DNA of 64,000 bases from Tupaia tana (taxonomy: Eukaryota; Chordata; Mammalia; Scandentia; Tupaiidae): NCBI GenBank assembly GCA_026018925.1, contig JAKSZU010000165.1, positions 248,001-312,000 of the forward strand, in the 5' to 3' direction. Position numbers and translations under genes: made by a program. The notes below the pieces were generated by a model. The model searched no databases, was not told the DNA's origin, and saw only the letters and a program-made list of their open reading frames with translations. Position 1 is the first letter of the stretch, and each line of letters begins with the position of its first letter. This document shows positions 1-64,000 of this stretch, piece by piece.

Positions 1-288
1 TAATGCAATGCCAATCAAAGTACCAGACACATTCTTCACAAATCTAGGAAAGACAATCATAAAGTTGTCTGGAATCATAAGAGACCCCATATTGCCAAAG
101 CAGTTCTGCACAAGAAGAGTGGAGTGGGCGGCATCTCACTCCCTGACCGAAAAATATACTACAAAGCTGTGGTAATCAAAACAGCATGGTACTGGCACAG
201 AAACAGACAGGTGGACCAATGGAACAGAATAGAGTCCCCAGAAATGAATGCTCAAACATACAGCCAACTGATTTTTGACAAGGGGTAC
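1..288 (+). mobile_element. L1 ORF2 fragment, C-terminal part
   Basis: The plus strand translates, with interruptions, to the stretch after the reverse transcriptase domain of L1 ORF2. The words [21 protein letters not shown] and DQWNRIE are shared with the L1 at 61.0-61.2 kb. It is cut by the window edge on the left and ends at about 288, where block A begins. It is a dead fragment. Confidence 0.9.
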
Positions 289-303
289 CTGGCTCACTGT
301 TTA

Positions 304-530
304 TGTTGTTGGACTCCCACATGGCTAAGAGCAGTTTAAGTCCCAGGTCTGGCAGCTTGAATCTTACTGAGTGAATGGGCAAACGAACTCAACGTTTTGA
401 GAGGAGAATGGAAGAAAAGGAATTGTAGCATCATCATCTCCCCAGGGGGTAATTTCTAGCTTTATTATCTCTTTGTCTCTCTGGCAAGCACACATGTTCT
501 ACTACAAAAATCTATCTAAAATAAAAATTA
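304..530 (+). mobile_element. SINE-A, old copy
   Basis: The tRNA-like head has lost its first bases. The middle reads gagaggagaatgg, followed by ccccagggggt and the end motif with tatctaaaa. The same insertion is seen at 38080-38310, so it predates the A/C duplication. It is followed by a short (ttaaa)n run at about 530-560. Confidence 0.75.
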
Positions 531-826
531 AATTAAATTAAATTAAATTAAATTAAAAATGCATTTCTCTCATTATACAATGTTCAACTATGTATGCATT
601 TCCATTACCACATTGATTTTAATTGGACTGCTGTTTAAACAAACATAAGAAAACAAACCAGCATATTAAAAACAGATGTTTTCTTATAATAAGAATGTAT
701 GAAAGCAAAGTCACAGAGTATAAAGTCAGGATTAAAAAAGCATATTTAAAAAAATAATTTGTATTTTCACTGAGGCACGAGTTTAATTAATTATTTTTTA
801 GGGTCTGCCATAGGTCATTTTCTTTC

Positions 827-1045
827 ACCAGAGAGAGATACAAACAAAAAAACAATAAGTGAGGAATTAATCCTCAGAAGGTTGGTCATGCCTTAAACCC
901 TTTCCCCCATTATTCTCCCAGGATTTGGGGCATGCACACACATACACATGCCAAGTATAATTTTAAAGTCACCAGATCCAGGACACAAAATCATGCTTGG
1001 CCATGTGAGAACCCAGCTCCTTTACCACTACAACACTTGCTGGCT
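827..1045 (-). mobile_element. SINE-A, old degraded copy
   Basis: The reverse orientation shows the sequence tttcaccagagagagata followed by a recognisable head at the right end (accactacaacacttgctgg). A shared copy is present at 38.6-39.1 kb, where it is split by an L1 3' fragment. Confidence 0.6.
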
Positions 1046-1074
1046 TGTGAAAAGCAAACTGAATGCTAAATTAG

Positions 1075-1300
1075 TGCGGGAAGTGGGTAGGAGAAGGAGG
1101 AGAATGTGAGGAAAGACATTAAGGACAAAAATAGAGAGGCAAGACATTTATGGGACACAGAAATGCATTATTAATTGTTGATGATAACATATATAGTATC
1201 CCCAACTGGATTGGTGTGAAATGTATTCATGTTGAAAAATTCACTTTACAAACAAAGTATAGTGATTTAATGTATAAAATAAATTAAAACCAGATAAAAT
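1075..1300 (+). mobile_element. L1 3'-UTR fragment
   Basis: It contains gaggcaagacatttatggg, then gttgatgataacat, ccccaactggattggt and a tail of ttgaaaaattcactttacaa. The same string of words forms the 3' UTR of the full-length L1 at 62.3-62.55 kb. Sister copies lie at 16930-17160 (inverted) and 39120-39350. Confidence 0.75.
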
Positions 1301-1560
1301 ACATGAATGTACACTTATAGTATAAACTGAAAGATTGGAAATTATAGTAGCATGGAGTGCAACTGTAGATACTACAGATAGTAGGGATAAGGATAATATG
1401 AGGGAGGGTATTAGGGGAGGAAAAAAGTACATATAACTGATACAAAAATAAAAAGCTATTTCTGATAACAATGTAGATGGTAATGTCTTTTTCTTGTCTA
1501 ATATGCACTGTACTCATGCTAGGAAAAGTCATGCTGTACACTGTAAAAGGTACAGTGATT

Positions 1561-1846
1561 GGGAACCAGCAGTTAGCGTAATGGCTATGTCGCTGGACTC
1601 ACGTAGTCGACCGCGGTTTGTGACCCGGACCCGGTGGCTTAAAACTCACGCAGGGCGCGTGTGCGTGCATGCCTAAGATTACAAGAGGAGAATGGAGGAG
1701 AAGGGATTGCGGTGTGACCATCCCCTCTGGGGGGGGGGGGGTGATTTCTCGCTTTCTGTCTCTATGTCTTTCTCTGTCTATCTGGTGAGCGCACGTGCCC
1801 TATAGTGAAAAACCTCTCAAAAAAAAAAAAAAAAAAAAAGAAAAGA
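1561..1846 (+). mobile_element. SINE-A, young full-length copy
   Basis: It begins gggaaccagcagttagcgta. An A-box-like tagcgtaatgg and a degraded B box (ggtttgtgacc) are followed by the CpG-bearing middle, a run of 12 G and a poly(A) tail. Flanks aaaaggtacagtgatt (left) and aaaaggtacagacagtgatt (right) look like an imperfect target-site duplication. The sister site in block C lacks it. Confidence 0.9.
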
Positions 1847-1979
1847 AAAGGTACAGACAGTGATTAAACATAAATAAAAACAAAAAATATTGGAAAACCA
1901 AAACAAAAACAGCACACAAAAACATCTAGTCCCACAATTTCATTTCAGGACTCTGTTCAGATACCTCTGTATATATTTA

Positions 1980-2250
1980 ATATTAAAATGACATCATTCC
2001 TTCTTGAAACTAACAGGCCAGTTTATCATCTCTTCATTGATGACCAAGCCTTGATCATGGGTGCTCCTGTAGACAAAAATCTCCTACTTTAACCAACAGC
2101 AAACTGCCATTAGAAATTCTCACAAGATTGTGGATATCATACTGTATCGTTTTTCTGTTTTCATCCAGGGGCTTGTTGTACCCAATGCTGTTTATCAACT
2201 GGCTTTTCCTCAGAAATGGATGAAACTGGATTAAAGGCAGGATTTACAAA
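1980..2250 (+). other. Unidentified ancestral segment present in three blocks
   Basis: This segment starts atgacatcattccttcttg and is found again, inverted, at 16230-16500 and, direct, at 42608-42876. The 42.6-kb copy is open for 88 codons and the 16.3-kb copy for 107 codons on the minus strand. The copy here is broken by one extra A in a run (gacaaaaatctcc). I do not recognise the translation, and each frame ends at an ordinary place, so I cannot call it an exon. An old repeat is as likely. Confidence 0.4.
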
Positions 2251-2644
2251 TTAGGACTGCATTAAATGTAGAGGTTCGATTGTCCATATCTATCAAATAA
2301 TCCTTCTATTTTATCATCTCTACCCTTTTTTGTAGGAGCTCAATATGATTTGTCACCAGTTCTGTAGTCATGTGAGATGTACTCTCTTTTCTTTCTAAAA
2401 ACAATGGAGGAGTGGTTGTAGCTCATAAGAAAAATTCTAGGATGTTTCCTAAAGAGTGATTTGTACATGAACTTTCATAAAACCCAGACTAACAAAATCT
2501 GGCTTGGACTAATTAGAGGTTAAACTTGGTCATTCTTAAAGGGCACATATGGGCCCAGCCAGTGAGTGGTGTGATTAAAGTGGCTGAATCACAAATCACT
2601 AAGCCAGCATCTTGGTTCCTGTACCTGCAGCTTACAAAACACAC

Positions 2645-2810
2645 TGGATGGGGCCAACAAGTGATGTGGTGGTTAAGGCACTGGATTTCTCATGGCTGAC
2701 TGTGGTTTAAGTTCTGGACTTGGTGGCTTGCTTTCTGACTTTCCCTTTTCCTTTCTCCCCGTCTCTCTCTGATCAAATTTTAAAAATAGAAAAATAATTA
2801 TTTTAAAATG
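2645..2810 (+). mobile_element. SINE-B copy
   Basis: The head ggggccaacaagtgatgtgg and the middle ctctctctgatcaaatttt are followed by an A-rich tail. The equivalent copy is at 43270-43440. Confidence 0.75.
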
Positions 2811-2999
2811 AAACAAAACATTGGACACACATGTGTTCATGTCCCAAATTCCAGTTAAAAACAGAGATGGAGAAAAGATGCCATCATGACTATTCTGCAT
2901 GGGTGGTGATCTCTCACTTTCCCTCTGTGTCTTTCTCTAACAAATGCATATGTAGAAAAAAATAAGAATTATTTAATTTTACTTATTATTGCGATTTTT

Positions 3000-3115
3000 A
3001 AAATTTGACCAGAGAGAAAGGGAAACTGAGAAAGCAAGCCACCAGGTTCTAAACTTGAACCTGTCAGCCATGTGGGAGTTCAGCACTGTGACCACTATGC
3101 CACCTGCCGGTCCCT
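3000..3115 (-). mobile_element. SINE-B copy
   Basis: The reversed tail and middle (aaaatttgaccagagagaaa) lead into the reversed tRNA-like head ending ccacctgccggtcc. The sister copy is at 43625-43770. Confidence 0.75.
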
Positions 3116-3439
3116 TGTAGAAAAAACTTTTAAAAGGCACTATATGTATGAAAAGATTTAGATTCTTGATACTGGTAGGGGTAGTATAAAAGTATAGAGT
3201 TCTTAAAGTTTATCCAAAAATGGACATTAAATATGTGCAACTTTTTGGATACTATTTGCACCTCAAAAAACTTTTAAAAAGAACAAACTTGTTTTGTTCT
3301 TTATCTACAAATTGTTTTGTTCTTTATCTTTATTTTGGACTTCTTTTGGTTAAAGTGTTATTGTCATGCAACATAAAAAGAAATAATTTGTAACAAATAT
3401 ATAAATTTAAAACATTCAAATTCTTTTTTCTTTATTTAG

Positions 3440-3690
3440 AGAGATTTTTGCTATAGGGAATGTGTGTTTGTCAGAGAGAGAAAAACAGAGAGACAATAAG
3501 TGAGAAATCACCCACAGGAGGGATAGCCATGCCATAATCCCTTTTCCTCCATTCTTCTCTTGGGATTTGGGGCATGCATGCATACACCACCGGAATGAGT
3601 TTTAAGTCTCCAGTTCTGAGATTTGAACCACGGTCAACTACATGAGAGTCCAGTGACATAACCATTATGCCATCTGTGGTCCCCAAACTT
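3440..3690 (-). mobile_element. SINE-A, old copy
   Basis: The reverse orientation gives gagatttttgctataggg at the left and the head at the right (taaccattatgccatctg). The sister copy is at 47680-47925. Confidence 0.8.
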
Positions 3691-3699
3691 AAAAATTGT

Positions 3700-3935
3700 A
3701 AAGAAGTTTTTATCCATGGTGGGCAAGTAAACTTCCCAAGGAGACATAGAGAGAATCTGAGAGATGAGAATAAAAATGCCCCCATGGGGAATGAGCTGTA
3801 ATCTCTTCTTCATTTCTCCTTTCTTTGGAGATTTTGGGAATGCATACATGCACACATGCCTGACTGCTTTTGAGGCCTCAAGGTCTTGGACTTGGGCCAT
3901 GTGGAATTCAATTTCCTTATTCAATAGACCATAAA
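3700..3935 (-). mobile_element. SINE-A, old degraded copy
   Basis: This copy directly abuts the preceding one. The reversed middle (tcttctttggagattttggg, then catgcacacatgcctg) is still readable. The sister copy is at 47935-48165, so the tandem arrangement predates the A/C duplication. Confidence 0.65.
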
Positions 3936-4009
3936 TTCATCCCACTAAAGATTTAGCATTTGAAGAATTACTTATTTAATTTTACCTATTATCATTATTT
4001 TTAATTTGC

Positions 4010-4145
4010 AAAAGGGCATGGGTGCTGATGAGAGACAGAAAGAGAGAGAGAGAAGGAAATTGAGAAAGCAAGCTGTCAGGTCCAGGACTCAAACCAGTCA
4101 GCCATGTGTGTTTAGAGATTTAACCACCATACCACTTGTAGGCCT
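4010..4145 (-). mobile_element. SINE-B copy
   Basis: The reversed order is agagacagaaagagagag, then gtcaggtccaggactcaaac, then ccaccataccacttg. The sister copy in block C (48200-48412) carries a long (ga)n expansion at the same point. Confidence 0.7.
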
Positions 4146-4263
4146 CAGTAAGGAGATTTTTAATAAAACATGTTAGAATTTTATTTTTAAATTTATAACG
4201 TTTTTTGCAGAAAGTTATTAATTCTTTTAGTTTATACAACTGTTTTTTCAGTCTTTATATTTT

Positions 4264-4508
4264 TTGAGAGTTTTTTGCTATAGGGTGTGTCAGCTCGCCA
4301 GAAAGACAGAGAGACAGAAAGCGAGAAATAACACCCCCCCCAGGGGGGATGGTCACGCCACAATCCCTTCTCCCCCATTCTCCTCTCAGGATCTTGGCAT
4401 GCATGCACATTCGCTCTGCATGAGTTTAAGTCACCAGGTTCAGGACTCAAACCTCAGTCAACTACATGGAAGACCAGTGACATAGCCATTACACCAACTG
4501 CTGGTCCC
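4264..4508 (-). mobile_element. SINE-A copy
   Basis: A reversed tail (gagagttttttgctataggg) runs to the head at gccattacaccaactgctgg. It is well preserved. It is absent at the equivalent position 48500 in block C, so it inserted after the duplication. A flanking repeat cagtctttaYatttttYgag (left 4250, right 4510) fits a target-site duplication. Confidence 0.85.
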
Positions 4509-5004
4509 CAGTCTTTACATTTTTAGAATAGAATCACTCTCATCTTTAACATATCTAGGTAATAGTTTTGACAAAACTATGTGATTTTCCAAGAGTCAAC
4601 TTCAAACTTTTTCGAAGAGCAGGTCAAATGTTGTTATTCTTAGTACAAGTAGAAATCAAATGGAAACTAAATTTCTGATTAATGCGCCAGCTGGCCTACT
4701 ACAGCTCTTTTTCTTTCAAATCTTTGTACTGTTAATAGTCCCATGACCCAGGAAAGAACCTGTGCCTTTTTCCCTCTGTTTAAACAAATTGTGTTCAAAT
4801 AACCAAGAGAAGTTCTGAGGGCCTCTAGAGGTATGTAGCCCCAGCTTGTATGTTTTCTTTGCTAAGATGTAAGAAGATTACATTAGGACATATCCAATTC
4901 TTGTTCCCAGGTTCAAATTCAGAGGTTCTCCTGCAATGATACACAGAGCTAGTGTGAATAATGTTCCCAGGGCTTCAGAAAAGTTTGAATGCATTTTCCC
5001 TCTG

Positions 5005-5613
5005 CTTAAGCAAATCATGTCCAAACAATAAAGAGAGGCTTTGAAGGTCTTGTGAGTGAGATGAGGTGTCATTTAGCTAGATAATGACACTGTGGTTTGA
5101 ACAGAGATGACAACCCACTTACCTGTGGAATTTTGTAACGCTCCAATAGAGTTCCAACTTGAGCTGAAAATGTTGGCATGTTTCCTGCAATAATAGCAAC
5201 AGGTTGTTTCTGTGTCTGGCGTTTGTAGTTTGGCAGGGACTGATTCCCTCCAGTGAGCAAAAATAGAGCACTTTCTAAAGTTCTTTTATCACTGGGAAAT
5301 GCATTGTGGAAATCATAACCAAGGGAGTGGTTGGGGAGCAAATGGGGACTCTTATTGATCTGCTCAATGGCAAAGTAAAAAGCCAATACATATCGGTAGT
5401 TCTTCCATCGGTACCTAAACAAAGGGGACATCATTAGGAAATACAGTCATGTCATGTGATTCAGGGTAAATTATTCATCCAAGCCAAAAGACATAAAGTT
5501 ATAGGCCCAGGTTCAAATTCATGTCCAAACAATGAAGAGAGGCTTTGAAGGTCTTGTGAGTGAGATGAGGTGTCATTTATCTGGATAATGACACTGTGGT
5601 TTGAACAGAGATG
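5005..5613. repeat. 94-bp direct repeat flanking V2R exon 2
   Basis: The stretch at about 5016-5109 (starting catgtccaaacaataaagag, ending gtttgaacagagatga) recurs at about 5520-5613 with only a few differences. A more diverged partial match lies further left at about 4775-4830. The two near copies bracket exon 2 and its splice sites, so the exon lies inside a small local duplication or between the arms of one. Confidence 0.8.
5123..5414 (-). pseudogene. V2R exon 2 (locus A), ligand-binding domain
   Basis: The minus strand encodes 97 uninterrupted codons of the extracellular Venus-flytrap domain of a family C receptor of the V2R type. Landmarks are YRYVLAFYFAIEQINKSPHL, LLPNHSLGYDF, LLTGGN and GTLLERYKIPQ. 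A good acceptor (cctttgtttag before the exon) and donor (gtaagtgg after it) delimit exactly 292 nt. It starts with the third base of a codon and ends on a complete codon, which fits the end of exon 1 at 13824 and the phase-0 end of exon 3 at 50125. The frame is open, but no exon 1 or exon 3 is found next to it, so the locus is very probably a gene remnant. Exon 6 of this locus, if it exists, lies left of the window. Confidence 0.85.
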
Positions 5614-5689
5614 ATTTTAAACAAGGATCATTAATATATGGAGAAAATGACAAATTTCTTTAAGAATATGACTAAAGAATTTCCCACTT

Positions 5690-8600
5690 GTCCTTACCCC
5701 ACAGGACTGCCCCCAGCTCTTCAGCAGAGCCCATTTCCATCTCCAGATCCTTGGCCTAAAGGACACTGAGGCAGGGCCTCCATGCCCTAGCTCCAGCTTC
5801 AGTTGCCCAACCCCAGCAACCCACTCTATCTGTCAGCAAGGTAGACCTTTTTTCCTCTTCTCTTCTTTCTTTTGTGAATTTTCTATTTATCCTTACACCA
5901 TAGGACTACCCCCAGCTCTTCAGCAGAGCCCATTTCTATCCCCATACTCCTGACGAAATCATGCACTGCACACTTTCTTTATTTTCTTTCATACTGTTTT
6001 ATCTTCCATCTTATATTGTCATCTCCTACCAATTCTCCACGCACCATAAGGGGCTAGGCAGATCTAGAATCACAATTTTCAAATACCCTGGTATTGTGAT
6101 GCTTCCTAGGATTCTTCCTTTTAAATAACCACTTGCAAAAAAGGAAAAGCTGCTCTTCAGACTCCTGAATAGAAGACTCCTTCTTTGCAGACCACATTGT
6201 AAAACACAGAAGAAGAGAGACTTTGGCACACATCAGTCTACAAAAAAGGAAGCACACTTGTTACCAGTCAAAAGGTATCCAAATGTGAATACCTCTCCCC
6301 ATGGCTAGAAGTAGAATAAGAGCTTCAGGTCTGAATAAACCAGAAAATATATCTCCATCAAAAGAACACAATAACTGCTCTCCATCTCTTGAAAAAAAAA
6401 ATAGATGTTTCCAAAATGTCCAAAAAATAATTAAGAACATTCATGGTGACAAATTTTTATCAGTTGGAACAGAAAAGCAACAATGAGCTACAGGAGATTA
6501 GGAAGTCCTTCCAGGATGTGAAAAAAGAAATGGACATTCTAAGAAAGAATCAGATGGTGCTATTAGAGATGAAGTCTGTAATACAGAAAATCAAAAACTT
6601 TCTCAAAAGTATTAAAAGTTGATTCAATCATGCTGAATATTGCATCTCTGATGTAGAAGGTAAAATCTCTGACCCAGAAAAAAAATACCGAAAAGATAGA
6701 GAAAATAACAACAACAAAAAAAACCCCACAGGATTATGTATGAGAAACATTAGACTCCATTGAACGTCCACACATCTGAATAATTAGTATCCCAGAAGGT
6801 GAAGAAAATAATATGAGCGTGGAAAATCTATTTTATAAAACCGTGGAAGAAAATGTCCCAAGTCTAGAGAAGCTCTTACACATCCTGACTCAAGAAATAC
6901 AAAGGACTCTGGATAGAATCAACCTAAGATCTTCCCCAGGGCACATATTAGCCAGACTGGCCAAGACCACAGATAAAGACAAGATACTAAAAATTGGCAA
7001 GAGAGAAACAAGAAGTGACTTGCAAATGTCATCTCATCAGGCTAACTCCGGACCTTTCAATAGAAACAATGTAAGCAGAAATAGAATGGAAAGACATATT
7101 GAAAGTTTTAAGAGAGAAACAGTTTCAACCAAAATTATTATATATAGGAATATTATCCTTCATACGAAAAAAAAAAAAATCTGCTCAAACAAAGAAAACC
7201 TGAAAGAAATTACCAAAACCAGACCAGCTCTTCAAGAAACTCTGAAGAGAGTCCTGTTCCAGGAAAACTAAGAATGATCATCCAGAAATAAGGGTCAAAG
7301 ACAACCAAGACAAGGGTCAACTTAAAGGTAAGGACAAGTCTGGAAATATCTATAATAACATTAAATGTTAATGGATTAAATTCTCTTATCAAGAGACACA
7401 GACTGGCTGAATAGATAAACAACAACAACAAAGAATCCCTCGATTTGTTGTCTACAAGAAATGCATCTCATGGGTAAAGACACACATAAACTAAAAGTGA
7501 AGTGTTGGAAAAAGGTATTCATGCAAATGGAAATCAAAAAACAAGCAGGAGTAACAATACTAATTTCTAACAAGATAAGCTTTAAAACAAAAACTGTTTG
7601 AGAGACAAAGAATATTATATTAATATTATATTATATTATATTAATATTATTATATTATATTAATTATATTATATTATATTATATTATATTATATTATATT
7701 ATATTATATATTGTAGTAAAAGGATACCATGAGCAAGTCTATGTCAACACAGAAGAAAACCTGGATGAGATGGACAAATTCTTGGACACATATAATCTAC
7801 CAATATTGACTCAGGAATACATAGAAAGCCTGAATAGACCTATAACAATCAATGAGATTGAATCGTAATAAATAACTTCCCAACAAAGAAAAATCCAGGC
7901 CCTGATGGCTTCAATTTCAAATTTTACAAAACTTTTAAAGAAGAGGTAACCTCCATTCTACTCACACTGTTTCTAGAGGTCCAAAAAAGGAACCCTTCAA
8001 AATTCATTCTATGAGTCCTCCATAACCATCATTTCCAAAACGGTTAAGGATACAACAGAAAAGGATAACTACAGACCTATATTCCTGATGAATATAGATG
8101 CAAAAATGATCAACAAGAGACTTGCTAACCGTATTTAACAGCATATGAAAATGTTATTCATCACGACCGGTAGGCTTTATTCCAGGCATGCAAAGGTGAT
8201 GCAACATACGCAAAAGCATAAATATAATACATCATACTAACAGAAAGAAAGGTAAAAAGCATATGATTATTTCAATTGATGAAGCAAAAGCATTCAACCA
8301 AATACAACATGCTGTTATAATCAAGACTCAGTAAAATTAGCATAGAAGAATCATTCCTCAGCACAATAAAAGCCAATTATGAAAAACCTACAACTAATAT
8401 TATTCTGAATAGGGAAAAGCTGAACGCTTTTCCACTAAAAACTGGTAAAAGACAAGGCTGCCCACTTGCTCTGCTCTTAGTCAATATAGTACTGGAAGGT
8501 CTAGCCAATGTGATCAGAAAAGAGAAGAAAATAAAAGGCATTCCAATAGGGAAAGAAGAGCTGAAATTATCTCTGTTACCAAATGACATGACTATATACA

Positions 8601-9270
8601 TAGAAGACCAAATAGTAGGCATGAAAAACTTCTCAAAGTAATAAATACATACAGTAAAGTGGCAGGATAGAAAATTAACTTACAAAAATCCATAGCATTT
8701 CTATATACAAACAATAAGCAGACAAAGACAGAACTGAAGAAAGTAATTTCGTTTACCATAGCCATAAGAGGCATAAGATACTTAGAAATAAAACTAACGA
8801 AGGAAGTCAAAGACCTCTACAAGGAAAACTATAAAAACCTTAAAAAGGGAATTGAAAAGGATACTGAAAAGTGGAAGGACATCCCATGTTCCTGAAGTGG
8901 CAGAATCAATATAATCCAAATGTCAACTCTACCCAAAATAATCTACATGTTTAATGCAATCCCTATAAAATTACAAGATACATTTTCCACAGACCTAGAA
9001 AAGACAATCATAGATTTTATCTAGAACCATCAAAGACCCAGTTTTGCTAAAGCCATCCTGCACAAGAAGACAAGAGTAGATGGCATTTCACTTCCTGATC
9101 CCAGAATATGTTACAAAGCTGTGATAATCAAAAAAGCATGGTATTGGCACAAAAACAGACATTAGGACCAATGGAACAGAGTAGAGACTCCAGAAATATA
9201 CACCAAAACATACAACAACTCATCTTCAACAAAGGGTACCAGTCAATCCAGTGAGAAAAGGGAAAACTTT
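5690..9270 (+). mobile_element. L1, internally deleted and degraded
   Basis: The 5' UTR contains two related units about 198 bp apart (ccccagctcttcagcagagc at about 5709 and 5907). A broken ORF1 runs from about 6301 to 7271. Its RNA-binding end is readable (LEKLLHILTQEIQRTLDRIN, LAKTTDKDKILK, ending RVLFQEN). The ORF2 endonuclease start follows at about 7345-7600. After a microsatellite and a deletion of about 1 kb the reverse transcriptase resumes at 7730, with the FADD-box equivalent degenerated to a LPND-like reading near 8576-8590, and the similarity stops at 9270. Stops and frameshifts are frequent, so it is inactive. Confidence 0.9.
7617..7712. repeat. (ATATT)n microsatellite inside L1 ORF2
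   Basis: The run is made of atatt units with a few aatatt interruptions. It sits where the related L1 at 58.7 kb has only cattatataatag, so it probably grew from that AT-rich motif within the element. Confidence 0.9.
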
Positions 9271-9904
9271 TGTAGGGACATGTTCAGACAAAGGCCCTGA
9301 AGGTATGGGACATGCTCTGAGCAAACTTCACCTGTCCCTTTGGGCTATGGCAGAACCCTGCAGCTTTTCCTTTCCTTTACCCTCACTGTAGACAGAGCAA
9401 AGGGTGGAAATTGCTAGGGGCTTTTCAACAGACACATCTGATGGAATTCAGGAAACATCTTGACCCCATTTAGCAAAGTCCAATCCCTGCTCTGGCTCTG
9501 TAAGATTCTTTAGCCTTCTCTGGGCGTGATGTATTATGGCGAGATTCTTTAACCTTCCCCACCTCTGCAGCTAGGTTTCTATCCATTAGAAAGTAAGTTT
9601 AATGAGAATTCTGCTTGATGTGATTATTGCCAAGGGATACACCTGGACTAGTATGTCTAAGACCTTTTAGGTTTGTTCCTGCTTCTTATTGTCTGTAACA
9701 CATCAAAATATCTATGGAATGTCATGAAATACACATATGTAGGGTCACTTTACCCTATAAATAAAGGCGCCCAGTTTATCTGGGCAGCACAAGTTGCTTG
9801 GGCTACCTAGGCTCAGGCTGCCCATGTCCACTGCTACACTGTCCCTCTGTCTCTTTCTTTCCATTTCCTCTTAGACCAAGCCAAACCTAGGGTGGATGCT
9901 GACA
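9271..9904 (+). mobile_element. Solo LTR of an endogenous retrovirus
   Basis: A 634-bp unit starts tgtagggacatg and ends ggtggatgctgaca, giving the TG...CA ends typical of LTRs. It contains cctataaataaagg at about 9755, which can serve as TATA box and poly(A) signal, followed by a pyrimidine-rich U5-like part. It is flanked by aacttt (left) and aatttt (right), a possible 6-bp duplication with one mismatch. It sits between an L1 and an older L1 3' part. No internal retroviral genes are attached. Class not determined. Confidence 0.7.
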
Positions 9905-10099
9905 AATTTTATATTGAGAAAACAAATAACTGAAATGGAAAAGTGCAAAGGACTTGGATAGGTTTTTTTTTAGAAGAAAGCATACAAATGGCCAATGAGC
10001 ATATGAATAAACACTCAACATTACTAATCATCAGGAAAATACAAATAAAAACAATTGTGAAATATCACATCACATTTTTTTAAAATAATACTTTATTTA

Positions 10100-10255
10100 T
10101 TTTATCTATTTTTTGTTATTATTTTATAGTTTGACCAGAGAGAGAGACAGGGAAAGTGAGAAAGCAAGCCATCAGTTTCAGGACTCAAATCATAGTCAGC
10201 CATGTGTGAATCTAGCACCTCAACAACCACACCACCTGCCAGTCCCCACTTCACA
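10100..10255 (-). mobile_element. SINE-B copy in old L1
   Basis: The reversed middle (atagtttgaccagagagaga) leads to the reversed head ending ccacctgccagtcccc. Confidence 0.8.
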
Positions 10256-10559
10256 CCTCTTAAGATAGCTATTAAAAAATACAATACAATAAATACAAGA
10301 AGAAAAGAGAACCATGAAACATTGTTGGTAAAAATATAAATTGGTTAAACACAATGGAAAACAGTTTTCTAAGGTTTTTCAGAAAATTAAGAATAGAACT
10401 ACCATGTGACTTAACAATTACATAACTAGTTATATATAAAAATATAAAATTAATATGGCAAAATATATTTATGCTTCCACATTCATTGCAAATTTATTCA
10501 TAATAGTCAAGATATGACATTAACATAACTATCACCTAAAAATAGATATAAAACACATT

Positions 10560-10740
10560 ATAGGGACCAGCAGGTGGTGTGATGTTTGAGGTGCTGGTCC
10601 CACATGGCTGACCACAGTTCAAGTCCTAGGCCTATCAACTTGCATCCCACTTTCCCTATATCTGTTTCTGGTGAGCACACATGTCCAATAGAAAATTAAA
10701 TAATAATAATAATAAATTAAATTAATATTTTTAAAGAAAA
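10560..10740 (+). mobile_element. SINE-B copy in old L1
   Basis: The head tagggaccagcaggtggtgt runs to an (aat)n tail. It resembles SINE-A at the start and shows the close relation of the two heads. Confidence 0.75.
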
Positions 10741-10799
10741 TCTTTTATATATGAATATAATAGAATATTATCCAGCTTTAAAAAACTAATTCTTCATAC

Positions 10800-11030
10800 C
10801 AGTTTCATAGCCTAATGTTTAAAAGATCAGGGTTCCATATAACTGACCATGGTATGAATTCCATTTTTGGTGGCTTAAGAAACACACTGTGCATGTGTGT
10901 GTGCATTCCTGAAATCCTGACAGAATGGAGAAATGGAGAAAGGATTGAAGCATGATGAAGCTCCATTGGGAAGTGTTTCTCTCTCCCTCAGTCTCTGATA
11001 ATAACATGCACCTTAAAAGTAACAAAATAT
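10800..11030 (+). mobile_element. SINE-A, old degraded copy
   Basis: Recognisable parts are agtttcatagcctaatg, acacactgtgcatgtgtgtg, gaatggagaaatggagaaagg and tctctccctcagtctctg. Its inverted sister is at 52310-52400. Confidence 0.6.
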
Positions 11031-11204
11031 ATTCTGTTATTTCAACAACAGGGATGAACTTGAAGGACATTACACAGATTGAAATAATTCAAGTACACAT
11101 CATCTCACAAGTAAGTAGAGTATTGAAAACTGAAATTCATAGAAGCAGAGAATATGACAGCTACTATAGGCTGCGGGTACCAGGTTTTAAAAAATGTTGG
11201 TCAA

Positions 11205-11380
11205 AGGGGCCAGCAGGTGATGTGGTGGTTAAGGGCACTGGACTTTCACATGGTCAACCTTGTGAAAGTCTTGGATCTGGTGGCTTGCTTTCTTACTTTC
11301 TCTCTCTCTCTCTTTCTTTCTTTCGTGCCCTATGACAATTTTTTTTTAAATAATAAATACAATTAAAATAAATCTTAAAA
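11205..11380 (+). mobile_element. SINE-B copy
   Basis: It starts aaaggggccagcaggtgatg and ends in a T-rich and A-rich tail that becomes the target of the next SINE. Confidence 0.75.
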
Positions 11381-11393
11381 AAAAGTTGGTCCT

Positions 11394-11649
11394 GAGAACC
11401 AGCAGTTAGTGAATTGGCTATGGTGCTGGACTCCCACGTAGTCAACCACGGTTCGCGTCCTGAACCTGGTGGCTTAAAACTCACGCCGGGCACGTGTGTG
11501 TTCGTGCCCAAGATCCCGAGAGGAGAATGAGGAGAAGGGATTGTGGCGTGACCATCCCCTCTGGGGGGTGATTTCTCGCTTTCTGTCTCTATGTCTCTCT
11601 GTCTGTCTGGTTAGCGCATGCACCCTATAGAGAAAACCTCTCAAAAAAA
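11394..11649 (+). mobile_element. SINE-A, young copy
   Basis: The full head, middle (cgtgaccatcccctctgggg), pyrimidine part and end cctatagagaaaacctctc are present. Flanks aaaaagttggtcc (left, to 11391) and aaaaagttgttcc (right, from 11650) form a target-site duplication with one mismatch. Confidence 0.9.
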
Positions 11650-11663
11650 AAAAAAGTTGTTCC

Positions 11664-11895
11664 AAAAAGCAGCTGATGGCATAATGGTTATGTCATTGGG
11701 CTCCCAGGTAGTTGACTGCACTCAATGGCTTAAAACTCATGCCAGGCACATGTACCTGTGTGCCCAAAATCCCAAGAGGAGAATGGAGGAGAAGGGATTG
11801 CAATGTGATCATCATACCAGGAGGTGATTTCATAATTTCTGTCTCTCTCCAGCAAGCACATGTGCCCTATAGCAAAAATATTTCTAAAAAATTAA
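11664..11895 (+). mobile_element. SINE-A, older copy
   Basis: This copy starts caaaaagcagctgatggca directly after the previous SINE and its duplication, giving two SINEs in tandem. The end reads gccctatagcaaaaatattt. Confidence 0.8.
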
Positions 11896-12079
11896 TTAAA
11901 ATTAAAATTAAAATTTTGGTCACAAAAACATAATATTTTAGTTAGACAAGATGAATGAGTTCAAACGTTCTAATGTACATCATTTCAATGCAATTAATTA
12001 CATTATATTGTATACCTGAAAGATTTTGAGAGTATTGTGTTCTCACACCAGAAACAAGTTGTGTAGTATAGGTATGTTA

Positions 12080-12240
12080 TTTTTAAACAATTATTTTATT
12101 TTATTTATTATTATTATTTCATAATTTTGATCACATTGAGAAAGAGAAAGTGAAAAAGCAAGCTGCCAAGTCTGGAACTCAAACTGCAGTCAGCAATGTG
12201 GGAGTACAACAACTTAACCACCACACCACCTGCTGGCCCT
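12080..12240 (-). mobile_element. SINE-B copy
   Basis: The reversed tail (tatttattattattatttc) and middle lead to the head end ccacaccacctgctggcc. The inverted sister is at 51505-51650, so it predates the B/C duplication. Confidence 0.8.
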
Positions 12241-12770
12241 GAAAATAAATGCTTAATGGCTCAATTTAGCTATCTCCCAAAGTTTCCATCAGTTAAAAAT
12301 ACCTTTCAGTATATCATATATTTATAAAAATCAAAAATAAATAAATACACAAATCATGAAACATTTTCAAGAATATTTTCCAAAAAGACTGGTAAGAGAA
12401 AAAAAAATGACAAGAGATAAATGCTGGGTCAAGAATAGAGTTCTTTTAGTTATTACATATTAAATCATGTAATGAGTGCTTGACAGCTGAATTATCAATG
12501 GACAGAACAGAGGGTATCTTTCTTCAGGGTGTATGGATTAACTTTGTGGAGGGTTGGAATTTAAGAATAATCTAATCTCCTATGGAAAGTATCCTACTAG
12601 GTAAATCATAAGGCTCATTTATGCCATGGTGGTGTTGCAGACCTGAGAGTGATATTGGATAGAACAATGAAATGCCTTCTGTACACTGGCGAGAAAGCAA
12701 CCGATGACATTATTCCTTCCCCTCCTTGCTAAGGCATACAGACTAGGCTTTTGTGGATTTTTTAATTTTA
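12240..12770. other. Ancestral single-copy sequence of the V2R locus
   Basis: No repeat or coding exon is recognisable. It matches 51000-51470 in inverted orientation (for example around gcagacctgagagtgatatt at 12639), so it belongs to the original duplicated locus, probably intron or 5' flank. Confidence 0.6.
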
Positions 12771-12779
12771 ATTTTTTTA

Positions 12780-13040
12780 TTTAGAAAGAGTTTTTTTTTT
12801 TTTTTTTGCTATAGGGCACACGTGATTCCCAAAGAGACAGAGAAAAAGTGAGAAATCACCCCCTCGAGAGATGGCCATACCACAATCCCTTCTTCTCCAT
12901 TTTCCTCATTTCAGGATTTTTGGCATTCATGCAAAAGTTTTCAGCCTGAGTTTTAAACTCCAGAGTCCAATGTTCAAACCACAGTTATCCATGTGGGAGT
13001 CCATTGCCTTAACTACTATGCCACCTTCTAGTCCAACTTT
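12780..13040 (-). mobile_element. SINE-A, older copy
   Basis: A reversed poly(A) (15 T) is followed by gctatagggcacacgtg and a head ending actatgccaccttctagtcc. There is no equivalent in block C near 50.7 kb, where a different SINE-A lies in plus orientation. Confidence 0.8.
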
Positions 13041-13603
13041 TGTATATTTTAACACCATTTTTAAAAGTTCAAATTATAAGATAAGTTGTGTGATACAAGT
13101 ACTTTGTCTGCTCTTATTCACAAAATTACAAAGCTTGTTGTCTCAGGATGGGGTGGTCCCCAAAGCCTTAGCTGGCCATTATGAAATTATAAAGTCTGGG
13201 GAAGAAAAACAGTGCAAAATTGTTTTTCCTAAACTGTTTTTCATCAAAATGGAGGGAGACAGGTGCAGAGCCCCAGGGCAGAGATCTCCAGAGTCCTTGG
13301 ATGGGTCCTCCGTGAAACAATAAAAAGACGGAAACCAGAGGTGCTCAGATTCAGCATGAGTTTCAGCACCATGACTCCTGTAGAAATGCCTTTTTAAAAG
13401 TTCTAGTTATGTCCCTGTCTGTCATGCCAGTCTGGAACACATTTTGTACAAGTTGAAGGCAGACCGTGGAAGTGAAAATCCTCTGCGCTTTTTACAGAGT
13501 TGACTCTCCCAACTGAGGGCTGAGCCTGTGGTCACAATCCAGTTCCATCTCCTTCTCAGCTCCCACACATAGGGATTTTTATCTGTGTTGTGCCAGCTCA
13601 GAC

Positions 13604-13824
13604 GTGTCATTACCTTTGATTAGTGTCTTGCTACTTCTGCAGCCTTTACTAATGGCATGTGGGATGACATATATGAACTGTCACGAATACCTGAAGTCAA
13701 GTGTCTACAAGGATGGACACCTGGTACTGGGTGGGTTTTTCCCTCTGTATAGCATGGAAGAGGAAGAAATTCTATTCCAACTACATTTTCTGACGAGGCC
13801 ACCTCAAGTAGTGTCAAGACCTCA
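13604..13824 (+). pseudogene. V2R exon 1 (locus B), signal peptide and N terminus
   Basis: The plus strand reads a hydrophobic leader (PLISVLLLLQPLLMACG) followed by SVYKDGHLVLGGFFPLYSM, the start of the family C extracellular domain. A donor gtaagt follows at 13825. The exon ends with two bases of a codon, which fits the first base of exon 2 as seen in locus A. At the expected start the codon is GTG (13604), not ATG, and I see no upstream in-frame ATG close by. The first internal ATG (13652-13654) would remove most of the leader. This suggests loss of the start, although an unseen upstream exon cannot be excluded. Exons 2-4 are not found between here and exon 5. Confidence 0.72.
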
Positions 13825-14250
13825 GTAAGTTGTTGGTTATATGTATGTGGAAATGTGTATATACCTGTGTAATAATGTAGTTGACATATATGTGTGTGTG
13901 TGATTAATCTCATTGAGAATAATCAAGTGTGCACAGAAATGAGAGAAGAGCACAGTTGTGAACTCAGGACACCTTGTTGCCATTTTATTATCTTTCTTTT
14001 TCTCATTTTCAGTGTTTCTCCATTTCTTTCAAGACAGAAGAGAGAATTAATATAGTCTGTTTTCCACTCCATCAGCACTATCTTTATATTCAGTTTTTGG
14101 GAGGATCAGAATGAGTGAGATTGTTGGCACATTAACCCTTTTACCACCAAGACCTATATAGCGAGGCCCACATGCATATTGTGGCACTAAGCTTTTGATG
14201 TGAAGTAAATGTTAGCATCAAGGTGCTGACTCTGGATGCTGACTAGGGTG

Positions 14251-15300
14251 CCAGGGACCAGCCTCGGCGTGTGTGGGTTATCTCGACGGAGGCAGCGCAG
14301 GTGAACAGAAGACACAGGCCTCAATGCCTTTTCACGCACGTCCTATGCCGGACACCCCCCAGAGATCGCTCTCTGGGGAGTGACAACTGCTAGGGATCAT
14401 CGTGCCTTTTTATTTTTATTTTATTTTATTTTATTTTATTTTTTTGGAGAGGTTATTGCTATAGGGCGCGTGCGCTCACCAGACAGACAGAGAGAGACAG
14501 AGAGATAGAAAGCAGGAAATCACCCCCCAGGGGGGATGGCCACGCCGCAATCCCTTCTCCTCCATTCTCCTCTCGGGATCTTGGGGACGCATGCACACGC
14601 GCCCGGCGTGAGTTTAAGCCACCGGGTCCGGGACGCGAACCGTGGTCGACTACGTGGGAGTCCAGCGACATAGCCATTACGCTAACTGCTGGTCCCATCG
14701 TGCCTTTTTATTGAAAATGTGTTACATGCAAGTAAATGGGAGAGGGGCTAAGTGTTTCAATTATCAACTCATAAAGTTTTTAACAATAGGGAACATAGAT
14801 TCTATTCAGGGTTGGATTAAGGGTGGGTTTTGTGCAGTTCAGGGTTGGGTTAAGGGTGGGTCTCCTGCAGTTCCGCATTTGTAGGTGGGTCTCCATAGAA
14901 TGCAGTTTTGGGAAGGCGGTTCCGGTATGCAGAGATGATTATCAGCTGATGCGGTGCAGCAGCCATTTTGTGATTACCAGGAATGGCTCTGAGAAAAGAA
15001 AATCTCAAGAATAGATATTAGTTCCTCTGGATCTTAATAAAGAATGATACTTACATAGTTTTATGGGGATCTAAAACTTGATTTGAGGAGTCTTAAAATA
15101 TTTATCTATTTCGCTTGGTGAGGGCGGAGGTGTCCTGGGCCAGTTTTGGCCTAATCCTATTTTAAGTAAAGAAAGGATTAAGTTTACCTTAAATGTATTT
15201 TGAAGGGCCTTCCAAAGGTCAAGATTATTTCTGCCTAGATAGAACTTCAGCCCACCCTCTACTGTGACCATGGAGATAAAGCATTGTAATTAATAGTAGG
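14251..15300 (-). mobile_element. LTR and adjoining part of an endogenous retrovirus, reversed
   Basis: The left end tgccagggaccagcc is the complement of an LTR end ...tggca. Read on the minus strand there is a U3-like part, AATAAAAAGGCACGATGATC (poly(A) signal and start of R, interrupted on the plus strand by a SINE) and an R/U5 part with an 8-bp perfect hairpin, ccccagag...ctctgggg, at 14357-14378. The right limit is uncertain, and the part after about 15010 may be internal sequence. About 200 bp (14770-15000) is homologous to 45125-45330 within the composite element. It occupies the place where exons 2-3 of locus B should be. The TG/CA ends and a long U3 suggest a class II (betaretrovirus-like) element, which is an inference. 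Confidence 0.65.
14415..14696 (-). mobile_element. SINE-A, young copy inside the LTR
   Basis: A perfect 16-bp duplication atcgtgcctttttatt (14399-14414 and 14697-14712) flanks it. Reversed, it shows the whole SINE-A with CpG sites intact (gcgcgtgcgctcaccag, tggtcgactacgtgggag). It split the retroviral poly(A) signal region. Confidence 0.95.
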
Positions 15301-15331
15301 TGATTATAGCAAAGGGGATTGGTCTGGGGAG

Positions 15332-15485
15332 TATGCAGGTGGCATAGTGGTCACAGTACTGAGTTCTCACATGGCTGTGGTTCAAGTCTGAAACCTGGCG
15401 GCTTGCCTTCTCAGTTTCCCTCTTTCTTTTCCTCTCTGGTCAAATTTCAAAATAGTAATAATAAGTACGGTTAAATAAATAATTC
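15332..15485 (+). mobile_element. SINE-B copy
   Basis: The head ggtctggggagtatgcaggtggc and middle ctggtcaaatttcaaaat are followed by an (aat)n tail. Confidence 0.75.
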
Positions 15486-15654
15486 TTTTTTTTTTTTTTT
15501 ATCTACACGTGCATTTGTTAGAGAAAGATACAGAGCAGAAGTGAGAAATCACGACCCATGAGGAATAGTCATGAGGGAATCCTTTCTCCATCTGTTTTTA
15601 TCTGGAATTTGCAACATGAACACACACATGCTGTGTTTTGTTTTCTTTTTAAAT

Positions 15655-15815
15655 AATTATTTTCTTTAACTTATTATTATTTTTTAAAATTTGATCAGAG
15701 AAAGACAGAGAGGAAAGAGAAAGAGTAAGTCAGAAAACAAGCCATCAAGTCTGGAACTTGAACCACAGTCAACCATATGGGAATCCACTGCTTTAACCAC
15801 TTTGCCACCTGCTGG
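15655..15815 (-). mobile_element. SINE-B copy
   Basis: The reversed middle aaaatttgatcagagaaaga leads to the head end ccacctgctggccc. It is the inverted sister of the copy near 43270. Confidence 0.75.
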
Positions 15816-16229
15816 CCCCATCCAGTGTGCTTTGTAAGCTGCAGGTACAGGAATCAAGATGCTGGCTTAGTGATTTGTGTTTCAGTCACCTTAATCACAC
15901 CACTCACTGGCTGGCCCCAAGTGTGCCATTTATAAATGACCAGGTTTAGTCTCTAATTAATCCAAGACAGATTTACTTAGTCTGAATTTTATGAAAGTCC
16001 ATGTACAAATCACTCTCTGGGAAATATCCTAGAATTTTTCTTATGAGCTACATTTACTCTGCCATTGTTTTTAGGAAGAAAATAGAGAGTGCATCTCACA
16101 TGAGCCCAGAACTAGTGATCACTCAAACCACACTGAGCCCCTACAGAAAAGAGGAAAAATGTTAAAATAGAATAATTACTTGATAGATATGGGCTGTCCA
16201 CCTGTACATTAAATGCAGTCTTAATTTTT

Positions 16230-16510
16230 AAATCCTGCTTTTAATCCAGCTTCATCCATTTCTGAGGAAAAGCCCATTGACAAACAGCATTGTGTACAAC
16301 ATGCCCCTTGATGAAAGAAGAAAAATGGTACAGTATGATATCCACAATCTTGTGAGATTTCCTAATGAGAGTTGGCTGTTGGTTAAAGTAGGAGATTTTG
16401 TCTACAAGAGCACCCATGATCAAGTCTTGGCCATCAATCAATGACCTGTTAGTTTCAAGGAGGTATGATGTCATTTCAATATTAAATATATACAGAAGTA
16501 TCTGAACAGA
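16230..16510 (-). other. Unidentified ancestral segment, inverted copy
   Basis: The same segment as at 1980-2250 and 42608-42876, here on the minus strand and open for 107 codons. It translates to unrecognised protein with no visible domain. It is followed to the right by the reversed L1-like tail shared with blocks A and C. Confidence 0.4.
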
Positions 16511-16559
16511 GTCCTGAAATGAAAATGTGTGACTATCTTTTTTTGTGCTGTTTTTGTTT

Positions 16560-16870
16560 TCCAATATTTTAATTTTTATTCTTTTTATTTACATTTAATC
16601 ACTTTATATCTTTACAGTGTAAAACATGACTTTTCCCAGCATGAGTACAGTGCATATCAGACAAAAGACATTACTGTATACATTATCATCAGCAAATAAC
16701 TTTTTTATTTTTGTGTCAGTTATATGTACTTCTTTTTCTTCTAGTTCCCTCCCTCTGCTAATACCTACCCTCACATTATCCCTATCCTTACTATCTGTAG
16801 TATCTATAGTTCTTCTCCCTGCTGCTATACTTTACAATCTTTCAGTTTCTATTATAGAGCATAGACATTC
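16560..16870 (-). repeat. Repeat tail related to part of the composite element
   Basis: Words such as tttacagtgt and cccagcatgagtacagtgca recur at 1490-1545 and 39620-39690 (opposite orientation) and, more diverged, at 44860-44960 within the composite element. Probably the 3' end of a retroelement, but not assigned to a family. Confidence 0.55.
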
Positions 16871-16871
16871 A

Positions 16872-16892
16872 GTGTGTGTGTGTGTGTGTGTA

Positions 16893-16930
<38 letters not shown>

Positions 16931-16931
16931 C
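16872..16931. repeat. (TG)n(TA)n microsatellite
   Basis: The run of gt units changes to ta units at 16910. It is absent in the sister positions at 1310 and 39430. Confidence 0.95.
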
Positions 16932-16934
16932 TAT

Positions 16935-17160
16935 ATTATATTTATTTTTAATTTTTTTACATTTAATCACTACACTTAGTTTGTAAAGTGAATTTTCTAA
17001 CATAAATACATTTCACATGTTATTATCAACAGGTTATAATGCATTTCTGTGTCCCATAAATGTCTTGCCTTTCTATTTTTCTCCTTAATGTCTTTTCTCA
17101 CATTCTCCTCCTTCTCCCACCTTCTTCCCACACTAACTCAGTACTTAATTTGCTTTTCAT
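16935..17160 (-). mobile_element. L1 3'-UTR fragment
   Basis: The reverse orientation has aatcactacacttagtttgt, cataaatacatttcacatg, ttatcatcaacaggttataa and cccataaatgtcttgcc. It is the inverted sister of 1075-1300. Confidence 0.75.
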
Positions 17161-17425
17161 GGTGCCAGCAGGCGGTGTAATGGTGAAGGAGCTGGGTTCT
17201 CACATGGTCAACCATGGTTTGTGTTCTGAATCCAGTGACTTGAAAATGATGCCTGGCATGTGTATGTGTGTGCATGTCCAAAATCCTGAGAGGAGAATAG
17301 AGAATAAAGGATAGTTGCTGTGGCCACTCTCCTGCAGATTAATTTCTCACTTATTCTTTTTCTGTTTCTCTCTCTCTCTCTCTCTGGTGAAAGCAAACGA
17401 CCTATGGCAGAAACCCAAAGAAAAA
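17160..17425 (+). mobile_element. SINE-A, older copy
   Basis: The head tggtgccagcaggcggtgta and the end gacctatggcagaaaccc are recognisable. Confidence 0.8.
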
Positions 17426-17689
17426 TTAATTAAACTCTTGCCTCAGTGAAAATAAAAATTATTTTTTAAAATCTGCCTTTTACATCCTGACTTTATACTA
17501 TGTGACTTTGCTTACATATATTCTTACTATAAAATATATCTGTTTTTATATGTTGATTTGTTTTCTTATGTTTGTTCAAGCAGCAGTCCAATTAAAATCA
17601 ATGAGATAACGGATATGTATACATAGTTGAACATTGTCTAATGAGAGAAATGCATTTTTAAATTTAACTTAATTTTCAGTTTAAATAGA

Positions 17690-17925
17690 TTATTGCTATA
17701 GGGCATGTGTGCTTCCAGAGAGATTTAAAAAAAAAAAAAAAAAAAAAGCAAAAATTAGTCCCTGGGGAGAGGACCATGCCACATTCCCTTTTCCTCCATT
17801 CTTCTTTCAAAAGTTTGAGCTCACGTGCTAATTCATCTAGTGAGAGATTCGTGTTGCCAGACCTGGACTCAAACTGCACTTAGCCATGCAGTGATATAAA
17901 CTGTGTGTCATATGCTGGTCCCCAA
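17690..17925 (-). mobile_element. SINE-A, old copy
   Basis: It shows the reversed end attgctatagggcatgtgtg and a poly(A) grown within the body. It is the inverted sister of 304-530 and 38080-38310. Confidence 0.7.
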
Positions 17926-18339
17926 GAAATGCATTTTTAGGAAATTTTGTCATTGTGTGAACATCATAGATTGCACTTACACAAACCTAGATGATATTGC
18001 ACATTGCACATGGAATTTATATGGCCTAACCTATTATCTTATGAGATCACTATCATATATGCTTTTTACCATTGACTGAAATGCCTTTATCTTTATGGAG
18101 CACACGACTCTTTCATATATATGTCTATATATATGTAAGTGTGTGACTGTGTGCATCTAAAAAAGTTCCTCTATATATCCTGAAACTCTTCATCATATGT
18201 CAACAAAGTCCTTCTTATACATTAATATACTGTAAACACAAGGAGATTAGAGATTAAAATACCATTCATGTTTTTGTAGATACCATGCACATTTCATCTT
18301 GTCATTTTGCATAAACTCTTATTTTTAAAGAATTATTTA

Positions 18340-18488
18340 TTTATTAATTATTTACTATTAGTCTTCTTCAATTTGACCAGAGAGAGAAAGAGAGAATGTG
18401 AAAGCCAGTCAATAGGTCCAAGACTCAAACCATAATCAGCCATATGAGAATCCAGTGCCTTAACCACCTTACCACCTGCCAGTCTCTC
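18340..18488 (-). mobile_element. SINE-B copy
   Basis: The reversed middle caatttgaccagagagagaa leads to the head end accttaccacctgccagtc. The inverted sister is 37365-37565. Confidence 0.75.
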
Positions 18489-18571
18489 GGATATCATTAT
18501 TTGTTGTAGTAAACATCTCAAAACATTAAATATAATCTCAGCCAATTAGGTAAGGCAGAAGATTTATAAAA

Positions 18572-18830
18572 TAGGAGCTAGCAGATCATGTAGTAGTTAC
18601 AATGCTGGACTTCCACATAAACAACCCCATTTTGAGTCTTGACCCATTGTCTAGAAACTCACGCTGGGTGTACGTGCATGCATGCCCTAGACCCTGAGGA
18701 GATGGAAGAGATTGGATTATGATGTGGCCATCTCCCTTGTGGACTAATTTCTCATTTTCCCTCTCTCTGTCTCTGTTTCTCCCTCTTTCTGGCAAGCACA
18801 CACACCCTGAGGCAAAACTTCTCAAAAAAT
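18572..18830 (+). mobile_element. SINE-A, older copy
   Basis: The head aggagctagcagatcatgta runs to the end accctgaggcaaaacttctc. Its inverted sister is at 36990-37275, so it predates the B/C duplication. Confidence 0.75.
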
Positions 18831-19225
18831 TCATATAACAATTATGCTTCACACATGTATTATTGTGTTAATATATGAAAAGCAGTGCTCCCCTGGCTTC
18901 AGAAGACCAAAAGTGGATTAACCACAGTCTCATCATTCTGCTGTCACATGAGATTTAAGTTAACTTTTTATACTGCACCTACATATCACATTATTAGGTA
19001 TTTTAAAATCTAGAACCTAAAATTTTCCACCCAACCAGATATGAGGACATAGTATAAATATTCTTGGGAACACAGTTTTCAGAATATTTACCTTGTAAAA
19101 CATGCATTGAAATTGTTCTGAAGAAAGTGATTACATAAGACAAAGGAATCGCAAAGGAATTTTTTTAGTTATCTATGGGGTACAGTAATTAGGTACTTTG
19201 GAGATACTTTGCAAATAATACATAA

Positions 19226-19405
19226 ATAGGGCTGGCAGGTGGCATAATGGTTAAAGCATTGGACTCCCACATGGCTGACCACAGTTCTTGTCCTGCACTT
19301 GGTGGCCTTGTTTCTCACTTTCCCTATCTCTCTCTGTATTTCTGTTCAAATTTAAAGAAATTAAGAATAAATAAAATAACATAAATAATTCTTAAAATTT
19401 AAAAA
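19226..19405 (+). mobile_element. SINE-B copy
   Basis: The head agggctggcaggtggcataa ends in an A-rich and T-rich tail. Confidence 0.75.
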
Positions 19406-19465
19406 TAGTAATAATACATAAAGAACAAAGAGAAGCATACTAGTTCTTCATCAGAAGTCTTTGTA

Positions 19466-19710
19466 AGGGGAGGCAGCAGATAGCATAATGGTTAAGGCTC
19501 TGGTCTCCCACACAGCAGACTGCAGTTTTGAGTCCTGAAACCAGAGACTTGAAACTCATGTCAAGCACATGTGCATGGCTGATCCAAATCCTGAGAAGAG
19601 AATAAAGAAGGGATTGTGGTGTGGCCATCAAACCAGGGGGTGTTTTCTCATTTTCTCTGTCTCTTGGGTGAGTGCATATACCCTATAGCAAAAATCTCTC
19701 TAAAAAAACA
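19466..19710 (+). mobile_element. SINE-A, older copy
   Basis: It has the head ggggaggcagcagatagcat and the end accctatagcaaaaatctctc. Confidence 0.8.
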
Positions 19711-19896
19711 AAACCAAAAACACAACAATTAAAAGAAAGTCTAGCTAATACCCATGTGATGAGTTTTTAAATGATACACAGTGATACATTCATTATTAAA
19801 GGCAATAGCTTTCTCTGAAGTGGAGAGAAATAGAGACATCCCCTCAAAACAGTGTATAGCATGTGATTATGACTAATGCTTCTCTTTTCTGATCAG

Positions 19897-20020
19897 GCTC
19901 CTGAATCTGTGTGTAGTGACAGCTGTGCTCCTGGATTCCAAAAAGTTTCCCAAGAAGGAAGACCTGTTTGCTGCTTTATTTGTGTCTTGTGCCCAGAATC
20001 AGACATTTCAAATCAAACAA
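19897..20020 (+). pseudogene. V2R exon 5 (locus B), cysteine-rich region
   Basis: Exactly 124 nt lie between an acceptor (ttttctgatcag) and a donor (gtatga). They encode APESVCSDSCAPGFQKVSQE and then VCCFICVLCPESDISNQT, the six-cysteine NCD3G linker that joins the ligand-binding domain to the membrane domain in family C receptors. The exon begins on a codon start and ends one base into a codon. That base joins the first two bases of exon 6 at 24043 to give Asn and continues in frame. The exon itself is undamaged. It is listed as a pseudogene part because upstream exons 2-4 are not present. Block C has lost the corresponding exon by a deletion between about 36.5 and 36.8 kb. Confidence 0.92.
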
Positions 20021-20102
20021 GTATGAAATATAGAACTACACTATTAGTCCCAAATACTGCTCAGTAAAAAATGAAACTGTTACTATTAGAAATAATACAT
20101 GG

Positions 20103-20311
20103 GGGCTGGAAGGTGATGTGGTGGTCCCATGTAGCTGACTGTGGCTAACCGTGGTTTAATTCTTAATCCTGAGGCTTGAAAGTCATGCCAGGTGCAGGTG
20201 CATGTGTGCTCTAAATCTCCAGAGCAGAAAGGAAAAGAAGAGACTGTGGCAAGGTTACCTCCTCTGGGAGGTGATTTATCATTTTCTGTCTCTGGTGAGA
20301 ACACTCTCCCT
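20103..20311 (+). mobile_element. SINE-A, older copy
   Basis: The head gggctggaaggtgatgtgg and the end tccctatagctaaactctctc run straight into a (tc)n expansion. The pyrimidine tract probably grew from the SINE tail. Confidence 0.75.
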
Positions 20312-20317
20312 ATAGCT

Positions 20318-20380
<63 letters not shown>

Positions 20381-20381
20381 G
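20312..20381. repeat. (TC)n(AC)n microsatellite
   Basis: Uninterrupted tc units change to ac units at about 20363. Confidence 0.95.
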
Positions 20382-20389
20382 AAATGACT

Positions 20390-21405
20390 CACAGAGCACC
20401 ACTATTCTTAATTCACATATTCATTGTTTTGGTATATTTATTTTAGAAACACTATTACTACCCTATTTTGTGTAAGCTGTTATCTGGCCTTGCTCATTCT
20501 ATTAAGCTCAACTCTGAAATGATTTCCAAAGGACACCCTTGCACTTTAGGGCTGGGTGAGACAGTGTCAATCTTAGATCTCATACTGGACCACATTAGTC
20601 ATGAAATGAAAGGTTTGTCATCATCAAGGTTACCTGTGGGCGCCTTAAACTTTGAATAAGACTTTTATATGCACATGATAAGCACAGTGGAATTACAGAT
20701 AAATTTTTATAAAAATATTTTAAACATTTTCAACCTTGCTCAAACACCTTTGCAATTAAGAACAAAAAATAGACTAATATCAGAATATTGCTCTTTGAAT
20801 TATATTGCAGGAAGAAAAAGAAACATAATGTAAAGATTGAAGACTCAAGATTCTGATAAATTTCACACTTAGGCACATCAAAATTTGCTATCATACAAAA
20901 TATAAAATCAAACAATTACCAAAATAAAATGTGGTACTGTCAAATATGAAATAGAGAAAATTATAAGAAATCATGGTTCCATTTTTCTAATATATAAGGA
21001 ATTAATATGGTTTTAATTCTTCCATAACTATTATGCAATTCCAGGCATTCTAACAGTAGAAATCATTTGATTTTCATGGCTAGTAAAAATACATATTTAT
21101 GTTCAGGTTAGAATTTTATCTTCAAAAACTGTATTCCATTCCTTCTCCTTTGCTGTTGAGGTAACTTATATATAATATGTATTCTGTATACTCTCAGTTC
21201 ATAAGGTTATTTAGCATGAGGGATAGCAGCTTTACGTGGAGAGCTGATTTTGCTCAACAAATTCAAGATCCATGTTTTACCTTTTTTTGTTCAATAAAAA
21301 AAATTAATGTCAAAAATAAGAATATGCCAAGAAAAAAATACTTATGTTTTGTGAACAAATTGTAAAACCAAATAAGTGCAGAAAACAAGAAATAAAAATA
21401 AAGGT
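20390..21405. other. Intron sequence of V2R locus B, nothing recognised
   Basis: AT-rich sequence with no identifiable repeat, exon or long open frame. It has no counterpart in block C because that region is deleted there. Confidence 0.5.
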
Positions 21406-21414
21406 ATGGAGACA

Positions 21415-21655
21415 GCCCATGACATGGTGGTTAAGGTGGCTGAATCCCACATGACCCAAACTGTGACTTGACTCTCAAACCAGATGACTTGGAAAATACA
21501 CCAGGAGTTTGTATGTTGTTTAAAATAATGATAAGAGGAAAAATGGTGTAGAAGGAATTGTGGCATGACTATTTTAGAGATGTCATGTTGTCTCAGGTTC
21601 TTTTTCTCTCTGGCTGTCTCTCTCTAGTGAGTGAATGAGCCTCTTGGCAAATTTT
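21415..21655 (+). mobile_element. SINE-A, old degraded copy
   Basis: Recognisable parts are ggagacagcccatgacatgg, aggaaaaatggtgtagaagg and the pyrimidine stretch at 21600. Confidence 0.65.
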
Positions 21656-21673
21656 TAAAACAATGAATAATAG

Positions 21674-21870
21674 GGGCCAGTGGGTGGCATGATTCATAAG
21701 GTGCTGGACACCTACATAACCAGGATTTGAGTGCCAGCACTGGTCATTTGCTTACCACTTTCCCTCTCTCTCTCTGTCTCTGTCTGTATGTGGTGAACAC
21801 ACATGCCCTAGAGTAAATTTAAAAATAGTAATAAATAAAATTAAATAAATAATTATTTTTAAAAAGAAAA
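21674..21870 (+). mobile_element. SINE-B copy
   Basis: The head taggggccagtgggtggcat runs through catgccctagagtaaattt to an (aat)n tail. It carries a SINE-A-like cacacatgccctagagtaaa before the tail, so it is intermediate between the two SINE types. Confidence 0.75.
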
Positions 21871-22049
21871 AGAAAAAAATGAATAGAAAAAGAAAGAGTT
21901 TGGGACCCAGAAGAAAACAAACACATGTATGTGGGTGCCAAACTTTTTCCAGAGACAGAAGTCTGGAGTATCTGCCGACTCTTGGAATAGGAATAGGTAA
22001 TGCAAGAAAAACATGTGATTAATTATCACTCCAATTATTTTTTTCTAAT

Positions 22050-22215
22050 AACTATTTAATTTTATTTATTATTATTATTATTGTTAAAATTTGTTACAGG
22101 TCATGCACACTCACCAGAGAGAGAGACAAGAAAAAAAGAATAGAAAGGGAAAGTGAGAAATGAAGGTACCACGTCCAAGACTTAAACTGCAATAAGTCAT
22201 GTAGGAGCCTAGAAT
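22050..22215 (-). mobile_element. SINE-B copy
   Basis: It shows the reversed tail (tattattattattgtt), the text gtcatgcacactcaccag and a reversed head. Confidence 0.7.
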
Positions 22216-22435
22216 TTTTTTTTATTATTTTAATTTCTTTTATATATTCAATCACTATACATCACTTAGCTTGTAAAATAAATTTTTCAACATAAATACA
22301 TTTCTCACCAGTCCAGTTAGTATCCTAAATGTTATCATCAACAAGTAATAATCCATTTCTATGTCCCATAAATGTCTTGGCTCTCTATGTTACCTCAAAC
22401 TCTTCCATCATCTTCCTACACTAGGACCTTAACTG
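22215..22435 (-). mobile_element. L1 3'-UTR fragment
   Basis: The reverse orientation has cataaatacatttctcacc, atgttatcatcaacaag and cccataaatgtcttggc. The inverted sister is 35580-35815. Confidence 0.75.
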
Positions 22436-22773
22436 CCATGACACCTGCTGACTCCCACTCTAATTCTTTGAGAAGATATTGGGTTGTTGGAAGAGTCACA
22501 ATGTATTTTAGTTTTCTTTTCAATGGAAAAATGTGTCATGACTCTTTCGACAGTCCTATACTGTTGCCTCAGTATTACCAAAAGTAAATAAATAGTTGAG
22601 AATGTATTAGGTACACCAGCTATTTTTATATAAAAAATGCAGATATACTTAATTTCCATAATCTCTGTGGCTGCTTTCCTGCTACATAACAATAGAAGCA
22701 AGTATTTGCAACAGAAACTGCATAATGTATAAATGCAAAAAGAATTACTAGCATCTCAAAAATAAAATAGATT

Positions 22774-23045
22774 GGGACCAGCAGTTAGCGTAATGGCTAT
22801 GTTGCTGGACTCCCATGTAGTCGACCGCGGTTCGAGTCCCGGACCCGGTGGCTTAAACTCACGCCGGGCGCGTGTGCGTGCATGCCCAAGATCCCGAGAG
22901 GAGAATGGAGGAGAAGGGATTGCGGCGTGGCCATCCCCCCTGGGGGGTGATTTCCTGCTTTCTGTCTCTCTGTCTCTGTCTGTTTGGTGAGCACACGTGC
23001 CCTATAGCGAAAACCTCTCCAAAAAAAAGAAAAGAAAAGAAAAAG
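22774..23045 (+). mobile_element. SINE-A, youngest-looking copy
   Basis: It starts gggaccagcagttagcgtaa, has an intact B-box-like ggttcgagtcc, retains many CpG sites (gaccgcggttcg, gccgggcgcgtg) and ends in an A-rich tail. A perfect 10-bp duplication aaaatagatt lies at 22764-22773 and 23046-23055. The inverted sister site near 34940 in block C has no SINE. Confidence 0.95.
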
Positions 23046-23215
23046 AAAATAGATTTATAAACTAAGTTTTCAGATAATGTAAATGGATACCTCAAAATGA
23101 ACATTCCATCCTTCTGTCATATTATTATAATACAAATTTCTCAAACAATAGCTATATAGGAGCAATCAAATTCCATTCAAGATTTAAATGTTTTAAATTA
23201 AAACAATTTTCTTGG

Positions 23216-23470
23216 ACTAGCAGTTGTCATAGTGGTTTATTGCTTGACTCCCACATGACCAAATGTAGTTTGAGTCCCAAACACAGTGCTTTGAAACTCA
23301 TGGCGGACAGATGTGCACACATTCCCAAGTTTCCAGGAAGAGAATGGAGGAAAAGTGATTTGCAGCATGGCCATCCTCTCTGAGCATGATTTATCACATT
23401 TTCTCTCATGTGTCTATCTCTTTCTCTTTCTGTGGCAAGCACACATGCCCTAAGACAAAAACTCTACAAA
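23216..23470 (+). mobile_element. SINE-A, older copy
   Basis: The head ggactagcagttgtcatag runs to gccctaagacaaaaactct. Its inverted sister at 34530-34778 shows it predates the B/C duplication. Confidence 0.8.
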
Positions 23471-24042
23471 GAATAAATTAAACCTGTTTTCAACATTTAC
23501 ATAAGACTGCTTATGATAATATTGATAGAAAAATTATACTGTACAATAAGAAAAATAGGTACACAAAGTGACATGTTATATACAAGAAAAATCAATAGAA
23601 ATTAGGATAGAGATAAAAGTTAGGATATTCCAGAAGAACAAAATAAAGTTATTTTTCTCAGGATATTAATAAGAAAACTATTCATTTCTGTTGTGATGAA
23701 CAAATATAATAAGCCATAAAAATATAAGGTTTATCATAAGGAAAACTGAAGAGAGAGTAGAGAAGAGATCTGGTCTAAATTCTCATCATTGATCACATCA
23801 TTCAGAGCCACAAGATGGACTAACCAAGATCCTCATATGCGAAGATCCAGTTTTAAATCACTTTGGATCTACCTGAAGCTGAAAGAATTCTCCCAGTGTC
23901 ATCAACATAGGCTCTTAATTTGGTATATCTTGGTATTACCTCAGGGTATTTATCTGTGGAAAATTACATAAAAGTGACCATTTCCTTCAACAAGAAAATT
24001 ATATTGTGAGAGTAAATTGCCGAATCTTTGTTTTGTCACCAG

Positions 24043-24950
24043 ATGCAAAACAGTGTGTGCAGTGCCCAGCTCAAGAGTATCCAAACAGTGAAAAAACACA
24101 TTGCCTCCCCAAGCCTATGACATTCCTGGATTTTGAGGATGCTTTGGGGACAGCCATGGCCTGCATAGCTCTCTGTTTCTTTGTTCTCACAGCTATAGTA
24201 TTGGGAATATTTGTGAAGCACAGAGACACTCCCATTGTCAAGGCCAACAACCAGACTCTCAGCTTTATTCTGCTCATCTCCCTCCTGCTGTGCTTCCTCT
24301 GCTCCTTGCTGTTCATTGGCCATCCTAATCCAGCCACCTGTATTTTCCAACAAGTCACATTTGGCCTTGTGTTCACTGTGGCTGTTTCAACTGTTCTGGC
24401 CAAAACAATTACTGTGATTCTGGCATTCAGAGCCATGAAGCCTGGAAGAACCATGAGGTGCTTGCTGCTCTCAGGGGCTTCCAACTCTGTCATTCCTATT
24501 TGTTCCCTGATCCAAATGATTATCTGTGGAATCTGGCTGGGGACCTCTCCCCCTTTCATTGACATAGACTCACATTCTGAGCCCAGGAACTTTATTATCA
24601 TGTGTAACAAGGGCTCAGTCACTGCCTTCTACTGTGTCCTGGGCTACCTGGGCTTCTTGGCTCTGGGGAGCTTCACCATGGCTTTCCTGGCCAGGAACCT
24701 GCCTAACACATTCAATGAAGCCAAGTTCCTCACATTCAGCATGCTGGTGTTCTGCAGTGTCTGGGTCACATTTGTCCCTGTCTATCTCAGCACCAAGGGG
24801 AAGTTCATGGTGGCTGTGGAGGTCTTCTCCATCTTGGCCTCCAGTGCAGGGCTCCTAGGCTGCATCTTTGCCCCGAAGTGCTATGTTATTCTGATAAGAC
24901 CTGATAAGAACTCCTGGGAAGCTTTAAAAAACAGAAGAGGTTCCAAATAA
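24043..24950 (+). pseudogene. V2R exon 6 (locus B), intact seven-transmembrane exon
   Basis: After an acceptor (ttgttttgtcaccag) the frame is open for about 302 codons to TAA. It encodes the last cysteines of the linker ([19 protein letters not shown]), the junction to TM1 ([20 protein letters not shown]), loop 1 ([20 protein letters not shown]), TM3 with the following AFRAMKPGR, the second extracellular loop ([20 protein letters not shown]), TM5, and the family signature [18 protein letters not shown] in TM6 with [19 protein letters not shown]7 ends in FAPKCYVIL and a short cytoplasmic tail. All seven membrane segments appear complete and there is no stop or frameshift. V2Rs are pheromone and peptide receptors of vomeronasal neurons. 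The exon is functional in appearance, but with exons 2-4 missing and exon 1 lacking ATG the locus can hardly encode a receptor, unless missing exons lie out of order elsewhere. Confidence 0.93.
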
Positions 24951-25234
24951 AATCTAAGGTTTATATCATAAGACTGTATCACAATTTTAGGATTTTGAAC
25001 AAAAAATGTACTGATTTTATATTATCATATATTAAAGTAACTGAAAATGACTGCCTTCTTAAGTTAATCTATAAAACAATCATTTCATGCATCTTATCTT
25101 TGACAGTTATTATACTTTTAACTATGATTGGTATCTTAGATTAATGAGTATTTCTTACATTATGGGAATTGATTAAAGGCAACATTTTATTAATTATTTA
25201 GTATTGATTGTGTTCTCCTAGATAGCTTTTTACT

Positions 25235-25237
<3 letters not shown>

Positions 25238-25265
<28 letters not shown>
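25238..25265 (-). mobile_element. Poly(A)-only retrotransposition event
   Basis: A run of about 28 T is flanked by a perfect 19-bp repeat tagatagctttttacttct (25219-25237 and 25265-25283, sharing one T with the run). The inverted sister site at about 32060-32085 and the D site near 56355 each have a single copy and no T run. The insert therefore consists of a poly(A) tail alone, on the minus strand, with a normal target-site duplication. Confidence 0.88.
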
Positions 25266-25268
<3 letters not shown>

Positions 25269-25374
25269 TAGCTTTTTACTTCTATATAGTCAGAAATAAT
25301 ATCTTTACTTCCATATCTGGCTTATTGGTATGTATCTTCTCTCTCTGTTCTAGGAATGTCTTGCTTTATTTAAC

Positions 25375-25508
25375 TTTATTTATTATTGTGATTCCTATTA
25401 TTTATTTTAATTTGACCAGAGTGTGAGCAAGCCCCCAGGTCTGGGACTCAAACTGCAGTCTATCATGTGAGTCCAATGCCATTCACTACCCCATCACCTG
25501 CTCGTCAC
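25375..25508 (-). mobile_element. SINE-B copy at the end of block B
   Basis: The reversed middle taatttgaccagagtgtgag leads to the head end accccatcacctgctcgtc. Its inverted sister is 31826-31960. Both duplicated arms end in this element. Confidence 0.75.
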
Positions 25509-25539
25509 TGAAATGCAAAAATGATGTGAAGAACATAGA

Positions 25540-26180
25540 GTAGGGAAAGAACAGTACTTCAATAAATGGTGCTGGAGATAGTGGCTATTCATGTTAGAAA
25601 GAACAGATTACAAACTTAAATGTAAGACACAAAGCAGTACTACAGAAGAAAAAATAGGAAAATACCAAGGTATTGATCTGGGCCCAGATATTTTGAGGAA
25701 TACCTGAAAATCAGAGGCAACAAAGGCAAAAAAAAAATCCCTTTGATAGTATAGCAAACTGAAATGATTCTCCATCGGAAATAATCAACAGAGTGAAGAG
25801 ACATGCTTCAGGAGAGAGTAGATGTTTTTTCAACCTAGTCATCTAGTGAAAAAGTAATATTCAGAGTATATAAGAAAGTCAATAAACTGAAAAACAAAAA
25901 AAGAAAAACAAAATTAAAAATAAAACACTGCTACAGAATTAAGTCAAGTCGTAAGTAAACATTTCTAAAGAAAATATACAATGACCAAGTATATGAAAAA
26001 AATGTTCTATATCACTAATTACCAACAAAATATAAATAAAAATTACAATGAGCTTTCACTTTACTCTAGTTAGAATGACCATTTTCTATGAGGCAAAAGA
26101 TAACATGTGAAGTGATAAAACATGACACACTTTAAGGTTAACTTACATGGGAAGGTTTACAGTTCACATTTTGAGATCTC
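25540..26180 (+). mobile_element. L1 ORF2 3' fragment, old
   Basis: The words aagaacagtacttcaataaa, tggtgctggagatagtggct and gtaagacacaaagcagtact follow the order of the L1 ORF2 C-terminal region. It has no intact frame. Confidence 0.75.
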
Positions 26181-26359
26181 CCTGAGTTTGCTTATCATAT
26201 TTGTACCCACAGTCTGGGGTTGGCTGCAGCCGAGGGTGTCTCAATAATGTGTTTAGACACTGGCGTCAGTGCCTGTTTCTTTGTATATGGCTCTCTCTCT
26301 GCCTCTTTGTCTTTCTTACTCATGAGAAGAACAAACTTTGAGACAGTTTTTAATGGGGG

Positions 26360-26575
26360 AGTACATAGGACACATGTGTTTGCCAAAGAGACAGAAATAG
26401 AGAGGGAAAGTAAGACCCCAGTGCGGGGAAGCCATGTCACAATACCTTCTTCTCCATTCTCCTCTCAGGGTTTTGGGCACTAACACACAAATATGCTTTG
26501 TGTAATTTATAAGTGATCTGGTCCAGACCATTGTTGGTCATGGGGGAGTCCAGCATTTTGACCAACTGCTGGCCA
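26360..26575 (-). mobile_element. SINE-A, older copy
   Basis: It shows the reversed body (atgtgtttgccaaagagaca) and a head ending attttgaccaactgctggcc. Confidence 0.75.
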
Positions 26576-26609
26576 CTTTGAAACAATTTTTGAAAATAAA
26601 CAAGCTACT

Positions 26610-26880
26610 TGTGAGGCTTACAAATGGCATGGTAAAGGTGCTGGATTCCACATAGTCAACTGCATGGTTAAGGTATGTGACTGGAGGGCTTAAAGAGTGA
26701 AGCAGACATATGTGCATTCCTATCAAAAACCTCACAAAGAGAATGGAGGAGAAGGGATTGTGGCTTGGTCATATCTCCTGCGGAGTGCTTTCTCATTTTC
26801 TGTCTTTTTCTCTTCTCTTTCTCTGTCTCTGTCTAGTGGCAAGTACATGTGCCCTATAGCAAAATCTAAAAGAAAATAAA
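26610..26880 (+). mobile_element. SINE-A, older copy
   Basis: The body gaatggaggagaagggattg leads to the end gccctatagcaaaatct. The head is degraded. Confidence 0.75.
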
Positions 26881-26884
26881 ACCT

Positions 26885-27245
26885 GACTAACGGCATTCTG
26901 AGTCAATAGTTTAGAGCAGTGCCTGTTACCAAAGACTGTCCAAGAAATTCCTTGAGTGTCCCTTGAGCATGGCTACTGTTCTTCCTCCTGTTATGGCTGT
27001 GCAGGAGTGGGGCTCTGCCCCACCCAAAGATCAGCAAAGACCTGGTAGTCCAGGGAGGTTGGGTAGAATGCCTGGGTGGGCTGGCCATGATCCTTCAAGT
27101 GTTCCCATCATTGAGTGGGTCTCACAGATCCCTGAGTCTCCCTCTGGAGGCTGGATCATCCTTAGGCAGAAAAAGAACCCTTGTGGAGGCATCTCTGGGC
27201 TGGCTTTGTCTCCAGGGTTTGGACAAGGCTTCTGAAATATTTTCT
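26885..27245. other. Unidentified GC-richer stretch in the spacer
   Basis: The segment has markedly higher G+C than its neighbours and no SINE or L1 words. Short frames on both strands are open (60-90 codons) but show no domain I know. It ends at a long pyrimidine run (27235-27320). Possibly an old LTR or gene fragment. Confidence 0.35.
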
Positions 27246-27452
27246 TTGTCTTCTTTCTTTTGGTCTCTTTTTTTTTTTCTTTTTCTTTTTCTTTCTTTCT
27301 TTGTTTTCTTCAGTCATTTGCTTTTAATTATTTTAAGTCTTAAGATGACATAATTTTCAAATCTATTCTGATGGCATATCTCCTCTAATCCTTCTAATAA
27401 GTTGACAAAAGTACCTTTACCAATCACACCTGAACTCAAATTTCACAGTTTT

Positions 27453-27736
27453 CTTTTTTTTCTTTTTTTTTAGATAGATTTTTTTGTTGTTGTTATAGGG
27501 CATGTGCGCTCTCCAGACCGACAGAGAGAGACAGAGAGACAGAAAGCGAGAAATCACGCCCCCCCCCCAGAACGGATGGTCATGCTGCAATCCCTTCTTC
27601 TCCATTCTCCTCTCGGGATCTTGGGCATGCACGCACATGAGCCTGGCATGAGTTTTAAGCCACCAGGTCTGGGACTCAAACTGTGGTTGACTACATGGGA
27701 GTCCAGCGGCATAGCCATTACACTAACTGTTGCTCT
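27453..27736 (-). mobile_element. SINE-A, young copy
   Basis: Flanks aaatttcacagttttc (27437-27452) and gaaattccacagtttt (right, from about 27737) are a target-site duplication with few differences. Reversed order from gttataggg to the head end actaactgttgctctg. A run of nine C is at 27551. Confidence 0.9.
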
Positions 27737-27769
27737 GAAATTCCACAGTTTTTATGCTGTTTTTAACAG

Positions 27770-27885
27770 TTTTCATGACTGACTGTGGTTCAGGTCCCGA
27801 AAATGGTGGTTTGCTTTCTCACACTACCTCTCTCTGGTCAAATTTAAAAGTAATAATAATAATAAATAAAATTAAATATACAATT
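27770..27885 (+). mobile_element. SINE-B, 5'-truncated copy
   Basis: It begins within the head (catgactgactgtggttcag) and ends with ctggtcaaatttaaaag and an (aat)n tail. Confidence 0.7.
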
Positions 27886-27889
27886 CTTT

Positions 27890-28285
27890 AAAAATGTATT
27901 CAAAGGCAAATTTTAACTTGCTACTAAATCTCAACACACTAACTTTCAAACACATCTGCTCTTACAAATCACTTATAAAATATGTGAAATGTTACATATT
28001 CTTTATTTGATAGTAAACACAAACCACACTAAAATGTCTTTCAATAAGGCAGAGTATCAGATACAGGGAATTTTAATTGGATTAGCACAGTTAAGATAAA
28101 ATATATAAGGTAGGCATTACTACCTTATCTTCAGCCCTTGCCTTTAATGGATTAATGAACATAAAGTAAAACACAAGTGAGTCTGCTTGACTTGAAAAGT
28201 GGTGTCCCCAGTATTTACATATTCATATAATCAGTTACATATAACCCATGTAACAAAAAAATATCCACTAGGTTTTTGTTTCTGT
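27890..28285. other. Spacer sequence, nothing recognised
   Basis: AT-rich sequence without repeat words shared with the rest of the window and without long frames. Confidence 0.45.
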
Positions 28286-28289
28286 TTTG

Positions 28290-28545
28290 CTGAGGTTTTT
28301 GCCTTAAGGCACATGTGCTAACTGGAGAGAGAAAGAGAAATAAAGACAGTGAGAAAGAAATTGAGAAATCATCCTTCAGGGGGGATGGTCATACCACAAT
28401 CTCTTTTCCATTCTTTTCCTGGGATCTTGGGCATCTATGCACACATCCTGGGTGCAATTTTTCAAGCCATTGGTTCTGGGACATGAATCACAATTGACCA
28501 TATGGAGTCCAGTGATGTAACCTCTAAGCCATCTGCTGACTTTCC
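28290..28545 (-). mobile_element. SINE-A, older copy
   Basis: It shows the reversed end ttttgccttaaggcacatgtg and a head ending taagccatctgctgac. Confidence 0.75.
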
Positions 28546-28728
28546 AGTAATTTTGAGTTGACATTCACAATATTTGTAGACAGATGAGCATTACTAATGA
28601 ATTACTAATTATATCTTAGAAATAGAAAACAGTACTAACATTTGCAGAATGAAAATTACTATCAAAGTTTAAAAACCCAGCAACATTCATTTAAACATAA
28701 GCCAATCTTACTTAAAACAGGAATGTCC

Positions 28729-29004
28729 CAGGACCAGCAGTTAGCGTAATGGCTATGTCACTGGACTCCCACGTAGTCGACCGCGGTTCGAGTCCCGGAC
28801 CTGGCGGCTTAAACTCACGCCGGGCGCGTGTGCGTGCGTGCCCAGGATCCCGAGAGGAGAATGGAGGAGAAGGGATTGTGGCGTGGCCATCCCCCCTGGG
28901 GGGTGATTTCCTTCTTTCTATCTCTCTGTCTCTCTCTGTCTGTCTGGCGAGCGCACGTGCCCTATAGCAAAAACCTCTCCAAAAAAAGAAAAAGAAAAAA
29001 AAAA
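28729..29004 (+). mobile_element. SINE-A, young copy
   Basis: A perfect 15-bp duplication aaaacaggaatgtcc (28714-28728 and 29005-29019) flanks it. The SINE begins caggaccagcagttagcgta and preserves an intact ggttcgagtcccgg B-box region. Confidence 0.95.
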
Positions 29005-29104
29005 AAAACAGGAATGTCCAACAAAATATGCCATCAGCCATTCATCTGAATTACGGTATAGGATATAAATTAAATTATGGTACAGATTAAAAAGAGAAGA
29101 AATG

Positions 29105-29275
29105 GGACTTGCAGGTGATGTGACTGAAGCACTGAACTCCCACATGGCCAGGCATAGTTTGAGTCCCAGACCTGGAGACTTTCTTTTTAACTTTCCCTTT
29201 TTTTCTCCCTCTGTCACTCTCTGATCAAATTGAAAAATAATAACAACTTATAGAATTAAATGAATAAATATTTTT
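29105..29275 (+). mobile_element. SINE-B copy
   Basis: The head gggacttgcaggtgatgtga leads to ctctgatcaaattgaaaaat and an A-rich tail. Confidence 0.75.
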
Positions 29276-29279
29276 GTTT

Positions 29280-29550
29280 CTTTTTTTCTATTTTTTATTT
29301 TTACATTTTTCAACATTTACTTTACACATCTAAAAATTTTAACTCATACTCCATAACTCTTTACAGTTAATGAACAACTTTCAAAATTTCAAAATACTGA
29401 ATTTTAAAGATAATGTTTAAAATATTTCTTATAATTTTGTATAATTTTGTTTGTGACTCTATAACAACAGAAACAGTATGATATTAAATATTTTTGAGAA
29501 AATATTTACATGTTAACTACTCAAATTTTTGAAAAGCAAATGCCTGGCAC
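29280..29550. other. AT-rich spacer, nothing recognised
   Basis: Mostly T-rich and A-rich sequence between a SINE-B tail and the unidentified frames at 29.55-30.06 kb. Confidence 0.4.
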
Positions 29551-29551
29551 A

Positions 29552-30058
29552 CTAGTCACACATACACCTTTCCAATTCAGTTCTGCCCAAGTATTCTGTG
29601 ATATACCATCTGCTAGCAAAGATATCTTTTTCTTCCTTCCAAGTCTTTCTCAAAAAAATTCTCTGGTGTGGTTGCTCTTTTGTAATCTCTGTTGATTCCA
29701 ATGCTGGGATGGAAAAGTCCCAATTATTTAATATTATAAATTCTTTCATATATCTTCTCCAATCCTCTCTGTCAGGCAGAACTGCTTATGAGGCCAGATC
29801 ATCTTTCTAAGAGCTTCTGTTGGCTTACTTGAGATCCACCTTAGTACCATAGTTTTCTGATTGATCTTCTGATATGACATTCCAGTCAAAACCCTGTCCA
29901 ATAATGAGTATTTCTGATTTCTGAATCAATGCAACAAGCATTATTGAACTTATGCAAATAACCCTTCTGCTACAAAATAAGAATATTCCCAAATATTTTC
30001 CAATTCCAGAGGGGTCAGGAAGGAAGAAAAGTTTGTTTCCATTTAAAGAAACAAACAA
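29552..30058 (-). other. Unidentified pair of minus-strand frames
   Basis: Minus-strand frames at 30058-29825 (77 codons, with IQKSEILIIGQGFDWNVISE and then DQSENYGTKVDLK) and 29749-29552 (65 codons, with DWRRYMKEFIILNNWDFSIP just at its start) follow one another. The composition looks more protein-like than the surroundings, which made me keep it. I recognise no family, see no splice sites that would make a gene model, and it may be part of an unrecognised retroelement lying directly downstream of the L1 ORF1 fragment. Confidence 0.3.
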
Positions 30059-30079
30059 GCTGAACCTATCAACAACTCA

Positions 30080-31425
30080 AAAGAAAGTAAATTTTTAAAA
30101 TGGGAAAACAAAGCATAGTAAAAAAAATCAATAATGTTTTACTCAAAAATCATAAAATTCTATTTATTAAGTTCAGTCTTATGTTCAAACTCTCTTCTAT
30201 TGAATATACAATGTTGCTGTGGTCCAATCTTTCCATTTAAATCCTGGAAGTTAATATTCTATGTTGTTATTGATTTTTTTGTCCCTAGCATTAAATTGGT
30301 CATTTTCTTGGTTGCCTTTTGTTCTCTTATTTCTGTATGTCTTTATTTTTACTGGCTGAGCACTCCTTTCAGAACTTCTTGAAGAGTGGGTCTGCTACTG
30401 GCAAATTCTTTCAAGTCTTGTTTATCTGAGAATGTTTTTATTCCTTCTTTCCATATGAAAGATAATCTTGCTGGGTATAGTATTCTTGGTTGAAACTGTT
30501 TTTCACTTAACACTGAATATATTTTCCTATTCTTTCCTTGCTCACATTGTTTCTGATGAGAGGTTTGAGCTTAGCATGATAGGATAACCTTTATAAGTAA
30601 CCTGACGTTTCTCTCCTGCCAATTTTAGTATCTTCTCTTTCTCTGTAGATTTGACCAGTCTGGCTATGATGTGCCTTGGAGAAGATTTTCTTGGGTTGAT
30701 TTTATTAGGCGTATTTTGTATTTCTTGGGTCTGGATATTCGAATAACTCTTTAGATTTGGAGAGTTTTCTTCCAAGATTTCATGGAATAGGTTATCAATG
30801 CCTTTATTCATTTCTTCACCTTCTGGGATATCAGTTATCCCAATGTTTGGGTGCCTAATGCTGTCTATTATTTCTCATGTAGTATTCTCATTTTTTGGGT
30901 TATTTTCTCAGTTTTTTTTTTTTTTTTTTTTTTTTTTTGGTTGTTTTCTCTAGATCAGAGGTTTTGCTTTCAACATCCGAGATTTGATTTTCTGCATGAA
31001 CTAATCTGCTTTTAACACTTTTGAGGGACGTTTTGATTTCCTGAAGGGCAACCTAAATCTCTAGTAGCTTCATTTGATTATTTTTTATGGTGTGTATTTC
31101 CTCTTTCAGACCATGAAAGAACTTCAACACTCCCTGGAGCTCATTGACTCTTCTCTTGCATCTTCTGGAGTTCATTATCTCTCAGCTCTTGTATCTCACT
31201 TAGTTTTCTCACTCTGAGTATGCTGAAGTCTTTATCAGACATTTCCATGAATTCTACTTTACTGTCTGTAGATGACCAGGTATTCTCGTCCCTTAGGGTA
31301 GAGATATTTTCTTGGTTTCTCATGTTTCTTGTGCCTCTGCTGTTGTTTCTGGTTATTCTGTGACAAAATCTCTCCTCCACAGTGCTTAGCAATGCGGTAT
31401 CTACAGTAAGATTAGGAGCTCAGAT
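30080..31425 (-). mobile_element. L1 fragment covering ORF1
   Basis: The minus strand reads an L1 ORF1 from about 31392 downwards: SRGTRNMRNQENIS, MSDKDFSILRVRKLSEIQEL, then after breaks (T run at 30912-30938) NKGIDNLFHEILEENSPNL, INPRKSSPRHIIARLVKS and KEKILKLAGEKRQVTYKGYP. It ends about 30080 within the C-terminal part. ORF2 is not attached. Confidence 0.88.
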
Positions 31426-31825
31426 TTATAGAAAAGAAATTCTTTGTTTAAAGCAGGAGGTTCAATAAGCATTGAGGATTTTAATGAATCTTGTCTGAAT
31501 ATTTTGGGAGTCTAGGAGATGGGTTTAGAGCATGGCTTCCCTGAACACACCAGGACACACCTCAGCTTTAAAATGGCTTCTGAAATTAACAAGTTAAATA
31601 AAAGGCCCAAGCTGAGGAGAGATGCTTAAAAATTAAAAAAAAAAAAATTTAAAGAAAGAGAGAGAGAGCATGAGACAGACAGAAATGGAGAGTGAGTGTG
31701 AGACAGACCCATTTAAGTTTGTAAACTGTTTTTTCTGACATGGATAGTCACTATATCCAACACCATTTATTAAAGTACTGTTCTTTCCCTAGTCTATGTT
31801 CTCAGCATCATTTTTGAATTTCAGA

Positions 31826-31960
31826 AGCCAGCAGCTGGCATAGTAGTTGAGAGCACTGGACTCACACATGATGGACAGCAATTTGAATCCCAGACCTGGT
31901 TTCTTGCTTTGTCACTCTCCCTGACTCTCTGTTCAAATTAAAATAAATAATAGTCATCAA
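31826..31960 (+). mobile_element. SINE-B copy at the start of block C
   Basis: The head agccagcagctggcatagta is followed by ctctgttcaaattaaaataa. The sister copies are 25375-25508 (inverted) and 56118-56240 (direct), so this is the oldest shared boundary marker of blocks B, C and D. Confidence 0.8.
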
Positions 31961-32345
31961 AATAATACATTAAGTTAAGGAAAGCAAGACCTTCCTAGAA
32001 AAGAGAGAGATACAAACCAATAAACAAGATATGGAAGTAAAGACATTATTCCTGACTATATAAAAGTAAAAAGCTTTCTAAGATAACACAATATATAGTA
32101 AATAATTAATAGAAATCTGCCATTAATCAATAACTATAATGTAAGAAATATCCATTAATCTAAGATACTAACCATAGTTGAAAGCATAACTGTCAAAGAT
32201 TAGATGCATGCAATGATTGTTTTAAAAATAAATTTAAGAAGTCAGTCATTTTAAATTATTTCATAATATAAGAATATAAAGGCAGCACCTTTTCAGCTCA
32301 AAACCCTAAAATTGTGAAACATTCTTATGATATAGACTTTATACT

Positions 32346-33249
32346 TTACTTGAAACTTTTCTGTTTTTTAAACCTTTTCAAGAATTCCTATTATGCCTTA
32401 TCAAAATAATATAGCACTAGGGGACAAAGATGTAACCTAGGAGCCTTGCACTGGAGGCCAAAATGGAGAAGACCTCCACGGCCACCATGAACTTCCCCTT
32501 GGTGCTGAAATAGACAGGGACAAATGTAACCCAGACACTGCAGAACACCATCATGCTGAATGTGAAGAACTTGGCTTCATTGAGTGTGTCAGGCAGATTC
32601 CTGGCCAGGAAAGCCACAGAGAAACTCCCCAGAGCCAAGGAGTCCAAGTAGCCCAGGACACAGTAGAAGGCAGTGACTGAGCCCTTCTTGCACACAATGA
32701 TGAGGTTCCTGGGCTCAGAATGTGAGTCTATGTCAGCCAAAGGTGGAAAGGTTCGCAGCCAAATTCCGCAGATAATCATTTGGAACATATATCAAATAGG
32801 AATGACAGAGTTGGAAGCCCCTGAGAGAATCAAGCACTTCACTGTTCTTCCAGGCTTCATGGCTTTGAATGCTAGAACGACAGTAATGATTTTGGCTAAA
32901 ACAGTGGGAACAGCCACAGTGAACACAAGGCCAAACATGACTTGCTGGAGGACACAGTGGCTGCATTAAGATGGTCAATGAAGAGCAAGGAGCAGATGAA
33001 GCATGGCAGGAGGGAGATGAGCAGAATAAAGCTGAGAGCCTGGTTATTGACCTTAACAATGGGAATGTCTTGGTGCTTTCCAAAGATCCCACAACTACAG
33101 CTGTAAGAACAAAGAAGCACAGAGCTGTGCAGGTCATGGCTGTCCCTAAAGCATCCTCAAAAAGCAGGAAAGTCACAGGTTTGGGGAGACAGTGAGTTCT
33201 CTCACTGTTTGGATACTCTTGGGCTGGGCACTGGACACACTGTTTGCAT
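32346..33249 (-). pseudogene. V2R exon 6 (locus C), frameshifted
   Basis: The minus strand is a full-length homologue of 24043-24950, with acceptor ttttgtcaccag intact. One A is missing in the fourth codon region (gatgcaaacag against gatgcaaaacag), so the exon is out of frame from the start. Further frameshifts follow in TM1 (after [10 protein letters not shown]) and after loop 1 (near HLNAAT). The TM4 to TM7 part is open ([38 protein letters not shown]), and ends at a TAG where locus B has AAG in FxPKCY. The family stop TAA is still visible at 32346-32348. It is a clear pseudogene. Confidence 0.95.
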
Positions 33250-33681
33250 CTGGTGACAAAACAAATATCCAGCATTTCAATTTCACAAATTGATTGTCAT
33301 GTTGAAGGAAATGGTCTCTTTTGTGTACTTTTCCATGGATAAATCCCCTGAAGTAATACCAAGATATAGCAAATTAAGAGCCTATTTTGACGACATGGGT
33401 GAGTTCGTTTAGCTTCAGGTGGCACCAAAGTGATTTAAAAGTGCATATCAGCATATGAAGATCTTGGTTGACCTATCTTGTTGCTCTGAATGATGTTATC
33501 AATGATGAGAATTTATTCCAGATCTCCTCTACTCTCTCCTGGGTTTTCCTTATGATAAACCTTCTCTTTTCATGGCTTATTATATTTATTCATCACAACA
33601 GAAATAAATTTTTTTATTAATATTCTGAGAAAAATAACTTTATCTTGTTCTTCTTAGAATGTCTTAACTTCTCTCTCTATC

Positions 33682-34371
33682 CTTTTTAAATTTTTTTTTA
33701 ATTTTTTAATTTTTTAATTTTTAAAATTTTTATTATCATCATAATCTTCTTTACATTACATATAACATTACATTGGATTACATATAACTTTACAGTGTAT
33801 TACATTGTATTACATTGCTTTTTCAAAAGGGCATGCCATGCATGTCAGTCAATACAGAGACATTAATCTCCCCACTTCATCATTCAATATCTTTTCTATG
33901 TTTTTCCCAATCATTATTATTATTATTATTCTAATTATTTCTTTTTAAACAGTCAATCATTATTTCTCATTTTGCTTGTAAAAAGACTTTACTCATCATG
34001 AAATACTTCTCAGACCAATCCAGTCGAGAATACTATACATGTCTGCATCAACAGGTAATAAGCCATATCTGTTTCCCACTAATGTCCTGCCTATTTGTTC
34101 TCTTGCTATCTTTCTCTATCCTCTTCTCTTCCCCCCCCCATTCCACACTGTCTTATTCTCGTTAAGTACTTTCACTGCTTTTATGTCCTCCAATAGTTCG
34201 CTCTCTACCATAGAGTGCGGAGAGTCAGTATATATTAAGTGGATACACACAATATCTTTCTTTCATAGCCTGGCTTACTTTACTCAGCAATAGATCCTCC
34301 ATATCTGACTTTCTATCAAATGCCAGGGTCTTGTTATATTTTGTGGCTGAGTGGTATTCCATAGAGTATAT
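33682..34371 (-). mobile_element. L1 3' end, 5'-truncated, reversed
   Basis: Reverse-strand words match the 3' UTR and ORF2 end of the L1 at 62.1-62.7 kb closely (aaaagggcatgccatgcatg, gtcctgcctatttgttctct, ctaccatagagtgcggagag, gagtggtattccatagagta). The flanks ttaacttctctctctatcc (left, about 33664) and ttaacttctctatcc (right, about 34371) are a slightly decayed duplication. Blocks B and D lack the insertion at this site, so it is younger than the duplication. It is from the same young subfamily as the 56.7-kb L1. Confidence 0.9.
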
Positions 34372-34529
34372 TAACTTCTCTATCCTAATTTCAATTGATT
34401 TTTTCTTGTATATAACATGTCACTTTTTGTACCTACTTTTCTCATTGTACATTATAATTTTTCTATCAATTTTATCATAAACAGTCCTATGTAACTGTTG
34501 AAAACAGGTTTAATTTTTTTTTGTAGTGG

Positions 34530-34778
34530 TTTTTGCCTTAAGGCATGTGTGCTTGCCAGAGAGAGAGAGAGATAGACACAGTCAGAGAAAAAGTGATAAG
34601 TCACTTTCTGAAAGGATGGTCATGCTCCAATTCCTTTTTCTTCATTCCCTTCCCAGGATCTGTGGCATGTATGCACACCAGCCTGGCATGAGTTTCGAAG
34701 CATTGTGTTCAGGACTTGAACTGCATATGGCCATGAGATAGTCCAGCAATAAACTACTATGACAACTCCAGGTCCCAT
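34530..34778 (-). mobile_element. SINE-A, older copy
   Basis: It shows the reversed end tttttgccttaaggcatgtg and a degraded head at gacaactccaggtccc. It is the inverted sister of 23216-23470. Confidence 0.8.
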
Positions 34779-35275
34779 AAAACTGTGTTAATTTAAAACA
34801 TTTAAATCTTTAATGGAATTTGATTGCTATTATATAGCTATTGTTTGATAAATTGGTATTATAATTACATGATAGAAGAATGGAATGTTCTTTTTGAGGT
34901 ATCCATTTATATACATTTGAAAGCCAAGTTTGTAACTCTTTTTTTTTTTTTTTTTGAGAGGCTGGTAATTTTTTTTGCCTTTATACATTATATGGTTTCT
35001 GTTGGACATACTCACTTCTATTGTTATGTATTAGGAAAGCAGCCACAGAGATTATGGAAATTAACATGTATGGCTTCATTTCAATTACTTTTTTCTTTTT
35101 TAGAAAAATAGGTGGTGAGCCTAATCTCTAACAAGTATTTATTTACTTTTGGTAATATCGAGGCAATATTATTGAGCTGTTGAAAAATTCATGAAACATT
35201 TTCCTATAGAAAAGAAAAAAAAATACATCGTAATTCTCACAACAACCCAATATCTTCTCAAGGTATTATAGTGGG

Positions 35276-35539
35276 GGGAACCAGCAATTAGCATAATGGC
35301 TATGTCGCTGGACTCCCACGTAGTCAACTGTGGTTCACGTCCCGGACCCGGTGGCTTAAAACTCATGCCGGGCGTGTGTGCATGTGTGCCCAAGATCCCG
35401 AGAGGAAAATGGAGGAGAAGGGATTGTGGTGTGACCATCCCCCCTGGGGGGTAATTTTTTGCTTTCTGTCTCTAATGTCTCTCTCTGTCTGTCTGGTGAG
35501 CGCATGCACCCTATAGTGAAAATCTCTCAAAAAAAAAAA
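35276..35539 (+). mobile_element. SINE-A, young copy
   Basis: A perfect 13-bp duplication gtattatagtggg (35263-35275 and 35540-35552) flanks it. The body starts gggaaccagcaattagcata. In block B the inverted sister site near 22470 has no SINE, so it inserted after the duplication. Confidence 0.95.
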
Positions 35540-35579
35540 GTATTATAGTGGGAGTCAGCATGTGTCATGGCAGTTAAGA

Positions 35580-35815
35580 TCTTAGTGTGGGAAGATGATG
35601 GAAGAAGGAGAGTCTGAGGAAATACATTAAGGAGAAAAAAAGAGAGGCAAGATATTTATGGGACATAGAAATGGATTATTACTTGTTGATAATAACATGT
35701 AGGGTATCCCTAACTAGACTGGTGAGAAATGTATTCATGTTGAAAAATTCACTTTAGAAGCTAAGTGATGTATAGTGATTGAATGTATAAAACAAATTAA
35801 AATTATATAAAAAAA
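35580..35815 (+). mobile_element. L1 3'-UTR fragment
   Basis: It contains gaggcaagatatttatggg, taacttgttgataataaca and taactagactggtgagaaat. It is the inverted sister of 22215-22435. Confidence 0.75.
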
Positions 35816-35970
35816 AAAGGTCCTAGGCTTCCACATGACTTATTGCAGTTTGAGTCTCAGACATGGTAACTTGCTTTCTCAGTTTCCCTTTCTATTTGTT
35901 TCTTTCTTGTCTCTGGTGAGTGTGCATGACAAATAGCAAATTTTAATAATAATGATAATGATAAAATTAT
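35816..35970 (+). mobile_element. SINE-B, 5'-truncated copy
   Basis: It begins within the head (ggcttccacatgacttattg) and ends with gcatgacaaatagcaaattt and (aat)n. The inverted sister is at 22050-22215. Confidence 0.65.
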
Positions 35971-36149
35971 ATAAGGCGTTCTTATAACAAAGAATTAGAG
36001 TGATAATTACTCACATTTTTTTTCTTGCATTACCTATTCCTATTCCAAAAATCAGCAGATACTCCAGATTTCTGTCTCAGAAATAGGTTTGGCACCTCAT
36101 GCATGTGTTTGTTTTCTTCTGAGTCCCAAACCCTTTCTTTATTCATTTT

Positions 36150-36350
36150 TTTCTTTTTAAAAATAATTATTTATTTAATTTTACTGATTATTATTTTAAA
36201 AATTTGCTCTAGAGCAAGTGTATTGAGCAGAGAGACACAGACAGAAAGAGAGGGAAAGTGGGAAAGCAAGTCGCCAGGGCTGTGATGCATTATTCTGATC
36301 AGTCATGTGGGATTCCAGTGTCTTATGAATTATGTCACCTTCTGGTCCCT
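36150..36350 (-). mobile_element. SINE-B copy
   Basis: The reversed tail and body (tgctctagagcaagtgtatt) lead to the head end tatgtcaccttctggtcc. It is the inverted sister of 21674-21870. Confidence 0.7.
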
Positions 36351-36364
36351 GTAATTCATTCTTT

Positions 36365-36535
36365 TTAAAAAATGTTTATTTATTTAATTTTATTTGTTAT
36401 TATTATTATTATTATTATTAATTTGATTAGAGAGAAAGTGAAACTGAGAAATCAGTTGCCAAGTCCAAGATTCAAGTAACAGTCGGCCATATGTGAGTCT
36501 AGTGCCTTTAGCAACGCCACCTGCTGGCCATGAAT
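36365..36535 (-). mobile_element. SINE-B copy
   Basis: A tail (tattattattattattatt) is followed by taatttgattagagagaaag and a head ending acgccacctgctggcc. Two SINE-B copies lie in tandem here. Confidence 0.75.
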
Positions 36536-36569
36536 TGTTCATTTATTTTAAAAAATTTGCCAGAAGTCC

Positions 36570-36800
36570 CATTCACTGACTAGAGAGAGACATCCAAAGA
36601 GTGAAAGAACTTGAGACAACACCACCTCTGTAAAATGGTCATGCCACAATCCCTTCTGCACAATTTCCCCCCTTATCACTATTTTGCACAACATACAGAA
36701 TCCTCATGTATTTTCCAAGTCATCTGGTTTGGGACTCAAGTCACAATTTGGGTCATGTGAGATTCAGCCACCTTAACTACCATGTCATGGGCTGTCTCCA
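36570..36800 (-). mobile_element. SINE-A, old degraded copy
   Basis: The recognisable part is gagagacatccaaagagtga to ccatgtcatgggctgtctcc. It is the inverted sister of 21415-21655. The deletion that removed exon 5 from block C has its breakpoint near the right end. Confidence 0.6.
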
Positions 36801-36989
36801 TACCTCTATTTTTATTTTTTGTTTTGCACACTTATTTGATTTTTCAAAAAGTTAACTGAAATCTCATGGGCTAGCAGAATGGTGAGAATGTGGTTAATTC
36901 ACTTCTGGGCTCTGAGGCCAGTAGAGCACTGCTTTTCATGTATTAACTCAATACATGTCTGAAACATGATTGTTATGCAAATATTTTTA

Positions 36990-37019
36990 AGAGTTTTTTT
37001 TGCCCTAAAGTGTGTGCAC

Positions 37020-37054
<35 letters not shown>

Positions 37055-37275
37055 AAGAGAGAGAGAGAGGAACAGAGACAGTGAAAGGGAAAGTGAGAAA
37101 TTATCCCACGGGGGAATGACCACATTACAATCCATTCTCCTCTATTTTCTCTCAGGATCTGGGGCATGCATGCATGTGTGGCCAGCATGAGTTTCAAGAC
37201 AGTGGGTGCAAGATTCAAACTGGATTTCATCATGAGGGAATCCAGCATTGTAACTTCTACATGATCTGCTGTCCC
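36990..37275 (-). mobile_element. SINE-A with (GA)n expansion
   Basis: It shows the reversed end ttttgccctaaagtgtgtgc, an expanded (ga)n at 37024-37070 and a head ending acatgatctgctgtcccc. It is the inverted sister of 18572-18830, which has no expansion. Confidence 0.8.
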
Positions 37276-37364
37276 CTGTTCTATAAATATTCTGCCTCAT
37301 CTATTGCCTGAAATTATATTCAATGCTTTGAGATGTTTAGTACAACAAAGAACGACATGCAAGA

Positions 37365-37565
37365 GGCTGGCAGGTGGTGGTATGTTTAAGGCAATTGATT
37401 CTCATATGACTGACTACAGTCTGAGTCCTGGACCCATTGACTGGCTTTTACATTCTCCCTCTTTCTCCCTCTCTCCCTCTGTTTCTCTCTCTCTCTCTTT
37501 TTCTGTCCCTCTGGTCCAGTTGAAAAAGACTAATAATAAGTAATAAATTAAATAAATAATTTAAA
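37365..37565 (+). mobile_element. SINE-B copy
   Basis: The head aagaggctggcaggtggtgg leads to ctggtccagttgaaaaagac and an (aat)n tail. It is the inverted sister of 18340-18488. Confidence 0.75.
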
Positions 37566-37753
37566 AAAAATTTGAATGGTATGCAAAATGACAAGAGGAA
37601 ATGTAAATTGTATCTACAAAAACATAGATGGTATCTTAATCTGTAATCTCCTTGTGTTTACAATATATTAATGTATGAGGAGGACTTTGTTGACAAATGA
37701 TAAAGAGTTTCAGGATATATAGAGGAATTTTTTTAGACACACACAGAAGCTCA

Positions 37754-37756
<3 letters not shown>

Positions 37757-37784
<28 letters not shown>

Positions 37785-37790
37785 ATAGAC

Positions 37791-37831
<41 letters not shown>

Positions 37832-37840
37832 GCATATATA

Positions 37841-37891
<51 letters not shown>
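37757..37891. repeat. (AC)n(TA)n microsatellite, partly palindromic
   Basis: An ac run (37757-37779) is followed by two long ta runs (37795-37831 and 37850-37891) separated by a short imperfect segment. The sister region at 18105-18140 in block B has only short ta and tg runs. Confidence 0.95.
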
Positions 37892-37894
<3 letters not shown>

Positions 37895-38079
37895 TTGTGT
37901 GCTCTGTAACGATAGAAGACATTTCAGTCAATGATGAAAAGCATATACGATAGTGGTTCAATAATAGTTTAGGCCATATATATTCCATTTGCAATGTGCA
38001 ATATCATCTAGGTTTGTGTAACTGAATCTATCATGTTCACACAAAGACAAAATTTCTTAAAAATGCGTTTCATGTGGAC

Positions 38080-38310
38080 TAGCAGGTGGCACACTGTTTA
38101 TGTTGCTGGAATCCCACATGGCTAAGTGCAGTTTGAGTCCTAGATCTGGCAGCTTGCATCTCACACCTGATGAATGTGCATGTGAGCTCAACATTTTGAA
38201 AGAAGAATGGAGGAAAAGGGATTGTGACAATGTTATCTCCCCAGGGGGTGATTTCTAGCTTTCTGTCTCTTTATCTTCCTGGCAAGCACACAGGCTCTAT
38301 AGAAAAAAAT
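38080..38310 (+). mobile_element. SINE-A, old copy
   Basis: It starts tggactagcaggtggcacac and ends with gctctatagaaaaaaatctat. It is the sister of 304-530. Confidence 0.75.
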
Positions 38311-38609
38311 CTATCTAAAATGAAAATTAAATTATATTATATTTAAAAAATACATTTCTCTCATTAAACAATATTCAACTATGTATACATATTCACCACC
38401 TCATTTATTTTAATTGGACTGCTGCTTGAACAAACATAAAACAAATGAGCATATAAAAAAACAGATATTTTTTATACTAAGTATATATGTAAGCAAAAAT
38501 CACATAGTATAAAGTCAGGAGGTAAAAGGTAGAATTTTTTACAAGTAATTTCTATTTTCACTGAGGTAAGAGTTTAAGTCATTTTTTTTTAGGTTTTTGC
38601 CATAGTTCA

Positions 38610-39115
38610 TTTGCTTTCACCAGAGAGAGATAGAAACAGAAAAAGAATAGGTGAAAAACTGACTGACTGAAGGTTGTACAAACACAAGAGATGGGTGTGA
38701 ATGCCAGGTGTGGTGTGTGTGGAGGAGTGGGGCCTAAGATACGACATTTGGAGGAGGGATATGGAGGCAGAGCATTGATGGGGTGGGGAGGTACGGTTTA
38801 TCGGTTGAAGATATTTTGATCAACTGGACTGGGGAGAAATGTTCACATATTGAAATTTCACTTTCTAAGGTAAACAATGTGATTGAATGTATATAAAAAA
38901 TTAAGAAAATAAATAAAGAAAAAGAAAAAGAAATTCATCCTCAAAAGGGTGGCCACACCACAGTCCCTTTCCCTCCCTTCTCCTCTCAGGATTTCAGGTA
39001 TGCATGCACTTACACATGTCAGGCATAATTTTCAAGTTACCACATCCAGAACACAAACCATGGTTGGCTATGTGAGACCCCAGCTCCTTCACCACTACAC
39101 AATCTGCTGGCTCCA
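38610..39115 (-). mobile_element. SINE-A, old copy split by an L1 3' fragment
   Basis: The two halves (38610-38680 and 38930-39115) together match 827-1045. Between them lies an L1 3' fragment. Confidence 0.65.
38682..38930 (+). mobile_element. L1 3'-UTR fragment inserted in a SINE
   Basis: It contains caactggactggggagaaat, catattgaaatttcac and a tail aagaaaaagaaaaagaaa. Block A shows the uninterrupted site near 870. Confidence 0.75.
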
Positions 39116-39119
39116 TGAA

Positions 39120-39350
39120 AAGTAAATTAAATGCTGAGTTAGTGTGGAAAGAGGGTGGGAGAAGGAAGAGAATGTAAGGAAAGACAGTAAGGAGAAAAAT
39201 AGAGAGGTAAGACATTTATGGGACCCAGAATTTGATTATTATCTGTTGATGATAACATGTATAGAATCCCCAACTGGACAGGTGTAAAATTCACTTTACA
39301 CAATAAGTGAAGTATAGTGATTGAAGATATAAAAGAAATAAAAAGAATAA
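39120..39350 (+). mobile_element. L1 3'-UTR fragment
   Basis: It shares gaggtaagacatttatggg and ctgttgatgataacatg with 1075-1300 and inverted with 16935-17160. Confidence 0.75.
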
Positions 39351-39359
39351 AATATATTA

Positions 39360-39425
39360 TCTATCTGTATCTATCTATCTATATATCTATTTATTTATCA
39401 CTATCTATCTACCTATCTATCTAGA
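39360..39425. repeat. (TATC)n microsatellite
   Basis: A run of imperfect tatc units, not present at the sister positions. Confidence 0.9.
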
Positions 39426-41021
39426 ATGTCTGTGCTCTATAGTAGAAACTGAAAGATTGGAAAATATAGTAGCAGGGAGGGCAACTATGTATACTACAGA
39501 TAATAAGAATAGGGATAATATGAGGGTGGGTATTAGGTTAGGGAGGAAGGGGAACAGAGGAAAATGAAGTACATATAACTGAAACAAAAATAAAAAGTAT
39601 TTGGTGATGATACTGTATATGGAATATCTTTGTCTTGTCTGATATGCACTGTACTTATGCTGGGAAAAGCCATGTTGTACACTAAAGAGGTATAGTAGAT
39701 CCTGAGAAGGATACCATATTTCATCTGTGAAATACTGGTTTCCTTGACCAAAAATGAAAATTTTCTTCTGAGATTTCCCCCTTCAGATTCATTTCTAGTA
39801 GGAAAGGCACTACCCAATTCAGGCCTATCCTCAGATGGATACCATACTTCACTTGTGAAATACAGTTTTATGTGATGTTCACATGCACCACACAGTTTTC
39901 ATTTTTACTTTCTAAAATTATATATCTTATGAGTTTTGTCCTCTTTTTTCTTCTTCTTTTTCAGTTTATTTTTTCTTATTCTTTCCTCTTCTTAATTAGT
40001 TTTCTTCTTTCCTTATCCTTATTCATTGTCTGATCAGCCTCTACACACTTAGTGTCTAGACAGGTCCAAGTGAACAGTTTCCAATCATCTAAATATGTTT
40101 AGGGTAAGAATATTCCTCTCTTCACCTTGAATCTGATGCACAGAGAGTAAAAAGGGAACTGTAGAAAGATTGCAAATCACCTCCTTTTGCTTGCCTCTGA
40201 ATGCTCAGATTGAACTTCAAGAATTTGGAAGAAACGCACCATCCAACAGATGACTAGAAATCACTGCAGAATCATAAAAAAATTTAAAAATCTAGACAAT
40301 ACCTCTTCTCCAAGAGAAAAGAATAACACCTCTTCATCCTCAGAGAGTACAATAAAACTCATGGAAATGTCTGCTAAGGATTTTAGAATGTTCATAATGA
40401 CAAAGCTAACAGAAACGGAAGAGAAGAGAGACAATGAATGGCAGGAGAGGCAGAAGAAATGAGCAGATGAATTCCAGGAGGTGAGGAAACTCTTGCAAGA
40501 TCTAAAAGAGGAAAAACGCATTTTAAAAGAATAAAATGGAATTGTTAAAGATTAAGACTATAATACAGAAAGTCAAAATATCCTTTAAAAGTATTAAAAG
40601 CAGACTAGGACATACAGAAAATTGAATCTCAAATGTAGAAGATAGAGTCGCTGGCCTAGAAAAATCCACCATAAAGACTGAGAAAATGCCCCCCCCCAAA
40701 ATGAGAATAATATACAAGAAATACTAGATACCATCAAACGTCCAAACATCCGGATAATTGGTACCCCAGAAGGTGAAGCAACTCATAAGGGCATTGATAA
40801 TCTATTCCACAAAATTCTGCAAGAAAACTTTCCAAACCTAGAGAGGCACTCAAAGATTCAGATCCAAGAAATACAATGAACCCCCAAGAGAATGAACCCA
40901 AGAAGGTCTTCTTCAAGGCACATTACAGCCAGATTGACCAAAACCACAGATGAAGACAAGATACTAAGATTGGCAAGAGAGAAATGGCAAGTTACTAACC
41001 TACAAAGATTATCCCATCAGG

Positions 41022-41127
41022 TCGGACAACGATATGGGATTTGGTCTCTTTGACTGATCACCAAAAGCCAACTCAGCCAGCTTTATTTGTGAAACAAGGA
41101 AATAAAGGCTTACTTCTCTTAAAAAAG

Positions 41128-41166
<39 letters not shown>
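41022..41166 (+). mobile_element. Very short retrocopy with about 48 A
   Basis: About 95 bp of foreign sequence (tcggacaacgatatgggatt to ggcttacttctcttaaaa) with AATAAA about 20 bp before a pure A run (41119-41166) interrupts the L1 ORF1 reading frame. The flanks agattatcccatcagg (to 41021) and aggatatcccatcagg (from 41166) are the duplicated target. It has the look of the 3' end of a polyadenylated RNA copied by L1. Source RNA not recognised. Confidence 0.85.
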
Positions 41167-41170
<4 letters not shown>

Positions 41171-42054
41171 ATCCCATCAGGCTAACAGTGGACCTCTCAT
41201 CGAAAACAATGTGAATGATGAGAGAATGGGAAAATATATTCAAAGTGTATAAGGGAAAAGCGATTTCAACCAAGAATACTGTGACCAGAAAGATTATCCT
41301 TCATATGGGAAGAAAAGACAAGAATATTCTCAGATAAACAAAACTTGAAAGAATTTACCAACACCAGACCAGATCTCCAAGAAGTTCTCAAGGGAGTTCT
41401 ATACCAGGGAAATTAAATACAGGCACACCAAAATAAGAGTTCAAAAGCTAAGAAAATGGTCAACTTAATCATAGAGACACGTCTGGAGTTGAATATTATA
41501 TCCCAGAATTTAAATGGAAAGATTGGACTACAACAGAAGATAGATTAAGTACATGAGACTGAACTAGTGACTAAAACATTGCTGATCTTCTTCTAGGCTT
41601 TGTTTTCCAGTTTTAATAATTTTTGTCCTGTCTTGAGATGCTGGTAGGTTCGTGTATGTACTATTTGAACAGAATCCTAATCTGTTTTCTGACTTTAAGT
41701 TTTAAGTAAAGTTCCTTAACATTTCTTTGATGTTTATTAAAGTTAAAACTGCTTTTCTTGAAATAAAAAAAAATGCATTGAAAAATACCTATTTAATGAC
41801 CATAGTAAGCTTTATAGCATCAGCTAGGTGCTACCTTTTTGAATATTCATTCTACTCAGTTTCACACCTAAGCCAGGCATGTATGCACTGATCTGTATAT
41901 ACCAGCTAAACTTGCTATTGAAAGTAATTAGATTACTTAAGCAATTTTGTGAATCAATAAAATGTGGGGGAAAAAGGAATGGAAAACAACTGTAGACAAC
42001 TAAGATAGTGTGGAAGGAGGGTGGGGAATTGCAGAGGTTAAGAAATAGGAGTAA

Positions 42055-42205
42055 ATATATAAATATAAATATATAAATATATATATATATACACACAAAC
42101 ACATACATATATATGTATATATATCACATATTTATATATACATATATATATTTATATATACATGTATATGTGTATATATATATATACACACATGTATATA
42201 TATGA
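42055..42205. repeat. (TA)n and (AC)n rich microsatellite
   Basis: Irregular mixture of ta, tatata and acac units, inside the tail of the L1-related insert. Confidence 0.9.
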
Positions 42206-42607
42206 AACTAGAAATGGAAAGTTAATGATGATAACATGTATGATTAAGTCACTATGCAGTATATTTCGGATGGGAAATCACATTTTGTATGCTGTGACAA
42301 TGCTCAGGGATTGAACGTAAATTAATTAATTAATTTAAAATGTCTCAGAAGAAAATTACACTGCATTTGTAACTAGGTTCTAGCTTTGTCAATAGTTTTA
42401 GTTTAAGGTACGTTCTGAATCAATAAAATGTGGAAAAATGTAAAAAATAATAATAAAATTAAATAAAAAAGGAGTATAGTAATTAAATGTAAATCAAAAG
42501 AATAAAAAATAAAAATATTGGAAAACAAAAAATAGCACACAAAAAAGGTAGTCACACGATTATATCTCAGGACTCTGTTCAGATACCTCTGTATATATCT
42601 AACATTG

Positions 42608-42876
42608 AAATGACATCATACCTCCTTCAAACTAACAGGCCATTTTATCATCTCTTCATTAATGACAAAGATTTGATCATGGGTGCTCCTGTAGACAAAA
42701 TCTCCTACATTAACCAACAGCCAACTGTAATTAGAAAATCTCACAAGGTTGTGGATATCATATTGTATCTTTTTTTCTTTTTTCTTCAAGGGGCATGTTG
42801 TATCCAGTGCTGTTTGTCAACTGGTGTTTTCTCAGACATGGACAAAGCTAGATTAAAAGCAGGATTTACAAATTAG
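42608..42876 (+). other. Unidentified ancestral segment, block C copy
   Basis: This is the third copy of the segment described at 1980-2250. It is open for 88 codons, but it ends within the conserved DNA without a splice site I would trust. Confidence 0.4.
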
Positions 42877-43269
42877 GACTGTATTAAATGTAGAGGTTGG
42901 ACAGTTCATATCTATCAAGAAAACCTTCTATTTTAACATCTCTGCCCTTTTTTGTAGGGACTCAATGTGGATTGAGTAATCACCAGGTTTGGGTTCATGT
43001 GAGATGCACTCTCTTTTTCCTTCCTAAAAACAATAAAGGAGTGGTTGTAGCTCATAAGAAAAATTCTATGATGTTTCACAGAGTGATTTGTACATGGGAT
43101 TTCATAAACATCAGACTAATAAAATCTGACTTGGGCTAATTAGAGGCTAAACTTAGTCATTTATAAAGGACACAAATGGGGTTGGCCAGTGAGTGGTGTG
43201 ATTAAGGTGGCTGAATCACACATTAATAAGCCAGCGTCTTGAGTCCTGTACCTGGAGCATACAAAACAC

Positions 43270-43440
43270 ACTGGAGGGAACCAGTAGATTGTGTGGTGGT
43301 TAGGGCACTGGACTCCCACATAGCTGACTGTGGTTTAAGTTCTGGACTTGTTGACTTGCTTTCTGACTTCCCCTTTCTCTTTCTCTCTGTCTCTCTCTGA
43401 AAAAAATTTTAAAATAATAATAAATACAATGAAATAATTA
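43270..43440 (+). mobile_element. SINE-B copy
   Basis: The head gggaaccagtagattgtgtg leads to an (aat)n tail. It is the sister of 2645-2810. Confidence 0.75.
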
Positions 43441-43624
43441 TTTAAAAAGAAAACAAAACACTGGGCACATGTGTGTTCATGTCCCAAATTCCAGATAAAA
43501 ATAGAGGTGAAGAAAGAATTCCATCATGACTATTCCCCATGGATGTTGAATTCTCACTTCCCCTCTGTCTTTTTCCCTAACAAATGCACATGTAGGAAAA
43601 ATAATTAAGAATTATTTATTTAAT

Positions 43625-43770
43625 TTCACTTATTATTGCTATTTTTATCTTTTTATCAGAGAAAAAGAGAGAGAGGGAAATTGAGAAAGCAAGCCACCAA
43701 GTTCTAGATTTGAACCAGTCAGCCATGTGGGAGTCCAGCACTGTGACCACTATGCCACCTGCTAGTCCCT
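43625..43770 (-). mobile_element. SINE-B copy
   Basis: The reversed body runs to the head end tatgccacctgctagtcc. It is the sister of 3000-3115. Confidence 0.75.
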
Positions 43771-44087
43771 TAAAGGAAAAATTTTAAAAGGCACTATATG
43801 TATGAAAAGCTTTAGATTCTTGACAGTGGTAGGTGTAGTATAAAAGTGTACAGTTCTTCAAGTTTATCCAAAAATGGACATTAAATACGTGCAATTTTTT
43901 ATACTACTTGCAACTCAATAAAACTTTTTAAAAGAACAAACCTGTTTTGTTCTTTATCTTTATTTAGGACTTCTTTTGTTAAAAGTGTTATGGTGATGTG
44001 ACATTAAAAAGCAATTTGTGAGAGAAAGCGGAAGGCTGGGCCTGGGGAGGGTCCACCGGCTGGGCAGGACAAACTTCTGTGCTGGCC

Positions 44088-44345
44088 ATGGAGGGGTCAG
44101 GGGAACCCCGGCTGGATGCTAAATCCAAGGTCACCAACCAGCTCATAGATTTTCAGTGGAAACTGGGGATGGCTGTGAGCTCCAACAGTAGCAGATCTCT
44201 TAAATATCCATATGTGGTAGTGATGCTAAAAGTGGTGGATCATTCAGGGCAAGTAAAGAACAAGTGCTTTGAAATGACAATTTCACAGTTTCAGAATTTC
44301 TACAGACAGTTCAAAGAAATTGCTGCAGTTATTGAAACTGTCTGA
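44088..44345 (+). CDS. COMMD6: COMMD6 retrocopy reading frame, intact
   Basis: An uninterrupted 85-codon frame begins at ATG 44088 and ends with TGA at 44343-44345. Landmarks are LDAKSKVTNQLIDFQWKLGM, AVSSNSSRSLKYPYVVVMLK, SGQVKNKCFEMTI and FYRQFKEIAAVIETV, the COMM domain of COMMD6, whose usual length is 85 residues in mammals as I remember it. COMMD proteins form the Commander complex in endosomal sorting and affect NF-kappaB signalling. An in-frame GTG nine bases upstream (44079) is not needed. The frame is full-length without lesion, so the copy is young or conserved. As a retrocopy without its own promoter it may not be expressed. There is no visible selection evidence. Confidence 0.88.
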   Translation: MEGSGEPRLDAKSKVTNQLIDFQWKLGMAVSSNSSRSLKYPYVVVMLKVVDHSGQVKNKCFEMTISQFQNFYRQFKEIAAVIETV

Positions 44346-44463
44346 AAGCTGGTTATTTGGTTGAGAACTTGCTGTCATCATTCTTAACACAGACTTCACT
44401 TTCTGCAGTAATATTGCATAAGGATCAAAGGATATTTATTGAATGAAATTACACTGTGGTTTT

Positions 44464-44473
<10 letters not shown>

Positions 44474-44511
<38 letters not shown>

Positions 44512-46753
44512 ATGGACATTAATTTATTGACAGATCTCACTGTGAAGAGACAGGATAACTTTTTTTTCCTTTATTTTTCTTTCTCAGATCAATCACATTC
44601 ATTTTACATAAAGTTCTCATTATGATGTGTACAATATAGATACATGTATCTAGTTTTCAACAGAGAACCCTATATTTTCTGGTGACAAATGACTCCTCCC
44701 TTTGCCCCCCACACCCACTCTCCACCACCCACTCCCGACCCCCCACTCCCCTCCCTTACAGCCTCTGGCATCCACATTTGTCCTTTCTGCTATCAAATCA
44801 TCAGATCTTTCTCCCTCTGCTGGAGTGCTGATATTATTATTGTTATTTTTTTTTCATTGCACATCTTTACAGTGTACAGCGTGGTTTTTCCAGCATGAGT
44901 ACAGATCACATTGGTCAAGACAGTGATACCATCACATACATCATCATCAACAGACCGCCCTTCATCCCTGTGTCCATCAAACGTGATGATCGTTCCCTGA
45001 ACCGCCCTCCATCATTCATTCCCATTACCTCTCCCATGCTGTCTCCAGCATCCGCAGTTGCCATCCCTGCGACCATACCCTCCAGATCTTTCACGCTTTT
45101 TTATTTTTTCCTTTTTCAATTATGAGTTCATAAAGTTTTCCACAATAGGATACATAGATTCTGTTCAGGGTTGGGTCAAGGGTGGGTCTCGTGCAGTTCC
45201 ACAATTGTAGGTGAGTTTCTATGGAATACGGTTCTAGGAGCGCAGTTCTGGTAGGCAGAGATGGTTATCAGTTGATGCAGCACAGCCACTATCCTGTGAG
45301 TACCGAGAGTGGTGTTGTGGGGATCTGCAGCGTGAGTCATCCTCGAGTGTCTGGCTTCCCCAAGAATGGTAGAATAGTTCTTGTTTTTCCCTGAGGTAAT
45401 GCAGGGCTGGTAACCATCATCTTCTCATTGCCCATGGGCAGCGAAAGTCCTCCTATACAATATATTTCTCAATTGGTTTAAGACATCTAAAGATTCTTTC
45501 TGTTGCTTATATTTGCAAGATCTTAATTCTTGTTTTTGTCTTCAGTTTGCTGCTCGTGGCCGGTGGCCACGCGCTGGCCCGGCGGTCACGTGCTGACTCG
45601 TTGGCAACGCCCGGGTGTCTGCCTGGTAGCCATGCACAGGCCTGGCGGCCACGCCCGGGTGTAAACCTGGCAGCCACATGTAGGCCCGGTGGTCACACGT
45701 GGGTGCATGCCCGGCAGCCACGCGCAGGCTCGGTGGTCACCCGCAGGCCCAGCGGCTGTGAACGGGTGCAGGCCCAGCAGCCACACGCAGGCCCGGTGGC
45801 TACGCGCTGGTCCGGTGGCTGCACACAGGCCAGACAGCCACACGCTGGCCCGACGGCCACTCACAGGCGCAGGCCCGGCGGCCACGCTCATGCCTGGCGG
45901 CCACTGGCAGGCCCGGTGGCCACACACAGGCGCAGGCCTGGCGGCCACACACAGGCGCAGGCCCGGCAGCCACGCACAGGACTGGCGGCCATGCTCAGGC
46001 CCGGCGGCCATTTGCCGACCCGGGGGTCATGCGCAGGCCCGGCGGCCACACGCGGGCCCGGCAACCACTCGTAGGCCCGGGAGACACATGTGGGCCCGGC
46101 GGCCACACGGCCCGGCAACCACACTCCGGTCCAGCAGCCGTGCATAGGCTCAGTCCCGGTGGCCACGCATAGGCCCGGCAGCCACTCACAGGAGCAGGCC
46201 CGGTGGCCGGGAGCAGGCCCGGCGGCCACGCGTAGGCGCAGGCCTGGCAGCCACACTCAGACCCGGCGGCCACTCACAAGTCCGGCGGCCTCGCGCCGGC
46301 CCCGCGGCCATGCGCAGGCCCAACGGCCACACGCCAGCCCTGAGTGCACGATTGTGCCCGGGACCTATCGCCATCTCCCACTCGCCTGCCCGTGCAGAGA
46401 CAGAAAGAACGGCGACCTCAGCCTTTTGGTGCCACCGGCCCGTGTCGGCGCCGAGTGCGGGACAGACCCCACACCGGAGAGGCAGCGGGAGCCGGGCGGT
46501 CCGGGCCGTCGCACGCTGAGAGCAGAGGAGAGTCCGCCCCCCGCCCCTGCGCTGGTGCGGGGGGCAGGCTCTGCCGTCGCCTCGCTCCGCCGCCGCCGCG
46601 CTGGCGCGGGGGGCGGGCTCAGCTGCTGCCTCGCTGCCGCCGCCGCGCTGGTGCGGGGGGCGGGCAGCGGGCTCGGCCGCGCCGGCGCGGGGGGCGAAGG
46701 AGCGGGCTCGGCCGCCGCCTCGCCGCCGCCGCCGCCACTCTGGCATGGGGAGA
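44474..46753 (-). mobile_element. SVA-like composite retroelement (novel candidate)
   Basis: Minus-strand order: (1) 46753-46350, very GC-rich and CpG-rich with imperfect tandem units of about 70 bp around gcgcggcggcgg; (2) 46340-45545, minisatellite of 19-bp units; (3) 45540-45095, similar over about 200 bp (45125-45330) to the LTR at 14770-15000, and ending like that LTR with AATAAAAAAGCGTGAAAGATC, of which 20 bp or less match; (4) 45090-44830, similar to the repeat tail at 16.6-16.87 kb; (5) 44830-44508, unique tail with AATAAA 16-20 bp before (6) 40 A (44468-44507 as T). Repeats ggtttttcaatttttt at 44458-44473 and 46754-46769 are the target-site duplication. It has no coding capacity, so it must be mobilised in trans, presumably by L1. 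Only one copy is in the window. A one-off retrocopy of a chimeric transcript is the alternative. Confidence 0.7.
45545..46340. repeat. GC-rich minisatellite, 19-bp unit
   Basis: The period is 19 bp with consensus close to AGGCCCGGCGGCCACGCGC on the plus strand, about 40 units. A 25-bp variant carries an extra aggcgc. Units differ at several positions. Nearly every unit contains GGCC and one or two CpG. It produces long spurious reading frames on both strands (175, 152, 141 and more codons) because the period and composition avoid stops. Confidence 0.92.
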
Positions 46754-46759
46754 GGTTTT

Positions 46760-46763
<4 letters not shown>

Positions 46764-46795
<32 letters not shown>

Positions 46796-47048
46796 GAGAG
46801 GTTTTTCGCTATAGGGCGCGTGCGCTCGCCAGACAGACAGAGAGAGACATAGAGACAGAAAGCGAGAAATCACCCCCCAGGGGGGATGGTCACGCCGCAA
46901 TCCCTTCTCCTCCATTCTCCTCTCGGGATCTTGGGCACGCACGCACACGCGCCCGGCGTGAGTTGTAAGCCACCGGGTCCGAGACGCGAACCGCGGTCGA
47001 CTACGTGGGAGTCCAGCGACATAGCCATTACGCTAACTGCTGGTTCCC
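46764..47048 (-). mobile_element. SINE-A, young copy next to the composite element
   Basis: 31 T (46764-46794) are followed by ggagaggtttttcgctatag and a complete reversed SINE-A with intact CpG sites, ending gctggttccc at 47048. Flanks tcaatttttt (46760-46769 and 47049-47058) are its 10-bp duplication. It entered the right-hand target-site copy of the composite element, reusing the same nick site. Confidence 0.9.
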
Positions 47049-47331
47049 TCAATTTTTTGAAATAAGTCAAACAGGCTGGAATCAGTGATGATTGTGCAGC
47101 CTTGCGGAGGTGCTATACATGACTGAATTGAATGCTCCAGATGGTGTGCTTTGTGGTCTGTGAATTATATCTCAGTAAAAAAAATGTCAAAGGAACAGAA
47201 GAATATAAAAAAAAAATCAAAGGAACAGAAAAATCAAAAGAACAGAAGGCAACACGAGTTTATGTATTAGAACAATAGTTTTTAAATGTATTGGTATTGG
47301 AAGGATTTTATGAAAAAAGTCTCACAAGGAG

Positions 47332-47334
<3 letters not shown>

Positions 47335-47377
<43 letters not shown>
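47335..47377. repeat. (TA)n microsatellite in the COMMD6 retrocopy 3' UTR
   Basis: A pure ta run. Confidence 0.95.
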
Positions 47378-47378
<1 letters not shown>

Positions 47379-47679
47379 ATATATGTACTGATCCTTTGTG
47401 GTTCGTAAGCATGAGTAGGTTTTCACAGTGTTATGTGAGATGTGCCTCCCTCAAACCTTGTTACAACATTGGCACTGTACCTGTCTGATGTAAAAAATAA
47501 ATAAATCATATATAGAAATCAGAAAATTATTATTTGGTTGGCATCACCTTACTAACTTAGTCTTGTAACTGTCCCTTATAATAATAAAAGCAAGAGTAAG
47601 CTTTCTTTTCTCAAAAAAAAAGCAATTTGTAATAAATATATAAATTTAAAACTTTTAAATTCTTTTTTATTAAGAGAGA

Positions 47680-47925
47680 TTTTTGCTATAGGGTATGTGT
47701 GATTTCCAGAGAGAGAGAGAAACAGAGAGACAATATCATGAGAAATCACCCCCCAGGAGGAATGGCCATGCCATAATCCCTTTTCCCCCATTCTCCTCTT
47801 GGAATTTGAGGCATGTATGCACACATCATTGGAATGAGTTTTAAGCCTCCTGGTCTGAGATTTGAACCATGGTCAACTACATGAGAGTCCAGTGACATAA
47901 CAATTATGCCATCAGTGGTCCACAA
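47680..47925 (-). mobile_element. SINE-A, old copy
   Basis: It is the sister of 3440-3690, with reversed end gagatttttgctataggg. Confidence 0.8.
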
Positions 47926-47934
47926 GCTTTTAAA

Positions 47935-48165
47935 TTCTAAAGAGGTTTTCATTCCTGATGGGCATGTAAACTTCCCAGAGAGACAGATAAACTTTGAGAG
48001 ATGGGAAAAGAAGTGCCCGCATGGGGAATGAGCTGCAATCTTCATTTCTCCTTTCTTCTGGGATTTTGAGAATGCATGCATGCACATGTGCCTGGCATAT
48101 TTTTGAGTCCTCCAGGTCTTGGACTTGGGCCATGTGGAATTCAGCTGTCTTATTCAATAGCCCAT
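47935..48165 (-). mobile_element. SINE-A, old degraded copy
   Basis: It is the sister of 3700-3935. Confidence 0.65.
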
Positions 48166-48199
48166 AGATCTATCACACTAAAGAGATAGTGTGTGAGGA

Positions 48200-48257
48200 A
48201 TTATTTATTTAATTGTATCTATTATTATTTTTAATTTTCTCATTACGATATGGGAGC

Positions 48258-48320
<63 letters not shown>

Positions 48321-48412
48321 AAAGTTAGAAGGCAAGCTGGTCAGGACCAGAACTCAAACCAGTCAGCCATGTGGGAGTCCAGAGATTTAACCACTTGTAG
48401 GTCTCACTAAGG
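48200..48412 (-). mobile_element. SINE-B with long (GA)n
   Basis: The reversed SINE-B contains a pure ga run at about 48264-48317. The sister at 4010-4145 has only a short run. The head end is cgacctac-like and degraded (accacttgtaggtctc). Confidence 0.8.
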
Positions 48413-48789
48413 AGATTTTTATTAAAACATGTTAGTCTCTTATTTTAAAATTTATAACATTCCTTTGCAGAAAACAATTATCTTTTATTTTTATACAGCT
48501 GTTCTTACAGTTTTTACATTTTTAGAATAGAAGCACTCTCATCTTTTTAAGGTAATCATTTTGACAAAACTACTTGCTTTTCCAAGAGTCAACTTCAAAC
48601 TTCCTCAGAGAGCAAATCAAATGTTGTTTTGTTAGTACAAGTAGAAATCAAATGGAAACTAACTTCCTGATCTTTATTTTTATGTATTTATATTATATTT
48701 ATTTGTTTTTCTCAACAGATTGGTCTGATGTATTGCCTCTCTTTGATAAAAATGTTTTACACATAGTTTATGAACTTACTGTATATTTT

Positions 48790-48975
48790 AAAAATTATTT
48801 ATTTTATTTTATTTTTATTATAGTTTTAGGTTTGCTATAGGTCATGCGTACTCACCAAAGAGAGTCAGAGAGCAAGAGAGAGGGAAAGTGAGAAAGCAAG
48901 TCACCAGGCCCAGGATTCAAAATATAGTCAACCATATGAGAGTTTAGTGCATTAACCATGATGCCACCTGATGGT
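48790..48975 (-). mobile_element. SINE-B copy
   Basis: The text gctataggtcatgcgtactc links it to SINE-A. It ends gatgccacctgatgg. Block A has no equivalent near 4690. Confidence 0.75.
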
Positions 48976-48984
48976 TTTATGACT

Positions 48985-49550
48985 TAGTGTTTATTTAAAA
49001 TATAAACTTATAAACCAAATAGAATGTCCTGAGACTATATGCATGAAAAGTGGTTCCCTGTTTTAAAATTAAGTCACTGTTCCTTCTTCCATGATTTTTG
49101 AAGATGGTATAAGGAAAATTAAAAATTAATTCTGTTATGATCAAGACAGGCACAGTAAATAACTTCAGACACCTGTAGGTCATCCATGCCAGTAAAAGAG
49201 CACAACTGCTCAGATGCTCCCCAAATGGTCATGCTGAATTTAGAATATTCTAATATTTCTTCCAATATTTTGTCTATCTTAATTCTGTTCATTGTAAGTT
49301 ATGTTAAGGTTCTGTTGTGACTACTTTCCATACTTTCTCTTCCCAGAATTTTATAAAATCAAGGACAGGGGAAGACATGGTGAAGTCAAGGAGACAGGAG
49401 AAATAGGACGATGAGAAGAAGCCAGCCTCCAAGGACAATTCATAGAGAACACACAGAGTAGATCAATCATGTACAACTAAAGGAGAGCTCTCACTTTAGA
49501 GAAATAGGTTTATTCTCTAAATATAATTATTTTAGTACCACAAAAAATAT
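48985..49550. other. Block C intron sequence, nothing recognised
   Basis: Non-repetitive AT-rich sequence with no homologue in block A or B within the window and no exon-like frame. Confidence 0.45.
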
Positions 49551-49554
49551 ATAC

Positions 49555-49800
49555 TTAAGCAGATGGCTTTGTGGTTAGAGTGACTGAGTTCCCACATGAC
49601 CTACCACAATTTGAGTTTTGGATTGGTGGCTTGAAAATCATGCAAGGTATGTGTTTGAGCATGCCTAAAATCTGGAGAGGAGACTAGAGGAGAAGGGGAT
49701 GCATGCAGCATGGTCATGTCCCTAGAAGTTTATTTCACTTTTCTTCTGTCTCTCTCCTTTCTAGGAAGCACACTTGCCCTAAGGGAAAAAGCTAAATACA
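49555..49800 (+). mobile_element. SINE-A, older copy
   Basis: It starts near taagcagatggctttgtggt and ends gccctaagggaaaaagct. Confidence 0.75.
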
Positions 49801-49829
49801 AAAAATTAAAAGAAAAAAAAAAACACTTT

Positions 49830-50070
49830 TGGGGCCAGATATGATGTGATGGTTAAGGAGGATTTCCACATGATTGACCATGGTTTGAATCTCAGACCTG
49901 TAATGTTTCATACACCAGGCCTGAGTGTATGCCTGGTGCCCAAATCACAAGAGGAGAATGGAGCAGAAGGGACTGTGCTTTGGTCTTATCCCGTGGAGAG
50001 TGATTTTTCTTTTTCTCTCAATGTCTCTCTCTAGTGAGAGCACATGAACTATGAGAGAAATATTTTTTTA
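49830..50070 (+). mobile_element. SINE-A, older copy
   Basis: The head ggggccagatatgatgtgat and body gaggagaatggagcagaagg are readable. It lies only 30 bp after the previous SINE. Confidence 0.75.
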
Positions 50071-50124
50071 AATGAAAAAGAAAATGCCTCCAAACAACAT
50101 CAGGTGCTTATGAAGGATGTTTAC

Positions 50125-50265
50125 CTGCCAGGGAAGAATAAGCTGGTCTGCATCTCCTACAGACCTCATTTCTAATTTTTGCAAAAGCATCTTATAAAGA
50201 CCTTGGGTCACCACATGCACAGCATGATAGATTACAAAAAAACTAGAATCAAATGTATTCATCAT
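50125..50265 (-). pseudogene. V2R exon 3, 3' end (locus C)
   Basis: The minus strand reads MMNTFDSSFFVIYHAVHVVT then QGLYKMLLQKLEMRSVGDAD and QLILPWQ, followed by a donor gtaaac (50124 downwards). This matches the end of the large V2R exon 3, where a tyrosine-rich helix (typically VYNAVYAVAHTLHEMLLQ-like in the family) precedes a PWQ donor. The exon ends on a complete codon, as expected. The rest of the exon (about 600-700 nt usually) is not present to the right, so only the last part of the second ligand-binding lobe survives. There is no exon 2 for this locus. Confidence 0.8.
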
Positions 50266-50269
50266 GTAA

Positions 50270-50700
50270 AAATTAAGTGGTAGAAACTCTATGGAAGAAT
50301 TTGGTGAGCAGTCTCCAAGTTTGCTACATAGTGACCCAGTAAGTGAGCAACTAAAACATAAAACCCAGAGTTTACTGAAATAAAAGTCTTCTGGGTTTGG
50401 GAAAGGGTTGACTGTCTTGAGAAATTACTTAAAGCTAGGAATTTTTCTCTGAGGATCTCTCTGCCCTGGGGCTCTACACCTGTCATCCTCCATTTTAATG
50501 AAATACAATTTTGAAAAAAACATGTTTTGCACTGTTTCACTCCCCCAGACTATGACTTCATAATGGCTAGGTAAGGCTTTGGGGACCATCCTATCCTGAG
50601 AACAAGTTTTGTAACTTTGTGACTAAGAGAGGCCAAATTATCTGTATCACACAAGTGCTCCTATAATTTGGACTTTAAAAATGGTGTTAAAATATACAAA
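50270..50700. other. Block C sequence homologous to 13.1-13.3 kb
   Basis: The part 50440-50640 matches 13120-13320 inverted. The stretch 50270-50440 is unmatched and may include worn exon 3 sequence. No further feature. Confidence 0.5.
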
Positions 50701-50703
50701 AGT

Positions 50704-50950
50704 TGGACTAGCAGGTGGCATAGTAGTTAAGAAACTGGACTCCCACATGACTGACCATGGTTTGAACCCAGGACTCTGGAGTTTAACACTCATACTGAGC
50801 ACTTGTATATGCATACCAAAAATCTTGGAATAGAGGAAAATGGAGAAGAAATTGTGGTGTGACTATTCTTCTTAGGGGGTGATTTTTCACTTTAACTCTC
50901 TCTCTTTAGCAATCACATGTGCCCTATAGCAAAAGTATCTCTCTGAATAA
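50704..50950 (+). mobile_element. SINE-A, older copy
   Basis: The head ggactagcaggtggcatagt leads to gccctatagcaaaagtatct. Confidence 0.8.
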
Positions 50951-50959
50951 AAAATAAAT

Positions 50960-51500
50960 AAATAAATCCACAATAGCCTAACTCTGTATGATGAGTTAGA
51001 AAGGAGGGGAAGAAATAATATTAGTCAGTAGTGGCTTCCTCATTAGTGTACAGAAGGCATTTAACTGCTATGTCCAATATCACTCTCAGGTCTGCAACAC
51101 CATCATGGCACAAATGAGCCTTATAACTTACAAAGAAGTAAGATACTTTTCAGAGAAGATTAGATTATTTTTAAATTTGAATGTTCCATAAAATTAATCC
51201 ACATACCACTAAGAATGGTGTCCTCTGCTCTGTCCACTGATAATTCAGGTGTCAAGTACTCATTATATGATTTAATATTTAATAACTAAAAATAACTCTA
51301 TTCTTGACCCAACATTTATCTATTACATTTTTCTCTTACTAGTCTTTATAGAAAATATTCCTGAAAAATTTTCATGACTTGTTTATTTATTTATTTTTGT
51401 ATTTCTATTTTTTGATTTTTTATAAGAATATGAAATGCAGAAAGATATTTTAACTGATGTAAACTTTGAGTGATGGCTTAATTTAGCCATTTAGAATTAT
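50960..51500. other. Ancestral single-copy sequence of the V2R locus
   Basis: Inverted counterpart of 12240-12720. No gene or repeat recognised. Confidence 0.6.
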
Positions 51501-51504
51501 TACC

Positions 51505-51655
51505 AGGGCCAGCAGGTGATGTGGTGGTGAACTTGTTGTACTCCTGCATGGCTGACTCCAGTTTGAGTTCCAGACTCGGCAGCTTGCTTTCTCAATTTCC
51601 CTCTCTCAATTTGGTCAAAATAAATAAATAATAATAATAAATAAAATTAAATGAA
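51505..51655 (+). mobile_element. SINE-B copy
   Basis: The head ccagggccagcaggtgatgt leads to tttggtcaaaataaataaat. It is the inverted sister of 12080-12240. Confidence 0.8.
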
Positions 51656-51869
51656 ATAATTAATTAAAAACAACATATATATTACATCACAACTTGTTTC
51701 TGTGGTGAGAACACAATATCTACTTTCAGAGATTTATTCAGGTGTACAATTTAATGTATTTAATTGCACTGTTATGATGGACATTAGAACATTTGAACTT
51801 ATTCCTCTTATCTAACTCAAATACTATATATTTTTTTACCAATATTTTAATTTCAATTTAATTTGTTTT

Positions 51870-52090
51870 TAGAGAGAATTTTGATATAGGGCATATGTGT
51901 TTGCTGGGGAGACATAGGCACAAGTCAAGAAAGAACTCCAGGAGGATGTTCACACTGCAATCCCTCTCCTCCTTTATGCTCTTGGCATTTGGGGCAAACA
52001 CATATATGTGCCTGGCATGACTTATAAGCCATTGAGTGCAGGACTAATTTGCGGTCTACCTGGGAGCCCAACGACCATCAGCTGCTTTCT
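51870..52090 (-). mobile_element. SINE-A, older copy
   Basis: Reversed body from agagagaattttgatatagg to cgaccatcagctgctttc. It lies where block B carries two plus-strand SINE-A copies, so it is independent of them. Confidence 0.75.
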
Positions 52091-52459
52091 TGACCATTTT
52101 TAAAACCTGGCTACCCTCAACCTATAGTAGCTGTCATATTATTCTCTGCTTCTGTGAATTTTAGTTTTTAATAATCTATTACATGTAAGATGGTGAGGTG
52201 TATGTTTCTGTGTACTTGAGTTATTTCAATCAGCAAAATGTCCTCCAAGTTCATCCCTGTTGTTGAAATAACAGAATATGTTCTGTTAATTTTAGGGTCC
52301 ATGTGATCACCTGACACTAAGGGAGAGAGAAACACGTTCCAATGGAGCTTCATCATGCTTCAATCCCTTCTTCATTTCTCCATTCTGTCAGAATTTCAGG
52401 AATGCACACACATATACATAGTGGGTTGTTTGTTTGTTTGTTTGTTTTGTTTTGTTTTG

Positions 52460-52800
52460 TTTTCTGGAGAGGTTTTTTTGCTATAGGGCATGTGCACTCA
52501 CCAGAAAGACAGAGAGACAGAGAGAGAGAAAGCGAGAAATCAAACCCCACCCCCAGGGGGATGGCCATGCCACAATCTCTTCTCCTCCATTCTCCTTTTG
52601 GAATCTTAGGTATGCACACATACACACCTAGCATGAGTTTAAACCAGTGGGTTGGGAACTCGAACTGCGGTCGACTACATAGGATACTGGGCATGCACAC
52701 ACACATGCCTGTCATGAGTTTAAGCCACTGGGTTCGGGACTCGAACATGGACAAATACATGGGAATCCAACGACATAGTCATTATACCAACTGCTGGTCC
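52460..52800 (-). mobile_element. SINE-A with internal duplication
   Basis: The reversed SINE-A (from ctggagaggtttttttgcta) runs to actacataggat, then repeats the stretch from gggcatgcacacacacatg through the head to ccaactgctggtccc. About 75-80 bp of middle and head is present twice with different substitutions, so either an old tandem duplication or two nested copies. Confidence 0.8.
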
Positions 52801-52801
52801 C

Positions 52802-53150
52802 ATCAAAAAATCTTGCCTACCAATATCTTTGAAGGTTGTCTCTACATTTCCTACTACTAGTTTTGTAGTTTGAGGTTTTATATTTGAATATTTGATCCAT
52901 TTTGAGTTGATTTTTGTTAATGGTAGAGATAGCATCCAGTTTTATATTTCCACAGGTGGATATCCAGTTTTTCCAGCACTATATGCTGAAAAGACTTTCT
53001 TTTCTCCACTGCATTGTATTGTACCATTTGTCAAAGATCAATTGGCTGTATGATTTGGGATTTCTTTTTAACTGACATTTTCATTATGACATTATGTCCA
53101 ACAACTTTTATATAGTTATTAGAAACCCATTTATGGTAAAGTATCTTTCA
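52802..53150 (-). mobile_element. L1 ORF2 fragment, reversed
   Basis: The minus strand reads INSKWIKYSNIKPQTTKLVV and GNVETTFKDIGRQDF, equivalent to the ORF2 stretch near 61.3 kb. It is only a short fragment. Confidence 0.8.
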
Positions 53151-53169
53151 AATATTTTGCCTGTTTTGG

Positions 53170-53405
53170 GTAAAATAGATTGGAAGGGTGGCTAAGGCAC
53201 TGGATTCTCACATGGCCAACTGTGGTTCACATCCCAGAACCGGTAGCTTGGAAATATCAAACTGTACATGTGTGCATGAGTGACCAAAATCCTAAGAGGA
53301 CAATAGATTGTGGCATAGTCATCCACTCTAGGGGGAGATTTCTGACTTTCCCTCTCTGTTTCTCTCTAGCAAGGCCACACAATCTATGACAAAAACAAAA
53401 ACAAA
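53170..53405 (+). mobile_element. SINE-A, older copy
   Basis: It runs from ggctaaggcactggattct to the end caatctatgacaaaaac. Confidence 0.75.
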
Positions 53406-53555
53406 CGCAAATAAACAAACAAACAAACAAAACAAATAAAGCTGTGAGATGAATAGAGTCCATCCCATGAGTGGCAGAGATGGGACCTGGTCCTACCTGA
53501 AATGTGTCTTGAAAGCTGACTGTGGGAAGCATCTCCAGGGAACTTTTAGAACTTT

Positions 53556-53648
53556 TTTTTTTCATTTCATTTTCTTCCATACATTCAATCACATTATTAT
53601 TTGTCTTACAAAATGGATATTTCAACAGGTGAACATTTCTCCCTAGTA
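53556..53648 (-). mobile_element. Minimal L1 3' insertion (about 93 bp)
   Basis: A perfect 18-bp repeat gggaacttttagaacttt (53538-53555 and 53649-53666) flanks an L1 3'-UTR piece in reverse orientation that starts with T and carries cttccatacattcaatcac and aatggatatttcaacagg. It is a strongly 5'-truncated retrotransposition. Confidence 0.9.
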
Positions 53649-54071
53649 GGGAACTTTTAGAACTTTCACTCTAAAACCATAAAGTGGTCACTGCCTGGGT
53701 GTGTGTCTATGGAGTAAAAGTCAGGATTTTTTTTAAATTAAGCCATGAGGGCCAGGAAGCAACCAGATTTCTGTGCCGCTGGCAGTGCTTCCTTTCCTCT
53801 CAGAACTGAGTATCTTTCCTTTGAACATTTGCACCATTTTAAGTTCCATCTGCTTGGAAAGTCATGCAGATGTTTGGACCAGGGTACAGAAAAAAATAAA
53901 ATAGAAATAAAGAAAGAAAAGAAAAGAAAAAAGGAAGAAAAGAAGAAAGAAAGAGAAAAAATAGTTGTAATAGAGGTTTATTTGCTGGGGTGGGGGTGGG
54001 GGTGGGATTGGTGTTAGAAGAAATAGAAGTGTTCTGAAGCTTACAGTTGTATAATTATAAACATCACTTCA

Positions 54072-54325
54072 GGCCAGCAGATGGCTTGGAGGTTAAGGCA
54101 GCTGGATCCCATATGAGCAATTCTGGGGTTTGAGTTCTGGACATGGCAGCTTGAGAATCACACCAGGAACATGTGATTGTGTGTCCAAAACTGAAAGGAT
54201 AATGGAGGAGAAGAAATTATAACATGTCTAACCCATCCATGTGAGAGGTGTTTCTCTCTCTTCTCTCTCTCTCTCTCTCTCTCTCTTCTTTTTCTCGCCA
54301 ATAAAGGCAGAAACCCTAGAGAAAC
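54072..54325 (+). mobile_element. SINE-A, older copy
   Basis: The head aggccagcagatggcttgg leads to a pyrimidine part with (ct)n at 54255-54285 and the end gcagaaaccctagagaaac. Confidence 0.8.
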
Positions 54326-54329
54326 AAAC

Positions 54330-55780
54330 AAAAAAACCCTTTTTATTATTGTAGTTATAACTGTTGTTTTTAGGTCATTGGTTGTTTGCAGTCATATTTG
54401 GTCCTGTTATTGCAGATTCTCAGAATCCTTGTGGGAGAGAACTAACAAATCCTTTGACAACAGGAGCCAGAACTGCTAGAGGAATCAGGCAGCAGTACAC
54501 TGCCCACATAAGCTCTTCAGGGGCCTTTCTATGGTCAGAGCCTATGGAATACTAAGAGACAGAGAGGGCCCAAAAGAGATCCAAGTGAACCCAGCTCTGT
54601 TCCAACTCACAGGACAGAGTCATTGCTGAGGCGAAGGGTCACACATGGAGCCATGGGAATGCTTAGCATTGTTGTTGCCACCTAGGACCTCATTTTCTTG
54701 AGCAACTCCAAAAGGCAAAATCAGTACCCCTGCCTATAAAGGGAAACTAAGAAAGAAATGGGAGAACCAGAAATTCTGCCACTGGGTGTCACATGTTGGT
54801 ATCTGGGTATTCCCATGTGATTGAGCCACACTGGCCAGTTTGCTTTCTGAAGTGGAGGGGTAGGCACTGTGTGCTGTTGGCCTGCTCTGGTGCCCCTTAC
54901 CCTGACCAGGAGAGCAATAATGATGGCTCCCCATGTGTCTACAGGGCTAATCATGACCTGGCAGACTCCTTGTTATTCATCTCCTTCATCACTGTGAGGA
55001 AAACACACCCCATCCATGCCACAGAGCTGCTGTGTCCCTTTTGTTTTTTTACCTGGAGTTTCTCTACCAGTTGTTGGTGGTATAAAAACTCCTAAACAAG
55101 ATGCTGTCTGTCCACCTTAGAACTGCCATCTCCAAATCAGAAAGCTTTTTATCAGTTGAGAGCTGTCATAGGAAACAACCATGTGGTGAGTTATGCTCAT
55201 TTTGCCAATATCACTGGGGATCTTAAGTTTCCCAAGGCCATCCCAGGCAGAAATATTTACTAAGACTACAGAGCTCACTACAAGCCTGTGTAGTGATCAC
55301 AGGCTGTGACACTAATAGGATACACATGAAGCTCAAAGGGAAAGATGCGTAGACTAAAGTCCAGGAGAAACCAGGGCAAGCTTCCAGGTATCCCCTCCCA
55401 AGGGAGTGGCATAGACACTTGTTTAATTTTTCAGCAACAATGAGTGACAACATGTACAATTATTGCCCACTCAGGAAGCTCACTCAAGTCTCGGTGTCAG
55501 GATTTTTGTAAGTGAGACCTGGCCTTGGGGTCAGATAAATCCATGGGTCATGAATGGCCTGTGACTGTCTCTAGGCTCCAGAGTCCAAATAGCTACAGTG
55601 TGGCCCAGAGCCTCAGGTATAAAGAAACATGACCAGGCAGAATATTCTAAAAACTCGGAGGTGGTCTGCCAGGAACCAGTCTTTCAGAAATCAGGCCTTC
55701 ATGTACTCTGCCATGTGGGATCCAGCCACCTTAGCCACCATGCCACCAGGCTGGCCTGAAAAGAAACACTTTTAAAGCTT
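54330..55780. other. Single-copy intergenic stretch, nothing recognised
   Basis: About 1.45 kb with moderate G+C and no SINE or L1 words, the longest stretch of this kind in the window. Short frames are open on both strands (for example 100 codons at 54793-55095 plus), but none shows a domain I know. It could be an old LTR or retroviral internal part, or simply unique DNA next to block D. Confidence 0.45.
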
Positions 55781-55784
55781 ATTA

Positions 55785-56010
55785 TTTATATCCTTTACAG
55801 ACAAGGGAGACTGAGAGACACAGAAAGATAGAGATCACACCCACACCAGGATCTTGATGCCATGATTCACCGCCATTCCCCAACCAGCCCCATGTGAGGG
55901 GCACACATGAACCCAGTGTGCTCATTGAGGTCTTTGACTATGAAGCAAGAAACTCCCATAGGGGTCAGTCTTGCAAAGCATCACTTTTACCACTATGCCA
56001 CCATCTGGAC
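55785..56010 (-). mobile_element. SINE-A or SINE-B, very old copy
   Basis: The recognisable parts are gagactgagagacacagaaa and accactatgccaccatctgg. It is much degraded. Confidence 0.45.
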
Positions 56011-56117
56011 CTGAAAATAAATAGTTTATATGTGAAGCTCATTCAAGTCCGGCTGGTAGATTCTGAATTAGAAACACAGATGGAAACGGTAAAGCAAGAA
56101 AATTCTTTAAATTTCAG

Positions 56118-56245
56118 TGGCCAGCAGGTGGTGTAGTAGTTGAGAGAACTGTACTCCCACATGATGGATAGCAGTTTGAGTCTCAGACCTGGGGACTTGC
56201 TTTCTCACTCTCCCTGACTCTCTGGTCAAATTAAGATAAATTATG
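56118..56245 (+). mobile_element. SINE-B copy at the start of block D
   Basis: The head gtggccagcaggtggtgtag leads to ctggtcaaattaagataaat. It is shared with 31826-31960 and (inverted) with 25375-25508. Confidence 0.8.
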
Positions 56246-56627
56246 GTCATCAAAATAATAAAGTTAAATAAAGCAAGATCTTCCTAGAACAGAAAGAGAA
56301 GACACAAATCAACAAAACAGATATGTAAGTAAATACAATATTCTTGACTATATAGAAGTAAAAAGATTCCCAGGAGAACAAAATAAATACTAAATAATTA
56401 ATAAGATGTAACCATTAATCAATACCCATAATGTAAAAAATACCCATTAATCTAAGATACCAATCATAGTTGAAAGTATGACTGTCAAAACTTGGATGGA
56501 TACATTGTTTTAAACATGAATTTAATAAGACAGTCATTTTCAATTATTTATAAGAATATAAAATCTGTACCTTTCAGGTTCAAAACCATAAAATTGTGAT
56601 ACAGTCTTATGATATAAACCTTATATT

Positions 56628-56700
56628 TTATTTGTAACCTTTTATGCTATTTAAAGCTTTCCAGAAATTCTTATCAGGCCTTATCAGAATACTATAGCAC
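56628..56700 (-). pseudogene. V2R exon 6 tail (locus D), cut off by an L1
   Basis: The minus strand gives the last codons, corresponding to ILIRPDKN onwards in locus B (here [14 protein letters not shown]), then TAA at 56628-56630. The rest of the exon lies 6 kb away, to the right of the L1. Confidence 0.88.
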
Positions 56701-56702
56701 TG

Positions 56703-57388
56703 GCACCAGGCGGACTGAAGCCGCAGACCCAACCCCTCCGAACCTCCGCGCATCCCCACTGTTCCTCTTCCTTGGTCCCCAGGTTGGTTGTCTGGGACTC
56801 TAAGACAAACTCCCTCTCTATCCTACCCGCGAACCGGACCAAGCTGACCAGCAGTTCCGGACACAAAGCGGACTGAGGCCGCAGGCCAAACCCCTCTGAA
56901 CCTCTGCTCATCCCCACCGTTCCTCTTCCTTGGACCCCAGGTTGGTTGTCTGGGACTTTAAGACGAACTCCCCCGATCCCACCCATGAACCAGACCGAGA
57001 CTGCCAGCAGTTCTGGACACCAGGTGGACTCAGGCTGCAGGCCCTACTAACCTGGTCCTGTCACTCAGCCTCTGGCACTTTCCCACTAGCCTTTGGACTT
57101 TCTGAATATTGGTTATTTGAATAGCGCGTGGTACACTTTGTGCGCTGCATGATTTCCTTTTTTTGTTATTTTCTTTTGAGGTGTTGCTTATTAGGTCAGT
57201 TGGAGACTCACCACTCCTTAGAAACAGGGAGGATCTTGGGCCATCCAGGACTAGTTGCAACAGTTAATGGTAATTGTGAGCAACAGATAGGCCAACCATG
57301 AGAGAAATCATCAAATATCTATTCCTGTACAACTTTTAACACTCAGAGATACCTTAAATAAGTTAGGAAGCAACATATAGAGTACATA
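56703..57388 (+). promoter_or_regulatory. L1 5' UTR with tandem promoter-like units
   Basis: Three related units begin at about 56711, 56869 and 57025 (cggactgaagccgcag, cggactgaggccgcag, tggactcaggctgcag), a spacing of about 157 bp. The third unit is partial. Shared internal words are ttcctcttccttgg and ccccaggttggttgtctgg. The units are GC-rich with CpG, like the promoter monomers of rodent L1. A unique 5' UTR part (57060-57388) precedes ORF1. Confidence 0.88.
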
Positions 57389-58356
57389 ATGACCAGAAAC
57401 AATCACAGAGGCTCAAGAAATATGAGCAACCAACAAAAGGCCTCTCCCTCAAGGGAAATCCTCAAGCCTACATCAACCACAGTCAATACAATGGACGTCG
57501 TGGACATGTCTGATAAGGAATTCAGAATATTTGTAGTGACCAAACTAACTGAGATGGAAGAGAAAAAAGACAGGGAGCTTCAGGAGATGAGGAAGTCCTT
57601 TAATGACTTGAAAGAAGAAATGGATACCTTAAACAAGAACCAGATGGAATTCTGGGATTGAAGAATGTGATACAGGAAATCAATACCTCCCTTGAAACTA
57701 TTAAAAGTAGGTTAGACCAGGCAGAAGATCGAATCTCTAATGTAGAAGACAAAACATCTGACCTAGAAAAAAGTATCAAGAAGATTGAGAAAACAACCAT
57801 GAAAAATGAGGACAATATACAAGGAATACTCGATGCCATCAAGCGCCCCAACATCCGGATAATTGGTATTCCAGAAGAGGAAGAAAATAATAAGGGCCTA
57901 GATAATTTATTGCAGGAAATCCTGGAAGAAAACTTTCCAAACCTAGAAAGCCATACAAATATCCAAACCCAAGAAATACATAGGACCCTGAGTAGAATCA
58001 ACCCAAGAAAATCCTCTCCAAGGCACATCATAGCCAGACTGGCGAAAACAACAGACAAAGACAAGATACTAAAGTTGGCAAGAGGGAAACGTCAAGTTAC
58101 TTACAAAGGTCACCCTATCAGGCTTATATCGGATCTCTCGGCAGAAACAATGCAGGCAAGGAAAGAACGGGGAAGTATAGTCAAACTGTTGAATGAAAAA
58201 CAATTTCAACCAAGAATACTATACCCGGCAAAATTATCTTTCATATGGGAAAAAAAGATAAAAACATTCTCAGATAAACAAAATTTGAAGGAATTTACCA
58301 ACTCCAGACCAGCTCTTCAAGAGGTTCTGAAGGGAGTACTATACCAGGAAAACTAA
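57389..58356 (+). pseudogene. L1 ORF1, one frameshift
   Basis: The start MTRNNHRGSRNMSNQQ is followed by a coiled coil (VVTKLTEMEEKKDRELQEMR) to 57655, where one base is missing (gaattctggg; the reading then stops in TGA). After the shift the frame continues from 57658 to TAA-equivalent at 58354: KNVIQEINTSLETIKSRLDQ (coiled coil), RPNIRIIGIPEEEE (RNA-binding domain), INPRKSSPRHIIARLAKT, RKERGSIVKLLNEKQFQPRI and the end KGVLYQEN. About 323 residues if intact. ORF1p is the RNA-binding chaperone of L1. Confidence 0.92.
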
Positions 58357-58401
58357 GAAATCAGATGGACAGTTATACGAGAATAAAAAGCAACCAAGAA
58401 A

Positions 58402-61400
58402 ATGGCTCACTTAATGATAGGATCAGGTATGGAAATATCGATAATTACATTGAATGTCAATAGATTAAATTCTCCAGTTAATAGACATAGACTGGCTGAA
58501 TGGATAAGAAAACAGAAACCCTCTATCTGTTGCCTACAAGAAACTCATCTTATGGATAAAGATAGACATAGACTAAAAGTAAAGGGCTGGAAAAAGATAT
58601 TCCATGCAAATGGAAATCAAGAAAAGGCTGGAGTAGCGATACTGATCTCAGACAAAATAGATTTCAAGACAAAAACTGTAAGAAGAGACAAAGAAGGGCA
58701 TTATATAATAGTAAATGGAGTAATCCAAGAAGAAGATATAACCCTTATAAATATCTATGCACCCAACTCAGATGCACCTAAATATGTGAAGAAAAGACTG
58801 CTAGAGCTAAAAGGAGATATAGGGAGAAATACTATAATTGTTGGAGATCTCAACACCCCATTATCTCCTTTAGACAGATCTTCCAAACAGAAAATAAATA
58901 GAGAGATACAGGACTTAAATGATACTATAACTTGAATGGACTTGACAGATATCTATAGAACTTTCCACCCTACATCTACAACATAAACATTTTTCTCACC
59001 CCGGCATGGAACCTTTTCAAAGATTGATCATATGTTAGGACACAAATGAAGCCTTTACAGATTTGAAGGCATAGAAACTGTATCCAGCATCTTCTCTGAC
59101 CATGATAGAATTAAACTCAAGATTAATTTCAAGAAACAACCCCGAAAATAAACAAACACATGGAAACTGAACAACCTACTTCTGAATGACTTCTTCACTA
59201 CTGAAGAAATTAAGGGTGAAATAAAGCAATTTATGGAAACAAATGATAATGAGTACACAAGTGTCCAGAATCTATGGGACACAGCTAAAGCAGTCATAAG
59301 AGGGGAATTCATAGCAATTAGCGCACATAAGAAAAGGATGGAAAGATGGCAAATAGATAACTTATCATCATGCCTCAGAGAATTAGAAAAACAACAACAA
59401 ACAAACTCCCAAAATGCCAGGCAAAAAGAAATAATAAAGGTTCGAGCAGAAAAAAATGAAATAGAAAATAAATGAAACATACAGAAAATAAATGAAAGCA
59501 AAAGCTGGTTCTTTGAAAAGATTAATAAGATCGACATACCATTGGCTAGACTGATCAAGAAGAAGAAAGAAAGAAAGAAAGAAAGAAACCAGATTAATCT
59601 AATATGTGATGAAACAGGCAATATTACTACAGACATAGCAGAAATACAGAATATCATTAGCGGATACTATGATTGACTATATGCCAACAAACAAGATATC
59701 TTGGAGGAGATGAACAAATTCCTGGATGCATATAATCTACCAAGATTGGATCAGGAGGACATAGAGAACCTGAATAGACCCATAACAAGCCAGGAGATTG
59801 AATCAGTAATAAATAACCTCCCAACAAAGAAAAGCCCAGGTCCAGATGGCTTCACTTCTGAAGTCTACAAAACTTTTAAGGAAGAGTTAATCCCTATCCT
59901 ACTAAAATTATTTCTAAAGATTGAAACGGAAGGAAACCTTCCAAATTCATTTTATGAAGCCTCCATCATTCTCATCCCCAAAACAGATAAGGACATGACA
60001 ACAAAGGAAAACTATAGACCAATATCATTGATGAATATAGATGCAAAAATTCTCAACAAGATACTCGCAAATCGAATCCAACAACATATAACAAAGATCA
60101 TTCATCACGACCAGGTAGGCTTTATACCAGGGATGCAAGGGTGGTTCAATATACGCAAGACCATAAATGTAATACACCACATTAACAGAAAGAAAGATAG
60201 AAACCATATGATCATCTCAATTGATGCGGAGAAAGCATTTGACAAAATACAACATCCTTTGATGATTAAGACTCTCAAGAAGATTGGTATAGAAGGGTCA
60301 TTTCTGAACACAATAAAAGCAATCTATTAAAAACCTACAGCTAATATTATACTGAATAGAGAAAAGCTGAAAGCTTTTCCTCTGAAAACAGGTACTAGGC
60401 AAGGCTGCCCACTTTCTCCACTGCTCTTTAATATAGCACTAGAAGTCTTAGCTATTGCAATCAGAGAAGAGAACAATATTAAAGGCATTCGAATAGGCAA
60501 AGAAGAGTTGAAAATATCTCTATTTGCAGATGACATGATGGTATACTTAGAAGACCCAAAGGTATCCGTGAAAAAGCTTCTTGAAGTAAAAAGTGAATAC
60601 AGTAAGGTAGCAGGATACAAAATCAATATCGAAAAATCTATAACATTTCTATTTATGAACAAGTTGAACGAAGCCGAGCTGAAGTAAAGAATCCCTTTCA
60701 CCATAGCCACAAGATGTATAAGATACCTAGGGATAAACCTAACTAAGAAAGTTAAAGACCTTTATAAAGAAAATTATGAAAATCTTAAAAAAGATATTGA
60801 AAGTGGCATTAAAAAGTGGAAGGACATCCCATGCTCCTGGATTGGAAGAATTAACATAATCAAAATGGCAATTCTACCCAAATTAATCTACACGTTTAAT
60901 GCAATTCCAATCAAAATACCAGAAAAATTATTCACAGATCTAGAAAAGACAATTATAGAATTTGTCTGGAATCATAAAAGACCTCGTATTGCAAAAGCAA
61001 TCCTGCACAAGAAGAATGGAGTAGGAGGTATATCACTCACTGATCCCAAGATATACTATAAAGCTGTGGTCATCAAAACAGCATGGTATTGGCATAAAAA
61101 CAGGCATGTAGACCAATGGAATAGAATAGAGACGCCAGAAATAACCCCCAAAGCTTACAGCCAACTGATCTTTGACAAAGGATATCAGTCAATCCATTGG
61201 GAAAAAGAAAACGTCTTTAGTAAATGGTGCTGGAAAAACTGGGTATCCACCTGCAGAAAGATGAAACTGAATCCCCATCTTTCCCCATTAACAACAATCA
61301 ACTCAAAATGGATCAAAGATCTGAACCTAAGACCTCAAACAACAAAGCTACTGGTGGAAAATGCTGGGGAAATTCTGGGAGACATTGGATTGGCAAAGAC

Positions 61401-62245
61401 TTCTTAAATAAGACCCCCAAAGCACAGGTAATAATCCCGAAAGTAGACAAGTGGGACTATATTAGACTAAAAAGTTTCTGCACAGCAAAAGACACAGTAT
61501 CAAGTGTGAACCAACAACCCTCAGACTGGGAAAATATTTTTGTTAAATATGCCTCAGACAAGGGACTGATAACCAGAATACACAGGGAACACAAGTGCCT
61601 TATGCGAAAAAAAATGATTAACCCAATTAAAAGATGGGAAAATGAGCTGAACAAAAATCTCTCTAAGGAAGATATACGAACAGCCAAAATCATATGAGGA
61701 AATGCTCAACATCCCTCATCATAAGGGAGATGCAGATAAAAACCACAATGAGATACCACCTAACCCCTGTCAGAATGGCAAAGATGAAGAATATAAAAAA
61801 TGATACGTGTTGGCGGGGATGTGGTGAAAAGGGAACCCTCCTACACTGTTGGTGGGAATGTAAACTAGTTCAACCACTGTGGAGAACAATATGGAGGTTT
61901 CTCAAAGATCTACAAATAGAACTACCATTTGACCCAGCAATCCCGCTTCTGGGTATTTACCCGAAAGACAGGAGAACACTCAGTCAGAAAAGTGCTTGCA
62001 CATCAATGTTTATTGCAGCATTATTCACAATTGCCAAGACATGGAACCAACCTAAATGTCCACAAACTGATGAACGGATTGGAAAAGTGTGGTATATATA
62101 CTCTATGGAATACTACTCAGCCATAAAAAATAACAAGACCCTGGAATTTGATAGAAAGTGGTCAGATACGGAGGATATATTGCTGAGTGAAGTAAGCCAG
62201 GCTATGAAAGAAAGATATTGTATGTATCCACTCAATATATACTGA
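58402..62245 (+). pseudogene. L1 ORF2, several stops and frameshifts
   Basis: Endonuclease domain from about 58430 (ISIITLNVNRLNSPVNRHRL, catalytic QETH at about 58540, IYAPNSD, GDLNTPLSPLDR) to a TGA at 58933-58935. Further breaks lie at 58985-59165. Reverse transcriptase domain 59700-60700 with [54 protein letters not shown], and the catalytic FADD box near 60523-60534 after a stop at about 60328. C-terminal region 60865-62245 with [39 protein letters not shown] (zinc-knuckle-like) and the end [14 protein letters not shown]. An (aaag)n run is at 59566-59587. All catalytic motifs are readable, but the frame is broken. Confidence 0.95.
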
Positions 62246-62740
62246 CTACCTGCACTCTATGGTAGAGAGCAAAAAATTGGAGGACATAAAAGCAGTGAAA
62301 GTACTTAACGAGAATAGGACAGTGTGGAATGGGGGGGCGTGAGGAGAAGAGGATAGAAAAAGATAGCAAGAGAACAATAGACAGGCAAGACGTTAGTGAG
62401 AAACAGATATAGCTTATTACCTCTTGATGATGACATGTATAGTATTCTCAACTGGATTGGTCTGAGAAATATTTCATGATGGGTAAAGTCTTTTTACAAG
62501 CAAAATGAGAAATAGTGATTGACTGTTTTAAAAAATAATTAGAATAATAATAATGATTGGGAAAAACATAGAAAAGGTATTGAATGATGAAGTGGGGAGA
62601 TTAATGTCTCTGTATTGACTGACATGCATGGCATTCCCTTTTGAAAAAGCAATGTAATACACCGTAAAATTATATCTAATTCAATGTAATATAAAGAAGA
62701 TTATGATGATAATAAAAATAAAAATGGAAAAAAAAAGAAT

Positions 62741-63578
62741 AATATAGCATTTGGGTACAAAAATGCAGCCTTGGAGCCCTGCACTGGAGGCCAAAATGGA
62801 GAAGACCTCCACAGCCACCATGAACTTCACCTTGGTGCTGTGATAGACAGGGAAAAATGTGAACCAGACACTGCAGAACACCAGCATGCTGAATGTGAGG
62901 AACTTGGCTTCATTGAATGTATCAGGAAGGTTCCTGGCCAGGAAAGCCACAGTGAAGTTCCCCAGAGCCTAGAAACCCAAGTAGCCCAGGACACAGTAGA
63001 AGGCAGTGACTGAGCCCTTTTTCCACACGATGATGAGGTTTCTGGGCTGAGAGTGTTAGTCTATGTCAACAAAAGGCGCAGAGGTTCCCAGCCAGATTCC
63101 ACAGATTTGGATCAGGGAACAAATAGGAATGACAGAGTTAGAAGCCCCTGATAGCAGCAAGCACCTCATTGTTCTTCCAGGCTTCATGGCCTTGAATGCC
63201 AGAATCACAGTAATGGTTTTGGCCAAAACAGTGGAAACAGCCGCAGTGAACACAAGGCCAAATACAACTTGTTGGAGAACACAGGTGGCTGCATTAGGAT
63301 GGCCAATGAAGAGCAAGGAGCAGAGGAAGCATGGCAGGAGAGAGATGAGCAGAATAAAGCTGAGGGCCTGGTTGTTGGCCTTGACAATGCAGTGTCTCGG
63401 TGCTTCGCAAAGACTCCCTAAACTATAGCTGTGAGGAAAAAGCAGCACAGAGCTATGCAGGCCATGGTTGTCCCAAAAGCATCCTCAAAAGCCAGGAATG
63501 TCACAGGCTTGGGCAGGCAGTGAATTCTTTCACTGTTTGGATACTCTTGAGCTGGGCACTGGATACACTGCTTTGCAT
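62741..63578 (-). pseudogene. V2R exon 6 (locus D), stops, frameshift and L1 insertion
   Basis: Minus-strand homologue of 24043-24950 with acceptor ttttgtcaccag. The open start ([38 protein letters not shown]) shifts frame near 63420 after TAIV. The second stretch is open ([40 protein letters not shown]) but lacks six nt in TM4 (SLIQICGIWLG) and stops at TAA after FVDID (about 63057). Another TAG is at about 62969. The third stretch has [18 protein letters not shown] and FVPKCY, then the L1. Each lesion differs from those in locus C. Confidence 0.94.
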
Positions 63579-63579
63579 C

Positions 63580-64000
63580 TGGTGACAAAACAAAGATCCA
63601 GCAATTCAGTTTCATGAATTGATTGTCATGTTAAAGAAAATGGTGACTTTTGTGTAATTTTCCACAGATGAATCTCCAAGAAAATACCAAGATATACCAA
63701 ATTAAAGGCCTGTGTTGATAACACTGGGAGAATTCTTTCAACTTCAGGTGGCATCAAAGTGATTGAAAACTGGATCTCAGTATCTAAAGATCTTTGTTGA
63801 CCCCTCTTGACTCTGAATAATACTATCAATGATGAGAATTTATTCCAGATCTCTTCTCTACACTCTCCTCTCTTTTCCTTATAATGAACTTTATATTTCC
63901 ATGGCTTATCATAGTTGTTCATCATAACAGACATGATAAGTTTTCTTTTTAATATTCAGAAAACAAGAAATATCTTGTTCTCCTGAAATAATTTCTATCT
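63580..64000 (-). other. Intron 5 sequence of V2R locus D
   Basis: It matches 33250-33660 and (inverted) 23620-24040. No exon 5 is reached before the window ends. Confidence 0.75.

Follow-up and report, generated by a model that had tools for sequence, protein, structure and literature searches.

How did a series of parts that are unrelated in sequence come to stand in SVA-like order at one locus of the window, by which we mean the whole 64-kb stretch of DNA analysed here? The initial annotation had described a composite retroelement at this site and had raised the idea that an independent lineage assembled the plan of SVA. Reading the minus strand from 46753 to 44508, we found a single, continuous retro-inserted unit, whose sequence bears out the order of modules that had been given for it (Table 1). 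On balance, this unit is probably the DNA copy of a single polyadenylated, non-coding RNA of chimeric make-up, which came from a single parent locus and was mobilised by L1.

Table 1 Modules of the composite element in 5′ to 3′ order, its borders and host SINE, and the L1 3′UTR sites of the window.
Feature	Position	Strand	Remarks
Host SINE, its A-run being the insertion site, flanked by AAAAAATTGA	46764-47048	-	profile match 47046-46799
Target-site duplication, copy 5′ of the element, TTGAAAAACC	46754-46763	-	preceded by the SINE A-run 46764-46794
GC-rich 5′ part	46541-46753	-	~47-bp tandem repeats at 46541-46735
GC-rich stretch without tandem structure	46341-46540	-	
VNTR, 37 unit starts, consensus GTGGCCGCCGGGCCTGCGC with 25-bp variants	45557-46340	-	
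Piece that is perhaps internal ERV sequence	45313-45556	-	no convincing relative in the window, no Pfam match
LTR-like piece	45114-45312	-	related to 14755-14986
Segment A, L1 3′UTR end	44848-45094	-	profile built from three other copies
Segment B, probably diverged L1 3′UTR of the segment A type (tentative)	44575-44833	-	
67-bp tail, AATAAA starting at 44528	44508-44574	-	
40-A run, A-tail of the element, possibly including target As	44468-44507	-	
Target-site duplication, copy 3′ of the element, TTGAAAAACC	44458-44467	-	follows the 40-A run
L1 3′UTR sites, seemingly with two related tandem units	1000-1560, 16560-17150, 39050-39700, 62250-62745		

The borders of the unit are well defined. The sequence TTGAAAAACC occurs only twice in the window, both strands considered, and each occurrence lies at a border of the element. 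The copies are preceded by A-runs, one of 40 A on the 3′ side of the element and one of 31 A, belonging to the SINE, on the 5′ side. A duplication of 16 bp had been proposed here; what can be determined is 10 bases, TTGAAAAACC, together with an indefinite number of As. Since any number of the flanking As may belong to the target, the 40 A need not all be tail of the element. The tail itself is as had been described, with an AATAAA located 15 nt ahead of the A-run. The duplication (10 certain bases plus As), the 3′ A-tail of 40 A with its upstream AATAAA and the integration at the A-run of a SINE that was already present agree with the L1-type movement that had been suggested, and an L1-type insertion is thus well supported.

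The composite entered at the end of the A-run of the host SINE, between this run and the 3′ flank of the SINE. Upstream, the SINE is bordered by AAAAAATTGA, and AATTGA follows its A-run (46794-46764). The T-run on the other strand of this A-run was the target of the insertion, and the nick, for which a TTTT/A-type endonuclease site would be expected, could sit anywhere within it. The host SINE is in turn located inside a plus-strand retrocopy of a COMM-domain gene (PF07258, E 7.9e-19), which we take to be COMMD6. This retrocopy (44006-47630) has a duplication of its own, with AAAAAGCAATTTGT at 44006 and 47617, and a segmental copy of the region (3340-3440, with the site near 3375-3391) is without the retrocopy insert. 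As it lies within a SINE that lies within a retrocopy, the composite is the youngest of the three layers. The retrocopy interval also contains a match to the U13 snoRNA at 47391-47490 (Rfam RF01210, 83.5 bits), and the window as a whole is very SINE-dense, with 65 matches (E up to 1e-3) in 64 kb from one tRNA-type lineage and older monomers.

Because its parts are unrelated in sequence, the series might be taken for chance neighbours or for an artefact of the assembly rather than for one unit. We consider this extremely improbable, given that the duplication and the A-run bracket the full series of parts and that the host SINE and the retrocopy resume on both sides of it.

Downstream of the VNTR, the 3′ half of the element is AT-richer, with a sharp change in composition at the VNTR border. 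The segment that had been ascribed here to another repeat is indeed repeat-derived; it spans 45094-44848 (segment A), and its sequence identifies it as the end of an L1 3′UTR, an assignment that is new relative to the initial annotation. Against the repeat units at 1300-1560, 39425-39700 and 16560-16870, segment A scored 141, 125 and 127, respectively, while the best scores from 200 dinucleotide shuffles were 46, 43 and 42. Direct comparison with the 3′UTR of the L1 in the window gave weak scores of 33 and 35, which were reached by 8 and 6 of 200 shuffles. The tie to the L1 3′UTR comes from a single profile that matches both sequences: built from three copies with segment A left out, it matched 45094-44863 with an E of 3.6e-20 and the L1 3′UTR at 62564-62673 with an E of 1.4e-7.

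Segment B probably belongs, as a diverged unit, to the L1 3′UTR type of segment A, a tentative assignment that depends on the composition of the profile. With segment A included, the profile gave 19.0 bits (E 9.2e-6), a score reached by none of 300 shuffles (best 3.2 bits); without segment A, it gave 4.8 bits and an E of only 0.25, the best shuffle reaching 1.1. The profile of unit 1 had no match in segment B. In pairwise comparisons, between 1 and 60 of 200 shuffles scored at least as high as segment B.

The L1 at 57607-60687 in the window has recognisable Pfam L1 ORF1 domains, endonuclease and reverse transcriptase, and no Pfam family was found in the L1 pieces at 60688-61407 and 61667-62245. 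The L1 3′UTR of this lineage seemingly comprises two related tandem units, each with an A-rich end. Just upstream of the L1 ORF1 region, 56704-57043 forms a direct repeat of ~184 bp with 84% identity, probably representing L1 5′UTR monomers. A class-C receptor gene is also present in the window, as several segmental copies (23604-25622, 31710-33683, 62736-63990 and 56106-56701). A 7tm_3 match at 23919-24950 (E 3.3e-87) is open for 343 aa, and the other receptor copies look broken; the cluster (PF00003) is presumably of V2R type. Together with the L1 domains, the COMM-domain retrocopy and U13, this receptor points to a mammalian genome, and the 65 SINE matches suggest that it is not a hominoid one. 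A 23-base SINE word had no match among viral and prokaryotic contigs, which was to be expected.

The LTR part had been credited with a relative of its own at 14770-15000. This applies to the LTR-like piece, which shares 81% identity with 14755-14986 in an alignment of 199 ungapped columns (79% and 86% in separate blastn pieces), but not to the adjoining 45313-45556, for which the best blastn match within the window, with an E of 0.52, is unconvincing. A search for ERV proteins at 45330-45560 found no Pfam family in any of the three frames. As to the retroviral-type poly(A) signal, an AATAAA does start at 45105, just past the end of the LTR homology, and it is plausible as a retroviral signal, but it lies beyond the aligned sequence. 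The relative (14340-14986) carries an inserted SINE flanked by AAAAAGGCACGATG. Beyond this SINE, the relative continues past CAATAAAAAGGC into a strong 13-bp hairpin (z -3.54, with none of 200 shuffles equally good) that, as a predicted fold, resembles a retroviral R region. The putative assignment as LTR is based on the similarity to this relative, on CAATAAAAAGGC and on the R-like hairpin.

The 19-bp minisatellite noted before is present as a VNTR of 784 bp with a GC content of 0.745, whose units are mostly 19 and 25 bp long. The unit starts were located by fuzzy search, and the most frequent of their 36 spacings are 19 bp (19) and 25 bp (8), the remainder being 20 bp (3), 18 bp (2) and 16, 24, 26 and 43 bp (1 each). 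TRF reported overlapping periods of 19, 25, 38, 44, 63 and 88; as these include multiples of 38, 44 and 63 bp, the unit length depends on how the array is cut. For the 31 of 37 units amenable to cutting at 19 bases (six were dropped because of indels or incompleteness), the mean pairwise identity is 73% and the identity to the consensus 84%. A mean of 73% implies that the array was old or unhomogenised at the time of copying. When CpG decay in the same 31 units was considered for dating the VNTR, transitions proved to be raised at CpG positions (0.177 vs 0.067), but so did transversions (0.069 vs 0.029).

Upstream of the VNTR, the GC-rich tandem 5′ part was recovered with a period of 47 and 4.2 copies at 46541-46735. 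Neither blastn nor tblastx found a relative of the complete 5′ part (46541-46753) elsewhere in the window, and the tail at the opposite end (44508-44574) had no relative in the window with an E below 0.034. We also considered a structured 5′ RNA and rejected it, since 46541-46690 folds no better than its shuffles (z -1.03, with 29 of 200 equally good). The border at 46341/46340 reads CAG/GG, which is splice-like and too short to count as evidence.

The modules differ in their CpG content. The observed/expected ratio is 1.03 at 46541-46735 (GC 0.87), 0.92 at 46345-46540 (GC 0.70) and 0.74 in the VNTR. Further downstream, the ERV-side piece has a ratio of 0.39, segment A one of 0.61 and segment B with the tail one of 0.08; the window has 0.24 and the host SINE 1.08. 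This profile suggests a CpG-rich start joined to older DNA. Given the ratio of 1.08 in the SINE, CpG richness alone is no proof of a promoter island. As evidence of age the profile is mixed, the LTR piece and segment B with the tail being decayed and segment A not. In the LTR piece, 4 CpGs have been lost to TG/CA, against 2 in its relative. Segment A retains all 6 or 7 aligned CpGs, at which its relatives have none (2 or 3 are TG/CA), which is at odds with a 3′ half that is old throughout.

A protein-coding element was rejected as an explanation, as none of the three frames scanned (45400-46074 on the plus strand, 46365-46808 on the minus strand and 46075-46968 on the plus strand) contained a Pfam family, either within the element or across its border. 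The element would therefore depend on L1 in trans. From its structure, we infer that the composite originated as a transcript. Transcription would have started at a promoter rich in GC and CpG that contained tandem repeats of its own, and the RNA may have read through, or been spliced across, the GC-rich minisatellite, then the ERV/LTR-derived piece and then the L1 3′UTR, with its 3′ end at the AATAAA ahead of the A-tail. This RNA would have been taken in trans by L1 proteins, the T-rich strand nicked at the A-tail of the older SINE, and the copy pasted in by target-primed reverse transcription, giving rise to the TTGAAAAACC duplication. The parent locus would have left one or a few such copies. 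Counting against a transcript origin, no parent locus came to light in the 64 kb.

The sharp change between the VNTR and the AT-richer 3′ half could also mark a jump point, at which the L1 reverse transcriptase switched in a one-off event from an LTR/L1 RNA to a GC-rich VNTR RNA. Chimeric retrogenes produced by template jumps of LINEs are on record, according to the excerpted text of PMC2104539. We nevertheless regard such a switch as unlikely: two RNAs would be required, for neither of which a parent came to light, while the LTR, the L1 sequence and the unique tail already make one plausible read-through RNA.

Compared with this copy of a single chimeric RNA, a multi-copy family has a lesser, though appreciable, chance of being correct. 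Such a family would be SVA-like, independent and non-autonomous, mobilised in trans by the L1 of a non-hominoid mammal, and composed of a GC-rich tandem 5′ part, a VNTR, a retroviral LTR piece, an L1 3′UTR and an A-tail. The module order and 3′ end mirror those of SVA and LAVA as outlined in the excerpted text of PMC4432496, the element extends from the duplication to the A-tail, and the window L1 is of a type able to supply the enzymes. That CpGs have been kept by the 5′ parts, by the VNTR and by segment A is likewise what a young, amplifying element would show. Against a family stand the diverged VNTR units (mean 73%), where LAVA has nearly perfect EagI repeats (PMC4432496, excerpted text), and the fact that blastn found no second copy of the composite in the 64-kb window. 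The latter is weak evidence, because we estimate that about a thousand copies per 3-Gb genome would seldom place two in a window of this size. At one locus, a family copy would look identical to a one-off copy, and we treat the independent SVA-like lineage, doubtful as it presently is, as a testable idea and not as a result.

The SVA-like anatomy is real, with a GC-rich VNTR, a 3′ part of LTR-like and L1 sequence, an A-tail and a duplication. In the excerpted text of PMC4432496, VNTR composites are specific to hominoid primates and have in common a CT-hexamer/Alu-like 5′ region, which LAVA shares; the central VNTR of SVA has units of 30-50 bp, and the 3′ part of LAVA consists of AluSz and L1ME. 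Among the open-access literature matches listed, none concerned a VNTR composite outside the hominoids. On the strand of the element, the CT-hexamer CCCTCT is absent from 44508-46753, and the 5′ part is the 47-bp GC-rich tandem instead. An Alu-like 5′ region was sought indirectly: the three Rfam matches at E up to 5 included no SRP/Alu family, and none was above its gathering score. A 15-base Alu word, with up to 3 mismatches allowed, had 10 matches, two of them in the VNTR (0-based 45905 and 46101) and the rest outside the element, which we take as chance matches of GC-rich sequence. The basic VNTR units, mostly 19 and 25 bp, fall outside the 30-50 bp of the hominoid composites. In the 3′ part, LTR-like and L1 3′UTR sequence was found, which may or may not be of HERV-K or L1ME origin. 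Membership in the hominoid VNTR composites (SVA, LAVA, PVA and FVA) was thus rejected, as no CT-hexamer and no Alu-like module was detected and the VNTR unit is another; the composite is not one of them, and is like them in architecture and insertion mode.

If a second, unrelated lineage with this plan were at hand, combining a GC-rich VNTR with a borrowed 3′ end would be a repeatable way of exploiting L1. The combination of a VNTR with a retroviral or L1 3′ end would then be a recurring design among L1 parasites, and the lineages could be compared for which modules matter to mobilisation. If it is a one-off, the locus clearly illustrates the starting material, namely one chimeric RNA in SVA-like order that L1 inserted.

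With processed retrocopies, including gene capture of the PVA kind, the composite shares an A-tail, a duplication and a nearby upstream AATAAA, and for this explanation a single locus is enough; it differs from them in that no parent locus came to light and in having no Pfam match in the three frames scanned, within the element or at its border. Like the SVA of hominoids, it has a central GC-rich VNTR, an apparently retroviral 3′ part, an A-tail and a target-site duplication, and movement by L1 in trans is plausibly common to both. It departs from SVA in its VNTR unit of 19/25 bp, not the 30-50 bp given in the excerpted text of PMC4432496, and in a 3′ part that runs on into L1 3′UTR. The LAVA element of gibbons likewise has an L1 fragment at the end of the 3′ part that follows its VNTR, whereas the 3′ part of the composite consists of an LTR and an L1 3′UTR of the window type, with no Alu-like part found. 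The 3′ half of the composite joins a retroviral part, such as SVA has, to an L1 part, such as LAVA has.
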